The notes beneath the pieces are model-generated. The model ran no database searches. It saw only the letters and a program-made list of their open reading frames with translations, and was not told where the DNA came from. Shown here in pieces: positions 1 through 64,000 of a stretch of 64,000 nt of DNA. Each line of letters starts with the position of its first letter. The first letter of the stretch is position 1. Both the position numbers and the translations under genes were made by a program. Source of the stretch: Bacteroides cellulosilyticus (GTDB lineage: Bacteria; Bacteroidota; Bacteroidia; Bacteroidales; Bacteroidaceae); NCBI RefSeq assembly GCF_020091405.1, contig NZ_CP081903.1, positions 5,828,501 to 5,892,500 of the forward strand, given 5' to 3'.

Positions 1-186
1 ACGAGTTACACTCGCCTCCGCTTCTTCGTACTGATACGTGTCACCGTGTACGTTCTTGACCCGCTTCGTTGCTGCATTTTTCAAGATAGCAGCAACCTCC
101 GCACCAGTCAATCCAGTTGCTGCGGCTGCAACCGTCGTTATAGGTTCCGCATAATACAATTCGTCAATTTCTACAGCTGTAATCAT
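1..186 (-). CDS. Phage structural protein, likely tail tube (N-terminal part)
   Basis: The gene runs off the left edge: 62 codons are visible from the ATG at 186. The N-terminus (MITAVEIDELYY) followed by an alanine-rich stretch and a segment reading HGDTYQYEEAEAS resembles Bacteroides phage tail proteins as I recall them. It directly follows the connector genes, where a tail tube gene is expected. The reading frame is certain; the tail-tube role rests on position and a partial match. Confidence 0.5.
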   Translation of the reverse strand, partial: MITAVEIDELYYAEPITTVAAAATGLTGAEVAAILKNAATKRVKNVHGDTYQYEEAEASVTR

Positions 187-190
187 AATC

Positions 191-586
191 TTATAGTTTT
201 ACATTTAATACTTCAAACAAAATTCTCACATTCACATAATGACACTTCAAAGCTGTGTCCGCTTCCGTGCCGATAGAATCAATGGAGTAACGATAGGTCG
301 TGCCGTCATAGGCGCTTACCACATCATCAAATCGTTTGTTTGCTTCTCTTTCGAGTTCATTCAAGCGGATGGTGTTTGCTTCATTTTCGCTTAAATCAGG
401 AACACAAAGATTCACTTCCGCGAAAGACTTCTTCCAATAAGTCCCCGGCTGTTGCTTCTTTGCATGGATAACGATTCTTTCAGACTTCAATTCGCCCGTC
501 AGCGTTTCACCGTCAGGCACTATGTCTATTCCGAAAGCCTTGCAGTCCCGGTAGAGGATGTTTCCTATGTCGGTGGTTACTATCAT
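191..586 (-). CDS. Phage tail completion / terminator-like protein
   Basis: 131 aa, soluble, no signal peptide. It sits between the connector genes and the tail-tube candidate, the usual slot of the tail terminator or completion protein that caps the tail tube. Its start overlaps the upstream gene's stop by four bases (583-586), so the two are probably translationally coupled. Assignment is by gene order and size only. Confidence 0.45.
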   Translation of the reverse strand: MIVTTDIGNILYRDCKAFGIDIVPDGETLTGELKSERIVIHAKKQQPGTYWKKSFAEVNLCVPDLSENEANTIRLNELEREANKRFDDVVSAYDGTTYRYSIDSIGTEADTALKCHYVNVRILFEVLNVKL

Positions 587-879
587 TCAAATTCTTCTTT
601 TAATCGTTTCTCCGCATATAAAGCGGCACCACTTAAAACATCATATCCCTTAGATTCAACGAATGAAGCGTATTCCGCTTCGTTTTTCAGAGTTAAGCCA
701 TTTTCGTCAACATCGTAATCATTGGACGTTCTCAGAGTGAGTGTGTGGTCTTGATAGTCGCCATGTTCCTCTGCGTATTTCACAGCTTCATCACCCACAT
801 CAATCATCTTCTTCTCAACTTCCCATTCTCCTTCATCGAAGAAATCATCGACATCTGAAAAATCGAAATCTACATCCAT
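583..879 (-). CDS. Small head-tail joining protein, HK97 gp10-like by position
   Basis: 98 aa, very acidic N-terminus (MDVDFDFSDVDDFFDEGEWE). The middle reads AVKYAEEHGDY and the end GYDVLSGAALYAEKRLKEEF, a pattern I associate with gp10-type neck or tail-completion proteins in which the protein forms a ring at the head-tail joint. It overlaps the genes on both sides, as in compact phage morphogenesis operons. Confidence 0.5.
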   Translation of the reverse strand: MDVDFDFSDVDDFFDEGEWEVEKKMIDVGDEAVKYAEEHGDYQDHTLTLRTSNDYDVDENGLTLKNEAEYASFVESKGYDVLSGAALYAEKRLKEEFE

Positions 880-1193
880 AATTCCGAGTAGTTAAAGTAG
901 TTTGTACTCTTCACCGTGTAAACCTCGCCTTGACCTCTCACGTTCTCGTCATCCATACAACGGACTTCATCACCTGCCTTAACAGTGATTCTTTTCTCGC
1001 ACACTACATGATAATTCGGACGATATACAGAGCCGTTATTGGATGAAAATTCTTTGGTAGTATTATCATCACAACGGCACTTACATACATCCTGCCAGCT
1101 CTCACCACCAGTTCCGGGGATAGGTCTGCCAAACTCATCCTTTTCCATCGGCGTGATAACCTTTACCTGCAATATGTGTGGAGCGAATATCAT
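870..1193 (-). CDS. Head-tail adaptor / head closure-like protein
   Basis: 107 aa from the ATG at 1193. An ATG four codons upstream (1205) is open, but the 1193 ATG overlaps the previous stop in an ATGA arrangement, as do other joints in this operon, so I prefer it. The content is a small beta-rich protein (VKVITPMEKDEFGRPIPG...), typical in size of head-closure proteins. Function inferred from its place between the connector and neck genes. Confidence 0.45.
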   Translation of the reverse strand: MIFAPHILQVKVITPMEKDEFGRPIPGTGGESWQDVCKCRCDDNTTKEFSSNNGSVYRPNYHVVCEKRITVKAGDEVRCMDDENVRGQGEVYTVKSTNYFNYSELWM

Positions 1194-1504
1194 AAGAAGG
1201 TACATTTAGGTTTGTTACTCAGTTCGTCTTTCAAACCGTACTGTTTACATAAAAATGAATAGTAGTCCTTAACGCCTTCAAGATTCCAAGACATCGAAAA
1301 ACCGCTTTCACTGATTGAAGTGGCACGAAGCAATAGAGAGGGGATGAACTTCGCAATTGCCACAGAAACACGACTGTAGTAACCCTCGTTCATCTCATCC
1401 TCTCCGCTTATCTTCGAGGTAAGACACATATCCAAAAGGTCAGCCTCCGACAATTGAATGCCGAAGGTCTGAAGCTTCTGTGATATGTATTCATTTACTG
1501 TCAT
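1190..1504 (-). CDS. Head-tail connector protein (Ad1-like by position)
   Basis: 104 aa, mostly helical (MTVNEYISQKLQTFGIQLSEADLLDM). Position directly after the capsid gene, small size and helical character match head-tail connector adaptors that sit under the portal. ATGA overlaps join it to the capsid gene (1501-1504) and to the next gene (1190-1193). Bacteroides phage databases may carry it as a DUF family; I cannot confirm which. Confidence 0.5.
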   Translation of the reverse strand: MTVNEYISQKLQTFGIQLSEADLLDMCLTSKISGEDEMNEGYYSRVSVAIAKFIPSLLLRATSISESGFSMSWNLEGVKDYYSFLCKQYGLKDELSNKPKCTFL

Positions 1505-2580
1505 GCGTTCATCGTTGAAAGGTCGAAGTTCACAATCTTGTTCGGAGCTATAAACTCAGGAATCCACTCTGCGGTGTATTCCATGTATCTACCCTCTCCA
1601 TCACGATAGTTGCATACGGACATCTGACCTTCTGCTTTATTGTAAGAGCGTCCCGGAACTGGGTCAGTCATCACATACGGCTTATGGTGGCGCATCTTCA
1701 TTACACTATCTGTCCGCAATAAGGTAATGCGGTCATCTGCATAAATCTGCACATTTTCACCGTTCTGATTCTCTACGTAATCTTCCTTGATTTCGATTGC
1801 AGGAAGACCGATGCCCGTAAAGATGGTAGAAGCAAGTTGTGATGTTATCAACCCAGTAGAAAGGTACATTTCATTAGCGGTAAGATTCATCTTAAACTTG
1901 TCACCGAACTCACTGGAACCGATAATGTTCTTAGCAAATGTGCTACGAGACATAATCATTTTGGAGAACACACCGTATTTGGCTTTAAGCTTCTGAATCT
2001 CCTGCTGCAAGTAAGAGATAAATTTCGCTTTTTCCGCTACTGTCGGAGTGATGAAATGGAACGGTAGTTCAATATCAAGCAACTCAATGTTTTCCTTGTT
2101 GTCTGCAAGGTGAACCTGAGCCTTACCGGTCATCAGAAGCTCGGGAACGACAATATCCATACGCTTGTGCGGAGCAAGCAAAATCTGACGGTAATCATCA
2201 ACGATAAAGTCAATAATTTCCTGCAAAATCGTACGCTGGTCAGCGGTGTTTGCTGCATTGAACTTATCAATAATGTCCTGCAATTGTGACAGACGTTCAA
2301 TATCCATCTGATAACGGTCGCCCAAATAGGCGATTTCAGTATAACCGCTTCCGAGTGAGCGTCTTTCGCGAATGGGCTTCTGGTCATTCTTGCCAAGGAT
2401 GGAACCGGCAACGACACCTGTAACTGTTCCCAAATAAGTTTTGAAAACACGCTGCTTGGTTTCCAAGAAATCTCCGTATTGCTTCCAATAGATTGTATCC
2501 AATCTCAATTGAAGAACACGGTCAATAATCGCTTGGACGATATTGGGATCTGTAAATAAAGTTTGTATGGTCAAATTCAT
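1501..2580 (-). CDS. Phage major capsid protein
   Basis: 359 aa. Order (portal, scaffold, fibre, this gene, connectors), length, and a sequence with a helical N-terminus (LFTDPNIVQAIIDRVLQLRL) and later beta-rich segments ending in PVPGRSYNKAEGQ and AEWIPEFIAPNK fit a major capsid protein, possibly of the lambda gpE-like family. It forms the icosahedral shell with the scaffold encoded upstream. The role is fairly secure from context; the family label is inference. Confidence 0.75.
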   Translation of the reverse strand: MNLTIQTLFTDPNIVQAIIDRVLQLRLDTIYWKQYGDFLETKQRVFKTYLGTVTGVVAGSILGKNDQKPIRERRSLGSGYTEIAYLGDRYQMDIERLSQLQDIIDKFNAANTADQRTILQEIIDFIVDDYRQILLAPHKRMDIVVPELLMTGKAQVHLADNKENIELLDIELPFHFITPTVAEKAKFISYLQQEIQKLKAKYGVFSKMIMSRSTFAKNIIGSSEFGDKFKMNLTANEMYLSTGLITSQLASTIFTGIGLPAIEIKEDYVENQNGENVQIYADDRITLLRTDSVMKMRHHKPYVMTDPVPGRSYNKAEGQMSVCNYRDGEGRYMEYTAEWIPEFIAPNKIVNFDLSTMNA

Positions 2581-2597
2581 ATCTAAACTTTTAATGA

Positions 2598-3197
2598 TTA
2601 ATACTCAAACTGGAAACGGCTTGTCAATCCCACCTTATCCATCTCATGGATCGGAAGAACCAACTTGCTTTCCTTTACCTCATAGGCTTGCATCAAGAGA
2701 GTGCAGAGAACCGCTCCATCGCTCTCAACTTTCTTCGCATCATAAAGAACGAAGTTTGCAGTGTTCTTCTTCACTGTTCCACCCACTGCGGTAGCTTCGA
2801 AAAGAACCGTATCCTTAGCGATATTTTCTCCGAAAGCCGCTTTGATGGTTAATACATCATAATCCTTGGTTGACTTGTCGATAGATGCTACCTCTGCGCC
2901 TTTCTTTCCGCTTCCGATGAACATACCCTGATAAGCCAAAGAATCTTTTGCCACCTTGATGGTGAGATTAGAGTCTCCTGTGGTATAAGCTTCAACCACT
3001 TTCACATTGCGGACGGGAACGAGTGTCCGTTTCTTCAAGTCCGCTTGTACAGGTGTGAATACAGGAAGAACAGAGCCTACTACAAGGTTGGTAATATCCA
3101 ACTTCCACGGTCCGCTCTTTCTGACACCCGTCTCAACACGGTAGAACTCTTCCGGTTTGTATTCCGGGGTCAAGTTATACTTAGTACCTGCTGCCAT
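2598..3197 (-). CDS. Head fibre / capsid decoration protein
   Basis: 199 aa, beta-rich, beginning MAAGTKYNLTPEYKPEEFYR. The pattern (GPWKLDITNLVVGSVLP, then repeats of short beta strands rich in T, V and K) recalls the phage head fibre family found between scaffold and capsid genes in Bacteroides phages. The product would decorate the outside of the capsid. The gap to the capsid gene is only 17 bp, so it is in the same operon. Confidence 0.6.
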   Translation of the reverse strand: MAAGTKYNLTPEYKPEEFYRVETGVRKSGPWKLDITNLVVGSVLPVFTPVQADLKKRTLVPVRNVKVVEAYTTGDSNLTIKVAKDSLAYQGMFIGSGKKGAEVASIDKSTKDYDVLTIKAAFGENIAKDTVLFEATAVGGTVKKNTANFVLYDAKKVESDGAVLCTLLMQAYEVKESKLVLPIHEMDKVGLTSRFQFEY

Positions 3198-3202
3198 AAA
3201 TT

Positions 3203-3847
3203 TTACTTTTTAGATTCAACAATAGTTTTTGTTCCTTCCGAAATCATATTCGCAATAGATTCAGCTTCCTTCTCCATCTTTGTTTCCGCTGATTCAGGAG
3301 GAGTCACACCACTAAAGCCGATATTGGCAAGTTCCTGTTTAGCGTCCTTGAAATAAATGTCTAAGTCTGCATCATCAGGAATCGCATAACGCTTTGCGAA
3401 TGTTTCGGGAATACCATACTCCTTTGCCTTTGCCAAAATCTGCTCTTGTCGGGTAGCCTGTGACTTCTCCGTTTCAAACTGAGCGAGCTTGTCAGAAAGC
3501 GGTTTAACGGCTGCACTCACTGCATTGGCAATGATGGTAGCCATATCATCCGGCTTGTCTTCCGCTTTGGTGGTTGTGGTAGTAGTGGTAGTCTCGACTG
3601 GCTTACCGTCTTTAAGGTTATGCTTCTTCTCGTAGTTAGTCACTGCCGTTTTTGAAGCATCCCCGGCACGGAAATCACCATAGGAATTAAGCACGTCCGA
3701 AAAGCTGATACCCTCAACAATGGAGTTTACCTTTGTCTCGTCCGTTACACCCTCTGCCTTTTTGGTGGCAATTCGGGTTAAGATAGCAGTGTCCACCCCA
3801 GAGAATTTCTGTTGTAGTCCTGCTAAAATTTGTTCTAAGATTGTCAT
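3203..3847 (-). CDS. Phage scaffold / capsid assembly protein
   Basis: 214 aa from the ATG at 3847 (MTILEQILAGLQQKF). The frame is open for 20 more codons upstream, but those codons are an unlikely aromatic-rich stretch. Residues about 75-85 hold a run of threonines, followed by a long charged helical segment, typical of scaffolding proteins that guide capsid assembly and are then lost. First gene of the capsid operon, just after the hicAB cassette terminator. Confidence 0.6.
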   Translation of the reverse strand: MTILEQILAGLQQKFSGVDTAILTRIATKKAEGVTDETKVNSIVEGISFSDVLNSYGDFRAGDASKTAVTNYEKKHNLKDGKPVETTTTTTTTKAEDKPDDMATIIANAVSAAVKPLSDKLAQFETEKSQATRQEQILAKAKEYGIPETFAKRYAIPDDADLDIYFKDAKQELANIGFSGVTPPESAETKMEKEAESIANMISEGTKTIVESKK

Positions 3848-4018
3848 ACCGTATGAATTATTAAATTTGAAATTCAATTTGTGGAAGTAAAAATACCACC
3901 AATACAAATGATTAGTAAATATTTGAACTCCTGATTCGTGACCTTCGCGTTGATGTCACAAATACGGTATAAAAGTAAAAAGTAAGTGGGTGGAAGGGAA
4001 ATAATTAGATAGGTGATA

Positions 4019-4042
4019 TACGACAATGAAACGATTGTCGTA
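4019..4042. promoter_or_regulatory. 24-bp dyad, copy 1 (TACGACAAT-N6-ATTGTCGTA)
   Basis: Perfect 9-bp arms around a 6-bp spacer (GAAACG), about 175 bp upstream of the scaffold-capsid operon start. A second dyad of identical layout lies at 11640-11663 upstream of the tRNA. The matched arm length and spacer suggest a protein-binding site for a phage regulator more than an RNA hairpin: no U-run follows on either strand. Confidence 0.6.
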
Positions 4043-4051
4043 AAATGATAT

Positions 4052-4084
4052 AAAAAAGGCGTGAAACCAAATGGAACCACGCCT
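4052..4084 (-). terminator. Terminator of the hicAB-membrane protein operon
   Basis: On the minus strand a hairpin with arms AGGCGTG and CACGCCT is followed by six T. It lies about 50 bp past the stop of the 294-aa gene and so closes the moron operon before the scaffold gene. Confidence 0.75.
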
Positions 4085-4132
4085 ACAAAATTATTAATAT
4101 ACACTTTATATGATTTTGACTATAACTGAAAA

Positions 4133-5017
4133 CTAATATTCAAGATTTCTTATTTCAACCTCCAATTCTTTTATTTTTTCATTTTCATCATTAAGCAAAT
4201 CAGTTGATGCACAATTCAACGCTTTGGTAAGTTTATCCATATTATCTTTTTGAATATCAAAAACATGAATAAATTTATCTTTCCACTCATATATCATATT
4301 ATTTCCTGCCATTTTTAGCATTGACAATTGTAATTTATCTTTCTCTTCTACAAAAGGCAATAAAATATCAACATTAGCAAAACTCTTATGAGCGCTCTTA
4401 TCCATAGTGTTCAAATACTTAATATATGCTGGTAGTATTTTATTATAGATATTCACAAACTCATTAACAACCCCGTGATAAACAATATACTCTGCACTTT
4501 TTTCTTTATTCTGAAAAAAGAATTCTATTCTCTTAAGTGCATTCAATACAGAAGATTGATAATCGTATACCTTTGCAATCAATTCAGCATTTGTTGTTTT
4601 ATAATCAATATACTGTATTAACTTAATAAACTCATTGAACTCAAGTATTGATATATTACTTTCTATAATTCCTTTTAATTCTTTGTATAAAACTTTGTAA
4701 TTATCTACTTTATTACGTAATGAAATAAGCTTTTGTTCTTTTACATATTCCCTTCGACTATAATTCCGCTGCATTACAACTCCAACAGATGTTGCAATAA
4801 CCGACGATATTATATTACCCCATATTGTTAACCAAACTTTTTCATCACCTATAACAGGAAAAAATGATTGTAATGGTAATATGAAATTTAATAGCAATAA
4901 CAATGAAGTTAATATTATTACAATCCATATCCATCCTTTCCAGTATATATGTTTCTTTCTCATATCAACATCTATTAACGGATAAACCATTATTCCAGTC
5001 TCTACCTTAAATCTCAA
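4133..5017 (-). CDS. Membrane protein of unknown function, moron cargo
   Basis: 294 aa. Two hydrophobic segments near the N-terminus (about residues 30-55, WIWIVIILTSLLLLLNF, and about 60-80) are followed by a roughly 210-residue, lysine-rich, helical cytoplasmic domain with coiled-coil character at the end. Markedly more AT-rich than the capsid genes. It follows hicB by 13 bp, with its own terminator after it, so it is the third gene of a hicA-hicB-membrane protein operon set into the head gene cluster. Not recognised; superinfection exclusion or another lysogenic-conversion role is possible but unproven. Confidence 0.7.
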   Translation of the reverse strand: MRFKVETGIMVYPLIDVDMRKKHIYWKGWIWIVIILTSLLLLLNFILPLQSFFPVIGDEKVWLTIWGNIISSVIATSVGVVMQRNYSRREYVKEQKLISLRNKVDNYKVLYKELKGIIESNISILEFNEFIKLIQYIDYKTTNAELIAKVYDYQSSVLNALKRIEFFFQNKEKSAEYIVYHGVVNEFVNIYNKILPAYIKYLNTMDKSAHKSFANVDILLPFVEEKDKLQLSMLKMAGNNMIYEWKDKFIHVFDIQKDNMDKLTKALNCASTDLLNDENEKIKELEVEIRNLEY

Positions 5018-5030
5018 AAAGCTGACGTAT

Positions 5031-5423
5031 TCACAATAGATTTATGGCAGACAGTTCCTTTGTCAATGATTGAATACCCCTCTGAATTTTCTCTAACTGC
5101 TGCCTGCGAGGTTTGTGAACTCCGGCAGCATAATGCCACAACTGGCGTTCATTGATTCCTGTAATACGGCTCAATGCAGCCTTAGTAAAGATATTACTGT
5201 AATAGTTGATAAATGTAGCAGCATCAATCTTAAACTTCAACTCAAACTCCCCAGATAACACTTCGCAGGGACTATCGTTATCTTCCAAATATAACTCGAT
5301 CGCCTCCTTCATATTATCCTCCAACTCCTTCATGTCATTACCTACAGTTATGACCGGAGCACCTTCGATATAAGCACTCAAATTCTTTCCTGCATGTTCT
5401 ACAATCACTTCTACTGTTTTCAT
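5031..5423 (-). CDS. hicB: HicB-like antitoxin
   Basis: 130 aa. The N-terminal half has the partly degenerate RNase H-like fold of HicB (VEVIVEHAGKNLSAYIEGAP, then a DMKELEDNMKEAIELYL helix); the C-terminal half is a helix-turn-helix (ALSRITGINERQLWHYAAGV). HicB neutralises the HicA mRNA interferase and represses the operon. It follows hicA with a 35-bp gap in the standard toxin-first order. Confidence 0.85.
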   Translation of the reverse strand: MKTVEVIVEHAGKNLSAYIEGAPVITVGNDMKELEDNMKEAIELYLEDNDSPCEVLSGEFELKFKIDAATFINYYSNIFTKAALSRITGINERQLWHYAAGVHKPRRQQLEKIQRGIQSLTKELSAINLL

Positions 5424-5458
5424 ATTACCTCCTTTTTAAAATTGAGAGAACAAGGGGG

Positions 5459-5647
5459 CTACTTTAGCCCCGCTTGTCTCAAAATGCTGTAATAAGTGCC
5501 TTTCTCAACGCCTTTGCTATTATGATTCGGTACAATAACCACTTTACCATCTTTTTCAAATTTCATGTGGCTACCTTTCTGACTCTTTAGAACAAAACCG
5601 TTTTCTTGCAACATAGTTACAACGTCTTTTACTGATTTGTAACTCAT
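5459..5647 (-). CDS. hicA: HicA-like mRNA interferase toxin
   Basis: 62 aa, the usual HicA length, with the double-stranded RNA-binding-like fold and the conserved GSH motif (G25-S26-H27) carrying the expected catalytic histidine, followed by MKFEK. It cleaves mRNA when free of HicB. First gene of the cassette, about 25 bp downstream of a very good promoter. Confidence 0.88.
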   Translation of the reverse strand: MSYKSVKDVVTMLQENGFVLKSQKGSHMKFEKDGKVVIVPNHNSKGVEKGTYYSILRQAGLK

Positions 5648-5671
5648 AACGCTTTGGACTTAATTACCATG

Positions 5672-5702
5672 CAAATATAGTAATAATACGAATATTATCA
5701 AA
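5672..5702 (-). promoter_or_regulatory. hicAB promoter with operator in the spacer
   Basis: Read on the minus strand: -33 TTTG, exactly 19 bp, then -7 TATATTTG, an excellent match to the Bacteroides promoter rule. The spacer holds a perfect dyad, ATAATA-TTCG-TATTAT, well placed for HicB autorepression. The promoter lies between the portal terminator and hicA, so the cassette is transcribed on its own. Confidence 0.8.
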
Positions 5703-5731
5703 GCATTTATTCGTTATTTTACTATGAATAT

Positions 5732-5763
5732 AAAAATAGCGGTAACTCCGAAGAATTACCGCT
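5732..5763 (-). terminator. Terminator after the portal gene
   Basis: Minus strand: perfect 8-bp arms (AGCGGTAA and TTACCGCT) around a 10-base loop, followed by ATTTTTATA. It closes the terminase-portal operon just before the hicAB promoter. Confidence 0.75.
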
Positions 5764-5779
5764 AACCATTCTATTTTTC

Positions 5780-7309
5780 TTATACTAAAATTATAAACCT
5801 CGTAATTTTTCTGACTAAGAAGCGTTTTTTTTGTCCCTTATTTCCGATTTGCTCATTCTTTGCTGCTTGCTCCTCTTTGATTTCTGCAAGTTCCTCTTCT
5901 ACCCTATCAGCATTCCCGGCAAACATAATCCCCTCACGTGTTGACCAAATGCCACCACTGACAGCGGAGACGGCAGTAGTCACCTTGTCGTTCAAATCAT
6001 CAATCATATATGGAACAAGGTCTGTTTCTATGTCAATGGTCTGTGATGCCTTACTAAACTCGGAAGGATTGATAGAACCTAAAGCAGAAACAAGGAAATT
6101 AACCCTTCGCTGTAAAAACTCACCTATCACTTCCGCATGATTACTTACGCTCATATGGGCACCCATGAACATGAAACGGAAAGCGGTTCCTGATGCTTTG
6201 CCTACACCCTTCAATGTCTCAAAGGATATTCTTGGAGTATTGGACATATCATAAGCGTTGTTCGTAAGTGTTTCGGCTTCAAAACGTATTGTTTCTGGGA
6301 CTTGGTTCCACGTCAAATATTGAGCATCTGCACCTTGCCCGGTAAGCTTCACGATTTTGTCTTTATTCTTCCCGACAAAGCCTTCCACATCACCGACTAA
6401 TTTTAGCAATGGGAAAAAATGATAATCTATGCAATCGGCATAATTGGATAACAGTTTCTCTAATCGGACACGGAAGGTCTTTATCTTCTTGCAATAAGGT
6501 TCGGGACGATAGGCATAGAGAATCGGCAGTTTGGGGAATCCATGAGCGAAAGCTATTCTTTCTTCGTACCCCTTAGATAAATCCCACTGATAAACCATCT
6601 TGTCCGTAATAGTCATAAAGCAGATGACTTCCGAATCATCCATGAGCTTCTTTTTGTACTCACGTGAGAAAGCAATCATTTTACCTTCATCGTTGAAGAA
6701 CGGATAAAGCTTATCCCCACGGAACGGAGACCATAATACGCTTTTCAGCTTCTTGGTAGGTTTTACCTTGCCTCCGAATGTAGTCTTAACTTTCTTCCAA
6801 AACTTAGCCCAAAACGAATCATCATCGGTCACATACCAATATTCGGCTACTTCCTGCTCAGAAAGCCAAGAACGGACAATCTTCTTGTTCTGATACTTGA
6901 TTTTATTGGACTTAAATACAGCCTTGACAGCATCCAGCAGCTTTTTCTCGTCATCATCGGTCGGAGTGCAATCCATAGATGGCTCGGTCCCGACAGTGAA
7001 AGCTGTTTGAATGTTCACTATATCCTGTTCCAATGGAATAGAAATACGGTTTACCGGTTCGTCCTTGTACTTCGCTTCAATTTCGTATGTTTTACCGGTC
7101 TCTTCATCGAAAACTTTCTCCGCTTCTTTTTCAAGCACCTTTCTGTCTGGATACTTCTCTTTATCCACCATGATTTCATGGCGCTCCGGATTCCAATCAT
7201 CCCACAATTCGCAACGGTTGGGAAGCTCGGTTTTTCTACCTTTCTTCAAGTAGCTTATTTTCTGCCCGATGTCAGGCAATGCTAATATTTCTTCAAGCGT
7301 TAATGGCAT
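5780..7309 (-). CDS. Phage portal protein
   Basis: 509 aa, the right size for an SPP1 gp6-like portal, and directly after the large terminase gene with an 11-bp gap. The portal forms the dodecameric DNA channel at one capsid vertex and docks the terminase. Visible features: N-terminal helices, a central segment VLWSPFRGDKLYPFF, and a charged glutamate-rich tail. The last residues (GQKKRFLVRKITRFIILV) are unusual for the family and run almost into the terminator; the C-terminal end may have changed when the moron was inserted. Confidence 0.8.
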   Translation of the reverse strand: MPLTLEEILALPDIGQKISYLKKGRKTELPNRCELWDDWNPERHEIMVDKEKYPDRKVLEKEAEKVFDEETGKTYEIEAKYKDEPVNRISIPLEQDIVNIQTAFTVGTEPSMDCTPTDDDEKKLLDAVKAVFKSNKIKYQNKKIVRSWLSEQEVAEYWYVTDDDSFWAKFWKKVKTTFGGKVKPTKKLKSVLWSPFRGDKLYPFFNDEGKMIAFSREYKKKLMDDSEVICFMTITDKMVYQWDLSKGYEERIAFAHGFPKLPILYAYRPEPYCKKIKTFRVRLEKLLSNYADCIDYHFFPLLKLVGDVEGFVGKNKDKIVKLTGQGADAQYLTWNQVPETIRFEAETLTNNAYDMSNTPRISFETLKGVGKASGTAFRFMFMGAHMSVSNHAEVIGEFLQRRVNFLVSALGSINPSEFSKASQTIDIETDLVPYMIDDLNDKVTTAVSAVSGGIWSTREGIMFAGNADRVEEELAEIKEEQAAKNEQIGNKGQKKRFLVRKITRFIILV

Positions 7310-7320
7310 AATCTATATTT

Positions 7321-8589
7321 TTAGTGTGTGAATATTCCAGTTAAATCTTTCGGCTTCAAAATGCGTCCAAGCAAACAACCCAATACATAATATCTAATGG
7401 CATCCATCAAATGATTATATTCATCTACTGGCTCATTGATGTAGTTTCCATCCTTATCTTTGTCCCAAACATATTTCCGAAGTTCAGTAATAATATTGTA
7501 AGAGCGTTCTGTTACAAAGAACTCCATGTCTTTAATCTTATCAATACCCGCTTTGATTGAGCCGGGAAACTTATCTACCGGATAAATATTCACGCCTCTG
7601 TTCTTTATCTCTTGAATCAATCGAGGGTCTTGCGAATCGGCAAAAACTTTCATAGAGAAAGGTTTTAATCTGTTGGCAATAGCCGACGAAAGCATATCCG
7701 TTTCATAGAAAAGTTCATCAACATACAAACGGTTATCAATGATGCCACATCTTACAGCAGCGGAAGGATCATTAGTAAATCCAAAGTCCTGCCCTATTCC
7801 TACCTTTTTGCATTCCCGTGGGAACTCCTTCACAATACCCCACTTCTTGAATACCGCACCTTCCGCCACGTCAGCCCACCGACCGATAACCACATGAGCA
7901 TATTTTTCGGGGTTGTTTACCTTCATATCCTCCACTTCTTTCAAGAACTCAGGTGAAAGATTCTCCAAGTTATCAAAATACGTAGTATGGATATGAAGTA
8001 CATTCGGATGAGTGGAGATTTGAACCTGCACACCGTCAATCTCCACCAGCTTGTGAGTTTTCTCAATATACTTCTGGTAGATGAAGTGATTGGAATCGCA
8101 CGGATTCATTATGATGATAATCCGGTTCTGAATTCCTTTTTTACGGATGGAGAGCATTATTTTATCGAACTCTTCTTCATTCGTCCACTCTTCCGCTTCA
8201 TCACAGACGAAAGTAGTGATGCCTTGAATAGATTTCAGTTTTGCCGTCTGATTCCCGGAAGAAGTCTTGATGCCTCGGAACATGATACGGCTCTTAGTCA
8301 TTTTATTGACTATATCCGTCTTGGTAGTTTTGAAATACTTGGTTGTTCCGTCTAACTCTATCTTCTCCATCATTTCGGGGATGATAGACATACCGGCAGA
8401 AACCATCGTGTAGCGGGTGTAGAGAATCTGATGAACAATCTTCTCGGCCTCCGTCATTTCAAAGGTCAGCCGTTCGATGAAGGTTGAAGCGTTGAAAGAC
8501 TTACCGGAGCCGCGACCACCGGTGATAAGGATAATGAATTTCTCATTATCGGTGTATAGAGGGTGGTATATTGCCTGGGGTTCTATCAT
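7321..8589 (-). CDS. terL: Terminase large subunit (packaging ATPase and nuclease)
   Basis: 422 aa. Walker A is GGRGSGKS (residues 24-31) and Walker B is TFVCDEAE (D130, E131). The C-terminal RNase H-like nuclease shows its acidic residues in GQDFGFTND (D268), FADSQD (D318) and HLMDAIRY (D396). It pumps DNA into the prohead and cuts concatemers, working with the small subunit just upstream (four-base overlap). Confidence 0.95.
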   Translation of the reverse strand: MIEPQAIYHPLYTDNEKFIILITGGRGSGKSFNASTFIERLTFEMTEAEKIVHQILYTRYTMVSAGMSIIPEMMEKIELDGTTKYFKTTKTDIVNKMTKSRIMFRGIKTSSGNQTAKLKSIQGITTFVCDEAEEWTNEEEFDKIMLSIRKKGIQNRIIIIMNPCDSNHFIYQKYIEKTHKLVEIDGVQVQISTHPNVLHIHTTYFDNLENLSPEFLKEVEDMKVNNPEKYAHVVIGRWADVAEGAVFKKWGIVKEFPRECKKVGIGQDFGFTNDPSAAVRCGIIDNRLYVDELFYETDMLSSAIANRLKPFSMKVFADSQDPRLIQEIKNRGVNIYPVDKFPGSIKAGIDKIKDMEFFVTERSYNIITELRKYVWDKDKDGNYINEPVDEYNHLMDAIRYYVLGCLLGRILKPKDLTGIFTH

Positions 8590-9101
8590 TTCAGTTTGTC
8601 TTTAATCCAGGAATCAATACTGATACCGTGGTTTATGTCAGTAGGAATGTCAGCTTCTTCATCCTGCTTACGTTCAACTTTTCTCCAATCTTCATCGTAA
8701 TGATATAACCAAACAGACTGCGCTTGTAAACTTGGAGCCAGTTCACCTTCTACGATTTGAACTTCTTCCTCGCCCGTCAGGTTGCCCTCTCTGTCCTTAA
8801 TTTTTCTGATAGTGGTGTTCTTAGTCTTAATACCACCAAGAGCCATAGCAAGGAACTTAGCACGTACAAGAGCGTTTATAGCACAACGCGCACGCGATAA
8901 TACTTCGTTCAATTCGGGGTACTCACCTTTCTTCTCACAAAAAGTTTGAGGACATAACCCAACGGCATGAGCAATTTCCTTATCAGTGAATCCCTTTTTA
9001 GCATACGATTCTACGAGAGAAAGAAAGTCCTCGCTTGTATAGTCAAACTTTGGCTTTCTTCCTCCTTTACCTTTTCTGCTTTGAGATTCACTATTGCTCA
9101 T
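8586..9101 (-). CDS. terS: Terminase small subunit
   Basis: 171 aa. Basic N-terminus, then a helix-turn-helix (YAKKGFTDKEIAHAVGLCPQ, about residues 33-52) for packaging-site recognition, a helical oligomerisation region, and an acidic C-terminal segment likely to contact TerL. Stop and terL start overlap in ATGA. Confidence 0.8.
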   Translation of the reverse strand: MSNSESQSRKGKGGRKPKFDYTSEDFLSLVESYAKKGFTDKEIAHAVGLCPQTFCEKKGEYPELNEVLSRARCAINALVRAKFLAMALGGIKTKNTTIRKIKDREGNLTGEEEVQIVEGELAPSLQAQSVWLYHYDEDWRKVERKQDEEADIPTDINHGISIDSWIKDKLK

Positions 9102-9106
9102 ATTAC

Positions 9107-9289
9107 TTATTCACTCCAAGGATTTTCGTCTTCTTCCTCAACGTAAATCCGTTTTAGTCTATCAGATACTTCTTTCAATTCATGTTTCATCTGCTTTACA
9201 TGAAATTCGGCAGGCATGGGAATTTCCATTGCGCCTAATAGGTTATCTATCGTGTCGATAACTTCCGCAAATTCATCTGGTGCAATCAT
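9107..9289 (-). CDS. Small phage protein, unknown
   Basis: 60 aa, acidic, predicted mostly helical (MIAPDEFAEVIDTIDNLLGA), ending EEDENPWSE. Packed between two other genes with gaps of 3 and 5 bp, which supports it as real. No family recognised. Confidence 0.6.
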   Translation of the reverse strand: MIAPDEFAEVIDTIDNLLGAMEIPMPAEFHVKQMKHELKEVSDRLKRIYVEEEDENPWSE

Positions 9290-9292
9290 ATA

Positions 9293-9427
9293 TCAATCTA
9301 TTCTTTCTACTTGTTCATCAAATACCTCTCCCTTTATAAACTTCATATCTGGTTCATACCCGAACCTTTCGCAGAAAGCGGCTTTAGCTTCATAGGTATC
9401 GAAGGACAACATCACATAGGCATCCAT
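9293..9427 (-). CDS. Small phage protein, unknown (44 aa)
   Basis: Reading from the ATG at 9427 gives MDAYVMLSFDTYEAKAAFCE and a further 24 codons, ending TGA at 9293. It fills the gap between the ParB-like gene and the 60-aa gene exactly, with 15-bp and 3-bp spacers, and has normal-looking amino-acid content. Unknown function. Confidence 0.55.
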   Translation of the reverse strand: MDAYVMLSFDTYEAKAAFCERFGYEPDMKFIKGEVFDEQVERID

Positions 9428-9442
9428 GTTCTCGGCTTGCTT

Positions 9443-10042
9443 CTATGCGTTTTCTTTCACCCGTTGCTTGACCTCTTTCATGTGGGCAACCTTTTCGGCA
9501 CGTTCCAACTGTTTGGCGGCCTTATCGGCTTCTTTCTGTTCGGAAACTGGGACCATCATATCAGACAGAGCATCTGCGATAGAGCTTTCTTCTTCGGTTT
9601 GTAACAGGTAATCGACACCTATCATGTTCAAATCGGCATCCGTTAAACCGGCGTCTTTCCAATCAATATCGGGAACAATTCGGGCAAGAGCATCAAAATC
9701 CCAAGTACCTTGTGCGTTAGGGTTGTTCATCAAAATGTTCAACTCTTTTTCCTGCTGTTCATCCACATCAATGACATCGACACGGATACAGTAGTCGTTA
9801 TCGGGAAACTTCTGTAATTCGTCCATGACGGATAAACGCTGGTGTCCGCTGACTACGGTAAACCCTGTACGTTTGTTCACGACAATTCCACCTACCAGTC
9901 CAAATTTCTTGATACCACGTTTTAATGTCTTGCGTGATTCCTCGGATAGTTTTCGGGGATTATAGTCTGCAAGGTGAATGGCGGAACGGTTAAGCTCCAC
10001 CGATTCACTCTTTATGTATTTACTCAGTTCCATGTTAGCCAT
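9443..10042 (-). CDS. ParB/Spo0J N-terminal domain protein
   Basis: 199 aa. A ParB-type domain covers about residues 20-120: IHLADYNPRKLSEES at the start, then FTVVSGHQR (the conserved G-H-x-R nucleotide-binding motif). The C-terminal quarter is a charged helix. In phages such proteins are CTP- or ATP-handling DNA-binding proteins, often next to PAPS-reductase-like genes as here; a partition role is not implied. Confidence 0.8.
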   Translation of the reverse strand: MANMELSKYIKSESVELNRSAIHLADYNPRKLSEESRKTLKRGIKKFGLVGGIVVNKRTGFTVVSGHQRLSVMDELQKFPDNDYCIRVDVIDVDEQQEKELNILMNNPNAQGTWDFDALARIVPDIDWKDAGLTDADLNMIGVDYLLQTEEESSIADALSDMMVPVSEQKEADKAAKQLERAEKVAHMKEVKQRVKENA

Positions 10043-10211
10043 TGCTTAAACCTCTTGCAGCCTGCTGCGCTCTTGCATTCTGATATGCACGATTTACTCT
10101 ATATGCACGGGCATAAGCACCGCTTCTGTTCCAATTGATGTTGCTATAAACTCTTCTTGCTTGTTCTGCAAGTTGGGCTTCTGATTTTCTTCTAACTCGG
10201 CAATCCTCCAA
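10035..10211 (-). CDS. Small basic phage protein, start uncertain
   Basis: The frame directly after the PAPS-reductase-like stop stays open for 58 codons: it begins with a TTG and contains RRKSEAQLAEQARRVY and an alanine/arginine-rich tail (AYRVNRAYQNARAQQAARG). It overlaps the ParB-like start by 8 bp. Composition resembles the basic 42-aa protein upstream. No ATG is available, so the TTG start at 10211 is a guess. Confidence 0.35.
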   Translation of the reverse strand: MEDCRVRRKSEAQLAEQARRVYSNINWNRSGAYARAYRVNRAYQNARAQQAARGLSNG

Positions 10212-10886
10212 TTATTTTTGTTGATTATGATACTCCCAAAGCACTCTTTCAGCCATTGGGAAAACTTTATAAATTCTCTGTAAATCCTGCGGGTAATTCT
10301 TCTCCATCCAAAGCATACAATCAAGATTGAAGCCTACTCCCGAACTGGCTTTCAATGAATACCGAACTGGTTCGGGTAAATTATGCTGCCTCATATAAGC
10401 AAGAATATCTTTCTGTGTCCAGTCAGCCAAAGGATAAACCATACCGTTATTCTCGTAACTATTTGCCTCATAGACTTTCAGCATCAAACGCCTATTCATT
10501 CCATCAGCCTTTTTCATACCCATGAATGTGTAATAAACACCATGAGCAAGCTGCATAGCTTTTACCACATCAGCAAGTTTCAGCAACTTTACTTTCGGAT
10601 TAGGTACGCAGTACATGCCACCTCTAAGAATGTAGGTAAGATTCCAATGAGGCACTTGTACAAACTCTATCTTCGGATATTTGGCTTTAGTCCAGTTTAT
10701 CCAACGGTTAATATGCTCTAAATCCTTGACGAAGTACATGAACACACAAACAATCCGGTCAAACTTCGGATAGATTAAATCAAGCAGAACAAGCGAATCT
10801 TTACCCAAGGATAAAAACAGTAAAGCCTCATTCGATTTTACCCGAATGAGGTCTATATACCGGTTCGCTTGCTCTACCTTATTCAT
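10212..10886 (-). CDS. PAPS reductase-like protein (adenine nucleotide alpha hydrolase family)
   Basis: 224 aa. The PP-loop SLGKDSLVLLDL (about residues 26-37) is the SGGKDS-type ATP-binding motif of PAPS reductase/DndC-like enzymes. Later segments GMKKADGMNRR and YPLADWTQKDILAYM are typical of the family. Phage members near ParB-like and terminase genes may take part in DNA modification or nucleotide chemistry; sulphate assimilation is unlikely here. Confidence 0.8.
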   Translation of the reverse strand: MNKVEQANRYIDLIRVKSNEALLFLSLGKDSLVLLDLIYPKFDRIVCVFMYFVKDLEHINRWINWTKAKYPKIEFVQVPHWNLTYILRGGMYCVPNPKVKLLKLADVVKAMQLAHGVYYTFMGMKKADGMNRRLMLKVYEANSYENNGMVYPLADWTQKDILAYMRQHNLPEPVRYSLKASSGVGFNLDCMLWMEKNYPQDLQRIYKVFPMAERVLWEYHNQQK

Positions 10887-10888
10887 AG

Positions 10889-11017
10889 CTAACCACCTGA
10901 TAATCCAAATGAAACACGGAGGTCACTGTAACGTTGTCTACGTGAACCTAACTGGGTGGCGCTTGCCGTACCCCTACGATTAGCAACTAATCTACCGCCT
11001 GCACCTGCACCGTTCAT
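10889..11017 (-). CDS. Small glycine/arginine-rich phage protein (42 aa)
   Basis: ATG at 11017, TAG at 10889, three bp before the next gene. The sequence (MNGAGAGGRLVANRRGTASA and on) is basic and glycine-rich. The frame is open upstream to about 11060 (VRRRINKVAGPRRN) without a start, so an alternative start is possible. Unknown function; nucleic-acid binding would fit the composition. Confidence 0.5.
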   Translation of the reverse strand: MNGAGAGGRLVANRRGTASATQLGSRRQRYSDLRVSFGLSGG

Positions 11018-11086
11018 GTTCCGACGGGGGCCGGCTACTTTGTTAATCCTTCTTCTGACTCAGCAAATCAATTTTTAATAAAACAA

Positions 11087-11476
11087 TTAATCTATATGTT
11101 TCTCTAATATCTTGCCCAACGTGTAATCAATTTGAGCAGCTAAATACTCTTCACCTTGATGCTCGTAAATAATATCGTTACCGTTTTTATCGGTAAGGAT
11201 AACCGCTTCTGCCGACTTTACCTCAACAACGATATAAGGGCGTTTGCCTGTATAAGCACCTGTAAGAAGTTTGATGGCATCATACTGAATTGGCTTCAAC
11301 TCAACTTCACCTTCTTCAGGTAATTCTGCATCAGCCGGATATTCTTTACCACCACAAAGGTAGGTGATATACTTCTTTGCGTTGGTAGGCCTGATTTCAC
11401 GGTATTCGTGAGTTTTCTTACCGGTCAATATTTCATCAAAATACTTTTGCTTAATACTAAGCGTCAAAATGTTCAT
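11087..11476 (-). CDS. ASCH-domain-like protein
   Basis: 129 aa. The N-terminus MNILTLSIKQKYFDEILTGK followed by KTHEYREIRP matches the ASCH/YqfB pattern, a PUA-like fold that binds RNA or modified nucleosides; the GKKTHEYR stretch carries the conserved lysine/glutamate cluster. It starts at one of the ACACGATTATG motifs and lies just after the tRNA, so it could bind RNA or a modified base. Confidence 0.75.
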   Translation of the reverse strand: MNILTLSIKQKYFDEILTGKKTHEYREIRPTNAKKYITYLCGGKEYPADAELPEEGEVELKPIQYDAIKLLTGAYTGKRPYIVVEVKSAEAVILTDKNGNDIIYEHQGEEYLAAQIDYTLGKILEKHID

Positions 11477-11508
11477 AATCGTGTCAATTTAAAAGTTAAT
11501 AATCATTG

Positions 11509-11581
11509 TTGCGGGACAGGGATTCGAACCCCGGACCTCTACCAAGTCAAAGTAGCGAGCTGACCACTGCTCTACCCCGCG
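11509..11581 (-). tRNA. Phage tRNA, apparent anticodon GAC (Val)
   Basis: Cloverleaf visible: D-arm GAGC/GCTC, anticodon stem CTACT/GGTAG (U31-G39 wobble), loop TTGACTT giving anticodon GAC, T-arm CGGGG-TTCGAAT-CCCTG, acceptor of six pairs with C1-A72 unpaired, no encoded CCA. Position 37 is T, which is unusual next to a GAC anticodon, so identity should be treated with care. Promoter-like TATCTTTG boxes lie just upstream. Confidence 0.75.
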
Positions 11582-11589
11582 ATAGTACC

Positions 11590-11622
11590 CCAAAGATACT
11601 ACCGCAACCAAAGATAATGAAA
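11590..11622 (-). promoter_or_regulatory. Probable promoter of the tRNA
   Basis: Minus strand: TTTC, 20 bp, then a full -7 TATCTTTG about 8 bp before the tRNA 5' end. The -33 is one base off TTTG. A second TATCTTTG lies within the spacer. Confidence 0.5.
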
Positions 11623-11639
11623 TATCTTCAATCGTTATA

Positions 11640-11663
11640 CACGACAATCGGTTTATTGTCGTG
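11640..11663. promoter_or_regulatory. 24-bp dyad, copy 2 (CACGACAAT-N6-ATTGTCGTG)
   Basis: Perfect 9-bp arms with a 6-bp spacer (CGGTTT), same core and geometry as the dyad at 4019-4042. It straddles the stop codon of the 68-aa gene and lies about 20 bp upstream of the tRNA promoter boxes, a good place for an activator or repressor of the downstream late genes. Confidence 0.6.
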
Positions 11664-11859
11664 AACTAAGCCAAATATCTCTTTCTTCTCTGCAAGCTTT
11701 CAGTGTTGGGGCTACAGTTGCAAACAGATCACCTGATTCTGTTCGATAATCATACTGATACATTCGCTTTGGCTTACCTTTGATTTTCACTGTGAAGGTG
11801 CAATAATTCTCTTTACCTGGTTGGCATACGCTGCAACCGTTTTCGTTTATTGAGTTCAT
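11653..11859 (-). CDS. Small phage protein, unknown (68 aa)
   Basis: 68 aa with an N-terminal CSVCQPGKENYC cluster (four cysteines counting the pair in CSVC), possibly metal-binding. Coupled to the previous gene by ATGA at 11856-11859. Its stop codon lies inside the 24-bp dyad. Confidence 0.6.
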   Translation of the reverse strand: MNSINENGCSVCQPGKENYCTFTVKIKGKPKRMYQYDYRTESGDLFATVAPTLKACREERDIWLSSRQ

Positions 11860-12185
11860 AAGCTATATTTTACTGTATTATCTTCAATCCAAACCTCAGA
11901 CGCATTTCGTCTTTGCATCACACTATCATGGTAAACTTGATTTTCTTTGGATATTCTCGCAAATTCAGTTTTAACTTGGCTTAATTCACGCTCTAACCTT
12001 AATACTTTTTGAGAATCCGATTCACCGTTATCTTTCATAAATGGTGTCATTTCCATATCTCGCATTGCATCCAAATGGTCTATAAAATCACTTGCAACTT
12101 TCTCGATTACATCGGTTGATGCAGAAATATCATATTCTTGAAATATATCTGCCATTGCTTCTATATCTTCATTTCTCATAATCAT
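11856..12185 (-). CDS. Phage protein, coiled-coil, unknown
   Basis: 109 aa, acidic and helical; residues about 60-85 (QKVLRLERELSQVKTEF) look like a coiled coil. Overlaps its neighbours by four bases at both ends, so one of three tightly coupled small early genes. Confidence 0.6.
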   Translation of the reverse strand: MIMRNEDIEAMADIFQEYDISASTDVIEKVASDFIDHLDAMRDMEMTPFMKDNGESDSQKVLRLERELSQVKTEFARISKENQVYHDSVMQRRNASEVWIEDNTVKYSL

Positions 12186-12382
12186 TCAGTTCTATAAGTT
12201 TTACCACCAAATTTCTCATCGCCATCTACCAATATATGATAGCTGATATAAGGCTTGTTCTCTTTATCGTTATGCTCTTTGCATTTAACCCTTGCTTCTT
12301 CAATTGTATCGCATTTGCACATGGTGTATTCGGGATAGCCATCGAAGTATCTTACAACTCTATATTCTTTGCTCATAATCAT
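12182..12382 (-). CDS. Small phage protein, unknown (66 aa)
   Basis: Starts MIMSKEYRVVRYFDGYPEYT; either M1 or M3 could be the start. Likely a small alpha/beta protein; the YRVVRYFDGY and EEARVKCKEHN segments recall generic phage early proteins. Overlaps the next gene by four bases. The 180 bp upstream (12383-12564) hold no convincing gene. Confidence 0.6.
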   Translation of the reverse strand: MIMSKEYRVVRYFDGYPEYTMCKCDTIEEARVKCKEHNDKENKPYISYHILVDGDEKFGGKTYRTE

Positions 12383-12564
12383 TTACGTTTTTCAATATTG
12401 CTTTTAATTCTACACAACACAAGTAATATATATATATCAATGTCATACAGATAATATACAATAAGCAATCTGTTTTGCTAATTGATTTTGTAACATGAGA
12501 GGCTGAAATGAAAACAAACATTACAAAATACGTGATTACATCTGCTCTATTCATACGCTTTTAT

Positions 12565-12777
12565 TTATTTTATTGGTTTCCAATGTGTAATATATCCATC
12601 ATCTAAATTGCTATAATACTCTTCTTCGTCACTTAAACCTAAACACACCCAAACTTCACCATCTTTATCTACAGTGCCAGTATATTCATAGTCACCGGTA
12701 TGTAATTTCACCTTTTCGTTAACGGGAGGAATGCAATCAGCAATCCTTATCCACCCTTCATTATCCAATGTTTCCAT
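12565..12777 (-). CDS. DUF551-like small phage protein
   Basis: 70 aa. GWIRIADCIPPVNEKVKLHT near the start and ITHWKPIK at the end match the W-I-x-V...P...G-x-x-V and HW-x-P pattern of the DUF551 family common in phages. No biochemical role known. Two other proteins with similar features lie at 19421-19660 and 19966-20271. Confidence 0.6.
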   Translation of the reverse strand: METLDNEGWIRIADCIPPVNEKVKLHTGDYEYTGTVDKDGEVWVCLGLSDEEEYYSNLDDGYITHWKPIK

Positions 12778-12790
12778 AATAATCCAACAT

Positions 12791-12988
12791 TTAAAATTTC
12801 ACATTCAATCTCTCTTCACTCGTATAAGCCACAACAAGACCAGTTTCATCATGCTGTATGGTGATGTACTTTTCACCCCTCTCTATAGTAGAGAAGTCGT
12901 ACGGCGTACATAGCTTACCCAACACTTTGCCCAGTTGCTTCATCAATGGGGCTTCGGGGCTGATAACTAAAACTAAATCCGCTTTCAT
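12791..12988 (-). CDS. Small phage protein, unknown (65 aa)
   Basis: 65 aa, MKADLVLVISPEAPLMKQLG, compact alpha/beta character, no membrane segment. Starts at an ACACGATTATG motif (12986-12998). Confidence 0.55.
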   Translation of the reverse strand: MKADLVLVISPEAPLMKQLGKVLGKLCTPYDFSTIERGEKYITIQHDETGLVVAYTSEERLNVKF

Positions 12989-13031
12989 AATCGTGTGTAT
13001 TGTGGTAGCCCGAAGGCTACCGGATTAAAAC

Positions 13032-13232
13032 TTAGAACTTCTCTATTTTGAGATTGTCGTTAATGATAAACATACGTCCACACTCTAAAATCACATGAGT
13101 ATCCGTGACTCTCTTTATCACTCTTACTACATCATCGTGCGATATGCGTGGTGTGCCATCTGCATAGTGACCATTAGCTAAATCACCTGAAATTCTGTAT
13201 CTCAAACCAATTTCTATTTCTTTTATATTCAT
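13032..13232 (-). CDS. Small phage protein, unknown (66 aa)
   Basis: 66 aa, beta-rich (IGLRYRISGDLANGHYADG, then VVRVIKRVTDTHVILECG). Unknown; part of the leftward early gene run controlled from the operator region at 13.6 kb. Confidence 0.55.
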   Translation of the reverse strand: MNIKEIEIGLRYRISGDLANGHYADGTPRISHDDVVRVIKRVTDTHVILECGRMFIINDNLKIEKF

Positions 13233-13274
13233 AATCTTCTATATTGCGCAGGGCAAAAGCCCTGCCGGTTAAAC

Positions 13275-13523
13275 TTATAATATTGTAATCTCTTTGCTAC
13301 CTATTTCTGTATCTACATTCAGAACCTCATACTTTTGAGCCTTGTAGTTGTAAACGATCTCACAAGTATTGAAACCTCTACCATCTTCTCTTTGGTCATA
13401 AACAGTATTTATATGCTGATACATTTTATTGCCTAACATGAAGTTTACCTTACCTGACGTGCAGAAGTAAAATGCTACTGCATATTTCAATGTCTTCTCT
13501 TCATCAATCTTCTTTGTTGCCAT
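13275..13523 (-). CDS. Small phage protein, unknown; first gene of the leftward early run
   Basis: 82 aa, MATKKIDEEKTLKYAVAFYF. First gene after the divergent operator region, with a consensus promoter about 50 bp upstream, so it is probably the most strongly repressed early gene in the lysogen. No family recognised. Confidence 0.55.
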   Translation of the reverse strand: MATKKIDEEKTLKYAVAFYFCTSGKVNFMLGNKMYQHINTVYDQREDGRGFNTCEIVYNYKAQKYEVLNVDTEIGSKEITIL

Positions 13524-13569
13524 ATCTTATATATTTTAATTGTTATTCAAACTATGTTTTTATTATCAC

Positions 13570-13609
13570 GATGCAAATATCAAATTTTATTTTGAATAAA
13601 ACAAATTTT
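13570..13609 (-). promoter_or_regulatory. Leftward early promoter under operator control
   Basis: Minus strand: TTTG, exactly 20 bp, then GATATTTG (one base off TAnnTTTG). The spacer contains operator-like site 1, so a repressor bound there would block the promoter. Confidence 0.65.
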
Positions 13610-13710
13610 GATAGAAAATTTTTCAAATTATTTTTTGATACTATTCTTTATATATTCTATGTATAATTTGAAAACTATTCCTATCTTTGCATCAAATTAT
13701 AATTTGAATA
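13579..13710. promoter_or_regulatory. Operator array between divergent genes
   Basis: Three related dyads of the form TCAAATT-(4 to 6 bp)-TTTGA occur at 13579-13597, 13621-13640 and 13691-13710; the third contains the perfect 14-bp palindrome CAAATTATAATTTG (13693-13706). They lie between the leftward early genes and the rightward repressor gene. A rightward -7 (TATCTTTG, 13682-13689) sits next to site 3. Confidence 0.65.
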
Positions 13711-13712
13711 TC

Positions 13713-13958
13713 ATGCTAAGAGTACAAGAAATCTGCAAACAGCAGGGCATTACCATGCAAGACCTTGCTAAAAGAATGGGAGTGACATATCAGGCCTTGT
13801 ATGCCGCAGTGTCCGGCAACCCTACCATTGGGAAGTTAGGTGAAATAGCAAAGGCATTAGATGTAGGAATAATTGACTTACTGAATGAGGATAAAGAAGA
13901 AAACGCTATTATTTGCCCCCATTGTGGAAAAAAGATAAAAATAGAGAAAGGAGAATGA
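13713..13958 (+). CDS. XRE-family repressor with C-terminal zinc ribbon
   Basis: 81 aa from the ATG at 13713; the frame is open further upstream but that part covers the operators and promoter. A helix-turn-helix spans about residues 3-58 (GITMQDLAKRMGVTYQALYA), followed by CPHCGKKIKI, a knuckle that could bind zinc. Its position across from the early genes and beside matched operators suggests a cI-like lysogeny repressor. Confidence 0.75.
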   Translation: MLRVQEICKQQGITMQDLAKRMGVTYQALYAAVSGNPTIGKLGEIAKALDVGIIDLLNEDKEENAIICPHCGKKIKIEKGE

Positions 13959-13959
13959 T

Positions 13960-14565
13960 ATGGATGTCAATACAATTATCAATATTATTGCTGTCATTTT
14001 AGCCATAGGGAACTTTATATTCTTGTGCAGTATATCTCGAAAGAAAGCATATAACGAAGAAAAAGGGAAGAATCTTGCTACCAAAGAAGACATAGAAAGC
14101 ATTACTAATATCATTAAATCAGTAGAATCCCAATACAATAATTCATTAGAATTGTTCAAAATGGAATTACTCAATGAATATGAGTTTTCAAAATCACTTT
14201 TTGAAATATGCAATAATTTAGACAAAGAGTTAATAAATCATCTAATTGAATGTAAAAAAGACATTGAAATGGATGAAAGTTATGAGTCACAAGGACAATT
14301 AGGACAAGCTATTAAATCTATCAATGATTTAGGAGATTTCTTACACTGTTACGAATCTAGATATTCAAATTTAAAGAACTTCAACAAATTAATACAAGAA
14401 TGCGATAAAATGTATGGTGTCTATATTGATTTAGATAGCGGAAGAGATATTCAATTTACAAATTATCGTCCCATAACAAAGAAGGTTCAGAAGTATATAA
14501 AAGACATACTTAAAATAATAATTCCACCAATTAAAGTAGGTAACGCAGAAAAGCCGGAGCACTAA
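13960..14565 (+). CDS. Membrane-anchored lysogeny-module protein, unknown
   Basis: 201 aa. One N-terminal membrane segment (about residues 5-25, IINIIAVILAIGNFIFLCSI), then a soluble, mostly helical domain. It follows the repressor by 1 bp and so is expressed in the lysogen; such position and form are common for superinfection-exclusion proteins, but no family is recognised. Confidence 0.65.
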   Translation: MDVNTIINIIAVILAIGNFIFLCSISRKKAYNEEKGKNLATKEDIESITNIIKSVESQYNNSLELFKMELLNEYEFSKSLFEICNNLDKELINHLIECKKDIEMDESYESQGQLGQAIKSINDLGDFLHCYESRYSNLKNFNKLIQECDKMYGVYIDLDSGRDIQFTNYRPITKKVQKYIKDILKIIIPPIKVGNAEKPEH

Positions 14566-14574
14566 ACTCCGGCT
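14552..14574. terminator. Hairpin between convergent genes
   Basis: Perfect 8-bp arms AGCCGGAG and CTCCGGCT around a 7-base loop, overlapping the stop of the 201-aa gene. On the minus strand it is followed by TTTT, so it can end the leftward 145-aa gene; on the plus strand the U-run is missing. Confidence 0.55.
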
Positions 14575-14576
14575 CA

Positions 14577-15014
14577 TTAATTGATTAGCCCTTTGAATTT
14601 TAACCGATTTACGATTTCGGTGTAAAGATACTCTATATCCCCACTGAAATCCCCATAGTTCTGATACAGAAACACGACATCCGCACAGTTGTCGGAAATG
14701 GTACATTCTGATTGAACTCCAAGAACCTTTGCTATTTCTGGACGTAACCCTGATGCCATTTTCCCACCGGCAAGCGAGCTTGGAGAAAACAGGTACAGGA
14801 TAATGAAAATGAACTTCTTTCGTTGTGTTACACTATCAATACAAGGGGGAAGACTTCTGCTATTCAACAACTCAACGAAGATTTTATAGATATCCCCAAT
14901 AAGGCTTTTATCTCTCAAAATCGGTAAAGCTAAGGTATTTTCTTCTTCTGAAAGTTCTGATTTCTCAATTCTGATTTTTTTAAGACGAATTATTTTGTTA
15001 AAATCCAGTTCCAT
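14577..15014 (-). CDS. Phage protein, unknown (145 aa)
   Basis: 145 aa, soluble, with SLAGGKMASGLRPEIAKVLG in the second half that could be part of a DNA-binding domain. Upstream are two tandem copies of the TCACACGATTATG motif, each followed by a tiny open frame (MNQLLTRL and a 10-codon frame), which might act as leader peptides. Function unknown. Confidence 0.6.
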   Translation of the reverse strand: MELDFNKIIRLKKIRIEKSELSEEENTLALPILRDKSLIGDIYKIFVELLNSRSLPPCIDSVTQRKKFIFIILYLFSPSSLAGGKMASGLRPEIAKVLGVQSECTISDNCADVVFLYQNYGDFSGDIEYLYTEIVNRLKFKGLIN

Positions 15015-15102
15015 AACACAATTATTTTAAAAGTAAATAGTATATTTGCATCATAATCGTGTGAGGAGCTGGTTCATAGTCGTGTGTGGGCTGGCTCTTT
15101 CT

Positions 15103-15282
15103 TTATTTTACAGACTTATCTTTTCTCTGAATAGTCTCATCCTTTTCGTCGATTCCTCTACCCCACATCATTGCAGAATATAGAGCGCCTGCATATAAAA
15201 AGAGCTCCTCACTATTGGTAAGGAACTCAACTTTCAAAGCCTTATCAAAAGCTTTGCTGTATAAGTATTTATTTATTTCCAT
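15103..15282 (-). CDS. Small phage protein, unknown (59 aa)
   Basis: ATG at 15282, TAA at 15103: MEINKYLYSKAFDKALKVEF, then a short hydrophobic stretch (LFLYAGALYSAMMWGRG) and a charged tail. Fills the gap between the integrase-associated HTH gene and the 145-aa gene. Unknown. Confidence 0.5.
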   Translation of the reverse strand: MEINKYLYSKAFDKALKVEFLTNSEELFLYAGALYSAMMWGRGIDEKDETIQRKDKSVK

Positions 15283-15301
15283 TTTTTCTCAAATCATATT
15301 T

Positions 15302-15676
15302 TTATATATATTTACTAACCGTAGTTCGACTTACTCCAAGTGTACGAGCAATGTCTTTAAGAGGCATCCCTTCCTGTACAAGTTTGCCTACCTCTTCAAC
15401 TTCAATATGCACGCGAGGATTTCCTCCTTTCCTTTCTGGAGAGGGTTCAATCCCAAACTGACGCCGCCTCTTTTGAGCGTATTCCTTGGTACATTTGTCT
15501 TTGGTTACATAGATAACAGTACGCTGGTCGATGCGTAGAGGATATAACCTTTTCTCAATCTCCCTGTGCTCTTCTACGAGACGTTCGGCATCTCCGTTGA
15601 CCGTTGTATCAACTTTCTTGTATCTGTCTGAAATAACTTGTTTATTACGTTTTCTGATATTGGAATTTACATTCAT
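15302..15676 (-). CDS. Small DNA-binding protein with C-terminal HTH
   Basis: 124 aa. The last 30 residues (VQEGMPLKDIARTLGVSRTT) form a resolvase-type helix-turn-helix; the rest is basic and helical. It lies 25 bp after the integrase and could be a directionality factor or regulator of integration, but that is inference from position. Confidence 0.6.
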   Translation of the reverse strand: MNVNSNIRKRNKQVISDRYKKVDTTVNGDAERLVEEHREIEKRLYPLRIDQRTVIYVTKDKCTKEYAQKRRRQFGIEPSPERKGGNPRVHIEVEEVGKLVQEGMPLKDIARTLGVSRTTVSKYI

Positions 15677-15701
15677 AGTTATATTTACTGTTTATTGGTT
15701 A

Positions 15702-16711
15702 TTACTTTCTAAAAAACATATCCCCGGAAATTGATCGGGCTGTATCGTCACCTGTCAACCGGATGTAACGGAAGAAGTTCTGTTCAGTCCGGTGTCCGGT
15801 GAGTTTCATAATCTCAAAGGTCTTCATCCGGCCAGTGAGGTACATGTTGGTAGCTGCGCTTCTCCTCGCAGTATGACTGCTGATCAATTCCCATTTCTCA
15901 CGAGTGACGGTCTTTAATTTACCACCTTGTGTATAAGAGTAAGTCACAAGATCATTCAGTCCGATTTCCTTCATAATCACCTTTAGATACTTATTAAAGT
16001 ATTGGATGCAAAGTCCACCGGGAATATCACCGCCATATTTCTCAAAGATTTCTTTCACATAATCATGTGCAGGTACTTTAACGTCTACATTGGTTTTCTT
16101 GGTCCGTTTGATAATATAATCGCCCTGATAGTTATCCTTCGTCAGTGTGGAGTAATCAGAATAACGAAGAGCAGTGAGGCACCCTACCACAAACAAATCA
16201 CGGATGCGCTCTTTAGCCCTGCGTTTATCTTGTTTCTCGAACTTATAATAATAAATGCGTGTAATTTCGTTCATGCTGAGGAATACGGCTGAGGTTTCCT
16301 CCAGCCGGATGTCAATCCCTTCATAAGAAGGGTCTACCGCATAATTATACTGGCTTGCCTTTCGTACCATAGACTGAATTTTTAAGATGTAACCAACGAT
16401 TGTATTATGTCGTAATCCGTATTCTTCGAGATAGACAATGAAATCATCCAGAAACTCCTCAGTGATTGAGTTGGTGAAAATATCGCAATCATACAACTCT
16501 GAGAATTGATCGATATGCTTCATGATTGCATCATAGACTACTGCATAGTTTGCAGACTTGCGTCTGGATCTCTTTTCAAGTACTTCGCGTGCAAAACCTG
16601 TGAAGTAAATTCCTTCAAGCGGTTTTTCTTGCCGGAAGTGGTTAATATAGTCCTTTCTCGCTTGGCGGGGCTGGACCGAGGAAAATACTTGTAATGTTGC
16701 GGCTGTATCAT
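15702..16711 (-). CDS. int: Tyrosine recombinase (phage integrase), possible N-terminal frameshift
   Basis: The clear frame runs from ATG 16523 (273 aa) with catalytic R120, H217, R220, H244 and Y253, the tyrosine recombinase set. Coding similarity seems to continue upstream without any ATG: the same frame is open to 16712 and reads KDYINHFRQEKPLEGIYFTG. An ATG at 16709-16711, 1 bp after the previous gene's stop, is in a different frame (MIQPQHYKYFPRSS). Either a frameshift breaks the gene near its start or initiation is non-standard. It excises and inserts the phage genome if intact. Confidence 0.8.
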
Positions 16712-16712
16712 T

Positions 16713-16892
16713 TTAAGGGTTATTATCATCATTATCCGTATCGGAGGAAATATCCTCTTCTATTTCGATTCCATCTTCACAAGCTACATTCTCACAGAAT
16801 GCCTCTTTTTGATGAAATTCACACCATCCGTTACCGAATGAATCTTCATTGGTGAATAGCTTGCATTCGCCACATACTTGTTTCTCATTCAT
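16713..16892 (-). CDS. Small cysteine-rich phage protein (59 aa)
   Basis: ATG at 16892, TAA at 16713. MNEKQVCGECKLFTNEDSFG, then GWCEFHQKEAFCENVACEDG: six cysteines in zinc-ribbon-like spacing, with an acidic tail. Directly upstream of the integrase start region. Confidence 0.55.
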   Translation of the reverse strand: MNEKQVCGECKLFTNEDSFGNGWCEFHQKEAFCENVACEDGIEIEEDISSDTDNDDNNP

Positions 16893-16921
16893 ATAAATAT
16901 TCCTTTCTATTTCGATTTACG

Positions 16922-17119
16922 TTAATCTTCATCATATACACAAAGCACCTCAATGTCTTTAAAAGAATAGCTTTCGGCACAATATTTTATTTCGTCTATC
17001 TTATCCGCTATATCCTTTTCTGTAAAGTCTATTGGCAGATTCAATATCGTGTCAATACGATTTGTAAAACTTGTACTGGAAACATAGTTCCCTGTAACCC
17101 TTACTTTTGCTTTCTTCAT
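16922..17119 (-). CDS. Small phage protein, unknown (65 aa)
   Basis: 65 aa, MKKAKVRVTGNYVSSTSFTN, ending in acidic YDED. Soluble alpha/beta content. No family recognised; co-directional with the neighbours at short spacing. Confidence 0.55.
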   Translation of the reverse strand: MKKAKVRVTGNYVSSTSFTNRIDTILNLPIDFTEKDIADKIDEIKYCAESYSFKDIEVLCVYDED

Positions 17120-17136
17120 ATCATTTCTTATTTGAT

Positions 17137-17388
17137 TTACGTTAATTGATTTAATGATGTATTATCAAAATATTCACAAGCAACATCATCAGCTTTTGCA
17201 GCATTTTTACCGCCTAAACAACATTCACAAAAAGAGTCACAATCGCCGCAATGGTGTGTCATAATATCAGAATATTTTATACTTGTACACGTTCCATACT
17301 CAGGAGGTGTAAGATTACGTAGACAAATCGGTTCACCGTCTTCGTTTATTTGACAATGAGCACAATATTCACAATCAAAATGTGCCAT
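17137..17388 (-). CDS. Cysteine-rich, probably zinc-binding phage protein
   Basis: 83 aa with twelve cysteines, including CEYCAHCQINEDGEPIC and HCGDCDSFCECCLGG. Pairs of CxxC suggest two metal sites. A role in binding nucleic acid or protein is likely but unproven. Confidence 0.6.
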   Translation of the reverse strand: MAHFDCEYCAHCQINEDGEPICLRNLTPPEYGTCTSIKYSDIMTHHCGDCDSFCECCLGGKNAAKADDVACEYFDNTSLNQLT

Positions 17389-17414
17389 AATGTTCCTTTC
17401 TTATTTGTTTAGAA

Positions 17415-17693
17415 TTACTTCTTTAAAATCTTTTTAGCAGCAGTTTCAATGACTTTTATGAGTTCATTCACCTTGCTGTAATCACTATTCTTATTACTCA
17501 ACCTTAGTTGAATTACAGTACAAAAGGCAGTTTCAAATTCTTCTGCTTCCCAGTCTCCGAAGTCATAATGAAAGAACCAATTATTAAAATTAGATATGCT
17601 TTCGTCAGATGGTACATGAAGTGAATAACCTGCCTGTGAGTCCGTATTTATCTCTATGGTAATGTGCGCAGCACTAACGCCGAGTTTCTTCAT
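17415..17693 (-). CDS. Phage protein, unknown (92 aa)
   Basis: 92 aa, MKKLGVSAAHITIEINTDSQ, with a lysine-rich C-terminus. Its start is one base past the stop of the 38-aa gene upstream, so the two are coupled. Unknown. Confidence 0.55.
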   Translation of the reverse strand: MKKLGVSAAHITIEINTDSQAGYSLHVPSDESISNFNNWFFHYDFGDWEAEEFETAFCTVIQLRLSNKNSDYSKVNELIKVIETAAKKILKK

Positions 17694-17694
17694 A

Positions 17695-17811
17695 TCAGAT
17701 AAAAATCAAATGACCGCAACGCTTGTTAGGGCAAATTGCAAACTTATCTTCCTCTGTAATAGTGATAGTGTGCCACTTGTGGCACTTCTCGCAAAAAATC
17801 TTCTTATTCAT
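17695..17811 (-). CDS. Very small zinc-ribbon-like protein (38 aa)
   Basis: ATG at 17811, TGA at 17695. MNKKIFCEKCHKWHTITITE, then AICPNKRCGH: two cysteine pairs as in Com-like zinc-binding phage proteins, but no closer match can be claimed. Coupled to the next gene. Confidence 0.55.
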   Translation of the reverse strand: MNKKIFCEKCHKWHTITITEEDKFAICPNKRCGHLIFI

Positions 17812-17876
17812 ATTTATCTTTCCATTTAAAATCCAAACAAAGTTGGATAATTCATTAATAATTAACTTTTGTCTAT

Positions 17877-17998
17877 TATCTTTGTATCAGGATGTTAAGA
17901 GGAAGTAGGCTCTGCTGAGGAGCAACCTACCAGCAATAAGCATCCTGACGGTACGCAGTAATGCTACTTAGGGAGGCGGTCACACGCCTCTCTTTTTG
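17877..17998 (+). ncRNA. Structured small RNA with own promoter box and terminator
   Basis: A -7 box TATCTTTG (17877-17884) precedes a compact RNA of about 110 nt. A 6-bp closing stem (AGGATG 17889-17894 with CATCCT 17941-17946) encloses a hairpin built from GTAGG/CCTAC and GCTC/GAGC; next comes a small hairpin capped by GTAA (a GNRA loop); last a GC-rich terminator, GGGAGGCG with CGCCTCTC, followed by TTTTT. No open frame. It is on the plus strand in a minus-strand gene block, just beside the IS110 element. No Rfam family recognised by eye. Confidence 0.65.
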
Positions 17999-18214
17999 TA
18001 TTACTGATATCGTCTGATATGGCTAAGAAAACCTAACCATAATCCTATGGTAAAACAAACTTTCCATAGCAGACACCGCATAAGGGGCTGCAAGTTCCTT
18101 TATCAGTCAAACCATAAATGAGGGTTACAAACTTGTTTGAGCGGACTTCAAAGCCGCATAAATATGATAGCATTTCCCTCAAAAGAAAGCTGTTTTACCT
18201 TATAGGATTCTGTA

Positions 18215-19300
18215 TCATTTGACAACACACGGTATATATTCCTTTTCATGTTTGAGTACATAATATATTCTGTTTACAAGCCGTCTGGCAATCTTTATGA
18301 TCGACTTCTGGGGATTCATACGTTTACGGTATTCTGTATAGGCTACTGTCATTGCAGGATCCTTACGGATTGCAATCCATGCAGCTTCTACCAAAAGGCA
18401 CCGGAGCATGAAATGGCGGCGTACCGTTATATCTCCTGTGCCGTTACTCTCACCGCTCGAATGGCACATGGGTACCAGACCGATGAAAGAAGTCAGATGG
18501 TCAGCATTCTTGAAACGCACTATATCGTCAAGTTCAACCATTAGGGTGGCGGCTGTTGTAACGCCTATTCCGGGAACAGAAGTCAGAAGACGTATCGGCT
18601 TCTCAAAAGGTGCTTTACGTGATATCTCACGGATGGCACGTGTCTCCTGGAGAAGCATCATGCGCAAACGCACGAACTGTTCCAAGTGCAGTTCCAAAGT
18701 TTTCTTGCCATACTCCGTTGAGAGTTCGAGAGAATGCAGCCAGGTCAGGAAACGTTTTGACCAACAGCCTATCGAGCATCGGGTAAACTCTTCGGGTATC
18801 TCCACTCCATGAAAACGAAGCAATGACTTGATGCGGTTCTTCGCACGAGTGCTGTCTTTTACTATCAGGTTTCTCATCCTTATCAAAGAGCGCATTTCGA
18901 GGACATCTGCCTTGGGAACGTATATCCCTTCCAGCGAACCCGAACGTAATTCACGAGCCAGCTTGTTGCAGTCCACGGCATCCGTCTTACGAAGTTTTTC
19001 CTTACTCATGGTCGGTACATCGGCAGGATTGACCACGATGTTGGTTATTCCTAAATCCATCAGCTTCTCGTGTATCCAAAAGCCGCAGAATCCTGCTTCA
19101 TACACAGAGAAGTAATTGGCTCCCGGATAATTGCTCACAAGATACTTGTGCAATGCTTCAGGTTCAGGAATTTGGCTGAACCGCTTCAGAACACTGTGTT
19201 CTGATAAAATTGCAACCGACCAACTCTTCAGGTGGACATCAATTCCTACATAAATATTTTGTCCACTAAAATCTAATTTGTTACTTTGTACACGTTTCAT
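18215..19300 (-). CDS. IS110-family transposase (DEDD recombinase)
   Basis: 361 aa. N-terminal RuvC-like DEDD domain: D21 in YVGIDVH, E68 in SVYEAG, D107 and D110 in RKTDAVD. A helical linker follows, then the C-terminal Tnp domain with SVPGIG (241-246) and SSGES (281-285), the expected serine region. Full length and apparently intact. In this family a structured non-coding RNA from the element guides recombination. The start codon sits directly against the hairpin at 19301-19367. Confidence 0.93.
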   Translation of the reverse strand: MKRVQSNKLDFSGQNIYVGIDVHLKSWSVAILSEHSVLKRFSQIPEPEALHKYLVSNYPGANYFSVYEAGFCGFWIHEKLMDLGITNIVVNPADVPTMSKEKLRKTDAVDCNKLARELRSGSLEGIYVPKADVLEMRSLIRMRNLIVKDSTRAKNRIKSLLRFHGVEIPEEFTRCSIGCWSKRFLTWLHSLELSTEYGKKTLELHLEQFVRLRMMLLQETRAIREISRKAPFEKPIRLLTSVPGIGVTTAATLMVELDDIVRFKNADHLTSFIGLVPMCHSSGESNGTGDITVRRHFMLRCLLVEAAWIAIRKDPAMTVAYTEYRKRMNPQKSIIKIARRLVNRIYYVLKHEKEYIPCVVK

Positions 19301-19367
19301 AAGCTATATCGTTTTTAGTTAATAATGTATCCGCTATAATACAAAGTTAACTAAAATGGTATAGCTT
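19301..19367. repeat. Imperfect inverted repeat abutting the transposase start
   Basis: Arms 19301-19322 and 19347-19367 pair over about 20 bases with few mismatches (both begin AAGCTATA when read inward), around a 24-bp spacer. On the minus strand the spacer edge holds TAACTTTG, a -7 box without a matching -33. A junction formed in a circular IS intermediate could complete the promoter. Confidence 0.6.
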
Positions 19368-19420
19368 TTTTGCGCTACATGTCACTATCCGTCTTTTCCG
19401 ATTTTAAACATAGGAACTTG

Positions 19421-19660
19421 TTAAGAATTAATTCTTTTAAAATGCGTAATACCTTCTTGGCGTTTGCAACCCAAAGCCCATCCGCCTAATCGAACGTGGC
19501 AAGAAGAAGGATTAAACGCCATATACGGCTTATCAAATCTCATAGTTTCCACTTTACCGTAGGATAATACTTCTACAATCTCCCCATCTTCCGGCATATT
19601 AGTAAAAGACCACTCTTCAAACCCTGTCGGTATTTGATTTTTATCTGGATAATAGTTCAT
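19421..19660 (-). CDS. DUF551-like phage protein
   Basis: 79 aa from ATG 19660 (MNYYPDKNQIPTGFEEWSFT); the frame is open upstream through the preceding gene but that part is not coding. The pattern EEWSFTNMPEDGEIVEVL and a C-terminal HFKRI resemble DUF551. Gap of 13 bp to the gene upstream. Confidence 0.55.
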   Translation of the reverse strand: MNYYPDKNQIPTGFEEWSFTNMPEDGEIVEVLSYGKVETMRFDKPYMAFNPSSCHVRLGGWALGCKRQEGITHFKRINS

Positions 19661-19673
19661 ATCTTTTCTGTTA

Positions 19674-19949
19674 TTAGTTATTCTTTGAAATCCAGTTATC
19701 AGTATCACAGTGAAAGCAATATCCACTTTTAGGATGTTCCGCACCGTCTTTAGCTCCACAAGTTCCACAATAATACTCCTTATCATATTCCGGGGAAAGA
19801 CCTTTATTCCGTTCTTTGACGACTGCTTTTCTTTCTTCAAGCATCATCATTTTATCGGGATTACGGCTCAAATAAAACTTTCTGACTTTATGTATTTGCT
19901 TTTCAAATAGTTCGTCAGATTCAGCTATTTGCCTTGCTGTATATTTCAT
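19674..19949 (-). CDS. Phage protein with zinc ribbon
   Basis: 91 aa. Helical basic N-terminal part (QIHKVRKFYLSRNPDKMMML), then a C-terminal knuckle CGTCGAKDG...CFHCDTD with four cysteines. Unknown role. Confidence 0.55.
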   Translation of the reverse strand: MKYTARQIAESDELFEKQIHKVRKFYLSRNPDKMMMLEERKAVVKERNKGLSPEYDKEYYCGTCGAKDGAEHPKSGYCFHCDTDNWISKNN

Positions 19950-19965
19950 ATTTTTCTATTAAAAG

Positions 19966-20271
19966 TTAAACTTCGGGTATAAGCATCCAACAATCAACTT
20001 TATCCCAATCACAATATATATGATTCACTTCTGGATAAAGCCATTCTTGACTCAGATTATCCCAACGCAAAACGACTTTTCCGTATATTTGGGAAGAACA
20101 TAATACAAGTTGTTTATCCTCCGGAAATTCTTCATCAATACTTATCCACGGGGATTGCTTTGCCTGCCATCTAGCTCCTTCTTTAAATCCTATTCTAAAA
20201 CAAGTTATTTTGTCCCAATCAGGATGTACTCCACCAATTTCATTTATGGCTTCTTCTAAGGTCTGTTTCAT
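19966..20271 (-). CDS. DUF551-domain phage protein
   Basis: 101 aa. The second half SPWISIDEEFPEDKQLVLCS ... VDCWMLIP is a clear DUF551 pattern; the first 40 residues include FKEGARWQAKQ, the usual lead-in of these proteins. Small accessory phage gene of unknown activity. Confidence 0.7.
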   Translation of the reverse strand: MKQTLEEAINEIGGVHPDWDKITCFRIGFKEGARWQAKQSPWISIDEEFPEDKQLVLCSSQIYGKVVLRWDNLSQEWLYPEVNHIYCDWDKVDCWMLIPEV

Positions 20272-20281
20272 GGTTAATCAG

Positions 20282-20452
20282 TTAATGTTTACGTTTTACA
20301 TCTATCCAGGCCGTTACAATTGCGCATACAAGGTTTACTATGCTTATCCCTGCAAGAATTCTTGCAAGCCATAGTATCCCTATATCATAAGCCGTCAAAC
20401 ACGCAATAAGTGAAAGCCAAAATGTTATTTCCTCAAATTGATATCTCTTCAT
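20282..20452 (-). CDS. Small membrane protein (56 aa)
   Basis: ATG at 20450-20452, TAA at 20282. MKRYQFEEITFWLSLIACLT then a second hydrophobic segment (LARILAGISIVNLVCAIVTA) and a basic end KRKH: two predicted membrane helices. Unknown. Confidence 0.5.
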   Translation of the reverse strand: MKRYQFEEITFWLSLIACLTAYDIGILWLARILAGISIVNLVCAIVTAWIDVKRKH

Positions 20453-20469
20453 TACTAATTTGATTTTAC

Positions 20470-20757
20470 TTAATATCTACTCAATAAGTTGTAAAATATT
20501 CGTTTCTTCTCGATGTACTTAAGTCCGTTTCTACGAAGTTCCCTCTTTATATGAGACACAACCATCTGATAACCATTCACACCAACATAGATGCAGTCCT
20601 TGTGGTGTCTTTCAGCTTCGTGAAATGCAAACCAAATTGATGTATCACAATATCGGTAACTGTCATTCTGTACACCTTCATAGCCTTTACTCATTATGAA
20701 GTGGCCAACTTCATTTGCTTCTTCTTCTGAATAGCAAATAGTAAATATATTATTCAT
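20470..20757 (-). CDS. Phage protein, unknown (95 aa)
   Basis: 95 aa; SEEEANEVGHFIMSKGYEGV and a basic C-terminal half (SHIKRELRRNGLKYIEKKR). No membrane segment, no recognised domain. Confidence 0.55.
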   Translation of the reverse strand: MNNIFTICYSEEEANEVGHFIMSKGYEGVQNDSYRYCDTSIWFAFHEAERHHKDCIYVGVNGYQMVVSHIKRELRRNGLKYIEKKRIFYNLLSRY

Positions 20758-20775
20758 ATTTTATCTGGATTTGAA

Positions 20776-21189
20776 TTAGTTTTTAAATGGCAGATAATCG
20801 TTTTCGTATAGCCAACAAAGCATATCATAGGCTGCATCAATAATACTCTCAGAACTAAAACTTGCGCATTCATGTTCTGCATTCATACGAGCGTATTTAA
20901 TTTTCCATTCGTTCTTTCGCCTATCCATAACTTCTAATGTAAGCCAATATACTTCGTCAATTATTGGCGGCAGCTTTTCAAGAATATCCTGCAATGTATA
21001 GACGTTGACAGATTCCTTTATACTATCATCGTTCAGATAATGATTTTCCTCAACTAATATTGAAATAAGATGCCTATTTTCTCCGTCATGTTCATCATAT
21101 TCAAGCTTCACAAATGATGCATTACTTGTATCTATTCCAAGTTTTTGCAAATGATTCATCTGCTCTATTGATAATACCTGTTTACTCAT
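20776..21189 (-). CDS. Phage protein, unknown (137 aa)
   Basis: 137 aa, acidic, soluble; N-terminus MSKQVLSIEQMNHLQKLGID. The ending CWLYENDYLPFKN is seen in small phage early proteins of Bacteroides as I recall, without a known role. Confidence 0.55.
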   Translation of the reverse strand: MSKQVLSIEQMNHLQKLGIDTSNASFVKLEYDEHDGENRHLISILVEENHYLNDDSIKESVNVYTLQDILEKLPPIIDEVYWLTLEVMDRRKNEWKIKYARMNAEHECASFSSESIIDAAYDMLCWLYENDYLPFKN

Positions 21190-21213
21190 TATTTTGCCTC
21201 CTTCCTTTATTGT

Positions 21214-21417
21214 TTATTTATTTCTTATTTGTATATATCCCCTGCGTTCAGTTTCCCGAAGAAGTTCCATATCTTCATCTTTGATGTCACAGGGAGTCTC
21301 ACCATTCACGGTAGTGTAGTCCGGGATATTAAACTTATCCCTGATTCTCTTTTTGATTCTGGGGATGTCTTTGGGATCAAGATGCCTTGTTTCCCAATAA
21401 ATGGTAACTCTCATCAT
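21214..21417 (-). CDS. Small phage protein, unknown (67 aa)
   Basis: 67 aa, charged (MMRVTIYWETRHLDPKDIPR). Start is adjacent to the dnaB stop with no gap, so translation is probably coupled to the helicase gene. Confidence 0.55.
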   Translation of the reverse strand: MMRVTIYWETRHLDPKDIPRIKKRIRDKFNIPDYTTVNGETPCDIKDEDMELLRETERRGYIQIRNK

Positions 21418-22776
21418 TTAAAATGGATTATCGTCTTCCACATCAGCAACACTGCTTCCTGATAATGGAACGGAGTCAAGATTATAAAAACAAGTCGTAG
21501 CGGCATTGAACCCACAGATGAACCGTAGCAATCCAATGTTTCGTCCTTTAGCAATATCTATCATAGCCGTTCCTCTAGTATCTACATTGGAAAAATCGGT
21601 CGGATAAGATTTCTTATTGACCTCAGGACGGTAGATAAGAATAACAACATCGGCGGCTTCTGCTATTTGTCCACTGTCACGAAGCCGTGCCAACGTAGGA
21701 ACCGGATTCATGGTATCCCTATTCAACTGGGAAAGGGCTATAATCCAGATATCAAGCTCCTTGGCGAGGTTCTTCAACCGCCTTGCCACATCACCCATTT
21801 GCTGTTCCTTATTAGCTCCCTTCATGTTGACATTGAGAATCTGCAAATAGTCTACGATTGCACCATCAATCCCAAACTTTAGCTTCATGTAACGGATTGA
21901 GGATAGTATCGTATCAATATTGGAGGTACTTCGGTCATCAAAGTAAATACCCTTACCTGATACCTTGCCAATACCTTTGTCAACCGCCTGTAACTGCGAA
22001 TCTGTCAAGCGTGAGTACATGATCTGATTGGCAGGAACACCGCTCTCCATAGAAAGAATGCGAGCTGTTATTTGCTCTTTCTTCATTTCCATAGAATACA
22101 TGGCAATCTTAGCTCCTAAATCAGCCGCATTTCGCATCATTGACACTGCCAGACTAGTTTTTCCCATGCTTGTTTCTCCAGCAATGATTATCAAGTCCGA
22201 CTTCTGTAATCCTCCTGATTTGGAATCTATCTTTTCAAATCCGGTAGGAGTTCCAGTCATTGGTCTATCACCGGATAGATTTTCATTTATCATGCTGTAA
22301 ACACTTTCAAGCCCATCATTAATGGTCGTGACAGTCGTACTGCTGGATTTGAAAAGAGAAGCAAGCTCATCACTTACAGAATTAGTAACATCAAGAATAT
22401 CTTCTGATTCCGAGTAAGAGTTTGAAACGAGATATTGACCTATGACATAGAACTTACGCCTTATGGTCAAATCATGAAGTCTGGCTGCGTACTGATACAG
22501 GTCAAAAGTACTGTTAGAGGCAATTTGCATGTATTCCACCAGATTAAACTTCACTCCATTGGTGATAAGTCTGCTTTTGACAGTTATCATATCCGGTCTG
22601 TTACCGGATGATACCACCTGGAGAATGGCTTGGTATATCTGTTTGTGAAACGCATTATAGAATGATTCTTCTGACAGTAATTCCCTGACCTCCTCAAGAG
22701 CATTGCGCTCTATTATAATGGTGCCTAAGACCAGTTTCTCAGCATCGTCATCACGTAGTTGAATATTAACTTCCAT
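21418..22776 (-). CDS. dnaB: Replicative DNA helicase, DnaB family
   Basis: 452 aa, the family's normal length. N-terminal helical domain (about 1-130), then the RecA-like domain with Walker A GETSMGKTS and Walker B GAIVDYLQI, and an arginine-rich SGQIAEAADVVILIYRPE segment near the end. It unwinds the phage replication fork. The 247-aa gene upstream, overlapping by 11 bp, probably supplies origin recognition or helicase loading. Confidence 0.93.
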   Translation of the reverse strand: MEVNIQLRDDDAEKLVLGTIIIERNALEEVRELLSEESFYNAFHKQIYQAILQVVSSGNRPDMITVKSRLITNGVKFNLVEYMQIASNSTFDLYQYAARLHDLTIRRKFYVIGQYLVSNSYSESEDILDVTNSVSDELASLFKSSSTTVTTINDGLESVYSMINENLSGDRPMTGTPTGFEKIDSKSGGLQKSDLIIIAGETSMGKTSLAVSMMRNAADLGAKIAMYSMEMKKEQITARILSMESGVPANQIMYSRLTDSQLQAVDKGIGKVSGKGIYFDDRSTSNIDTILSSIRYMKLKFGIDGAIVDYLQILNVNMKGANKEQQMGDVARRLKNLAKELDIWIIALSQLNRDTMNPVPTLARLRDSGQIAEAADVVILIYRPEVNKKSYPTDFSNVDTRGTAMIDIAKGRNIGLLRFICGFNAATTCFYNLDSVPLSGSSVADVEDDNPF

Positions 22777-23509
22777 ATTCTTTCTTTGCCCAGTTTAACA
22801 CCGTCCGATAAAGGTTGGTGTATCGTTTACGTAAATCCTTTCGATTCTCTATCTGTTCAATGATGTCCGCTATCTGTTTACCCGTATACTTCTCTTTGAG
22901 TTTTAGGAACTCAGCTTCTGTGATTTGAGAAGGGAAGTTTTTAGAATTGCTACAAAAAGGAGCTTTCCGGTCTAGCCATTCATTGAATTTTAGATAATCA
23001 GGATTGAGAGAGGGTGAAGAAGGTTCACCTTCTTTCTTATCTCCGTTAGGAGATTCTTTCTTATCTTCCTTTTCCTCTTCCTTTTCCGCCGTAGTGTTCA
23101 CGTCGTTATCACGTAGTGTTGACGTAGCGTTCACGTTGTTATCATTTAAAGCCTTATTAATCAAACTTTTTGCTATATCCTTACCGATATATGATTTATC
23201 GTATCTCTTATCAAGGATTTGATGACTACGGAATGTGCGGATATAATAGTAGCTTTCTTCTGCGTGAATAATAGGTACTAACATCCGGGCATCCACTAAG
23301 GAATCTATCCACTTTTTTATTTCAGATACGCGTAAACTCTCATCGTAAGGGAATATTTGAGACTTGAGTAATGCAGCATTACCTTTGATAACTCCGAAAT
23401 CATCAGCGAAGTTCCAGCAACCAATAAAGAAAAGGCGGCACGGGATTGGTAATTTACCAATCTTTTCATCTTCCCAAAATTCAGGTTTTATCGTCCTTAT
23501 TCGTGCCAT
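22766..23509 (-). CDS. Phage replication protein, winged-helix initiator/loader-like
   Basis: 247 aa. The N-terminal MARIRTIKPEFWEDEKIGKL is the hallmark start of DnaT/DnaD/lambda O-like phage replication proteins; a winged-helix follows (to about residue 110). A low-complexity charged linker (EKEEEKEDKKE) leads to a C-terminal domain with KYTGKQIADIIEQIENRKDL, typical of the helicase-binding part. It overlaps dnaB. Confidence 0.75.
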   Translation of the reverse strand: MARIRTIKPEFWEDEKIGKLPIPCRLFFIGCWNFADDFGVIKGNAALLKSQIFPYDESLRVSEIKKWIDSLVDARMLVPIIHAEESYYYIRTFRSHQILDKRYDKSYIGKDIAKSLINKALNDNNVNATSTLRDNDVNTTAEKEEEKEDKKESPNGDKKEGEPSSPSLNPDYLKFNEWLDRKAPFCSNSKNFPSQITEAEFLKLKEKYTGKQIADIIEQIENRKDLRKRYTNLYRTVLNWAKKEYGS

Positions 23510-23606
23510 ATAAACATTTAATTAAGTAATACAGATTTATTTCTCCACTTCTCGGACATTTCGGTATATGTTCAATGTCCTTAACTACTTCTTTTATACT
23601 TTTCAT
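23481..23606 (-). CDS. Possible very small phage protein (41 aa)
   Basis: ATG at 23606 reads MKSIKEVVKDIEHIPKCPRS, ending TGA at 23481, overlapping the next gene's start by 29 bp. It starts 1 bp after the SF2 helicase stop. The long overlap argues against it; the coupled position argues for it. Confidence 0.35.
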   Translation of the reverse strand: MKSIKEVVKDIEHIPKCPRSGEINLYYLIKCLYGTNKDDKT

Positions 23607-23607
23607 A

Positions 23608-24780
23608 TTAGAATCTTACGTTAGTTAATTGTCTATCATTAGAATAAACTGCCCACTTACCGTTACCACTATCAAACAGCCGTAAGTCCGACACCTCCCC
23701 GAAACGCTTGATGTTACCGCAAAGGTCAACGATCCATCCTGCTTCCTTTGAAGGATGCGGACGGATAGCTCGACCGACTATCTGGTACCACATGGCGAGT
23801 GACATCGTAGGACGTGCCATAACTACCGTATCAAGTTCAGGATAATCAAAACCTGTAGTCAATACTCCAACATTGGCAACAACCGGGATTTCACCGGATT
23901 TAAAATGCTTGAGAATCATATCACGAGTAGAGTTTGGGGTATCACCGGAAACGATAGCACAACCAGGTATAGACACAGTTAATCGTTCGGCTTCTTTTAA
24001 GAACCGGGTAAATACCAAAATGCCTTTTCTCTTACCACCTGCTCTGGGATTCATCAACCTTTGGACGATGTGAACAAGATAACCGTAAAAGTCTATTCGT
24101 TCGTATTCCCTTTGGACCGATTTATCCGTATAGTCGGCACCGGTGGTATTTACTTTCAAGTTGAGTTCATTCCACCCTGATGGGTTCATCGGGTAGTAGT
24201 TCAACTTCGCCAGATAGCCCATATCAAGTAAAGTTGATACCTGTACATGGTAAATGACCTCTGAAAAAACATGGGGCTTTGTCCGGGTGATGAATTTCAG
24301 CATAGAACCGAAATCACGCGAGGAAGACAACCTATAAGGAGTTGCCGTCAAGCCAAGAACCTTACACTTCACCGCATCGAAGAAATCCTTGTACATACCT
24401 TCTTTCGGATTTACAAGGTGACATTCATCCACGATGATGTTCTTGAAGTGGATGAACAGTTCGGGATGATTCTTTACCGATCCGATTGTTGCGAATGTTA
24501 TCCGACTTATTTCCTTTGAGTTGAAGGAAGCCGAATAGATTGAGCAGTCAAGTATGCCGTATGAACATAGCTTTTTGAAGTTCTGTTCAAGTATTTCCTT
24601 GCTTGGCTGAAACACCAAAGTGTGCCCCTCAAGCCTTGCGGCTATATCCGCTATGATAAGCGATTTGCCACTTCCCGTAGGCAAAACCATGATGGCATTT
24701 GTTTTCTTCGCTTTGTTGTTGAAGAAAGAAACGGCTGCATCAGAGGCTTTCTGTTGGTAATCACGCAATACATAACTCAT
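23608..24780 (-). CDS. Superfamily 2 DEAD/DEAH-type helicase
   Basis: 390 aa. Motif I LPTGSGKSLI, motif II DECH in IVDECHLVN, motif III GLTATPYR, motif VI QIVGRAIRPH: a complete SF2 helicase of the UvsW/RAD25-like kind. Such phage helicases act in recombination-dependent replication or fork remodelling. Overlaps the ninG start by four bases. Confidence 0.9.
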   Translation of the reverse strand: MSYVLRDYQQKASDAAVSFFNNKAKKTNAIMVLPTGSGKSLIIADIAARLEGHTLVFQPSKEILEQNFKKLCSYGILDCSIYSASFNSKEISRITFATIGSVKNHPELFIHFKNIIVDECHLVNPKEGMYKDFFDAVKCKVLGLTATPYRLSSSRDFGSMLKFITRTKPHVFSEVIYHVQVSTLLDMGYLAKLNYYPMNPSGWNELNLKVNTTGADYTDKSVQREYERIDFYGYLVHIVQRLMNPRAGGKRKGILVFTRFLKEAERLTVSIPGCAIVSGDTPNSTRDMILKHFKSGEIPVVANVGVLTTGFDYPELDTVVMARPTMSLAMWYQIVGRAIRPHPSKEAGWIVDLCGNIKRFGEVSDLRLFDSGNGKWAVYSNDRQLTNVRF

Positions 24781-25253
24781 AAACCTTTCTCCTTTCGTAA
24801 CTTCTTATTGAGTGCTTTGTAATACTTAATTAGTTGCTCGTACTCAAAATCTGACATCTTAGAAGTACCAGCAGCTTTCACTTTCAGCAAGTCAAATTTC
24901 AGTTGCCCGATTTTGGCTATCAGATTCACCCGATAGCCTTCAAGGTGGTCGGCACGGAAACGGTTGCACGCCCGGCATTCGGCATGGCAATTGTTCTCAT
25001 CAAATCGAGTAGCCAGATGCGTGCGGCTGAAATAGTGCCCGCAGTCGGCTTGCCCGAATGGTTTTATCTGTCTGCATGAGATACATTTGAAATAACCGTT
25101 TGGCATACAATCACGAAGCCGGATGAAAAGGGAAAACTCTTTATCGAGTTTCGCTTTCAAATCCGGCTTCTTCTTTACTGTTATCCCTGCTTTATCAAAC
25201 AAGGGTAAAGGCTTGTCTTTCTTTTTTTTCTTTTGTTTTATGTAGTATGGCAT
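24777..25253 (-). CDS. ninG: NinG-like recombination protein
   Basis: 158 aa from ATG 25253 (MPYYIKQKKKKKDKPLPLF). The open frame reaches 25355 but that extension runs antisense through the 5S-like RNA, so it is not used. Conserved NinG features are visible: YFKCISCRQIKPFGQADCGH with the zinc cysteines and CHAECRACNRFRADHLEGY. NinG acts in Red-type recombination in lambda. Confidence 0.85.
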   Translation of the reverse strand: MPYYIKQKKKKKDKPLPLFDKAGITVKKKPDLKAKLDKEFSLFIRLRDCMPNGYFKCISCRQIKPFGQADCGHYFSRTHLATRFDENNCHAECRACNRFRADHLEGYRVNLIAKIGQLKFDLLKVKAAGTSKMSDFEYEQLIKYYKALNKKLRKEKGL

Positions 25254-25261
25254 AAATGTAT

Positions 25262-25269
25262 TATTTTTG
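25262..25269 (+). promoter_or_regulatory. -7 box of the 5S-like RNA unit
   Basis: TATTTTTG matches the Bacteroides -7 rule and lies about 20 bp before the 5S-like RNA. I see no good TTTG at the ideal -33 distance. Confidence 0.45.
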
Positions 25270-25290
25270 CACGCCTCTTTACGAAAGGGG

Positions 25291-25398
<108 letters not shown>

Positions 25399-25488
25399 TT
25401 AAAAGATTATTTTATAAAGTTTAAAAGATTAGGGAGTACTCCCAATATACCATAGATAATTTTATAATAACCAAAAAAAATTAAAACA

Positions 25489-25584
25489 ATGGTAAATTTT
25501 TTAACTGCCGTTTTAGTTTTTGTAGTAGGAACATATACAGTTCGGCTGATAGACTATTGCTATAATAACTATATTATAAGATAA
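25489..25584 (+). CDS. Small membrane peptide (31 aa)
   Basis: ATG at 25489, TAA at 25582-25584: MVNFLTAVLVFVVGTYTVRL and a polar tyrosine/asparagine-rich tail. One membrane helix. The A-rich stretch AAAACA just before the ATG suits Bacteroides initiation. It shares the plus-strand unit with the 5S-like RNA and precedes a strong terminator. Confidence 0.45.
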   Translation: MVNFLTAVLVFVVGTYTVRLIDYCYNNYIIR

Positions 25585-25599
25585 TTTCCAATCATGGAA

Positions 25600-25626
25600 C
25601 CCCGGTCAAAATACCGGGGCTTTTTT
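25600..25626 (+). terminator. Terminator of the 5S-like RNA unit
   Basis: Arms CCCCGGT and ACCGGGG around CAAAAT, then C and six T on the plus strand. The minus strand has no U-run, so it acts on plus-strand transcripts only. Confidence 0.85.
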
Positions 25627-26497
25627 ATTCCATATAAGCCATTGAAAACTCTTTCGGAATAAACCGCCCAACTGGAATAGGTTTGGCAGATTCAATAGCT
25701 GTATGAACTTCCCTCTTTTTGAACTCATGTCCCTTTTCTTTGGCTTGTTTCTCACATTCTTCCTCTTTATTTTTGAGGTAGTGAGTAATAAGCATCATCG
25801 CTCTGTCAACGTTGAAGGTGTTCACGACAAAGGTTTGGACTCTTTCGTCTTCATTCTCCCCTTCCGTAAATGTGATTTTCGTCTCAATCTGGTAGAATTT
25901 CTTTTCATTCGGTTTAGATTCTTCGTCACTATCTTCCGTCTCATCGTCCATCTTGTCAACGTATTCTGCCATAGTGATTTCATTTTTGAGATAGGCAAGC
26001 GAAGCATCGTCAACCTTGCGTTCTTTCAAGTTGTCAGTAAGAATTACGCAGGAATCGAACTCCTTTATCATTGTCAAGGTGAATCCAAACTGGTAATTAA
26101 GTTCAATGTAGTCTTTCAAGATAAGGCAAGCATTCTCTAGCCCAGTGGCATACAACAAGAATTTATACTTCTTGTCGCTTATTTGCGCTTGTGCAAGATA
26201 AGGATATAAGAACTTGTTCTCATTCTCGAACGCCAAACGGTTCTGGTTGCTGACCTCCACTTCCTTGATACCGTCTGCTTCCATACTGAAACGAATTTTC
26301 GCCAAAGTGTCTTGGTCTATTAGCGTACCACGATCAAAAAGGACTTCATTACGTTCAATGTTTACCGTTTCACCGGTATCTTCATCAATGAAAGATTCCT
26401 CCCATGTTTTGAGAACACGCTTTGCAAGGTACATGTTAAGCATCTTCTTTGGATCAGATGTCACGTACCGGATTTCTGTTTTTCTTGTTTCTATCAT
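25625..26497 (-). CDS. Conserved phage protein, unknown (290 aa)
   Basis: 290 aa, soluble. Region about 195-215 is an acidic linker (DDETEDSDEESK); the rest is alpha/beta. Lies in the recombination block between ninG and the ninB-like gene. No recognised motif; it may be a DNA metabolism protein. Its start overlaps the previous gene by 44 bp. Confidence 0.6.
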   Translation of the reverse strand: MIETRKTEIRYVTSDPKKMLNMYLAKRVLKTWEESFIDEDTGETVNIERNEVLFDRGTLIDQDTLAKIRFSMEADGIKEVEVSNQNRLAFENENKFLYPYLAQAQISDKKYKFLLYATGLENACLILKDYIELNYQFGFTLTMIKEFDSCVILTDNLKERKVDDASLAYLKNEITMAEYVDKMDDETEDSDEESKPNEKKFYQIETKITFTEGENEDERVQTFVVNTFNVDRAMMLITHYLKNKEEECEKQAKEKGHEFKKREVHTAIESAKPIPVGRFIPKEFSMAYME

Positions 26498-26711
26498 TAT
26501 TCTTTAATTTAGAAATTAGTTCATCTTTCATTCTCAATATTCTGGCCATGCCTCTCATCCGGGACTGAGCAGCGAGATACATTTGTTTATACTTAGCCGC
26601 ATCCGTTAAGGCACGCTCGTATTTGGCTGTCTTTTCATCGGCAAACCTGCCTATGCTGTCACGCTTATAAAGCTTTGGAGGCTTAACCTCATTCCCGAAT
26701 AAGTCGTTCAT
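26454..26711 (-). CDS. Phage protein, basic coiled-coil (85 aa)
   Basis: 85 aa; MNDLFGNEVKPPKLYKRDSI then a helical basic region (KYKQMYLAAQSRMRGMARIL) and a lysine/asparagine-rich end. Gap of 2 bp to the upstream gene. Unknown. Confidence 0.55.
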   Translation of the reverse strand: MNDLFGNEVKPPKLYKRDSIGRFADEKTAKYERALTDAAKYKQMYLAAQSRMRGMARILRMKDELISKLKNNDRNKKNRNPVRDI

Positions 26712-26713
26712 GA

Positions 26714-27151
26714 CTAAATAAATTCTTTGTTACGTTCGATTTCTTGTTCTATATGGATAAGAAACTCATTCTCATTCGGTGCAGGCAAATAAATACCAGC
26801 TTGCGCTTGAGACCAGTTTCTAAATCTTTCAATTGCAGTTGTCATTTCGCCAGTGGTAAGTTCCGAACTGCTTCTCATGTAGGTTATCTCCTTACCCTGC
26901 TTATTGATTTTCTTACGTTCAAATAAATCACGATTACAAGTTTTTTTAAAATAGTCAAGTTTGACTTCTTCAAGGCTGTAGCCAAATTCACAAGCAAAGA
27001 AAGACAGTAGTAAATGAAGATAGGAGTTCTGTGCTAAAGAGCGATTGGGAAGGCGTTTTTTGACCTCTACAACCGCCCTTTGCTGAAAGAGTTTGTTTAC
27101 ATACTCTTTGTACCTGTCAATCTCATAAGGATTATTTAGATTGAAAATCAT
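26714..27151 (-). CDS. NinB-like recombination protein
   Basis: 145 aa. RSLAQNSYLHLLLSFFACEF and the later TTGEMTTAIERFRNWSQAQA, then GIYLPAPNE, follow the NinB/YbcN layout (Q-N-x-x-Y-H near the middle, G-I-x-L-P at the end). NinB binds single-stranded DNA and assists recombination. It lies beside an SSB-like gene, which fits. Confidence 0.6.
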   Translation of the reverse strand: MIFNLNNPYEIDRYKEYVNKLFQQRAVVEVKKRLPNRSLAQNSYLHLLLSFFACEFGYSLEEVKLDYFKKTCNRDLFERKKINKQGKEITYMRSSSELTTGEMTTAIERFRNWSQAQAGIYLPAPNENEFLIHIEQEIERNKEFI

Positions 27152-27154
27152 ACG

Positions 27155-27619
27155 CTAAAAAGGTAAATCATCTTTTACATTACCATTCGCATCAACAGGA
27201 GGCGGAAAGTTCTGCGGTTGCTGCTGATAAGTCGGCTGCGGTGCCGGTTGTTGAATTGGGTGCTGTACCGATACAGTCTGTGGAGATTGCGATACACCGC
27301 CACGCGCTTCTATTTTATAGCATCGAATAGACGCCATACGTTTAAGTTCCCCATCCTGATTTGTCCATGAACGCCCCTGTAAGACAAATGATATAGTCAC
27401 TACATCATCATTTTTATAGCGGTCAAGTTCTGCACATTTGTCACCCGAAAACTCCAAAGGAATAACATTCTCATACTCGCTACGCTCACCTGTATAAGGG
27501 TCATATGTGGTTGCATCAAGAATAAACTCTCGTTTGGTAAATGGATTTCCTCCATTCTTGGATAGTATTTGGACGGTCTGACTGATTTCGATTATCCGTC
27601 CGGTTATTTGATTTGCCAT
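27155..27619 (-). CDS. SSB-like OB-fold protein (DUF3127 type)
   Basis: 154 aa. Residues 1-105 form an OB-fold like DUF3127 (ITGRIIEISQTVQILSKNGG ... FVLQGRSWTNQDGEL). A flexible P/Q-rich linker follows (QPAPQPTYQQQPQ), then the acidic tip DDLPF, the same kind of C-terminal tail by which SSB recruits partners. Probably the phage single-strand-binding protein. Confidence 0.75.
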   Translation of the reverse strand: MANQITGRIIEISQTVQILSKNGGNPFTKREFILDATTYDPYTGERSEYENVIPLEFSGDKCAELDRYKNDDVVTISFVLQGRSWTNQDGELKRMASIRCYKIEARGGVSQSPQTVSVQHPIQQPAPQPTYQQQPQNFPPPVDANGNVKDDLPF

Positions 27620-27627
27620 AATGAATA

Positions 27628-28530
27628 TTATATTACTTTTAATGTTACGCTACCAACTATCGGAGATTCTTTCAAATATTTGTTATAAACTCCCGGATAG
27701 TCTTTCTCGAATTTTTCTTTATCGAATGATTTTCGAATGCTATCCTTTTTACGGATAAATTGTATTGAATCACTCTTCCAATTATAGACTCCGGATTTCA
27801 CCATCTCTTTCATTACTCCATCCGTAAGTTCCTTCTTCTTGTCTGCCCAATATTTCGCTTGTTTTTCTATTTCAATTATGGATAGTTCCATTTCTTGATA
27901 ATGAGATGGTAAAGTAATATTGGATATGGGTAGGGCGTAGGGGTTAACGAACTGGATGCCATTCATATCACAAGTCAAAAGCGATTTTATAACATCAGAA
28001 GGGATTCGTTCTACATCTATCAATTCAGCGATAGAGCCTCGCAACCAGATAGCAAACAATCTATCAACTTTTGCGCCTGGATTCTGCAATTCAAAGAGAT
28101 AAGCATAAATAGATAATTGCCAACGCACATACTCCTTATCCAATTTATATGTGGTTTTAATATCACCCAAGTGAAAGGTATCTTCATTTTCTCGATAAAC
28201 CTTATCTATTGAACTTGCATAATGTTCATTGTCGGATACAAGGTATTCACTATCTTCAATAATCAATCCATTAAGTTGTATTAAGTTGAGATAGTTCTTC
28301 GCTTCTTCACAATCAGGAATAACCCCTAATGAATCGGCTATTTCACAACATTCATGTATATAAGAACCTTTTTCTGCTGCGTTATCAATCCGATATTGAG
28401 GAATCCCTTTTAACTTATCGGGAAATAATTGCCTTTCAATTATCCCTGTAATTCCTGAGAGAAACACACCGTTCAGTATATAGGTGTGTTTCTCTTGGTT
28501 GAATACAACTTGCGATTTATTGAGCTGCAT
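27628..28530 (-). CDS. PD-(D/E)XK exonuclease
   Basis: 300 aa. The RecB-type core is visible: GSYIHECCEIAD (conserved H), YASSIDKVYRE (D), LGDIKTTYKL (D-x-K), and YVRWQLSIYAYLFEL (Q-x-x-x-Y). Such nucleases resect double-strand ends for the annealing protein encoded just upstream (ERF, 14-bp overlap), an Exo/Beta-like pair. Confidence 0.82.
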   Translation of the reverse strand: MQLNKSQVVFNQEKHTYILNGVFLSGITGIIERQLFPDKLKGIPQYRIDNAAEKGSYIHECCEIADSLGVIPDCEEAKNYLNLIQLNGLIIEDSEYLVSDNEHYASSIDKVYRENEDTFHLGDIKTTYKLDKEYVRWQLSIYAYLFELQNPGAKVDRLFAIWLRGSIAELIDVERIPSDVIKSLLTCDMNGIQFVNPYALPISNITLPSHYQEMELSIIEIEKQAKYWADKKKELTDGVMKEMVKSGVYNWKSDSIQFIRKKDSIRKSFDKEKFEKDYPGVYNKYLKESPIVGSVTLKVI

Positions 28531-29101
28531 TGTTTAATTCTTTTTTCTTAGTGGATAATGCGTTCATAAAATCTTTGTTCCCCTGCAAACTGTTATAGCT
28601 ATTAAATATCTGCGTTAGTGTCTGCACACTTTGCGCGCCTTTAACTTCTTGCAGAGCCATTGCCAGATAATCCGTTTCTTCCGGTGTAATTGAGTCTGGG
28701 TCTTTTGATTCTTCTGTAGGGATGAGAAACATTTGCAACAGTGAATACTTTAAAGCAATACTCATTGCCTTATTCATTCCTTTATCACCTGAATCCATCG
28801 CTTCTCCTACGTTAGTGGTTTCTACAAAAGAACCATCAGTAGTCATATAGCGGAACTTTATCATCGCACGGGTGAATGTATTAGTACCACCGCTTTTCGT
28901 TGGTCTATTTTCAGTGGTGAAATTCTGTACTTCTTGAAGGATGAACACATCATTTTTTGAGAATAACTCATGAAGTTCATTCATAACGTTATCAATGCCA
29001 CGGAATTTAAAACCTTGTTGCTGGTTTTTTTCCGACTTTGTTATAGCCTTTGTTTCTTTTAGAATACTGGCTATCTTAGTGTATATAAGTTGGTCACTCA
29101 T
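28517..29101 (-). CDS. erf: ERF-family single-strand annealing protein
   Basis: 194 aa. FKFRGIDNVMNELHELFSK and the glycine/aspartate core EAMDSGDKGMNKAMSIALKY are characteristic of the ERF superfamily. It anneals complementary strands in phage recombination and genome circularisation, working with the adjacent nuclease and SSB-like protein. Confidence 0.88.
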   Translation of the reverse strand: MSDQLIYTKIASILKETKAITKSEKNQQQGFKFRGIDNVMNELHELFSKNDVFILQEVQNFTTENRPTKSGGTNTFTRAMIKFRYMTTDGSFVETTNVGEAMDSGDKGMNKAMSIALKYSLLQMFLIPTEESKDPDSITPEETDYLAMALQEVKGAQSVQTLTQIFNSYNSLQGNKDFMNALSTKKKELNNAAQ

Positions 29102-29124
29102 AATCGTAAAATTTAAAGGGTTAA

Positions 29125-29352
29125 TTATATTCTTTGTTCTTTAGAATCAATAGCATAGAGAAGTACATCACAAGCATTGATTGCATAAGGAGACATTTTC
29201 GTGGTTCCGGTCTTTTCTGCCCGTATTTTCTTTTCTGCTATCAGCTTTTCAAGTCTATAACGACCGCCTACAAACTCTTTTGCTTGCTCTTTATTGAGAG
29301 ACACTCTGCTACCTATTCGATAGAGAGTGTTTAATTTTGCTTCTGCATTCAT
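29125..29352 (-). CDS. Small phage protein, unknown (75 aa)
   Basis: 75 aa, basic; YRIGSRVSLNKEQAKEFVGG could be part of a small DNA-binding domain, and the end is DVLLYAIDSKEQRI. Overlaps the upstream gene by four bases. Confidence 0.55.
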   Translation of the reverse strand: MNAEAKLNTLYRIGSRVSLNKEQAKEFVGGRYRLEKLIAEKKIRAEKTGTTKMSPYAINACDVLLYAIDSKEQRI

Positions 29353-29711
29353 TCTAACCTCCTTACTCTTTCAATAGTTTCAACTCTTGTTCTTCGTGCC
29401 CTTCTCATATCGCTCTGTTCGTGGTAAAGCGACAAAGAAAAGACACATAATAAGCCACAAGCAACGGATGTACGAATGATAGGTGAAAAATCCATTGTGA
29501 ATTTCACACCAGCTATCCGTTCATAAAGCATGGTTGCCAATTCCCGACCATTCCTCACCTGCAAAACATCAAAAGCTTTCTGCAATTGGTTGTTTATCGT
29601 GCTAACTGCTCGGCATTTGAGATCAGCAATTTCTTTCTTTTCATACCCTTGTGCATACATTCGTGCTGTAATCTCGCATTCAGGGGTGAGTTCTGTTAAT
29701 ACTCTATTCAT
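29349..29711 (-). CDS. LuxR-type HTH protein with a membrane segment
   Basis: 120 aa. A LuxR/GerE-like helix-turn-helix covers about residues 6-60 (LTPECEITARMYAQGYEKKE and STINNQLQKAFDVLQV). A hydrophobic stretch about 78-98 (IIRTSVACGLLCVFSLSL) and a basic tail follow. A membrane-tethered or transcription-coupled regulator is possible. Starts at a TCACACGATTATG motif. Confidence 0.7.
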   Translation of the reverse strand: MNRVLTELTPECEITARMYAQGYEKKEIADLKCRAVSTINNQLQKAFDVLQVRNGRELATMLYERIAGVKFTMDFSPIIRTSVACGLLCVFSLSLYHEQSDMRRARRTRVETIERVRRLE

Positions 29712-29729
29712 AATCGTGTGAGTTAATGA

Positions 29730-29954
29730 TTAGTAGTTCCTTACTACATAAAACTTTCCTTTAGGAGCTCCTTCTTGTTGAATAGAATAAAGTACATCTT
29801 CCGGTTCTACAATTCGATTGGCTCTCGCCAAACGATTCAAATCTTGAACCATACGGGATACTTTCACATAAAGAGATAAAGAGAAAGGTAGCTTATCATT
29901 TTTCTTTATCAGCTTCTCTTTGACTTTTTTTCTTTCTTCTGATTCTTTTGCCAT
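29730..29954 (-). CDS. Small basic phage protein, unknown (74 aa)
   Basis: 74 aa; lysine/glutamate-rich N-terminus, then SLYVKVSRMVQDLNRLARAN. Predicted helical, possibly a small DNA-binding protein. First gene downstream of the tRNA-like element. Confidence 0.5.
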   Translation of the reverse strand: MAKESEERKKVKEKLIKKNDKLPFSLSLYVKVSRMVQDLNRLARANRIVEPEDVLYSIQQEGAPKGKFYVVRNY

Positions 29955-29981
29955 AAGATTTAATTTTAAATTAATGATTCG

Positions 29982-30108
29982 TGGACAAGCCCGGGCTCGA
30001 ACCGGGATGAGATGTCTGCTTTCATGATGCGTCCAACATTACTTGCATACAGATTTTCACTGAACTCGCTCTGGTATTGAGTGCGTCTACCAATTCCGCC
30101 ACTTATCC
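29982..30108 (-). tRNA. tRNA-like gene with a 40 to 45-nt extra segment (Leu-like frame)
   Basis: The ends fold as one tRNA: acceptor GGATAAG (from 30108) pairs with CTTGTCC (29983-29989) over seven pairs; the D-arm region TGGCGGAATTGGTAGACGC is that of class II leucine tRNAs; the T-arm CCCGG-TTCGAGC-CCGGG is perfect. But 127 nt separate the ends, against about 85 for tRNA-Leu, and no anticodon loop with U33 is clear (best stem CACTC/GAGCG has loop AATACCA). Could be an intron-bearing or degenerate tRNA. Confidence 0.55.
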
Positions 30109-30188
30109 CCAATAATAAAGGTGCACTATCTTCACAGACCGCACACCCCAGTACAAACACAAAATAAAACACGACAAAAACAGTTATG

Positions 30189-30371
30189 TCAATAATCCTC
30201 TTTCAACTCCGAAAATGTCAAAACAGTGAGTATAATAGATAAGACAAACATTATAGATGTCAGTATGACACCGGACACATACATGGGACTATCCTTGATA
30301 ACAGCATTACATAGTATCACTGTCATACATAATAATAAGATCACTGAAAAAGAAAACATAATCACTTTCAT
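30189..30371 (-). CDS. Small membrane protein (60 aa)
   Basis: 60 aa with two hydrophobic segments (VIMFSFSVILLLCMTVILCN and VSGVILTSIMFVLSIILTVL). Four-base overlap with the coiled-coil gene upstream. The pairing of a small two-helix protein with a coiled-coil protein recalls lysis accessory pairs, but this is weak. Confidence 0.55.
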   Translation of the reverse strand: MKVIMFSFSVILLLCMTVILCNAVIKDSPMYVSGVILTSIMFVLSIILTVLTFSELKEDY

Positions 30372-30565
30372 GGCAACTTCTCCTCTACTTTAGCAAGCGT
30401 GCATTTACTTTGGTGAACTGCGTCATCAATACGCAGCATTAAACTATCCATTTCTCTTGTACGTCTAATAGACAAAGCCGCCAAACAATCAGTAGTAGCT
30501 TTCAATTCAAGTGAAAGTTCTTTTACTGTATCTTCCAAGAACTTAAGGTACTCATTTACTTCCAT
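30368..30565 (-). CDS. Small coiled-coil phage protein (65 aa)
   Basis: 65 aa, heptad-like (YLKFLEDTVKELSLELKATT), no membrane segment. Overlaps the 60-aa membrane gene. Confidence 0.55.
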   Translation of the reverse strand: MEVNEYLKFLEDTVKELSLELKATTDCLAALSIRRTREMDSLMLRIDDAVHQSKCTLAKVEEKLP

Positions 30566-30636
30566 AAGAATAAGTATTAGTTTGTGCCCGCCAACCTTTT
30601 AGACAGTTGTACCAGTAATCGAGAACTGACGGTCTT

Positions 30637-31233
30637 TTATATCAATACCAGTACGGACGCCCAACCCGAAAACATCCACTTAAATCCATAACATGTTTTC
30701 TTTACACCTTTACAACACCTTGCAATGTTCGCTCTGTTGTAGCCAAATTCTCTCTCAATGGCATGGAGACTTTTGAACTCCCTTATGAAGTTCCCGTTTA
30801 AATCAAGCTGTATTACTTTCTTTTCAAGAACTTCAAGCCATTTTCTCTTAGCTTTTTTATTCGATATTTTATTTGAGATTTTTGTGTTAGGGTTATTCCT
30901 GTTTTCTTTCTTCGTAACCCATTTTAAATTGCAAACACGATTATCATCACGAATGGTATTTATGTGGTCTATTTCGGGCTTGTTACTTACATTTGGTATG
31001 AATGCAAGAGCAACCAACCTATGAATCAAAAAGAAAGATTTAATTTTGTTTTTTATTAGAAATACATACACATAACCTACATTGTTATACCTCAACTTCA
31101 AATTGCGTCCATGTGTAAACACTTTTCTACCAGATAAATATAATGTGATTCTGTCAAGGCTTCTTACTTTACCTAAATTGGATACTTGGTATAAACCTTC
31201 ATATCCTTCAATATTTTTCCAAATTTCGTCCAT
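30637..31233 (-). CDS. HNH homing endonuclease (NUMOD4 / HNH_3)
   Basis: 198 aa. NUMOD4 at the start (WKNIEGYEGLYQVSNLGKVR), the HNH core HRLVALAFIPNVSNKPEIDH with N-x-x-x-N in the following helix, and a NUMOD1-like C-terminal DNA-binding repeat (LNGNFIREFKSLHAIEREFG). A free-standing homing gene that spreads between phage genomes. The last ten residues (SGWASVLVLI) look like read-through into flanking DNA. Confidence 0.9.
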   Translation of the reverse strand: MDEIWKNIEGYEGLYQVSNLGKVRSLDRITLYLSGRKVFTHGRNLKLRYNNVGYVYVFLIKNKIKSFFLIHRLVALAFIPNVSNKPEIDHINTIRDDNRVCNLKWVTKKENRNNPNTKISNKISNKKAKRKWLEVLEKKVIQLDLNGNFIREFKSLHAIEREFGYNRANIARCCKGVKKTCYGFKWMFSGWASVLVLI

Positions 31234-31561
31234 ATACTTTTAAAAATTAGTGCTAACAGAGGAATTCGATTCCAAGCATCACGCTTTTCTGTTAGCTATA
31301 TGTTTCGATGTGCGTGTCGGTCGCCAAATCCGTCATTACTTACACCTCAGTGACTATGGTTACACATCTGTTAATCGTTAAACATTGCACAACTCACAAG
31401 CTCCAACTTGCTTATGTGCGTTCATTATCTTTGGTTGACCTAAACGGCTTATGAATTACACCGTAAAGGCTTTTACAATATTTCAAAGAACTAATCAATA
31501 GTGCCCGTGTAGAATATTCTCTACGTCTGCACGGGCTGTCGTGCGTGATATAATCGTGTGA
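31234..31561 (-). other. 328-bp non-coding, structured stretch upstream of the homing endonuclease
   Basis: No convincing gene on either strand. It holds a compact tRNA-like fold (31251-31296) and a strong hairpin (GCCCGTG at 31502 pairing with CACGGGC at about 31530-31536). A self-splicing intron or a leader RNA of the endonuclease gene are possibilities; I could not identify group I core elements by eye. Confidence 0.4.
31251..31296 (-). ncRNA. Miniature tRNA-like fold (46 nt)
   Basis: Minus strand: GCTAACA pairs with TGTTAGC over 7 bp (9 bp with the next pairs), enclosing two hairpins, AAGC-GTGAT-GCTT and GGAAT-CGA-ATTCC, and ending in an unpaired A like a discriminator base. It looks like a tRNA without an anticodon arm. 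May be a decayed tRNA or a processing signal. Confidence 0.35.
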
Positions 31562-31651
31562 TTAATCATCATAAAAGAACTTCTCACCCGGCTTTCTGAA
31601 TAGCCTATACCCAGCGTACAGGCTCATTAATGTTATTGCTATTTCTATCAT
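31562..31651 (-). CDS. Very small membrane peptide (29 aa)
   Basis: ATG at 31651 overlaps the upstream stop in an ATGA. MIEIAITLMSLYAGYRLFRK, then PGEKFFYDD: one short membrane helix with positive charges after it. The exact overlap supports coding. Confidence 0.5.
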   Translation of the reverse strand: MIEIAITLMSLYAGYRLFRKPGEKFFYDD

Positions 31652-31857
31652 ACCGCCATTCTGTTAAGTTGAAACTCTATGTAATCAATCTCTTCTTGAA
31701 TACCTTGCAGCGCTTCTTCTTTGGTGTCAGTATTACAGTATGTGCAAGCTTCTGCCTCTGACATACCGTCCACTCTATCAAGCTCAGTACAAGCCTTATC
31801 TAAAGACTTTTCAAACTCATAAGCATCTATGCTGTCACAAACTCTATACTGTCTCAT
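31648..31857 (-). CDS. Small phage protein, unknown (69 aa)
   Basis: 69 aa, acidic and helical (DAYEFEKSLDKACTELDRVD), ending EEIDYIEFQLNRMAV. One base separates it from the upstream gene. Unknown. Confidence 0.55.
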   Translation of the reverse strand: MRQYRVCDSIDAYEFEKSLDKACTELDRVDGMSEAEACTYCNTDTKEEALQGIQEEIDYIEFQLNRMAV

Positions 31858-31858
31858 A

Positions 31859-32191
31859 TCAAGCGATTTTTAAAAGGTTAGCCTTTTTATAGCATCTGAA
31901 CTCTTGGCGTTCAGTATCGAAATAAGTTTGAACAGTATCGTTCTTTGCTCTCTTATCTGTACCAGTAATAGCAGGCATCAATTTCTCACAAAGAGTACCA
32001 TATGCCTCTCTCACAGAACCATCTACTTTTTGAAAGTAGAACTTTACAATCTTACTTTTCATTTCAGCTTTCAGCTTCAAGTTAGCCCAAGCAACTTTTA
32101 ATGCTTCACTTATTGAAAAACCGTTTCTCTTCACGAAAGACCATGCAAGTGACATGACCTCTTTCATTTGATTTTTAAAATTCGCGCTCAT
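31859..32191 (-). CDS. Phage early protein, unknown (110 aa)
   Basis: 110 aa; MKEVMSLAWSFVKRNGFSIS, SEALKVAWANLKLKAEMKSK, and a second half like KVDGSVREAYGTL. Small proteins of this pattern occur widely in Bacteroides mobile elements; role unknown. First gene of the leftward run from the right-hand control region and starts at a TCACACGGTTATG motif. Confidence 0.6.
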   Translation of the reverse strand: MSANFKNQMKEVMSLAWSFVKRNGFSISEALKVAWANLKLKAEMKSKIVKFYFQKVDGSVREAYGTLCEKLMPAITGTDKRAKNDTVQTYFDTERQEFRCYKKANLLKIA

Positions 32192-32250
32192 AACCGTGTG
32201 ATTTAATATGTTTATACTATTTTATCCTATCAATCAGTTTTGCATCTTTG

Positions 32251-32335
32251 TTGCGTCAATGAATGATTGATGACGCAAATGTAATCAAATATATTACATG
32301 TAATATCTTTAGATTACATTATTATCATTATTTAA
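32251..32335. promoter_or_regulatory. Right-hand divergent control region with two palindromes
   Basis: Between leftward early genes and the rightward XRE gene. TTGCGTCA / TGACGCAA (32251-32258 and 32271-32278) is an 8-bp dyad with a 12-bp spacer; ATATTACATGTAATAT (about 32290-32305) is a perfect 16-bp palindrome. A leftward -7 TACATTTG lies at 32276-32283, overlapping the first dyad. The palindromes are candidate operators for the XRE protein. Confidence 0.55.
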
Positions 32336-32393
32336 CATTTTAGATATTACGCACTAATTTCTGCTAATGAAAAAACTTTAATAACTTTATTAT

Positions 32394-32741
32394 ATGAAAA
32401 TCAATAGATTAAACATTGGAGAAGAAGTCCGTAAAAAGGTAGATGAAAGCGGATTATCAAAGGCTAAATTTGCTGAATTACTGGGTATTGCAAGACAGAA
32501 TATCGAAAAAACAGTATTTCAAAAGCATAGCCTTGACACCGATTTGCTATGTAATATTAGCGAGGTGCTAAATTGTAATTTTTTCGATTACTATAAATCT
32601 GGTGATTCGTGTAATAACACAGATTACATAAAACAAAAGGAAATTAAAGCCACTTTATCTATAGAAATGGGTAGTGAGAAAAAAGAGCAGGTTCTTCGGT
32701 TTGTATTTGGTGATAATAATATTGAAATCTTAAATAAATAG
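32394..32741 (+). CDS. XRE-family regulator
   Basis: 115 aa. Helix-turn-helix at about residues 10-65 (SGLSKAKFAELLGIARQNIE), then a short C-terminal domain. It opens the plus-strand moron run at the right end of the prophage, 3 bp before the next gene, and may control it as well as the divergent early genes. Confidence 0.75.
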   Translation: MKINRLNIGEEVRKKVDESGLSKAKFAELLGIARQNIEKTVFQKHSLDTDLLCNISEVLNCNFFDYYKSGDSCNNTDYIKQKEIKATLSIEMGSEKKEQVLRFVFGDNNIEILNK

Positions 32742-32744
32742 ACT

Positions 32745-33011
32745 ATGCGGATATATATTTTTGAATATAACGAAAGCGATGGAAATTTTCATCAAAATTA
32801 TAATGGCATTGAACAAGGAACAAATGGTTATCAAACTGTCTGTGAAACTTATGAATACATTTGGGACCCATTTTCACGAATGCTTCATAGACGATATAAT
32901 TTTTATTCAAACGAACGTCCTTCTTTTACCACTATACAAACGGAGTGGGAAAATTATCTTTTATTAAGAAAGGATATTGAAGATTACAAAAAACTCAATA
33001 CTATAGATTAA
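32745..33011 (+). CDS. Small moron protein, unknown (88 aa)
   Basis: 88 aa, aromatic-rich (MRIYIFEYNESDGNFHQNYN). Lies between the XRE regulator and the SIR2-like gene with short gaps (3 and 13 bp). Unknown; may be a partner of the SIR2-like protein. Confidence 0.55.
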   Translation: MRIYIFEYNESDGNFHQNYNGIEQGTNGYQTVCETYEYIWDPFSRMLHRRYNFYSNERPSFTTIQTEWENYLLLRKDIEDYKKLNTID

Positions 33012-33024
33012 TAAAGGATAGAGA

Positions 33025-34017
33025 ATGAATAAAATAACATACATTTTGGGTGCTGGAGCAAGCTATGGTGAACGCGACCAGAAAGGAAAAATCAAAAGAG
33101 GAGTTCCCATCATATCAGAATTTAGTATAGCTATTCATTCATTGATAAAATTGCTTTCTGAAAAATGCAACGGATTTACTGGTAAAGAGAAAGAAACCCT
33201 CTTATTAATTAAGGATGAGCTAAAATGGCTATCAGATAGATGTGGAGATTATCCAACTATTGATACTTATGCAAAAATGTTATTTATCACTCAAAAGAGT
33301 GAGATATACAATCGAGTAAAAAATGCTCTATCCATCTACCTAACACTTAATCAGTTATTTCTTCCACATGATTTACGTTACGATGGTTTTATAGCATCAC
33401 TATTGAATGAAGACAAGAAGTTCCCTTCAATAGATATACTAACATGGAATTATGACGCACAGTTTGAATTAGCATATTCCGATTATTCTAATGACGGAAA
33501 GTATATAATGAAGCTATGGGAAAATTTGAATGTAATTAGCAAGACTATTACCACAAAAAATAAAAATAAAGATGTATTTTCTATTGCAAAATTAAATGGA
33601 ACTGCATTATTTATAGATAGGCAAGATGAGAAAACAATTATAGATATTTTCAATGGAGGATATGATCTTAATAAAGCTATAGTAAAAATAGGAGAGATAT
33701 TGCATTATAATAATTTATATAGAAATACACTTTCTTATTCTTGGGAAAGAAACGATGAATTTATTAAAAGTATTATAGAGCGCGTAAAAAATACAACATC
33801 ACTGGTAATCATTGGATATTCTTTTCCTTATGTCAATAGAGAAATTGATAGATTAGTAATACAAAGCATGGAATATCTAAAGAAAATTTACATTCAAGAC
33901 CCTTTTGCTGATGATATAAAAGAAAATGTACAAGCTATCTTGCTTGATAGCGGGAAAGAAGTAACAATTATTACTAAAAAGAATACGAAGCAGTTCTTCA
34001 TTCCTAATGAACTATAA
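33025..34017 (+). CDS. SIR2-like domain protein, possible defence effector
   Basis: 330 aa. The NAD-binding start ITYILGAGASYGERD (G-A-G-A-S) and the later DILTWNYDAQFELAY (the N-Y-D motif) and IIGYSFPYVNREIDRL are typical of SIR2-like domains of bacterial defence proteins, many of which degrade NAD. Fixed partners of known systems are not next to it. AT-rich. Expressed from the prophage end, so plausibly protects the lysogen from other phages; this is inference. Confidence 0.75.
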   Translation: MNKITYILGAGASYGERDQKGKIKRGVPIISEFSIAIHSLIKLLSEKCNGFTGKEKETLLLIKDELKWLSDRCGDYPTIDTYAKMLFITQKSEIYNRVKNALSIYLTLNQLFLPHDLRYDGFIASLLNEDKKFPSIDILTWNYDAQFELAYSDYSNDGKYIMKLWENLNVISKTITTKNKNKDVFSIAKLNGTALFIDRQDEKTIIDIFNGGYDLNKAIVKIGEILHYNNLYRNTLSYSWERNDEFIKSIIERVKNTTSLVIIGYSFPYVNREIDRLVIQSMEYLKKIYIQDPFADDIKENVQAILLDSGKEVTIITKKNTKQFFIPNEL

Positions 34018-34112
34018 ATTAAATATAGACATCAGTTTCATAGTAAGTGAATAATTTAGCCCCATCCCGGACGCTTTCAACGAATTAAAAAACAAACTAA
34101 ATATCTGATACT

Positions 34113-35078
34113 ATGATAATAACTACAACAAACAATATCGAAAATCACTCTATAAAGCGATACTTGGGAGTAATAAACGCCAACATAGTTATTGGCGCAA
34201 ATTTCTTCTCCGATTTTGCAGCATCGCTAACGGATGTTTTTGGCGGTCGTTCCAATACTTACCAAAACAAGCTGAACACCATATACAAGGATGTTATGGC
34301 TGAATTAGAAGAAAAAGCCAAATATTTTCAAGCTGATGCCATAGTTGGATTGCATATTGACTTTGACGAAGTTTCAGGTGGAGGTAAATCAATGTTCATG
34401 GTTTCTGCCTCTGGAACTGCTGTTATGATAGAAAGCAACTTTGAGGATAGATATTTCATGTACAAAGCTCTCAGCGATATTCATGATTATTGGACAAAAG
34501 GATTTCTATCAGAAGAAGAATATAACTATGGAAAAGCAAGGATTATAGAAAAATACAACAGTGCAATTTCCGAAGAAATCAAAGTTGTCAAAGAAACAAA
34601 GGAATATGAAGCAAAAAGATTAAAAGAGCAAGAAGAGCAAAAAGCTCATGCTAAAAAAATATTCGAAGAAAAACTTTACGAAGCGAAGAAGAATTTAGAA
34701 AACAGATGCCCATGTTCAGAAGAAGTTATTAAAGCAACTACTCCATTTCAAATACAAGCAGCTGATTATGATTCAATCTCTTACAATACAAATGATTCCA
34801 TGGAATCAATCATTGCTAAATTTATTAGATTAAATAAAATACCAGAAGCATGTAAATATTATATAGACGAAACAGGCCTATCAGAAAACGATGCAATTGA
34901 ATATGTCCTTGACACATTCAAAAAAATAGATGTTATAGATAAGGAAGTATTTGAAAAACTTCTCAATAAACTAAAAGTTCTAAAAAGCAAAGGATTTATA
35001 GAACAGGCTATTAATGAATATCAAAAATTCACACTGTCAGAAAGAGATATAGCAGAAATATATATCAATACCTTATAA
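34113..35078 (+). CDS. YbjQ-domain protein with coiled-coil and C-terminal helical repeats
   Basis: 321 aa. Residues about 1-105 are a YbjQ/UPF0145 domain (KRYLGVINANIVIGANFFSD ... AEEKAKYFQADAIVGLHID-like pattern, ending ASGTAVMIE). A charged coiled coil follows (about 150-210), then a domain of short helices similar to a SHOCT/oligomerisation plus repeat segment. Function unknown; YbjQ domains are thought to bind metal or form oligomers. Confidence 0.65.
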   Translation: MIITTTNNIENHSIKRYLGVINANIVIGANFFSDFAASLTDVFGGRSNTYQNKLNTIYKDVMAELEEKAKYFQADAIVGLHIDFDEVSGGGKSMFMVSASGTAVMIESNFEDRYFMYKALSDIHDYWTKGFLSEEEYNYGKARIIEKYNSAISEEIKVVKETKEYEAKRLKEQEEQKAHAKKIFEEKLYEAKKNLENRCPCSEEVIKATTPFQIQAADYDSISYNTNDSMESIIAKFIRLNKIPEACKYYIDETGLSENDAIEYVLDTFKKIDVIDKEVFEKLLNKLKVLKSKGFIEQAINEYQKFTLSERDIAEIYINTL

Positions 35079-35088
35079 AATAAGAAAT

Positions 35089-35283
35089 ATGATTGACTTA
35101 TTAACCATTATACTCCTAATATTTGGAGTATTGCAAATCATCCTCTTCTTCAAAGTATGGGGGATGACGAACAACATCAAAGATATACGAAACAAATACC
35201 TCAAAGATGAGGACGAGAAACGAAGACAAGAAGCGGAGTACGATCCTCCTAAAATCAGCAAAGGGACAAAGCCAACAATGTAA
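35089..35283 (+). CDS. Small single-pass membrane protein (64 aa)
   Basis: 64 aa: one membrane helix (IILLIFGVLQIILFFKVW) and a charged cytoplasmic tail (KYLKDEDEKRRQEAEYD). Last gene before attR, 10 bp after the YbjQ-like gene and so in its operon. Confidence 0.6.
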   Translation: MIDLLTIILLIFGVLQIILFFKVWGMTNNIKDIRNKYLKDEDEKRRQEAEYDPPKISKGTKPTM

Positions 35284-35410
35284 CCTCATTATTAACAGTT
35301 CAATCCTACTACCAAACTAACAATTGTATAGCAGATTGTGCTTTAAAGAATTCTGACAATCGTAGGAACCTACATGAATATCAGCAACATACGTAGGAAT
35401 CTATAAGAGA

Positions 35411-35455
35411 CTTCGTAACGCGTAGGTCGCCAGTTCAAGTCTGGCTAGCGGCTCA
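35411..35455 (+). other. attR: 3' fragment of a threonine tRNA gene
   Basis: Starting at the anticodon loop TTCGTAA (35412-35418, anticodon CGT), the 3' half of a tRNA is intact: CGCGT, AGGTC, T-arm GCCAG-TTCAAGT-CTGGC, acceptor TAGCGGC, then T. The 5' half is missing: the five bases before the loop (GAGAC) cannot pair with CGCGT. This is the mark left when a phage integrates into the anticodon-loop region of a tRNA gene; the whole tRNA should lie at attL, left of the window. Confidence 0.8.
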
Positions 35456-35461
35456 AAGGAA

Positions 35462-35488
35462 AGGAGATGCTTATGCATCTCCTTTTTT
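35462..35488 (+). terminator. Terminator of the displaced tRNA gene
   Basis: Arms AGGAGATGC and GCATCTCCT (9 bp) around TTAT, then a run of T. Originally the tRNA gene terminator; the chromosome begins here. Confidence 0.85.
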
Positions 35489-35505
35489 ATTTCATAGATT
35501 CTTCT

Positions 35506-35513
35506 TACCTTTG
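35506..35513 (+). promoter_or_regulatory. Candidate -7 box of mltG
   Basis: TACCTTTG, a full -7 match, 27 bp before the mltG start. No clear -33 TTTG at the right distance. Confidence 0.4.
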
Positions 35514-35540
35514 CCTGACTAAAGAAAACTGTAGAAACCG

Positions 35541-36578
35541 ATGAAAAAGAAGACAAAAAGAATTCTCATAGGAGGGTTGATAGCCCTGTTCCTTATTGGC
35601 GCAGCTTGTGCCGGAACATTCTATTATTATTTATTCTATCCACAGTTTCATCCCTCCAAAACAGCTTATATTTATATCGATAAAGACGATACACCGGATT
35701 CCATATATAACAAGGTAAAAAAACAGGGACATCCGAAAAGTTTTTCAGGCTTTCTCTGGATGGCTAAATGGCGTGACTACAATTCAAACATCCACACTGG
35801 ACGCTATGCCATCCGCCCAGGAGAGAGTGTTTACCACGTCTTTAGTCGTTTATATAGAGGATATCAAGAACCTATAAATCTGACCATTAGCAATGTACGT
35901 ACTTTAGATAGACTTGCTCGCAGCGTAGGTAAACAACTTATGATTGATTCTACTGAAATTGCAGCAATAATGAACGACTCGCTATTTCAAAAGAAAATGG
36001 GATATACAAAGGAAACAATGGCCAGCCTGTTCATTCCCGAAACTTATCAAGTATACTGGAATATGAGCGTACAGGATTTCTTTGACCGTATGAAGAAAGA
36101 ACATGAAAAATTCTGGAATCAGGAACGACTAGCCAAGGCCACAACCATAGGCATGACACCGGAAGAAGTATCAACGCTCGCCTCTATTGTAGAAGAAGAA
36201 ACAAATAACAATGAAGAAAAGCCCATGGTTGCAGGTCTCTACATAAATCGTTTAAATAAGGGTATGCCCTTACAGGCCGATCCCACCATTAAATTCGCAC
36301 TTCAAGATTTCGGTCTAAGAAGAATTACGAATGAGCACCTGAATGTAAAGTCACCCTACAATACTTATCTAAATGCCGGATTACCACCGGGACCGATACG
36401 TATTCCTTCAACCATCGGCATTGATGCTGTGCTGAATTATGCAAAGCACAATTATATTTATATGTGTGCCAAAGAGGACTTTTCAGGTACCCATAACTTT
36501 GCTTCCAATTACGCTGATCATATGAAAAATGCTAGAAAATATTGGAATGCTTTAAACGAAAGAAAGATTTTCAAGTAA
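35541..36578 (+). CDS. mltG: Endolytic murein transglycosylase MltG (YceG)
   Basis: 345 aa, full length. An N-terminal membrane anchor (about 8-31) is followed by a LysM-like part and the catalytic YceG domain, with the glutamate in LASIVEEETNN (E218 region) and GLYINRLNKGMPLQADPTIK. It cuts nascent glycan strands and so sets their length at the inner membrane. First intact chromosomal gene after the prophage. Confidence 0.93.
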   Translation: MKKKTKRILIGGLIALFLIGAACAGTFYYYLFYPQFHPSKTAYIYIDKDDTPDSIYNKVKKQGHPKSFSGFLWMAKWRDYNSNIHTGRYAIRPGESVYHVFSRLYRGYQEPINLTISNVRTLDRLARSVGKQLMIDSTEIAAIMNDSLFQKKMGYTKETMASLFIPETYQVYWNMSVQDFFDRMKKEHEKFWNQERLAKATTIGMTPEEVSTLASIVEEETNNNEEKPMVAGLYINRLNKGMPLQADPTIKFALQDFGLRRITNEHLNVKSPYNTYLNAGLPPGPIRIPSTIGIDAVLNYAKHNYIYMCAKEDFSGTHNFASNYADHMKNARKYWNALNERKIFK

Positions 36579-36605
36579 AATCGTAATAAAATAAAAGCAA
36601 AAGGC

Positions 36606-36613
36606 TATATTTG
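36606..36613 (+). promoter_or_regulatory. Candidate -7 box of iorA-iorB-paaK
   Basis: TATATTTG, a full -7 match, about 63 bp before the iorA start; the -33 is not clear. Confidence 0.4.
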
Positions 36614-36676
36614 CGAGTGAAAAACGCAGATTATTTTCTTATTAATAATCCATGACTAACATTAAAACAATCAGAT

Positions 36677-38269
36677 ATGAGCAAGCAACTCTTACTTGGC
36701 GATGAAGCCATTGCACAAGCTGCATTAGATGCCGGACTCTCAGGTGTTTACGCCTATCCCGGCACTCCTTCCACGGAAATAACAGAATACATCCAAATGG
36801 CACCCATTACGACTGAACAAAATATTCACAGTCGTTGGTCTTCTAACGAAAAGACCGCAATGGAAGCCGCTTTGGGTATGTCATTTGTTGGTAAACGAGC
36901 ATTAGTCTGTATGAAACATGTAGGTATGAATGTAGCTGCCGACTGTTTTATCAATTCAGCCGTTACCGGTGTAAAAGGTGGATTAATCGTAATAGCAGCG
37001 GATGATCCCAGCATGCACTCTTCACAAAATGAACAAGACAGCCGCTTTTACGGTGATTTCTCACTTATTCCCATGTACGAACCAAGTAATCAGCAAGAAG
37101 CGTACGACATGGTTTATAACGGCTTTGCATTCTCTGAAAAAATCGGTGAACCGATATTATTGCGTATGGTCACCCGTCTCGCCCACTCTCGTTCAGGTGT
37201 AGAACAAAAGGCCCAACAAGTCCAGAATGAAATATCTTTCAGTGAAGACCCACGCCAATTTATCCTATTACCAGGTAATGCACGCAAACGTTACAAAGTT
37301 TTGTTGGAACGTCAGGCTGAATTCATTGAAGCCTCTGAAAGTTCTCCATATAATAAGTATATAGATGGTCCTAACAAAAAAATGGGTATCATAGCTTGCG
37401 GTATCGGCTACAACTATCTGATGGAAAACTATCCTAACGGCTGTGAATATCCTGTATTAAAGATTGGGCAATACCCATTACCCAAGAAACAACTTCTACA
37501 GCTGGTAGAAGCCTGCGATGAGATTCTGGTATTGGAAGATGGACAACCTTTCGTTGAGAAACAGTTGAAAGGTTATCTCGGCATTGGCGTTAAAATAAAA
37601 GGACGTTTGGATGGCACATTGCCACAGGACGGTGAATTAAATCCGGACAAGGTAGCGCGCACCGTAGGAAAAGAAAACAAATCAGAGTTTGGAGTGCCTT
37701 CTCTTGTAGAAATGCGTCCACCTGCACTTTGCGAAGGTTGTGGCCATCGTGATATGTATACTGTACTGACGCAAGTACTAAAAGAAGAATATCCAACTCA
37801 TAAGGTATTCAGTGATATCGGTTGTTATACTTTAGGAGCCAATGCGCCATTCAATGCCATCAATTCATGTGTAGACATGGGGGCATCCATTACAATGGCA
37901 AAAGGTGCCTCTGATGGTGGTCTTCACCCTGCAGTGGCAGTCATCGGAGACTCAACTTTTACCCATTCCGGCATGACAGGACTTCTAGACTGTGTCAATG
38001 AAAATGCTAATGTTACCATTGTCATCTCAGACAATGAAACTACCGCTATGACAGGCGGTCAGGATTCCGCCGGCACAGGACGTATCGAAGCAATCTGCGC
38101 TGGTATCGGTGTAGCTCCTGAACACATTCGCGTAGTAGTTCCCCTTAAAAAGAATTATGAAGAAATGAAACAGATTATCCGTGAAGAAATCGAATATCGT
38201 GGTGTATCTGTTATTATTCCACGCAGAGAATGCATTCAAACTTTAGCACGTAAAAAACGAAACAAGTAA
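36677..38269 (+). CDS. iorA: Indolepyruvate:ferredoxin oxidoreductase, alpha subunit
   Basis: 530 aa. N-terminal pyrimidine-binding part (YAYPGTPSTEITEYIQ), TPP-binding part LCEGCGHRDMYTVL and GDSTFTHSGMTGLLD with later DNETTAMTGGQD (metal and diphosphate binding). Oxidatively decarboxylates aryl-pyruvates from aromatic amino acids to arylacetyl-CoA with reduced ferredoxin. The C-terminus stops at about the TPP domain: the cysteine-rich ferredoxin domain of longer IorA proteins is absent, so electrons must leave through another protein. Confidence 0.9.
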   Translation: MSKQLLLGDEAIAQAALDAGLSGVYAYPGTPSTEITEYIQMAPITTEQNIHSRWSSNEKTAMEAALGMSFVGKRALVCMKHVGMNVAADCFINSAVTGVKGGLIVIAADDPSMHSSQNEQDSRFYGDFSLIPMYEPSNQQEAYDMVYNGFAFSEKIGEPILLRMVTRLAHSRSGVEQKAQQVQNEISFSEDPRQFILLPGNARKRYKVLLERQAEFIEASESSPYNKYIDGPNKKMGIIACGIGYNYLMENYPNGCEYPVLKIGQYPLPKKQLLQLVEACDEILVLEDGQPFVEKQLKGYLGIGVKIKGRLDGTLPQDGELNPDKVARTVGKENKSEFGVPSLVEMRPPALCEGCGHRDMYTVLTQVLKEEYPTHKVFSDIGCYTLGANAPFNAINSCVDMGASITMAKGASDGGLHPAVAVIGDSTFTHSGMTGLLDCVNENANVTIVISDNETTAMTGGQDSAGTGRIEAICAGIGVAPEHIRVVVPLKKNYEEMKQIIREEIEYRGVSVIIPRRECIQTLARKKRNK

Positions 38270-38273
38270 AACC

Positions 38274-38855
38274 ATGAAAAAAGATATCATACTTTCCGGC
38301 GTTGGTGGACAAGGCATCCTCTCTATCGCCACAGTAATTGGTAAAGCCGCCCTTAAAGACGGATTATATATGAAACAAGCGGAAGTACATGGCATGAGCC
38401 AACGTGGCGGTGACGTACAATCCAATTTACGTATCAGTGATCAACCTATTGCCTCTGATCTTATTCCTTCAGGCAAATGCGATTTGATCATCTCACTTGA
38501 GCCCATGGAAGGACTACGCTATCTCCCCTATTTAAGTTCTGAAGGCTGGCTGGTAACTAACGAAACTCCGTTCGTTAATATCCCCAACTATCCAGCAGAA
38601 GCTGATGTGCGGGCAGAGTTGGATAAATTACCCCATAAAATCGTTCTGAATGTGGATAAGGTGGCTAAAGAAATTGGTTCTATTCGCGTAGCAAATATTG
38701 TTTTGCTTGGGGCTACCATTCCCTTTCTGGGAATTGATTATGAGAAAATACAAACCAGCATCCGCGAAATCTTCGAACGCAAAGGCGAGGCTATTGTAGA
38801 GATGAACCTCAAAGCACTGGCTGCCGGAAAAGAAATTGCCGAAAAATTAATGTAA
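38274..38855 (+). CDS. iorB: Indolepyruvate:ferredoxin oxidoreductase, beta subunit
   Basis: 193 aa: SGVGGQGILSIATVIGKAAL at the N-terminus is the gamma/beta domain signature of 2-oxoacid oxidoreductases, followed by MSQRGGDVQSNLR. Four bp after iorA; the two form the enzyme. Confidence 0.93.
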   Translation: MKKDIILSGVGGQGILSIATVIGKAALKDGLYMKQAEVHGMSQRGGDVQSNLRISDQPIASDLIPSGKCDLIISLEPMEGLRYLPYLSSEGWLVTNETPFVNIPNYPAEADVRAELDKLPHKIVLNVDKVAKEIGSIRVANIVLLGATIPFLGIDYEKIQTSIREIFERKGEAIVEMNLKALAAGKEIAEKLM

Positions 38856-38877
38856 AGACCCTCCAAAACAAACTACC

Positions 38878-40185
38878 ATGAATAACAAATACTGGGAAGA
38901 AGACATAGAGACCATGAGCCGTGAGAAGTTGCAGGAATTGCAACTTCAGCGGCTTAAAAAGACGATAAATATTGCAGCTAATTCACCGTATTACCAAAAA
39001 GTGTTCCAAGAACATAATATCACAGCTGATAGCATTCAAAGCCTCGAAGATATTCGAAAAATCCCATTTACCACTAAAGCTGATATGCGTGCCACCTACC
39101 CTTTTGGTCTAGTTTCAGGTAATATGCAGGAAGATGGGGTACGTATTCATTCTTCAAGTGGAACAACCGGTACTCCGACTCTGATTGTTCATTCTCAGCA
39201 CGATCTGGACTCTTGGGCAAACCTGGTAGCACGCTGTCTCTATATGGTAGGCATACGCAAAACGGATGTTTTCCAGAATAGTTCCGGATATGGTATGTTC
39301 ACCGGAGGATTAGGTTTCCAATATGGAGCAGAACGTTTGGGAGCACTGACAGTTCCTGCTGCTGCCGGAAACAGTAAGCGACAGATTAAATTCATCACTG
39401 ATTTCAAAACAACTGCGCTTCATGCTATTCCCAGCTATGCTATTCGCCTGGCAGAAGTCATTCAAGAAGAAGGTATAGATCCGACAAGCACCAGCTTAAA
39501 AACACTTGTCATTGGTGCTGAGCCTCATACAGATGAACAACGGAAAAAGATCGAACGTATGTTAGGTGTTAAAGCTTATAACAGCTTTGGTATGACAGAA
39601 ATGAACGGTCCTGGAGTTGCTTTTGAATGTCAGGAACAAAACGGCATGCACTTCTGGGAGGATTGCTATCTGGTTGAAATTATTGATCCTGAAACAGGAG
39701 AACCAGTTCCAGATGGAGAAATTGGTGAGTTAGTATTGACCACTCTCGACCGCGAGATGATGCCGCTTCTACGGTATCGTACCCGAGATCTCACCCGTAT
39801 TCTTCCCGGAGAATGTCCATGTGGACGCACCCACCTACGCATTGACCGTATTAAAGGACGTAGCGATGATATGTTCATCATTAAGGGAGTTAACATCTTC
39901 CCAATGCAAGTAGAAAAGATATTGGTACAATTCCCACAATTAGGCAGCAATTATCTTATCACACTGGAAACAGTAAACAACCAGGATGAAATGATTGTGG
40001 AAGTAGAACTCAGCGATCTTTCTACTGATAATTACATTGAATTGGAAAAGATACGCAAAGAGATCACACGTCAATTGAAAGACGAGATATTAGTGACTCC
40101 CAAACTGAAACTAGTGAAAAAAGGTTCCTTGCCACAAAGCGAAGGAAAAGCAGTCAGAGTAAAAGACCTACGTCAAAATCACTAA
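38878..40185 (+). CDS. paaK: Phenylacetate-CoA ligase
   Basis: 435 aa, the usual PaaK length. AMP-binding motif SSSGTTGTPTLIVHS, then YNSFGMTEMNGPG, LLRYRTRDL and GRSDDMFIIKGVNIFP. It interconverts arylacetates and their CoA esters. Coming after iorAB it probably releases or activates arylacetates formed from aromatic amino acids, with ATP gained in the reverse direction. Confidence 0.92.
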   Translation: MNNKYWEEDIETMSREKLQELQLQRLKKTINIAANSPYYQKVFQEHNITADSIQSLEDIRKIPFTTKADMRATYPFGLVSGNMQEDGVRIHSSSGTTGTPTLIVHSQHDLDSWANLVARCLYMVGIRKTDVFQNSSGYGMFTGGLGFQYGAERLGALTVPAAAGNSKRQIKFITDFKTTALHAIPSYAIRLAEVIQEEGIDPTSTSLKTLVIGAEPHTDEQRKKIERMLGVKAYNSFGMTEMNGPGVAFECQEQNGMHFWEDCYLVEIIDPETGEPVPDGEIGELVLTTLDREMMPLLRYRTRDLTRILPGECPCGRTHLRIDRIKGRSDDMFIIKGVNIFPMQVEKILVQFPQLGSNYLITLETVNNQDEMIVEVELSDLSTDNYIELEKIRKEITRQLKDEILVTPKLKLVKKGSLPQSEGKAVRVKDLRQNH

Positions 40186-40213
40186 TTCTTTCAAGAGATT
40201 ACTCTCTCTACAT

Positions 40214-40259
40214 AAAAAAACATCCCATGAAGCGAAATAAACTCATGGGATGTTTTTTT
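40214..40259. terminator. Bidirectional terminator after paaK
   Basis: Arms CATCCCATGA (40221-40230) and TCATGGGATG (40243-40252), flanked by seven A before and T7 after, so it works on both strands. Confidence 0.85.
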
Positions 40260-40293
40260 ATGTAATAACTCCAAAGATGACGAAGTGGCATTA

Positions 40294-40336
40294 AAAGAAA
40301 AAAGGAACGGTAATCAACCAAGACTACCGTTCCCCT
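40294..40336 (-). terminator. Second minus-strand terminator downstream of the 6S-like RNA
   Basis: Arms GGAACGGTA and TACCGTTCC around a 12-base loop; on the minus strand followed by TTTTTTCTTTT. Confidence 0.75.
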
Positions 40337-40340
40337 TTAT

Positions 40341-40524
40341 AAAAAAGCCGCACCGATGATGTGATGAAACTCCGAATGACATGATTTGAGCGCTCGTCCT
40401 CTTTGTAATCCACTGACTCAAAGGTTACCCCGAAGGGCGTGGCCCGCCATTGAGAAGCGAAGCTTGTCTCGGTATTTCATAATAGTTTGATGAGTTTCCC
40501 GATCCAATCAATGCGGCTATATTT
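40341..40524 (-). ncRNA. ssrS: 6S RNA-like gene
   Basis: About 180 nt, minus strand. Ends close in an 11-bp stem: GCCGCATTGAT (from 40517) with ATCGGTGCGGC (ending 40347), then six T. The interior is a long imperfect hairpin with a central bubble and a CCC-TTCG-GGG tip, the layout of 6S RNA, which mimics an open promoter and binds RNA polymerase. A -7 TACATTTG lies at 40532-40539. Sequence-level identity not confirmed. Confidence 0.6.
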
Positions 40525-40626
40525 TCTACAACAAATGTAGTAAGTTTCCGTCAAAGAAACAAGGAAAAACATGATTTTGTTTCCTTCTGACAAGACATTT
40601 TATATAATATCTCCCCTAGTATAAGC

Positions 40627-40664
40627 AAAAAGTGCCGATTACTCATTCGTAATCAGCACTTTGT
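40627..40664 (-). terminator. Terminator of the thrS-infC-rpmI-rplT operon
   Basis: Minus strand: AAAGTGC then GATTAC pairs with GTAATC then GCACTTT (one mismatch between the stem blocks), followed by TTT; 20 bp after the rplT stop. Confidence 0.8.
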
Positions 40665-40684
40665 CAACTATTTGCTAAATAAAC

Positions 40685-41035
40685 TTAAGCTGCTTTTGCT
40701 TTAGCTACGATAGCCTTGAAAGCTTCCGGATGGTTCATCGCTAAATCAGCCAAAACTTTACGGTTGATTTCGATTCCTGCTTTGTGCAAAGCACCCATCA
40801 GCTTAGAATAAGACATACCTTCCAAACGAGCTGCAGCATTGATACGCTGAATCCACAAAGCGCGGAAGTTTCTTTTCTTGTTCTTACGGTCACGGAACGC
40901 ATAAGTCAAACCTTTCTCCCAAGTATTCTTGGCAACGGTCCATACGTTCTTTCTTGCACCAAAGTAGCCTCTGGTTAATTTCAAAATTTTCTTTCTTCTT
41001 GCTCTTGAAGCAACGTGATTTACTGATCTTGGCAT
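40685..41035 (-). CDS. rplT: Ribosomal protein bL20
   Basis: 116 aa, very basic; [20 protein letters not shown] and [20 protein letters not shown] are characteristic. Binds 23S rRNA early in 50S assembly, and in many bacteria represses its own operon. Confidence 0.97.
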
Positions 41036-41131
41036 AGTTTTACTAATTTTTGAATGTTAGCGCCATTACTTCACGCAACGGACTTAAAGCTAATGCATTC
41101 GGTTAATACTTTAAAATACTTTGTACGCTTT

Positions 41132-41329
41132 TTACTTCATTGCTAAGAGTTCCTTAACTTGGCTTACGTTTGTCACGTCAACTGTAGTTGAATGGCACAA
41201 GTTTCTTTTTTGCTTCTTAGTTTTCTTAGTCAAGATATGACTGTGAAAAGCGTGCTTTCTTTTGATTTTACCTGTTCCGGTAAGAGTAAATCTCTTTTTA
41301 GAACCGGAGTTAGTCTTCATCTTTGGCAT
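41132..41329 (-). CDS. rpmI: Ribosomal protein bL35
   Basis: 65 aa from ATG 41329 ([20 protein letters not shown]), the normal length. The frame is open 12 codons further up but those do not match bL35. Confidence 0.96.
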
Positions 41330-41397
41330 CTTACTTATTTTTAAATTATTTAAATTATATGGCAACGCACTATACCTGTGGCGTTACTCATTTCTTT

Positions 41398-41994
41398 TTA
41401 TTCTTCTGTTTCAGCCGGAGCCGCTTTCGATCCTTCTGCGGATTTCGGTGCTGCAGGCTTCTTTGGTGCCTCTTTCTTTTTTGGAGAAAGCTGAATGGTC
41501 ATTCTTTTCCCTTCCAATACCGGCATTTGGTCTACTTTCGCATAGTCTTCCAAATCATTGGCAAATCGCAGCAATAGCACCTCTCCCTGTTCTTTAAACA
41601 AGATTGAACGACCTTTAAAGAATACATAGGCTTTCACCTTATCACCATCTTCCAAGAATCCTCTGGCATGTTTCAACTTGAAGTTGTAATCGTGATCATC
41701 GGTTTGTGGCCCGAAACGAATCTCCTTCACATTTACTTTAACCTGCTTTGCCTTCTGTTCCTTCTGACGCTTCTTCAGCTGATAAAGAAATTTAGAGTAA
41801 TCAACGATTCGACAAACAGGGGGTTGCGCGTTTGGAGAGATTTCCACGAGATCCACCTCACGCTCTTCGGCAAGCTTTAATGCCTGAGCTATCGGATATA
41901 CGTTTGGTTCTACTTCATCGCCCACTATGCGGACTTCTTTGGCACGGATTTGCTCATTAATCCGGTATTGCCCTTTTAAGCTGTCATTTTTCAT
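41398..41994 (-). CDS. infC: Translation initiation factor IF-3
   Basis: 198 aa from ATG 41994 ([20 protein letters not shown]); an in-frame ATG at 42039 would add 15 residues. An AGAGG lies 8 bases before the 41994 start. N-domain, linker helix ([19 protein letters not shown]) and C-domain are normal; an alanine/lysine/proline-rich tail of about 30 residues follows, common in Bacteroidetes IF-3. Confidence 0.95.
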
Positions 41995-42116
41995 TAAATA
42001 ACCTCTATTTCCAGTTTGTTTCTTATTTATTACTCCCAAATTATTATTTTTTAAGTTAGATAAAAGCTATCTTTAAGACATCACTATATGCTATGCTTTT
42101 ATAAGTGGGCGCAAAG

Positions 42117-44057
42117 TTACCATTTATTTATCATATTCTGAACTTCTTCGTTCAAAATTTTAGCAAATTCTTCAAATTTCATGGTACCCTTATCGCCTTC
42201 CCCTTGCTTGCGGACAGAAACTTCTCTATTCTCAGCTTCTTTTTCACCCACAATCAACATGTAAGGAATACGCTTCAATTCGTTATCGCGAATCTTACGT
42301 CCTATCTTCTCGTTACGCTCATCCACAATTGCACGAATATCGTATTGTTTCAAGAATTTCTTCACTTCTTGTGCGTAGTCATTGAATTTTTCGCTGATGG
42401 GCAGAATAGCCACCTGTTCAGGAGTCAGCCACAATGGGAATTTACCAGCCGTATGCTCAATAAGCACAGCAACAAAACGCTCCATAGAACCAAACGGCGC
42501 ACGGTGTATCATTACCGGACGATGTTTCTGATTATCAGCGCCTGTATATTCCAATTCAAAACGCTCCGGCAAGTTATAGTCCACCTGAATGGTACCCAAC
42601 TGCCAACGGCGGCCGATAGCATCTTTCACCATAAAATCCAACTTCGGACCATAGAAAGCAGCTTCACCATACTCAATTCTGGCAGTCAAGCCCTTTTCTT
42701 CACAAGCCTCAATGATAGATTGTTCAGCTCTTTCCCAGTTTTCATCGCTACCAATATATTTTTCACGATTCACTTTGTCACGCAAGGAAATTTGAGCCTC
42801 TACATTGGCAAAGTCCATGGAACGAAATACAATTGAAATAATATCCATCACACGCAAGAATTCATCCTTCACCTGATCGGGACGGCAGAAGATATGTGCA
42901 TCATCCTGCGTAAAACTACGTACACGCGTTAATCCATGTAATTCACCACTTTGCTCATAACGACAAACCGTACCAAACTCAGCCAAGCGCAAAGGCAGAT
43001 CTTTATATGAACGCGGAGAATTCTTATAAATCAGACAGTGATGAGGACAATTCATCGGTTTCAAGAAGTACTCCTCTCCTTCTTCGGGCGTATGAATAGG
43101 CTGGAACGAATCTTTACCATATTTTGCATAGTGGCCGGAAGTGATATACAACAACTTGTTACCGATCGGGGGAGTGATAACCTCCTGATAATCGTAACGT
43201 GCCTGGATACGACGCAAGAATTCCTGCAGACGCAAGCGCAACGCAGTCCCCTTCGGCAACCACATCGGCAGTCCTTTACCCACTGTGTCGGAGAACATAA
43301 ATAAATCCATTTCCTTACCGATCTTACGATGATCACGCTTCTTGGCTTCTTCCAGCATAGCCAGATATTCATCCAACATTTTCTTTTTCGGGAATGTGAT
43401 ACCATAAATACGCGTCATCATCTTACGATCCTCATGTCCACGCCAATATGCACCGGCCACCGACATCAACTTAATAGCCTTGATCGGCGCGGTAGTCATC
43501 AAGTGTGGACCACGGCATAAATCCGTGAAAGCACCTTGTGTATAAGTTGTTATGCGACCATCTTCCAATTCGGAGATCAACTCACACTTATAGTTCTCAC
43601 CACGGTCACCGAATTTCTTCAATGCATCCGTTTTTGAAATATTTTCTCTTACAACAGCTTCCTTCTTCGCCACTAATTCTGCCATCTTGGCTTCAATAGC
43701 CGGAAGGTCAGATTCTTTAATGACAGCTTCACCCGGATCCACATCATAATAGAAACCGTTTTCGATGGCAGGACCAATACCGAACTGAATACCCGGATAC
43801 AATTCCTGTAAAGCTTCGGCCAGCAAGTGAGCACTGGTATGCCAGAAAGCGTGTTTACCCTGCTCATCTTCCCATTTATAGAGAACAAACTCAGCATCCT
43901 CATTGATAGGACGTCCCAAATCATAAATCTCACCGTTCACGCCACATGCCAGCACTTCCTGTGCCAGGCGTGAACTGATACTTTCTGCAATCTGCAGTCC
44001 CGTTACTCCTTCGTTATACTCACGTACGGAGCCGTCTGGAAATGTTATCTTTATCAT
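42117..44057 (-). CDS. thrS: Threonyl-tRNA synthetase
   Basis: 646 aa. TGS domain (1-60), editing domain with [11 protein letters not shown], class II core with motif 2 [14 protein letters not shown] and motif 3 [11 protein letters not shown], then the anticodon-binding domain. First gene of the thrS-infC-rpmI-rplT group. The prophage is integrated in a threonine tRNA, a coincidence of interest only. Confidence 0.97.
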
Positions 44058-44136
44058 AATGTTGTGTATATTTCAATTTTCAGAACGCAAAAATAGCTAA
44101 TTCTTTTTTGATATTTTATTTTTTAGCAAAAAAATG

Positions 44137-46176
44137 TTATTCACGCGTATCGGTAAACCTCTTTATAATATTATAAGCCGATACGATACCCAATTCACCC
44201 GCCTTACTCAGATCTGTAATTCCCTGCTTGTTGTTACCCAAGAAGATATGAGTCAAACCACGGTTGAAATAAGCTTCAGCAAAATCTTTGTTCAATTCAA
44301 TAGCCTTATTATAATCCTCTAATGCCCCACGATAATCTTTCAACATTGATGATACATTGGCACGGTTATAATAGCCATAAACAAAATCAGGAGCCAATTG
44401 GATGACATGATCCAAATCATTTTTCACAATATCATAATCTATTGACGTTACTTCTGGTTGTTTCTTACTATCGGAAGAAGCTCCGGGAACACCTTCAGTT
44501 AACTCAGCTTCCGCTTTTTTATATTCCAGCTGTTTGTAGCGCACCAATGCTCGCATGAAATAAGCCGGGAAGAATTTATCATCCAGCAAAATCGCCTGCG
44601 TAAAGTCATCAATGGAGCTGGCAAAGTCTTGAACCAAATAGAAGTCAAGCCCACGTAAGAAACGTTTCTTGGCATCTTTGTCATCTGCTACAATATCCGA
44701 GGTATGCGAGTCGACCAAAGCAAAATGGAATCTCACTTGTTCTTCCGTCAACGGAGCTTCCATATTAGTGATACGCAAAGGCTTCGGGAACAATTTAGAA
44801 TGGTTCAACTCCTCGATATACTTATGGAAATGAACGATACGTTTTACCTCGCTTAATTTCTCATAATAGGTCAGCGCATACATCGGCTCCATCTTGATAG
44901 ATACATTCCGGTCCTGTACACGTCCGCGGTAATCACTCTTATACTTCTCATCCTGCTCAGAGTCGTCAGCAATCACAATCTTCCGGTAATTGTCCATATT
45001 CTTATCGGACTTCTTACGCGTCTTACTCTTATCCTCACCATCCTGAGCATTATTATCCGCGACATCCTTATTATCTGCCGTAACTCCGTTACGTTTGTCA
45101 ATCTGCATCTTCATGAGTTTGAATTCATCCTGTTCAGCTCCCTTACGATCACCGATCTTCTTACGAGCTTCAGCACGATGATAATATCCTGCCATAAAGT
45201 TGGGGTATTCATCAATCACTTTCGAATAATCACTGATTGCACCACGATAATTTCCGGTCTGTGCACGTAGCAAACCACGGTTAAAGGTTGCCATCATATT
45301 ATCCGGCTCTATCTGCAGAACGAAATCAAAGTCTTCTATTGCACGGTTATCATCACCCACCTGAGCACGAAGCAAACCACGGTTATAGTGTCCGAGGAAG
45401 TTATTCGGATCAATATCCAATGCCAGATCATAATCACTCATGGCACCTCTCAAATTATTCTGATGAAAACGAGCCAATGCACGATTAATATAATTACCCG
45501 CATTCTTTGCACTCAAATGAATAGAATGATCCAAGTCAGCTTCAGCATCCGCATACTTTCCTTGTTGCAGACGGACAATAGCGCGTGCTCCCCACCCGTC
45601 AGGATCATAGCGATCCATTTCAATCGCCTTTTCAAAATCATTCAAGGCCTGTATCGTATCTTTCTGCTTCAGTGATACTTCACCACGCATCAGATAAGCA
45701 CGAGTATATCTGGGCGCTATTTTCAACAATTTCCCCAGATCCTCTTTAGCTGCTCCATAGTCCTCCTTCTGCATGTGGCAAAGAGAAAGATTATGCCACA
45801 AGACAAGATTTTCCGGATCATATCTCAAGGCTGTCTTATAATCCTCTATGGCTCCGTCATAATTATTCTGCCGAATACGAGCCAACCCACGTATTTGATA
45901 AGCGCCTACCACAAAAGGATTACGTTGGATAGCAGCATTACAGTCCGCTTCCGCACCTTGAAAATCATCCAAATTAATCTTTGCCAAACCACGAAAGAAG
46001 TAAGGCTCATATAAATAAGGCTTGGCGTTAATTACTTGGTTGAAATACTGGATAGAAAGCACATAGTCTTCAAAATACAATGCGTTACGCGCGATTGTCA
46101 TCACCCGCTCCGTATTGATCTGCGCACACAGCAACGTTGGAAGCAACAGGAAAGCCGTCAGTATCTTTTTTATCAT
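44137..46176 (-). CDS. Periplasmic/outer-membrane TPR-repeat protein
   Basis: 679 aa. Signal peptide MIKKILTAFLLLPTLLCAQ, a block of about ten TPR repeats (each with the D-P-x-N, G-x-x-x-x, A-x-x-D pattern), a charged linker (about 370-420) and a second TPR block. A scaffold for protein interaction in the envelope; partner unknown. Confidence 0.85.
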   Translation of the reverse strand: MIKKILTAFLLLPTLLCAQINTERVMTIARNALYFEDYVLSIQYFNQVINAKPYLYEPYFFRGLAKINLDDFQGAEADCNAAIQRNPFVVGAYQIRGLARIRQNNYDGAIEDYKTALRYDPENLVLWHNLSLCHMQKEDYGAAKEDLGKLLKIAPRYTRAYLMRGEVSLKQKDTIQALNDFEKAIEMDRYDPDGWGARAIVRLQQGKYADAEADLDHSIHLSAKNAGNYINRALARFHQNNLRGAMSDYDLALDIDPNNFLGHYNRGLLRAQVGDDNRAIEDFDFVLQIEPDNMMATFNRGLLRAQTGNYRGAISDYSKVIDEYPNFMAGYYHRAEARKKIGDRKGAEQDEFKLMKMQIDKRNGVTADNKDVADNNAQDGEDKSKTRKKSDKNMDNYRKIVIADDSEQDEKYKSDYRGRVQDRNVSIKMEPMYALTYYEKLSEVKRIVHFHKYIEELNHSKLFPKPLRITNMEAPLTEEQVRFHFALVDSHTSDIVADDKDAKKRFLRGLDFYLVQDFASSIDDFTQAILLDDKFFPAYFMRALVRYKQLEYKKAEAELTEGVPGASSDSKKQPEVTSIDYDIVKNDLDHVIQLAPDFVYGYYNRANVSSMLKDYRGALEDYNKAIELNKDFAEAYFNRGLTHIFLGNNKQGITDLSKAGELGIVSAYNIIKRFTDTRE

Positions 46177-46292
46177 CTTGTCTTATAAATGCTTGTAAAC
46201 GAAACAAATTTAATGCTTTTCATTTACCTAGCAGGATTAGCGGAAGACTTTTTATATTTTTTGAGCCTTTTATACCATATTATAAGATTGGC

Positions 46293-46847
46293 TTATTTCA
46301 CAGTTTTCACTTTATACGTGCAATGAGCCTTGCCCTTCAACATCGCATTCAGCTTTCCCTTAATCATTTGCTTACGCAGGGGAGACAAGTGATCAATAAA
46401 CATCTTTCCCTCCAGATGGTCAAACTCATGTTGCATCACACGCGCCAAATAACCTTCAACAACCTCATCATGCTCCACCATATCTTCATCCATATACGTA
46501 ACATGAATTTTATTACCACGTTTCACAGACTCATGGATACCAGGAAGACTCAAACACCCTTCTTCCATAGATATATCTTCACCAGATACTTCTAGGATAT
46601 GAGGATTGATATATGCTTTCCGAAAATTCTTATATTCCGGATAATCTTCAGACAGTACATCCAAATCCACTACTACAACACGAATCGGAAGTCCAACTTG
46701 TGGAGCTGCAAGTCCCACACCTTCTGCATGGTCCATCGTTTCGAACATATTCGCTATTAACTCTTTCAAACCAGGATAGTCGGGAGTAATATCTTCCGCC
46801 ACTTTTCTCAATACGGGCTGCCCGTACACGTAAATGGGTAAAATCAT
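46293..46847 (-). CDS. def: Peptide deformylase
   Basis: 184 aa with all three motifs: [19 protein letters not shown] and HEFDHLEG (metal-binding Cys and two His). Removes the formyl group from new proteins. Next to ruvX, as in other Bacteroidetes. Confidence 0.97.
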
Positions 46848-46906
46848 TGTTTATCTAATTACAAATTATTAAATCACTATTATATATAAGTATATATACC
46901 TTATTA

Positions 46907-47329
46907 TTATAAGGCAAAACGTTTATTCTCCAAATAACTTTGCAGGATAATAGTCGCACTGATTTCATCTACCAAAGCTTTATTCTGTCGATCTTTTTTC
47001 TTCAGCCCGGCCTCCAGCATAGTACGATGTGCCAAAACAGAAGTAAAACGCTCGTCGACATACTCAACAGGCATTGCCGGCAATTTTTTCTTCAACAAAC
47101 GAACAAAAGGCTCTATTCGCTTCATATTTTCCGAAGCTTCATTGTTCATTTGTTTAGGAAGCCCTACAAGAATGCGTTCCACCGGTTCTTTTCCTACATA
47201 ATCAAGGATGAACGTCAACAGTTCATGTGTAGGTACAGTTGTCAACCCGTTAGCAATCATTTGCAACGTATCGCTGACGGCTATCCCCGTACGCTTTTTA
47301 CCGTAATCAATCGCTAATATTCTACTCAT
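46907..47329 (-). CDS. ruvX: Holliday-junction resolvase-like protein RuvX (YqgF)
   Basis: 140 aa, full length. ILAIDYGKKRTGIAVSD at the start is the RNase H-like signature; VDERFTSVLAH and DEISATIILQ carry the other acidic residues. Acts in 16S rRNA 5' maturation in several bacteria. Confidence 0.95.
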   Translation of the reverse strand: MSRILAIDYGKKRTGIAVSDTLQMIANGLTTVPTHELLTFILDYVGKEPVERILVGLPKQMNNEASENMKRIEPFVRLLKKKLPAMPVEYVDERFTSVLAHRTMLEAGLKKKDRQNKALVDEISATIILQSYLENKRFAL

Positions 47330-47387
47330 AATGGGCTACAAAATTACGATTAAAATTTGATATTTGCCTCATCTGCTGTCATAATAA

Positions 47388-47425
47388 CAAAAAAGGAGGC
47401 CTAACTCATGTTAAGCCCCCTCTCT
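47388..47425 (-). terminator. Terminator of silent cassette 1
   Basis: Minus strand: GGGGGCTTA pairs imperfectly with TTAGGCCTCC, followed by six T; 33 bp past the OmpA-like stop. Confidence 0.75.
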
Positions 47426-47457
47426 TGTTTAGAGTTTACAACTCTTTGCCCTATATC

Positions 47458-48666
47458 TTATTCCAGAATTACTACTCGGTTCAAATAGTTCTTACCGAAC
47501 ATGTTAGCAGTACCACCGAATCCAACGAGTTCGAGCTGATCCTTATCAACACCTTCCTTAATCAATGCGTCGTAAACAGCCTGAGCACGTTTTTCAGACA
47601 ACTTCTGGTTCCAGGAAGCGCTACCCGTAGCCTTGTCAGCATAACCGGCAACTTTGTACTTCTTATCCGGGTTAGCCTTCAGAATCTTGGCAGCCAACTG
47701 GATGTTAACCATACCGTAATCATCGATGCGAGCGCTACCAATCTTGAAGAAGATGGCACGAGGACCGGCAACTTCAATTTCCTTCACTACTTCCTTAGTT
47801 ACAGGCTTAGCGTTAGCCAAAGCGTTCTTAGCGTTAGCCAGGTCAGCCTGAGCTTGTGCCAGTTCACTTCTGTACTTATTGATTTCGTTGTTGATAGCAT
47901 TCTGATCAACTTTCGAGCCACAAGCTACGAACTTCTTGCCACCGAAAGTATAAGTAACACCTGCAGTCAGATGAATATAACCATCGGTATTAGCGCTACT
48001 ATAAGCACCCAAGATTGACGGAGTAACCTGACCGCGAGCTTCTACGTCGATAGCCAAAGATCTATTCACATTAAATTTAGCTCCTACACCTACACTGGCA
48101 CCAACTAACCAGCGTAAATCGTGATTAACAGGCGTAGTAGTTGCAGGGTCAATCGTTGTAGTATATTTAGTATCGCCAGTCGGAGTCGTTACACCGCCAT
48201 CAGTCTTATAACCCAATTGCCAATCTGCATAATTTTTCACAATGTTAACTGAAGGACCTGCAAATACGCTCAACTCAAACAAACGATCCGGGTTATAACC
48301 ACAAATCAGGTTGGTAAGGTTCAACATAGCGTCGGCGTTCAAACCTACATAGTTTTCTTTACGCTCTTTGCGATTATCCAAATCCAGGAACGGATAAGCA
48401 GTTTCCTGCTTTGATTGCCAACCATAGATTTGTCCACGAACTCCCCATATAGGAGAAATGTACTTACCCACTGACAGGTTGATCAGCGGAGTCACCGTCT
48501 TACCAAATTTGGTGTCAGGATTCGTACCAGCCTGTGCACCTACCCCCACACTGATAAAGATATTGTCCTTCCAGCTTTCACTGTAGTACTTCTCTTTAGT
48601 TTGTGCAGTGGCAACAACAGCCGCTCCCGACAACAGTAAAGATAATATTACTAATTTACTTTTCAT
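47458..48666 (-). CDS. OmpA-like protein of silent cassette 1
   Basis: 402 aa. Signal peptide (MKSKLVILSLLLSGAAVVATAQ), an N-terminal beta-barrel of about 220 residues, a coiled segment (NNEINKYRSELAQAQADLAN), and an OmpA peptidoglycan-binding domain (YKVAGYADKATGS, KLSEKRAQAVYDALIKEGVD). The last 150 residues are almost identical to the copy at 52407-53528, while the barrel differs. Last gene of the cassette; anchors the outer membrane to the wall. Confidence 0.85.
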   Translation of the reverse strand: MKSKLVILSLLLSGAAVVATAQTKEKYYSESWKDNIFISVGVGAQAGTNPDTKFGKTVTPLINLSVGKYISPIWGVRGQIYGWQSKQETAYPFLDLDNRKERKENYVGLNADAMLNLTNLICGYNPDRLFELSVFAGPSVNIVKNYADWQLGYKTDGGVTTPTGDTKYTTTIDPATTTPVNHDLRWLVGASVGVGAKFNVNRSLAIDVEARGQVTPSILGAYSSANTDGYIHLTAGVTYTFGGKKFVACGSKVDQNAINNEINKYRSELAQAQADLANAKNALANAKPVTKEVVKEIEVAGPRAIFFKIGSARIDDYGMVNIQLAAKILKANPDKKYKVAGYADKATGSASWNQKLSEKRAQAVYDALIKEGVDKDQLELVGFGGTANMFGKNYLNRVVILE

Positions 48667-48722
48667 TGTTTTTTAGTTTTTATTGTTTAACTCTTTATAC
48701 TTATTCACTTTTCAGGCGAAAC

Positions 48723-49481
48723 TTACTTCAACGTAAATCTAAACATGAGTCCGCCGGTAAAATATTTCATTTTTTGCAATTCTACCTGCGCATGCAAATG
48801 GTTGAAAAGCAAATAGGTGGCACCCAACGCAAAATCTTTCGAATCATATTCCGCTATCACCCTCAAATCCGGTGCGAAACTGGGATTGTAAGTGATACCC
48901 GCCGCTATTCCGTTCAGCTTGTACTCCTTTCTCTGATTATATAAATAAGAGAGGTGTACTCCGATTTCTTCTGTTCCTATCGGCAGATGCTTGGTTGCAG
49001 CTATATAAAAACGGCTGAAATATCCGTTTCCGCTTGATGAACCAACTACCCCACCTCCGGAAGAAGTAAACGGGTCTGATGTTCCCAGAACCACAGCCGG
49101 CATATACTTCCAGAATTGCCCTTCTTTCAAAGCTCGCAGTCGGACAGAGAAATATCTGTCCTGATTCGTAAAACCCGAGTAACCGTAAGGTTTTAAGCCC
49201 AGTGCTTCCGCTTTAAAAAGTGTGCATGTGTATGCCACTTCCAACCAGGGGAAAAAGGTCACATTCAGGTAATAGTTGTACGTATGATAGTACCACGTAG
49301 GAGGAGTTATCTCCTTGTTCATAAAGTTGGCACCCAGCATTATTGTCTTATCTTTCTGCATTTCAGCGGAAGGGGCATGCAACAATCCAGTAGTACCATA
49401 AGTTAATTGAGCCGAAAGTACAAACGCACAGCATAAAAATATGCACGTTGTTATAAATCGTTTTATCTGCATTCTTTTCAA
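48723..49481 (-). CDS. YjbH-like outer-membrane protein of silent cassette 1
   Basis: 252 aa. Signal peptide ending FVLSAQ, then QLTYGTTGLLHAPSAEMQKD, the start of YjbH-type barrels. Nearly identical at protein and DNA level to the copy in the expressed cassette (63087-63836), differing mostly in the signal peptide and last 25 residues: recent duplication or gene conversion. Probably helps place the cassette lipoprotein on the surface. Confidence 0.75.
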   Translation of the reverse strand: MKRMQIKRFITTCIFLCCAFVLSAQLTYGTTGLLHAPSAEMQKDKTIMLGANFMNKEITPPTWYYHTYNYYLNVTFFPWLEVAYTCTLFKAEALGLKPYGYSGFTNQDRYFSVRLRALKEGQFWKYMPAVVLGTSDPFTSSGGGVVGSSSGNGYFSRFYIAATKHLPIGTEEIGVHLSYLYNQRKEYKLNGIAAGITYNPSFAPDLRVIAEYDSKDFALGATYLLFNHLHAQVELQKMKYFTGGLMFRFTLK

Positions 49482-49526
49482 TTCGTTTATACTCCCGACT
49501 TAATTGTATAGATTGCTATCCCACGA

Positions 49527-51038
49527 TTATTCAGGAACTACAATACCACCACCGGCATTACCACTTCCATGACCATGACCGTGACCGTGAGCATGAGATA
49601 CAGTATCTACAATATAGTTACTAAGTTCAATACCATTAGCTTCTTTTACTACATTGTTAGCACCATTCAATTTCGTTAATGTACCTTCAACCGGAACATC
49701 ATTAACTGTAATACTTGCCACTTCACGAGTTATCTGATTATATACACGGGTAACATCCAGTGTTTTCAACCAATTATCATAAGGAATTACGTAATCGAAA
49801 TCAGTTTTTGAGTTTAATGTTTTTTCTTCTTTACCGAATTCCGCGATTACATTGACAGTCATCAAGCTTGCAATTTGCTCATAGATTGGATTACCAGCTG
49901 TCAGTCCTGCTTCTTTCAGCTTAGTCTCATAATTACCCTCTACTTCTACAGTACCGATATAATCCGTATAAGTAATGTTAAATGGTAAACCGGCCGGTTC
50001 ATCATCATTGCAGATATCTACAGTGACTGTTTTAAAGAATTCTTCAAGTTTCTTAGTCTGAGCAGGATCAACCAGATTTACCGCATAGTTGATCGGTGAA
50101 TCAACTTCACTATCACTTGTGCCATCGTCTTGAATCTCTATTCTCTTCTTGAATGTAATTGTTTCATTATTCGGTCCTACAATCTCAAAGACAAATGTTG
50201 CAGATTTCTTTTCTGAGTCAGCTCTTGTTACAACAGTGAACAAGTCAGCGGGAACCTCAAAATTATAAGTATAGCCTTCGTCAACTCCAAGTACCTTTGA
50301 CTTTTCCTCATTATATAAGGTAATAGCTTTAGCATTATATAGAGCGCCATTAACAGTCAATACACCAGAGATTTTTACTACGCCAACGGGAGCTTTCGTC
50401 AAAGTAACGATAATAGTTTTATCCTTTCCGCTTTCAGAAGATCTAAGTTTCAGCAACTCAGCAGTTACATATTTGGTTACATAGCCTTCTTTTGTGATTT
50501 TGATTATATAAGTCTCACCACCAAGAACAGCATTGACATCTGTAACTTCAGTTCCAGATACAGTCTGAATCGTATAATCTGTACCGAAAGTCAGATTACC
50601 TAGTTCAGTATCTTTCACAGCAAGCTTATAAGTACCTTCATACTTAGGTTGCATAGCAACAAAAGCAGGATATACAGCAGTCTGACCAGCTTCAATCTTT
50701 ACAACATCCACTGTAACTTTTGTATCTTCATAGTTAGCTGCGCTAACAGTGAGTTCATAAGCTTTGGGATCCGTAACTTTTGCTGTAAATCCGCCCTTGC
50801 TAACAGTTGCGGTAACATCTCCTGCTACGTTAGCGCTTGCAATGGGAGCCAAGGTTTCAGCATCAACTACTGTACCGGCAATCGTATAAACTGGAGCCGG
50901 GAGTGTAACTTCACCGGCAGGACCATTTACATCCAAGCCTTCATCCTTATAACATCCGGTTAAAAGAGCCCCAGATAAGGCTACTACGGTTAATGCCAAT
51001 TTAGCATTAAAACCACTGAATAAACTTTTCTTTTTCAT
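49527..51038 (-). CDS. Variable surface lipoprotein of silent cassette 1
   Basis: 503 aa. Lipoprotein signal with lipobox LLTGC (C29), a carboxypeptidase-regulatory-like beta domain (YTIAGTVVDAETLAPIASAN), further beta repeats, and a His/Gly-rich tail (HGHGHGHG then NAGGGI). DUF3869-like by recollection. Beyond the signal and tail it shares little with the other two cassette lipoproteins, so it is the antigenically variable item. Spacer to the next gene is 10 bp. Confidence 0.75.
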   Translation of the reverse strand: MKKKSLFSGFNAKLALTVVALSGALLTGCYKDEGLDVNGPAGEVTLPAPVYTIAGTVVDAETLAPIASANVAGDVTATVSKGGFTAKVTDPKAYELTVSAANYEDTKVTVDVVKIEAGQTAVYPAFVAMQPKYEGTYKLAVKDTELGNLTFGTDYTIQTVSGTEVTDVNAVLGGETYIIKITKEGYVTKYVTAELLKLRSSESGKDKTIIVTLTKAPVGVVKISGVLTVNGALYNAKAITLYNEEKSKVLGVDEGYTYNFEVPADLFTVVTRADSEKKSATFVFEIVGPNNETITFKKRIEIQDDGTSDSEVDSPINYAVNLVDPAQTKKLEEFFKTVTVDICNDDEPAGLPFNITYTDYIGTVEVEGNYETKLKEAGLTAGNPIYEQIASLMTVNVIAEFGKEEKTLNSKTDFDYVIPYDNWLKTLDVTRVYNQITREVASITVNDVPVEGTLTKLNGANNVVKEANGIELSNYIVDTVSHAHGHGHGHGSGNAGGGIVVPE

Positions 51039-51048
51039 CTCAATAAAA

Positions 51049-52023
51049 TTAAAAATTTAGTAATTCTGATTTAATAAAATATGGGTTAAAACTATTATTC
51101 TGCATTATATTCTCCCCCGGGTTCGCTCTATATCCTCTATAATAATACTGTTCATTGCCGGCATTGTAGGCAATTCCCATATTTTTAGATGGAGTAACTC
51201 GTGGAATATATCCTTTTCTCTTATATTTATAAGGTGGCAATGCCACTTGGAACCTGAATCCTCCGTTAGCACTTGCCCCCTCCGCTTTCATTGCGTAGAA
51301 ACCTATTGAAGCATAACGAAAGTGACGAATCAAGTCGAACCTCACCCCTTTTTCTCCTAACAGATATTGTTCTACTTTCAGACTTGCCTGCACATTATAA
51401 TGCGGATAATAAAAATTCGCCCCTAAAGCCCAGGTCATTCTTGTTTTCGTGCCATAGGTCCATTCAAATCCATCCCATCGTTGTGTAGCAGTCAGTCCAA
51501 TCCGGCCTTCTACTGAAAACCTTTCATCCTTAAATGTATGTAGTAGTCGAAGGTCTCCTCCATAGCGTTCAGCATTAAACATTCCCAAAGTTCCGGTAAG
51601 CCATATATTATAAGGCAAGCGAACGGTTTGTTGCAATGTTAAAAAGCCCGGATGTACTCTATCGGCTCTTCGTCCATACCCGTCATTATAAACAGGAACA
51701 ACAACCTGCGCCGTCAACTTCATCCCTTTCCAAAACGAAACTTCAATTGCCGGTGACAAATTAAACAGCACCTGATAAATCTGCGTTATAATCAGATTCT
51801 TCAATGAAACTTCCGGATATACCACCACATCTACCTTAAACAAAGAGCTATTCTTCCTCCCTATTTTCCGTGCTTCCTTCCACGTTCCACCCAAATCATA
51901 GCTAACATTCCAATCCCGACGACTCGCTTCCGGAACACTATCACCGATTATCGGTTTATAATAGAGAGAAATCTGAGGTATATTATTGTCTAAAACAATT
52001 ACCCTACATGGCTTTTTATCCGG
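51049..52023 (-). pseudogene. Silent 5'-truncated YjbH-like/outer-membrane gene (cassette 1)
   Basis: The frame matches residues 91-415 of the expressed gene at 60167 and begins exactly at the 17-bp site (PDKKPCR). No ATG precedes: the first possible start is a TTG at 51894. It lacks promoter, signal peptide and 90 residues. Otherwise the frame is intact to the C-terminus FNPYFIKSELLNF, as expected for a stored cassette kept under selection by occasional expression. Confidence 0.85.
52007..52023 (-). repeat. 17-bp recombination site, silent cassette 1
   Basis: CCGGATAAAAAGCCATG on the minus strand, identical to 57449-57465 (minus) and 60437-60453 (plus). Similarity with the expressed gene stops just upstream of it, apart from GGTTT-like bases before CCGG. 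Confidence 0.75.
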
Positions 52024-52337
52024 AAACCGGGAGAGGTATCGTTTAATCTAGTTGCATTTTGTAATATCCTGATAATCAAACAATAATGCGTTATTTATAA
52101 AAAGTAAAATATTGAGATATTTGCCGTTTTTCATGTTATGCAAAGCTTTATTGTTACCTGTTTGTTTCTCAATTCGTTTGTTGTATTTAATAATTATTTA
52201 ATTATATATTTATCAAAAAAAATCATTGAAGGACTTCTTAATGTAAATAATTGATATTTCCTAATTATATTCTAATATTGCCACATAAATAATTTCATTA
52301 TCAACCAGTAATTACTTGATTTCTTTATAACAAAAAA
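52024..52337. other. Non-coding gap between cassettes 1 and 2
   Basis: AT-rich, no gene, no promoter with a full TTTG-N19/21-TAnnTTTG on the minus strand upstream of cassette 1, in line with that cassette being silent in this orientation. Confidence 0.5.
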
Positions 52338-52371
52338 GGTGTCTAGCAATAGCTAAACACCTTTTCTCTTT
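52338..52371. terminator. Terminator of silent cassette 2
   Basis: GGTGT-C-TAGC and GCTA-A-ACACC pair around AATA (one mismatch), with A-run and T-run on opposite sides, so usable in both directions. Confidence 0.75.
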
Positions 52372-52406
52372 TATAGAATTTCTATTATATTATAAGAAAT
52401 ATTATC

Positions 52407-53528
52407 TTATTCCAGGATTACAACTCGGTTTAAATAGTTCTTACCGAACATATTAGCGGTACCACCGAACCCGACGAGTTCAAGTTGATCCTTATCAACG
52501 CCTTCCTTAATCAATGCGTCGTAAACAGCCTGAGCGCGTTTTTCAGACAGCTTCTGGTTCCAGGAAGCGCTACCCGTAGCCTTGTCAGCATAACCGGCAA
52601 CTTTGTACTTCTTATCCGGGTTAGCCTTCAGAATCTTAGCGGCCAACTGGATGTTGACCACACCGTAATCATCGATACGGGCGCTACCAATCTTGAAGAA
52701 GATGGCACGAGGACCGGCAACTTCGATTTCTTTCACTACCTCCTTAGTTACAGGTTTAGAGTTAGCCATGGCATTTTTAGCACTTGCTAGGTCAGCCTGA
52801 GCCTGAGCCAGTTCGTTTCTGTACTTATTGATTTCATTGTTGATGGCATTCTGATCAACTTTTGCACCACAAGATATAAAGTTCTTACCGCCAAAAGTAT
52901 AAGTAACACCTGCGGTCAGAGATACTGCACCATCCGTGTAGGCGCTGCTCTTATTCCCAAACATAGAAGGAGATACTTCACCTCTTGCCTCAATATTGAT
53001 ATCCAAATACTTGCTCACATTGAACTGTCCCATCAAACCTACAGAACCGTTAATCAAAGCATTTAATTTATCTTGCTCACCATAAGCCTTTGCAAAAGTC
53101 AATCCGGGACCTGCGAACACAGATAAAGTAAATAAGCGCTCCGGATTATATCCGCAAACAGAGTTAGACAGGTTATACATAGCATCTGCACGCAGAGTGA
53201 AATACTTCTTGTTCTTAACCTCAGCATAAGTGCCTTTTATTTGTCCGCGCTCTGTATACAGTGTCGACCATAATCCGGCAACTTGTCCGCGAACTCCCCA
53301 GATAGGATTGAACAGTTTACCCACTGACACATGAATCAGTGGTGTGATGGCATGTCCGAAGCCATAATCAAAGTTGTCAGGATTAACACATGCCTGAGCT
53401 CCTACACCAGCGCTTATAAAGATATTATCTTTAAATTTTTCGCTGTAGTATTTCTCTTTGGTCTGTGCAGTAGCTGTAAGAGCTAATCCCGCCAACATGA
53501 TAGATACTATACCAAATTTACATTTCAT
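52407..53528 (-). CDS. OmpA-like protein of silent cassette 2
   Basis: 373 aa. Signal peptide MKCKFGIVSIMLAGLALTATAQ, a barrel distinct in sequence from the cassette 1 copy, then the near-identical coiled and OmpA C-terminal parts (EIEVAGPRAIFFKIGSARID onward). The split between a divergent barrel and a constant C-terminus suggests gene conversion of the C-terminal half. Confidence 0.85.
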   Translation of the reverse strand: MKCKFGIVSIMLAGLALTATAQTKEKYYSEKFKDNIFISAGVGAQACVNPDNFDYGFGHAITPLIHVSVGKLFNPIWGVRGQVAGLWSTLYTERGQIKGTYAEVKNKKYFTLRADAMYNLSNSVCGYNPERLFTLSVFAGPGLTFAKAYGEQDKLNALINGSVGLMGQFNVSKYLDINIEARGEVSPSMFGNKSSAYTDGAVSLTAGVTYTFGGKNFISCGAKVDQNAINNEINKYRNELAQAQADLASAKNAMANSKPVTKEVVKEIEVAGPRAIFFKIGSARIDDYGVVNIQLAAKILKANPDKKYKVAGYADKATGSASWNQKLSEKRAQAVYDALIKEGVDKDQLELVGFGGTANMFGKNYLNRVVILE

Positions 53529-53579
53529 TGTTTTTTCTATTTTAAAATGATTAACTCTATGCTTTTTCTGCCAGATTCT

Positions 53580-54329
53580 TTATTTCAACCGGAACTGGAA
53601 ACATAATCCACCCGTGAAATATTTCATCTTTTGCAGTTCCACCTGTATATGCAGATGTTTTAAAAGCAAGTAAGTGGCTCCCAATGCAAAATCTTTTGAA
53701 TCATACTCCGCAATCATTCTTAATTCAGGCACAAAAGTTGGATTATAACTAATACTCGCCGCTATTCCATTCAGTTTATACTCTTTTCTTTTATTATATA
53801 AATAAGAAAGGTGTACTCCTATTTCTTCTTTTCCTATGGAAATATGCTTGGTGGCCGCTGCATAGAAACGACTATAATATCCGTTTCCTTCTGTAGAACC
53901 AACCGAACCTCCTCCGGATGAAGTAAATGGATCTGATGTTCCGAAAACAATAGCTGGCATATACCTCCAGAATTGTCCTTCTTTCAAAGCCCGTAACCGG
54001 ATAGAAAAATATCTATCCTGATTCGTGAATCCTGAATAGCCATAAGGCTTTAACCCTAAAGCTTCTGCCTTAAACAGGGTGCAAGTATAAGCAACTTCCA
54101 TCCACGGCAGGATGGTAACATTCAAAAAATAATTGTACGTATGGTAGTACCACGTAGGAGGAGTTATCTCCTTATTCATAAAGTTTCCTCCCAGCATCAC
54201 TGTCTTGTCCTTTTGCATCTCTGCCGAAGGAGCATGCAGTAAACCGGTAGTTCCATAAGTCAATTGAGCCGAAAGCATGGATGATACACTGATAAGCAGT
54301 GTCGCAATGAACATCCGTTTTATTCTCAT
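53580..54329 (-). CDS. YjbH-like outer-membrane protein of silent cassette 2
   Basis: 249 aa from MRIKRMFIATLLISVSSMLS; an ATG at 54344 adds five residues. Signal peptide ending SAQ, then the family start QLTYGTTGLLHAPSAEMQKD. More diverged from the other two copies than they are from each other. Confidence 0.75.
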   Translation of the reverse strand: MRIKRMFIATLLISVSSMLSAQLTYGTTGLLHAPSAEMQKDKTVMLGGNFMNKEITPPTWYYHTYNYFLNVTILPWMEVAYTCTLFKAEALGLKPYGYSGFTNQDRYFSIRLRALKEGQFWRYMPAIVFGTSDPFTSSGGGSVGSTEGNGYYSRFYAAATKHISIGKEEIGVHLSYLYNKRKEYKLNGIAASISYNPTFVPELRMIAEYDSKDFALGATYLLLKHLHIQVELQKMKYFTGGLCFQFRLK

Positions 54330-54377
54330 TATGTATAGTCCCATGCTTTAGGTTCAATTGCATTATTTAAAACAGGC

Positions 54378-56471
54378 TTATTCGAAATCGATAATACCAC
54401 CGCCTGCATTCAAATCCTCACCATTGCCATGTCCATGAGTATGACCAATAGCATAATTTGCAGTCAGAGTTGTAGAGATAATCTTCTTAACTACCACTGT
54501 TACGTCTGTAGTCTTTTTGTTCTTATCAATTACATGAACAGTATATGATCTTCTTACTTGTTTTCTGACCATACTGAAGTCGTTAATTTGCTTGTATGCA
54601 GGAACTGAGATATCTACAGATAGAGCCGTTTTTGAGTAACTGTTCTTCGGTGCAATGTTAGCATTGTCTTTCAGAATCATGTTTTTCAGCAACATTGTTA
54701 CGTAAGATTTCGTTTCTGTATTCATGCCGGTCAAGGCAGCTTCAACAGCCAAGGCAGGAGTATTTCCATCATAAGCAGTTCCACCCATGTAGTTACCTTT
54801 TACAGTAACTACAGCTGCTGCAGAGCCTGTATAGCAAGGCTTATTGATGATTTCAGCATCCAGCTTAACACTGTCTACAGGAACGATAGCTGATTCAAAA
54901 CCGAAACGGAATTTAGAGAAGTGATTGATTTTACCAACGAAAGTGCCTGAAGTCATATCGTATTCAGCATAATTATTAGCATCAGCTGACCACACACCGG
55001 TTTTTTCGTTTTGATAAAGAACACCTAATACATAGTCAGGTTCTACAGTAACAGTAACCGGAGCCTGGAACTTAACTTCCAACGGCTGAGAGAATACGGT
55101 ACCGCTGGGTTGTCCTTCGTAAGTACGTACAGCAGCGGTTGCCTTTTCAGTTTGTATATCGCGAGTCAGCTTGATTGCTTGAGCCTGGCCACCTACATAA
55201 TAAACTTGTGTGTTAGCAGGTAATGTGATCTGATCAGCAACAGTTTTAGTCTCTTGAGTTGTTTCACCTGTTGTTTCATCAATAACAGCTTCTGTAGATA
55301 CAAGTTCTACTACGAGAGCCTCTTCTACTTTTACCACTGGAATATCAATTTTAGTAATATCCTCAATTCCTAGTTCCTCAGCAACTTTCTCGATATCTGC
55401 TTTTACTTCCGGCTCTTTAACATCTTCAACTTTCGTCGGCTCAGCTTTATCTACAGGCACTTCAATAGTCTGTTCACCACCCTTACTTGGATCTTCATCA
55501 GGGATATCACTGCTTTCAGCTTTCAAAACAACTTCAATGGAAGTCACAGAAGTAGCACCAGTTTCAACCAATTTCACAACTGTGGCTTTTGCTTGTGCAA
55601 CATAACCGGCTTTTGAAACTGTAACAATAGCCAATGTTGTAGGAGTGATATGTTCAGCTGCTACTTCTATATTGAAATAACCACGATTATCAGTAGTGAG
55701 ATCAGCTTTGAATTCACCAACTTCAACTTTTACAGTAGCGTCGGGCACAGCAGCATCTTTTTCATTGGTAACGAAGCCGCATACATAGTATTTAGACACC
55801 TTTGCAGTTTCCTCCTTTTGCATCAATACGGCAACTGTAGAAGTTACAATCTGGTCGCCTTCGCCTTCTTCTGCAGTAACAGGAGCTACGGTGATAGTAG
55901 CGTAAGCGTTTTTGTAACCCTCAGCTGTAAGAACAGCATAATAAGTGCCCGGTTGTACCCCTTCTACTGTGAATGTGTTGTTAACAACTGCAATTGTACA
56001 TCCTGGTATAACTACTGACGACAATTTTACAGCAGTGCTACTTTCATCAGTTGCAGTACCTTTTATGGCATATTTTACAGTCTTGTATGTCGGAGTATCA
56101 TACCCCGGATACATAGCTGCGTTAACTGTGTAGACAGCGGTTTTGCCATTTTCAATCTTTTCCACATACACTGAAGTCGTGACAGTCTTGTAATCATCTT
56201 TAGTAACAGTCAGAACGTTCAGCCCTTCTGTTGCATCTAAAGTATAAGTACCATCATCAGCAGTAGTAGTACCGTTCACTTTGGCGCCAGACAACGGTTC
56301 TCCGGTAGAAGCATTAGAAACGACACCTGCAATTTTGTATACCGGTTTCACTGTACTCGGTGCCTCTGTCGTTAATTCTTCTTTTTCGTAGCAGCTGGCG
56401 AACATGCCGCAGATTGCTACTAACATTAACGCTAACTTCACGTTAATACCAAACAAACTTTTCTTTTTCAT
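54378..56471 (-). CDS. Variable surface lipoprotein of silent cassette 2
   Basis: 697 aa, the longest of the three. Lipobox MFASC (C27), three or more carboxypeptidase-regulatory-like beta domains in its first half, a proline/glutamate-rich middle (KAEPTKVEDVKEPEVKADIE), and a C-terminal half ending GHTHGHG then NAGGGI. Same role and position as 49527-51038 and 61425-63020 but largely different sequence. Confidence 0.75.
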   Translation of the reverse strand: MKKKSLFGINVKLALMLVAICGMFASCYEKEELTTEAPSTVKPVYKIAGVVSNASTGEPLSGAKVNGTTTADDGTYTLDATEGLNVLTVTKDDYKTVTTSVYVEKIENGKTAVYTVNAAMYPGYDTPTYKTVKYAIKGTATDESSTAVKLSSVVIPGCTIAVVNNTFTVEGVQPGTYYAVLTAEGYKNAYATITVAPVTAEEGEGDQIVTSTVAVLMQKEETAKVSKYYVCGFVTNEKDAAVPDATVKVEVGEFKADLTTDNRGYFNIEVAAEHITPTTLAIVTVSKAGYVAQAKATVVKLVETGATSVTSIEVVLKAESSDIPDEDPSKGGEQTIEVPVDKAEPTKVEDVKEPEVKADIEKVAEELGIEDITKIDIPVVKVEEALVVELVSTEAVIDETTGETTQETKTVADQITLPANTQVYYVGGQAQAIKLTRDIQTEKATAAVRTYEGQPSGTVFSQPLEVKFQAPVTVTVEPDYVLGVLYQNEKTGVWSADANNYAEYDMTSGTFVGKINHFSKFRFGFESAIVPVDSVKLDAEIINKPCYTGSAAAVVTVKGNYMGGTAYDGNTPALAVEAALTGMNTETKSYVTMLLKNMILKDNANIAPKNSYSKTALSVDISVPAYKQINDFSMVRKQVRRSYTVHVIDKNKKTTDVTVVVKKIISTTLTANYAIGHTHGHGNGEDLNAGGGIIDFE

Positions 56472-56487
56472 CTCAATAAAATTAAAA

Positions 56488-57465
56488 TTAATAAACTAAT
56501 AATTCTGATTTAATAAAATATGGGTTAAAACTATTTGATTGCATTATATTGTCGCCGGGCGACGAACGATAGCTTTTGTAATAATATTGCTCGTTCCCTG
56601 CATTATACGCCATTCCCATGTTCTTGGAAGAGGTAAAACGAGGAATATATCCTTTCCTCTTATATTTATAAGGTGGCAAGGCAATCTGAAAACGAAAGCC
56701 GCCGTTGGACTTTGCGCCTTGCGCTTTCATTGCGTAAAAGCCTATTGAAGCATAGCGGAAATGCCGGATAATATCTACTCGCACTCCTTTTTCACCCAAT
56801 AAATACTGTTCAAGTTTCATAGTCGTCTCTACATTATATTGTGGCCAATAGAAATAACCTCCAACTGACCATGTCATTTTTTTCTGTGTTCCAAAGTGGC
56901 AGGTAAATCCGTCCCAGTATGCCGCTCCTGTATATCCGATACGTCCTTCAATTCCAAATCTGTTATCACAGATTAAACGATGACTGATCTTCACATCTAC
57001 TCCATAGCGTTCGCTACTGAAATGTCCTACTGTAAGTGTTCCCCAGATATTATGGGGCAATCTTACCGTTTGTGATATGCCAATAAAACCAGGATGTATC
57101 TTATTATACATATCCGGATATCCGTCATTATAAATAGGTACTTCCAGTTGTGCTGTCAGTCTCATCCCTTTCCAGAAAGAGACTTCTATTGCCGGTGCCA
57201 GATTGAACAGAACCTGATATATTTGCGTAATTACTAGGTTCTTCAATGATAATTCCGGATATATTACCACGTCCACTTTAAACAAAGAACTATTCTTCTT
57301 TTTTACTTTACCTGCCTTTTTCCAATTAGTACCCAGATTATAGCTTACATCCCAATCCTGCCGAGCCACCTCTGGTAAACTATCGCCTATAATTGGCTTA
57401 TAAAATAATGAAATTTGGGGTACGTTATTATCCAGAACAACAATCCGGCATGGCTTTTTATCCGG
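56488..57465 (-). pseudogene. Silent 5'-truncated outer-membrane gene (cassette 2)
   Basis: Matches residues 91 onward of the expressed gene and starts at the same 17-bp site. No ATG: the first possible start is a GTG at 57369, well inside the conserved region. Frame otherwise intact to FNPYFIKSELLVY. Promoterless and without a signal peptide in this orientation. Confidence 0.85.
57449..57465 (-). repeat. 17-bp recombination site, silent cassette 2
   Basis: Identical to the sites at 52007-52023 (same direction) and 60437-60453 (opposite direction). Just upstream (minus strand) TTATCC and GGATAA form a short dyad across the site edge. Confidence 0.75.
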
Positions 57466-57587
57466 AAATCAGGATAAGGAAATATCAGATAAATAAAACA
57501 TACAATTAGCTAATATTTAGCGAATTGCATAATACTAAACAATATCATTACTTTTCTTTATTGTTTCTTTTTTAGACATTAATATTG

Positions 57588-57595
57588 TATATTTG
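57588..57595 (+). promoter_or_regulatory. Candidate -7 box of the recombinase gene
   Basis: TATATTTG, a full -7 match, about 195 bp before the recombinase start; no consensus -33. A palindrome ACCATGGT lies nearer the gene (about 57740). Confidence 0.35.
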
Positions 57596-57791
57596 TTGCT
57601 GGTTTGTTACTATTTCTACATCATTGAAACAAATGGGCCTTCTTTTTATTTTTCTAATATTCAATAAATTAAATATAAATAGAAGTAACAGAACAGAATA
57701 AAACTCAAATGCAGAATCATTTGAAACCTGTTTTTGTTACCATGGTGTTACTATAAAAAATAATATGTATGCTATTTTCAACAGATAGAAG

Positions 57792-58946
57792 ATGCTAAAC
57801 AGAGATATGAAGGAAGAACTAAAAATAAAAGAGCCAATAAAGCTGAGAGTCAAGCACCTTGCTAATGGCAATAAATCGATATATCTTGATATGTATATGG
57901 ATGGAAAACGAAAATACGAATTCCTGAAATTATATATTATACCTGAATATAATAAATCAGACAGGGTACGTAATAGTGAAACACTAAAATTAGCAAATGC
58001 CATTAAAGCCCAAAGAATTATTGAATTACAAAATCAGAGTCATGGTTTTAAAATCAATAAAACATCTCACATTAAACTGATTGATTATATACAAGGCGTT
58101 GCTGAGAAGAAGTCCGAGAATGAGGTGCGCAAAACGGTGTTACATGCTGTAGTCTATCACCTTAGGCGTTATGACCCTAATGATACCCTGTTAAGCCGGA
58201 TAGATAAAGATTATATTTTGGGATTCCTGGATTATCTAAAAACAGCAAAACAAACTCATACTAAGAAAGAGAAACTTCTGCATGTAAATACTCAAGTCTA
58301 TTATTATAAAATGTTGAGGTATTGTCTGAATTATGCAGTATCGGAAGAACTGATATCGGCAAACCCTATGAATAAAATGAAGAATGAAGAAAAGCCACAT
58401 AAACATCGTACAGAAAGGGAATATCTCACGATTGACGAAATAAGAAAGTTGGCGCAAACTCCTTTTTATAATGCTTTATTAAAGAAAGCTTTTCTTTTCA
58501 GTTGCTTTTGTGGATTGAGGCATTCTGATATCATAGCTCTTACATGGGGAAATATAGAAATGGACGAGGAGGGTAATTCCCGGCTACATATCATACAAAA
58601 GAAAACCAAGGAGGCTATTTCTTTACCTTTGAGCCAAGAAGCTATAAAACAGTTGCCGCAGCGAGAAAATGCTAAAGATGGCGATATAATATTCAAAAAG
58701 TTAATAACATTGGGAAGAACAAATGAAATTTTACCGAAATGGGCTGAACAGGCTGGGATTAAAAAGCATATTACATTCCATACAGCCAGGCATACCCATG
58801 CGACTATGTTGCTAACTTTAGGCGTCGATCTGTATACCGTTTCTAAATTGCTTGGGCATACCAATATACAGACCACACAGATTTATGCCAAACTTGTTGA
58901 TGAAAGCAAGAAAAAGGCAATTGACCTCATACCCAGTATAACATAA
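57792..58946 (+). CDS. Tyrosine recombinase of the cassette locus
   Basis: 384 aa. N-terminal arm-binding domain, SAM-like core-binding domain (about 90-195), and a complete catalytic domain: R243 in GLRHSD, lysine near 271, H330 and R333 in HTARH, H356 in LGHTN, Y365 in QIYAKL. Such genes beside inverted repeats in Bacteroides act as local DNA invertases. It lies within the segment that would flip by recombination between the silent and expressed sites. Confidence 0.92.
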   Translation: MLNRDMKEELKIKEPIKLRVKHLANGNKSIYLDMYMDGKRKYEFLKLYIIPEYNKSDRVRNSETLKLANAIKAQRIIELQNQSHGFKINKTSHIKLIDYIQGVAEKKSENEVRKTVLHAVVYHLRRYDPNDTLLSRIDKDYILGFLDYLKTAKQTHTKKEKLLHVNTQVYYYKMLRYCLNYAVSEELISANPMNKMKNEEKPHKHRTEREYLTIDEIRKLAQTPFYNALLKKAFLFSCFCGLRHSDIIALTWGNIEMDEEGNSRLHIIQKKTKEAISLPLSQEAIKQLPQRENAKDGDIIFKKLITLGRTNEILPKWAEQAGIKKHITFHTARHTHATMLLTLGVDLYTVSKLLGHTNIQTTQIYAKLVDESKKKAIDLIPSIT

Positions 58947-59252
58947 TTTATCTCATAAAAGCAAAAGGATTATGATACAAATTGAAATACGTTTGTAACA
59001 TAGGATTTCTTCATTCTCACTTTAAACCCTGAAAGTCATTTCAGAAAATGCAGAATGACAAATGCAGGCAAGTAATATCAAAATGATAGCAATTTATTCT
59101 TTTTAATGTTCTAATTGATAAGTTATACTTGTTTTATATGACACGTTACATTTGCGAAATTTGCCTTCCAGCATATTTTATGAATAAACAATGATTATAT
59201 ATTCCGTAATTATGCATATTGTTGCAGGTTTGTGGGCTATTTATACAGAAAA

Positions 59253-59332
59253 GGGTTACTACTTATAGATAAAAGGGCTACTACATATAAGCTATATCAT
59301 TACTACTTATTGGCAAAAGGGTTACTACTTAC
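59253..59332 (+). repeat. Four direct repeats, exactly 22-bp period
   Basis: GGGTTACTACTTAT (59253), GGGCTACTACATAT (59275), TCATTACTACTTAT (59297) and GGGTTACTACTTAC (59319). Start-to-start distance is 22 bp each time, two turns of B-DNA, so the same face is presented. AAAA precedes three of the four. Likely cooperative protein-binding sites (recombinase arm sites or a regulator). Confidence 0.8.
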
Positions 59333-59620
59333 TGGTAATAAGCCTATTCGTCTCAATATTTCACGTTTATCAACAAGCGTTTTGTCCTAAAAAAGATGTA
59401 ATTATTTCGATATACATCTAATAATCTGACTTTTGCTGTTTTTTTATTCTTTCTTTTCATCATCACATCCATTAGATTGAAAACAATGGATTCTCAGCTA
59501 ACTAAAAATACAAAATGTCAAAAAGATTATTTACCTGCTTTTTGAAACTTTGCACATAACAAGGTTAAAAAACTCCTGAACTTAAAAAAAGACAGATCGT
59601 ATGTTTATAAAAGGGACCCA

Positions 59621-59826
59621 TTGGCGGAATTAATGTTTTCTTTCTCGCGTCTGCAAGGACTCAAAACCGGGTTCTGTTCGCACCTGCCCCATATCTGGTC
59701 CGTACCTGCTCCGTAGCAAATTCGGTTAAAAGTACCTCTAACCGAATTTGCTACGGAGCAGGTACGGACCAGATACCTATTTGATAGGTTCCTGACTAAA
59801 GCCAGGCCAACGGCTAATCCCGCCAA
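59621..59826. repeat. Nested inverted repeats with a perfect 37-bp stem
   Basis: Inner pair: 59692-59728 and 59739-59775 are perfect complements over 37 bp, loop of 10 bp. Outer pair: TTGGCGGAATTA (59621-59632) and TAATCCCGCCAA (59815-59826), 11 of 12 matching. A further small dyad ACCTAT-TTG-ATAGGT overlaps the right edge. No U-run follows, so it is not a standard terminator. Confidence 0.85.
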
Positions 59827-60091
59827 CGAGTAAAATGAGGTTATAAATTATCATTGTAAGTACGTAGAATGAACTTATGGAACTTTTAAGCAAATAATAA
59901 TTCGTTTTTTATGAAACGCATATATAATCAGAATTACGTTTGAAGGTCTATTTTTCATATAAATGTCGCATTTATTAGTCATTTATTAACCTCTTAATCA
60001 TGCATTATAAGCTTATAGGCAAAGAATGTTAGCGTTATGAGAACAATTATGCAGAAAAAGCTACATTATTTTATTTTTTCATGTAAAATTC

Positions 60092-60122
60092 TTTGGTATT
60101 ATTAAAAATGTGTCTATTTTTG
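60092..60122 (+). promoter_or_regulatory. Promoter of the expressed cassette
   Basis: TTTG (60092-60095), exactly 19 bp, TATTTTTG (60115-60122): a full Bacteroides consensus. Transcription would start about 60128, 40 bp before the first ATG. It is the only consensus promoter seen for the three cassettes. Confidence 0.82.
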
Positions 60123-60166
60123 CACCATATTTTGTGTCGTAAAGATATGAAAATTGAATAAATAAA

Positions 60167-61414
60167 ATGAGGTATAGAAACTCTAACATGGGAAAGTGTC
60201 TAGCTACTAAAACAATAGCACAATGTGCGGCGCTCTTTTTATTCTGTTTGCTTCCTTTAAAGGGAATTTGCCAAACAGGAGAAAGTACGGTGAATACTTT
60301 AGTAGAGATGGGATTTGAAAATGTAGGGTGGACGGAAGATGGCAAAGAGCGTGTATACGTCTTGCAAAATTCTGCGTATCGTCTGAATGGAGTCGGCATT
60401 GGCAAGGCGGTAGACATTATTCAAAAAATGGGTTTACCGGATAAAAAGCCATGCAGGATAATTGTTCTAGATAATAACGTACCTCAAATTTCTCTTTACT
60501 ATAAACCGATAATCGGTGACAGCGTCCCTGAAGCAAGTCGTACGGATTGGGACGTTAGTTACAATTTAGGTGACTCATGGAAGCTGGTTCGGAAAGAAAA
60601 GAGAAAAAATAGTTCTTTGTTTAAGGTAGATGTGGTTGTGTATCCGGAAGTATCATTAAAAAATCTGGTGATTACGCAGGTATACCAAGTGCTTTTTAAC
60701 TTATCACCAGCAGTCGAGGTCTCATTTTGGAAAGGGATGAAGTTAACTGCGCAGGTTATTTTCCCGGTTTATAACGACGGGTATGGTGATTTAGCGGATA
60801 AAGTACGCCCGGGATTTCTGACATTACAGCAAACTGTTCGCTTACCATATAATACATGGCTTACAGGAACTGTCGGAACATTTAATGCCAGTCGGTATGG
60901 AGGTGATTTAAAATTGCTTCATGTGCTAAAAGCCGACGAGCGTTTCTCGTTTGAAGGACGCATAGGGTTAACCGCTGCGTATGAATGGGATGGATTTGAA
61001 TTTTACTATGGAACAAAGACACGCTTGACATGGAGTTTAGGAGCCAATTTTTATTGGCCCGAATATAATGTTCAGGCAAGTTTGAAAGGTGAACAATATC
61101 TATTGGGTGAAAAAGGCGTACGGTTTGATTTGATTCGACACTTCCGCTATTGCTCGATTGGCTTTTATGCAATGAAAGCGCAAGGAGCAAAGTCAAATGG
61201 CGGTTTTAGATTTCAAATAGCGCTCCCACCTTATAAATATAAGAGAAAAGGATATATACCGCGGGTGACGCCCTCAAAGAATATGGGTATCGCTTATAAT
61301 GCAGGCAACGAACGCTATTATTATAAGGGATTCCGGGCTAACGCAAGCGAGAACATAATGAGTAATAATAGTTTTAATCCATATTTTATTAAATCAGAAT
61401 TACTAAATTTTTAA
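60167..61414 (+). CDS. Expressed outer-membrane (YjbH-like) protein, first gene of the active cassette
   Basis: 415 aa from ATG 60167; ATG 60188 gives a neater signal peptide (MGKCLATKTIAQCAALFLFC, cleaved after GICQ). Residues to about 90 form a constant N-terminal domain; from P91 the sequence corresponds to the silent copies. The rest is beta-rich and ends FNPYFIKSELLNF. Probably an outer-membrane barrel needed to export or anchor the lipoprotein encoded 10 bp downstream. The 17-bp site lies at codon 91, in frame in all three copies, so inversion would give full-length fusions. Confidence 0.8.
   Translation: MRYRNSNMGKCLATKTIAQCAALFLFCLLPLKGICQTGESTVNTLVEMGFENVGWTEDGKERVYVLQNSAYRLNGVGIGKAVDIIQKMGLPDKKPCRIIVLDNNVPQISLYYKPIIGDSVPEASRTDWDVSYNLGDSWKLVRKEKRKNSSLFKVDVVVYPEVSLKNLVITQVYQVLFNLSPAVEVSFWKGMKLTAQVIFPVYNDGYGDLADKVRPGFLTLQQTVRLPYNTWLTGTVGTFNASRYGGDLKLLHVLKADERFSFEGRIGLTAAYEWDGFEFYYGTKTRLTWSLGANFYWPEYNVQASLKGEQYLLGEKGVRFDLIRHFRYCSIGFYAMKAQGAKSNGGFRFQIALPPYKYKRKGYIPRVTPSKNMGIAYNAGNERYYYKGFRANASENIMSNNSFNPYFIKSELLNF
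60437..60453 (+). repeat. 17-bp recombination site, expressed copy
   Basis: CCGGATAAAAAGCCATG, codons 91-96, inverted relative to the two silent sites. Distances: about 3.0 kb to site 2 and 8.4 kb to site 1. Confidence 0.75.
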
Positions 61415-61424
61415 TTTTATTGAG

Positions 61425-63020
61425 ATGAAAAAGAAAAGTTTCTTTAACGGCTACAATGCTAAATTAGCATTAGCCGTAGTGGCCTTAACAGGGTCATTAC
61501 TCACTGGATGTTACAAGGATGAAGGATTGGATATCATCGATCCCGATCAGAGTGTAACATTGCCAGCTGCCCAGTACACAATTACAGGTACAATTTACAG
61601 TGCTGAAGGTACTATCTTGACTGCTGCAACAGTTACATCAGATAAAGGTACTGTTACTCAAAGCAGCGGGTCTTTCACTATTTCAGGCTTGTCACACGGT
61701 GCTGTAAAGGTTACAGCTAATTGCACAGGTTTCGATAAACAAGAGACAACTGTGAACATTGCTGAATTGAAACCGGGACAAGCTGCTGTTTATCCTGTTA
61801 ACTTCGTATTAGGCAAAACAGCTACAACCAAAGAAGTTGAATTGAGATATGACCTCAAGGTAACAGTTTTGGATGAAGACATGAATGTAATCAACGATGC
61901 TGACGTAACTGTATATGGTGCAGGTGCTACAGAAGTAGATTATGAAACTACTCCTCTAACTGCCGGTGCATATAAGATTAAAGCAAGCAAAGACGGATTT
62001 GTATCTACTATCCAATACATATCTTTGCCGGCTGCTAAGAAAGAAGTAGCTATTGACTTCGCAGACGCATTTGCTACTGAAGATTACGCAACAGAAATCG
62101 TTCTGGTTAAAACTGCTACAGGAACAGTAGTTCTTGCGGGTGACTTGAAGTTTGGTAACAGATGGATGTTGGCAAAAGTTGTACGTTTGTACAATGACAA
62201 GGGCACTCAATTCTACGGTGAAGGTAACTCCAACACTTATGCGTATAAGTTTAATGTTCCTGAAACTGAATTCGTAGAAGAGACTACAACCAGAGCCATT
62301 TCTTCTAAATTCTTTAGTGCTACTTTCAAGATCGTAGATGAAAATGGTATTGAAATGACTTTAGTTCAGAAGATTGCTAAACCTACAGCTAGTACAGAAC
62401 CGGGTGGAGAAACTCCGAATGTTGAAGTGAAGATTGATTTCTCATTCAATGTTGAAGTTACAAGAACTAATGCTGCTCCTACTCTTGTACCGACAGTAGA
62501 TACTTTTGATCCTATGATTGTAAATGGAACTGATAGAGTTAAGCAATATACTTATGACATTCCAGTATTAGTAGGTATGAAGACTATTGATATACAGGGA
62601 GGTAACCTTGGCAGTGAAACTGCATTAGGTGTAGCAGTTGCTCAAGCTATGAAGGCAGCTACTGATACAATCGTTGCTGATGGATACAAAAACGAACTTA
62701 TAGAAAAGGGATACAAATTCGAATTAGCACCTTACACTGCTGTTAAGAGTATCACTTCTAAACAAGAATTCGTTGATTTCACTATAGGAGTAACAAAGGT
62801 AACTTCTACTACTATTATTACTTCAGGAGATGAAGAACCTGTTGAAACGACTACAGATGTAGACATGGATCTGTCTGGAGTATATGCGAAATACCAAGCT
62901 GCAGGTACAGCTACCGTTAACTATGACGATATGGAAATCATTAAGGTTTCTCACGATCATGGTCATGACCACGGTCATGGTACAGGCAACGCTGGTGGTG
63001 GTATCATCGAGGCTGAATAA
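61425..63020 (+). CDS. Variable surface lipoprotein of the active cassette
   Basis: 531 aa. Lipobox LLTGC (C29), N-terminal carboxypeptidase-regulatory-like domain (YTITGTIYSAEGTILTAATV), several beta domains, and the tail with HDHGHDHGHG then NAGGGI. Major candidate surface antigen expressed in this orientation; may form the surface layer or fibre of the locus. Confidence 0.78.
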   Translation: MKKKSFFNGYNAKLALAVVALTGSLLTGCYKDEGLDIIDPDQSVTLPAAQYTITGTIYSAEGTILTAATVTSDKGTVTQSSGSFTISGLSHGAVKVTANCTGFDKQETTVNIAELKPGQAAVYPVNFVLGKTATTKEVELRYDLKVTVLDEDMNVINDADVTVYGAGATEVDYETTPLTAGAYKIKASKDGFVSTIQYISLPAAKKEVAIDFADAFATEDYATEIVLVKTATGTVVLAGDLKFGNRWMLAKVVRLYNDKGTQFYGEGNSNTYAYKFNVPETEFVEETTTRAISSKFFSATFKIVDENGIEMTLVQKIAKPTASTEPGGETPNVEVKIDFSFNVEVTRTNAAPTLVPTVDTFDPMIVNGTDRVKQYTYDIPVLVGMKTIDIQGGNLGSETALGVAVAQAMKAATDTIVADGYKNELIEKGYKFELAPYTAVKSITSKQEFVDFTIGVTKVTSTTIITSGDEEPVETTTDVDMDLSGVYAKYQAAGTATVNYDDMEIIKVSHDHGHDHGHGTGNAGGGIIEAE

Positions 63021-63086
63021 TTCTGATTGTTAAGAACAATAGATCACAGATTGACCCGAAAGTATAAAGTGTATAGAGAAAGGCAG

Positions 63087-63836
63087 ATGCAGATGAAGCG
63101 AATAATAGTTACGTACTTGTTTTTATGCTGTGCGTTTGTACTTTCGGCTCAATTAACTTACGGTACTACAGGTTTGTTGCATGCCCCTTCCGCAGAAATG
63201 CAGAAAGATAAGACAATAATGCTGGGTGCCAACTTTATGAACAAGGAGATAACTCCTCCTACGTGGTACTATCATACGTACAACTATTACCTGAACGTGA
63301 CCTTTTTCCCCTGGTTGGAAGTGGCATACACATGCACACTTTTCAAAGCGGAAGCACTGGGCTTAAAGCCTTACGGTTACTCAGGTTTTACGAATCAGGA
63401 CAGATATTTCTCTGTCCGGCTGCGAGCTTTGAAAGAAGGGCAATTCTGGAAGTATATGCCGGCTGTGGTTCTGGGAACATCAGACCCGTTTACTTCTTCC
63501 GGAGGTGGGGTAGTTGGTTCATCAAGCGGAAACGGATATTTCAGCCGTTTTTATATAGCTGCAACCAAGCATCTGCCGATAGGAACAGAAGAAATCGGAG
63601 TACACCTCTCTTATTTATATAATCAGAGAAAGGAGTACAAGCTGAACGGAATAGCGGCGGGTATCACTTACAATCCCAGTTTCGCACCGGATTTGAGGGT
63701 GATAGCGGAATATGATTCGAAAGATTTTGCGTTGGGTGCCACCTATTTGTTGTTCAACCATTTGCATTTACAGGTGGAATTACAACGAATGCAATATTTC
63801 ACTGGTGGATTGATGTTCAGGTTTAACCTGAAATAA
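63087..63836 (+). CDS. YjbH-like outer-membrane protein of the active cassette
   Basis: 249 aa from ATG 63087 (MQMKRIIVTYLFLCCAFVLS), giving a signal peptide cleaved before QLTYG; the frame is open from 63027. From LTYGTTG to about residue 225 it is identical or nearly so to 48723-49481, including the DNA sequence. Confidence 0.78.
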   Translation: MQMKRIIVTYLFLCCAFVLSAQLTYGTTGLLHAPSAEMQKDKTIMLGANFMNKEITPPTWYYHTYNYYLNVTFFPWLEVAYTCTLFKAEALGLKPYGYSGFTNQDRYFSVRLRALKEGQFWKYMPAVVLGTSDPFTSSGGGVVGSSSGNGYFSRFYIAATKHLPIGTEEIGVHLSYLYNQRKEYKLNGIAAGITYNPSFAPDLRVIAEYDSKDFALGATYLLFNHLHLQVELQRMQYFTGGLMFRFNLK

Positions 63837-63895
63837 GAGAATGGTGAAGAATGAATAAGTAATAAAGAGTTAAATCTATTAAAAACTAAAAAACA

Positions 63896-64000
63896 ATGAA
63901 AAGTAAATTAGTAATATTATCTTTACTGTTGTCAGGGGCAACCATTGCCAATGCACAGACTAAAGAAAAGTACTACAGTGAAAGCTGGAAGGACAATTTC
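63896..64000 (+). CDS. OmpA-like protein of the active cassette (N-terminal part)
   Basis: 35 codons visible before the window ends: signal peptide MKSKLVILSLLLSGATIANA, then QTKEKYYSESWKDNF, almost the same as the cassette 1 OmpA. Completes the four-gene order. Confidence 0.85.
   Translation, partial: MKSKLVILSLLLSGATIANAQTKEKYYSESWKDNF

Follow-up and report, generated by a model that had tools for sequence, protein, structure and literature searches.

The window, by which we mean the whole stretch of 64,000 nucleotides that was analysed (G000:C1:5828501-5892500), was taken from a single-contig genome of 6,935,738 bp. The locus under study adjoins a thrS-TPR-def-ruvX cluster (thrS, def and ruvX were named from their translations) and contains three cassettes, C0, C1 and C2. 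Open reading frames and Pfam matches agreed with the original prediction in that all three have the same gene order (barrel gene, lipoprotein, YjbH-like, OmpA-like) and that a tyrosine recombinase gene (REC) separates the opposed cassettes; C1 and C2 point to the left and C0 to the right. The first part of the barrel gene is referred to as the head and the remainder as the body. The features are, in the order of their position:

47458..48666, minus strand: OmpA-like protein of C1 (ORF list, Pfam)
48723..49481, minus strand: YjbH-family protein of C1, start codon uncertain
49527..51038, minus strand: lipoprotein of C1, 503 aa (ORF list)
51049..52023, minus strand: body of C1, headless here, headed in the related genome G057
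52007..52023, minus strand: site 1, CCGGATAAAAAGCCATG
52407..53528, minus strand: OmpA-like protein of C2 (ORF list, Pfam)
53580..54344, minus strand: YjbH-family protein of C2, start codon uncertain
54378..56471, minus strand: lipoprotein of C2, 697 aa (ORF list, Pfam)
56488..57465, minus strand: body of C2, headless, open frame
57449..57465, minus strand: site 2, CCGGATAAAAAGCCATG
57792..58946, plus strand: tyrosine recombinase REC, 384 aa, inside the putative inverting segment (PF00589, E 1.7e-26; Arm-DNA-bind_5; SAM-like)
60092..60122, plus strand: consensus Bacteroides promoter, TTTG-N19-TANNTTTG (TAttTTTG), 75 bp 5' of the ATG of the head
60167..60436, plus strand: head, codons 1-90, signal peptide and first part of the periplasmic domain; the only copy in the genome
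60437..60453, plus strand: site 3, CCGGATAAAAAGCCATG, codons 91-96 of the headed gene
60437..61414, plus strand: body of C0, rest of the periplasmic domain and beta-barrel; headed here
61425..63020, plus strand: lipoprotein of C0, DUF3869 / CarboxypepD_reg, His-Gly-rich tail (ORF list, Pfam)
63087..63836, plus strand: YjbH-family protein of C0, start codon uncertain (PF06082, E 1e-13)
63896..64000, plus strand: OmpA-like gene of C0, start only (at about 63896), continuing past the window end

The OmpA-like gene ascribed to the right cassette is thus present and incomplete in the window; reading through showed that it runs beyond position 64000. Scans against Pfam and NCBIfam (seven proteins each) matched DUF3869, YjbH, OmpA and recombinase families, and did not match any TonB or SusD family. 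Between the cassettes, the bodies are 71–85% identical, the lipoproteins 33–35%, the YjbH-family proteins 81–96% and the OmpA-like proteins 71–74%.

The locus contains one head and one promoter versus three bodies. A promoter had been predicted for the right cassette only, and the scan of the window bore this out, as none was present upstream of either left copy; the same promoter element was found 75–84 bp before the head in all nine genomes scanned. An AlphaFold2 model of the headed protein has a helix at residues 6–28 and an alpha/beta domain at residues 39–112. Both left copies were also found, as claimed, to begin at the 17-bp site and to keep the reading frame, which is open to the stop codon over 324 and 325 codons without internal stops. 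In C2 a TGA precedes the site by two codons and does not fall within the body; for the left copies, the ORF list gives internal TTG and GTG codons as starts. Judging from the absent promoter and start, C1 and C2 are probably silent.

The sequence CCGGATAAAAAGCCATG has three matches at up to two mismatches within the window versus 0.01 expected, and a chance 17-mer was rejected on these grounds. Exact copies number three in the whole 6.94-Mb genome, all at this locus (two on the minus and one on the plus strand), and a reversed control pattern gave none. The length of a 17-bp run is by itself unremarkable, the body alignment also containing runs of 24 and 20; the weight of the site lies in its position at the breakpoint and in its identity within, mostly not between, species. 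The flanks 5' of the three sites are without evident homology, and on the 3' side the bodies (71–85% identical) begin. The copies are identical to one another in 10 of the 12 genomes having two or more readable sites, and these 10 genomes hold 7 different site sequences. The two sites of B. fragilis Q1F2, and likewise those of G080, differ at positions 8–9, so the switch may be locked in these genomes or the two bases may not matter. An octamer, AAGCCATG, was present at the equivalent codons in 10 of 11 loci with REC versus 2 of 40 loci without it (kinship ignored). As to the two loci with the octamer and without REC, the contig of L007 extends only 787 bases ahead of the head and may stop short of a REC gene, and L029 lacks REC within 10 kb. 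An intragenic recognition element of a recombinase would be expected to show this pattern. Such concerted evolution of a site in coding DNA is a clear example of codon choice apparently under the influence of a recombination signal.

REC contains the motifs in which its catalytic residues would be expected. Its co-occurrence with headless bodies was determined at 57 loci fetched via the headed protein, with over 55% identity as the threshold for an orthologue; 13 loci were scored with an internal headless body, 37 with a single headed body, and 7 were unclassed (L010, L012, L015, L023, L043, L054 and L062). REC was present in 10 of the 13; the other three (L058-L060, from distant phyla) were left out of the count, as the search could not recognise so divergent a head. 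With these aside, REC occurs in 10/10 classed loci with headless cassettes versus 0/37 loci with a single headed body, five of which (L007, L028, L033, L036 and L048) have less than 3 kb of contig on the upstream side of the head. REC was also present in all three further genomes fetched (L113, L114 and L116). A homologue was found in 78 of 298 Bacteroidaceae genomes, and 12 apparently hold one or more headless copies next to a copy that is headed or gapped.

Alternate orientations were looked for in other isolates, as the original prediction had proposed, and were found in G057 and in B. stercorirosoris (G047/L006), which have the layout expected from inversion between the outermost sites. 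If the C2 segment is written X and the segment of REC, promoter and head is written R, the order is C1 / X- / R+ / C0 here and C1 / R- / X+ / third cassette in these two, with the head on C1. The head of G057 is 100% identical to ours in amino acids and is joined to the C1 body (99%) that is silent in this genome. The 8.4 kb between the sites are inverted in G057 (G000 3480-12208 versus G057 21304-12571, 92.8%) and the flanks are collinear (96%). The half-sites have been swapped reciprocally: the flank of the head stands on C1 in G057, and the flank that C1 has here (aaacgatacctctccc...) precedes another cassette there. Where the ruvX flank could be read, the headed cassette adjoins ruvX in L113 and L116-L118 and lies away from it in L114 and in this window. 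The head was found on C2 in none of the seven assemblies of the clade (G000, G057, G047, G117, G042, B. timonensis L046 and L047), nor among the best 120 of 1,231 proteins matching the C2 body, of which those above 76% identity are all 260–342 aa long and thus too short to include a head. The claim that each cell shows one of three surface sets was accordingly not borne out.

Combinations of heads and bodies were also assessed in two protein searches (best 120 of 1,264 and best 120 of 1,231 matches listed). Heads 98–100% identical to ours are joined to a body 99% like that of C1 (G057), to one 98% like a B. timonensis body (P0001), to one 95% like the silent body of G057 (P0088) and to one 94% like a B. 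oleiciplenus body (P0036). Heads at least 96% identical were found in 132 protein pairs, 35 of which have bodies under 80% identical (5,995 pairs in total, many of close relatives). The protein P0015 combines the head of B. salyersiae DSM 18765 (83/83 residues present) with the headless body of that strain (324/324), and is the headed form of the B. salyersiae cassette adjacent to REC; the identity of head and body suggests that P0015 itself comes from B. salyersiae.

We consider it highly probable that the locus is a shufflon-type selector, in which the tyrosine recombinase likely inverts the DNA between the sites at codons 91–96 and joins the single promoter and head to one of three four-gene cassettes. 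The prediction that inversion moves the promoter, the signal peptide and the first 90 residues is supported by the layouts of relatives, the head-body fusions and the tracking of REC; it was incomplete in that the segment also carries REC. In this mechanism REC would cut and rejoin at the 17-bp sites. Inversion between sites 1 and 3 (8.4 kb) would place the head on C1, and inversion between sites 2 and 3 (3.0 kb, with REC, promoter and head) would place it on C2; recombination between sites 1 and 2, which have the same direction, would lead to loss of C2. The headless cassettes would be untranscribed, or the product of their first gene would not be exportable, and one set would then be displayed per cell. 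The barrel, lipoprotein, YjbH and OmpA proteins may form a surface complex, and the differing lipoprotein (33–35% identity) and barrel loops could serve escape from recognition by phages, the immune system or predators. Switching in live cells, the role of the enzyme and a benefit are suggested by sequence comparisons, mostly between species.

The head might instead have been moved over evolutionary time by gene conversion or homologous recombination among similar cassettes, and not by a site-specific recombinase. Mosaic bodies are indeed found both among strains and among species (P0002/P0013, P0005/P0006): P0002 and P0013 have a common head plus about 90 further residues, and the headed C1 body and the second silent body of G057 are identical over at least 43 bp beyond the site. 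These mosaics indicate that homologous exchange also acts; as the origin of the arrangement it is nevertheless very improbable, because homology starts only at the site and is not evident in the upstream flanks, because REC is confined to the classed multi-cassette loci (the three distant ones aside), and because the codons used at the site are close to invariant only where REC is present. It is scarcely credible that the headless cassettes are decaying duplicates in a frozen rearrangement, even though they lack a promoter and a start here and C2 was never found headed in this clade or in the proteins listed for it. The original prediction had counted frameshifted copies in related strains as evidence against a switch, and one was found, in the draft genome of B. 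cellulosilyticus DSM 14838: its C2 body has two single-base gaps relative to ours, is out of frame between them and yields 12 stops on translation from the site, possibly as a result of decay or of an error in the draft sequence. The body of C2 is free of stops in B. timonensis and L047, and general decay of silent copies was rejected because none of the 17 headless bodies read contains a stop codon. Moreover, P0015 has a head on a body that matches the silent one of B. salyersiae DSM 18765 at every residue, and both layouts occur among the genomes.

A real but very slow switch, which would bring about antigen replacement at the level of lineages and not phase variation within a population, is also unlikely, but less so than the two preceding readings, since almost all evidence is between genomes and the sites are mismatched in 2 of 12 genomes. 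The places at which assemblies break argue against it. Contigs of B. timonensis end ...CCGGAT and start AAAAAGCCATG or AGAAAGCCATG, that is, inside the site; a contig of L047 ends exactly at its last base; and B. cellulosilyticus DSM 14838 has runs of N at the site and in the YjbH gene, in a sequence collection that also masks stretches as N, so that such a run is not necessarily an assembly gap. Breaks in or beside the site are what mixed cultures would cause, and as a 17-bp repeat alone should not halt an assembler, coexisting junctions are their likely cause. The cassettes of DSM 14838 lie about 150–220 kb apart on the scaffold, and their order was left out of the analysis in view of the N runs. 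The complete identity of the head and body of P0015 to those of B. salyersiae DSM 18765 likewise speaks against slow switching.

The selector proposed here shares the features of a shufflon: at least three sites in mixed orientation, an adjacent recombinase, one constant and several alternative, presumably silent parts, and alternative arrangements (between genomes). In the PilV shufflon of R64, short asymmetric sites allow the recombinase Rci to join a constant N-terminal part to one of several C-terminal parts, and only the C-terminal segments of one gene are known to change. At the present locus, by contrast, whole operons would change, and the recombinase and head lie inside the inverting segment. 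Inversion in SusC/SusD shufflons is reportedly performed by a tyrosine recombinase, as Nakayama-Imaohji in 2009 and Porter in 2020 are said to have found. The R64 shufflon with Rci is treated in PMC11852207, and the excerpts of the literature cited below describe further systems. In B. fragilis region EE, inversion of large segments puts alternative SusC/SusD outer-membrane gene pairs behind one promoter (PMC5729914). Segment inversion and the single promoter are common to both systems, but the cargo here is barrel, lipoprotein, YjbH and OmpA instead of SusC/SusD, and exchange would take place at codons 91–96, whereas the EE repeats, according to the excerpt, overlap the start codon (PMC5729914). 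The type I HsdS shufflons of B. fragilis resemble the locus in their intragenic exchange of segments next to a tyrosine integrase (PMC3090145); they swap domains in one specificity subunit, as far as that excerpt goes, whereas here the signal-peptide part would move and three downstream genes would switch with it. The BT1927-type S-layer loci of B. thetaiotaomicron have in common with ours a surface lipoprotein, a barrel/OmpA partner, a nearby integrase and inversion (excerpts of PMC12548429, PMC12578637 and PMC12118408); they flip a promoter on or off at the repeat CCGTTACCTABVRAGTAAC (PMC12118408), whereas here the choice would be among operons. A BT1927-type repeat was rejected, as this 19-bp inverted repeat has no match in the window with up to 3 mismatches. 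B. intestinalis is described as inverting whole nutrient-uptake clusters beside integrases (excerpt of PMC8375218), and 311 invertible regions have been tabulated (excerpt of PMC10939037).

The excerpted Bacteroides shufflon, HsdS and S-layer literature contained no description of a head-based exchange of a YjbH/lipoprotein/OmpA operon. The suggestion that the cassette exchange is new holds for cargo and geometry and is narrower than hoped, because SusC/SusD and HsdS shufflons have been described in Bacteroides (excerpts of PMC5729914 and PMC3090145); the locus may already be among regions R/S or CC of B. fragilis or in a supplementary table. We see an even chance that it represents an undescribed surface-operon selector, in which a dedicated recombinase reads the site at codons 91–96 and moves promoter, signal peptide and itself, a whole four-protein complex is swapped per event, and cassettes are traded between species. 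If so, gut Bacteroides, B. fragilis included, would be able to exchange a complete surface protein complex in one step, at a conserved position of the chromosome, and the locus would be a candidate wherever phage resistance or immune variation lacks an explanation. The reading predicts specific junctions, a specific recombinase and specific states.

The barrel protein has no solved relative by sequence, the search having returned a single row at chance level (E 0.27). The Pfam YjbH family was matched by 9 of the 29 members of the alignment, the barrel protein of the window itself being without a match. Foldseek returned generic porins only (three matches at E ≤0.001, the best 1.5e-4). VIA-align placed OmpG first and also listed the exopolysaccharide barrels PelB and BcsC, with the head domain barely covered.

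The bodies of the barrel genes are mosaic across Bacteroides species (barrel protein records P0002/P0013, P0005/P0006 and P0060), as illustrated by a B. fragilis-like body that is found under a B. nordii-like head, and these mosaics point to transfer of cassettes between species. Two contigs from one deer-gut Bacteroides MAG (L043 and L054) have the same starting point in the barrel gene, its codon 114, which perhaps marks another exchange point or else an assembly break. In the draft genome of B. cellulosilyticus DSM 14838 (L061, 10004-10985), the cassette-2 body has two single-base gaps relative to that of cassette 2 in the window, and the reading frame is lost between them; either the cassette is seldom used and is decaying, or the draft sequence is wrong here.

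The three lipoproteins of the cassettes (window 49527-51038, 54378-56471 and 61425-63020) are very different apart from their common end, a His-Gly-rich tail followed by NAGGGI. A role of the His-Gly-rich tail in binding of metal or of a partner is possible.

Further features were located between the recombinase gene (REC) and the promoter, and elsewhere in the same genome:

Window 59237-59346: run of imperfect 22-bp tandem units, between REC and promoter.
Window 59692-59775: 84-bp palindrome, almost perfect, its two 42-bp arms directly adjoining; also in the REC-promoter interval.
G000:C1:4570148-4571248 (same genome, elsewhere): second recombinase, 45% identical to REC.

The tandem run is a possible protein-binding array. 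At least three other copies of the palindrome (87-98% identity) are present elsewhere in the B. cellulosilyticus genome, and the switch segments of B. timonensis and B. oleiciplenus also contain the 84-bp palindromic element; it is a small dispersed palindromic element. The neighbourhood of the second recombinase may hold another switch.
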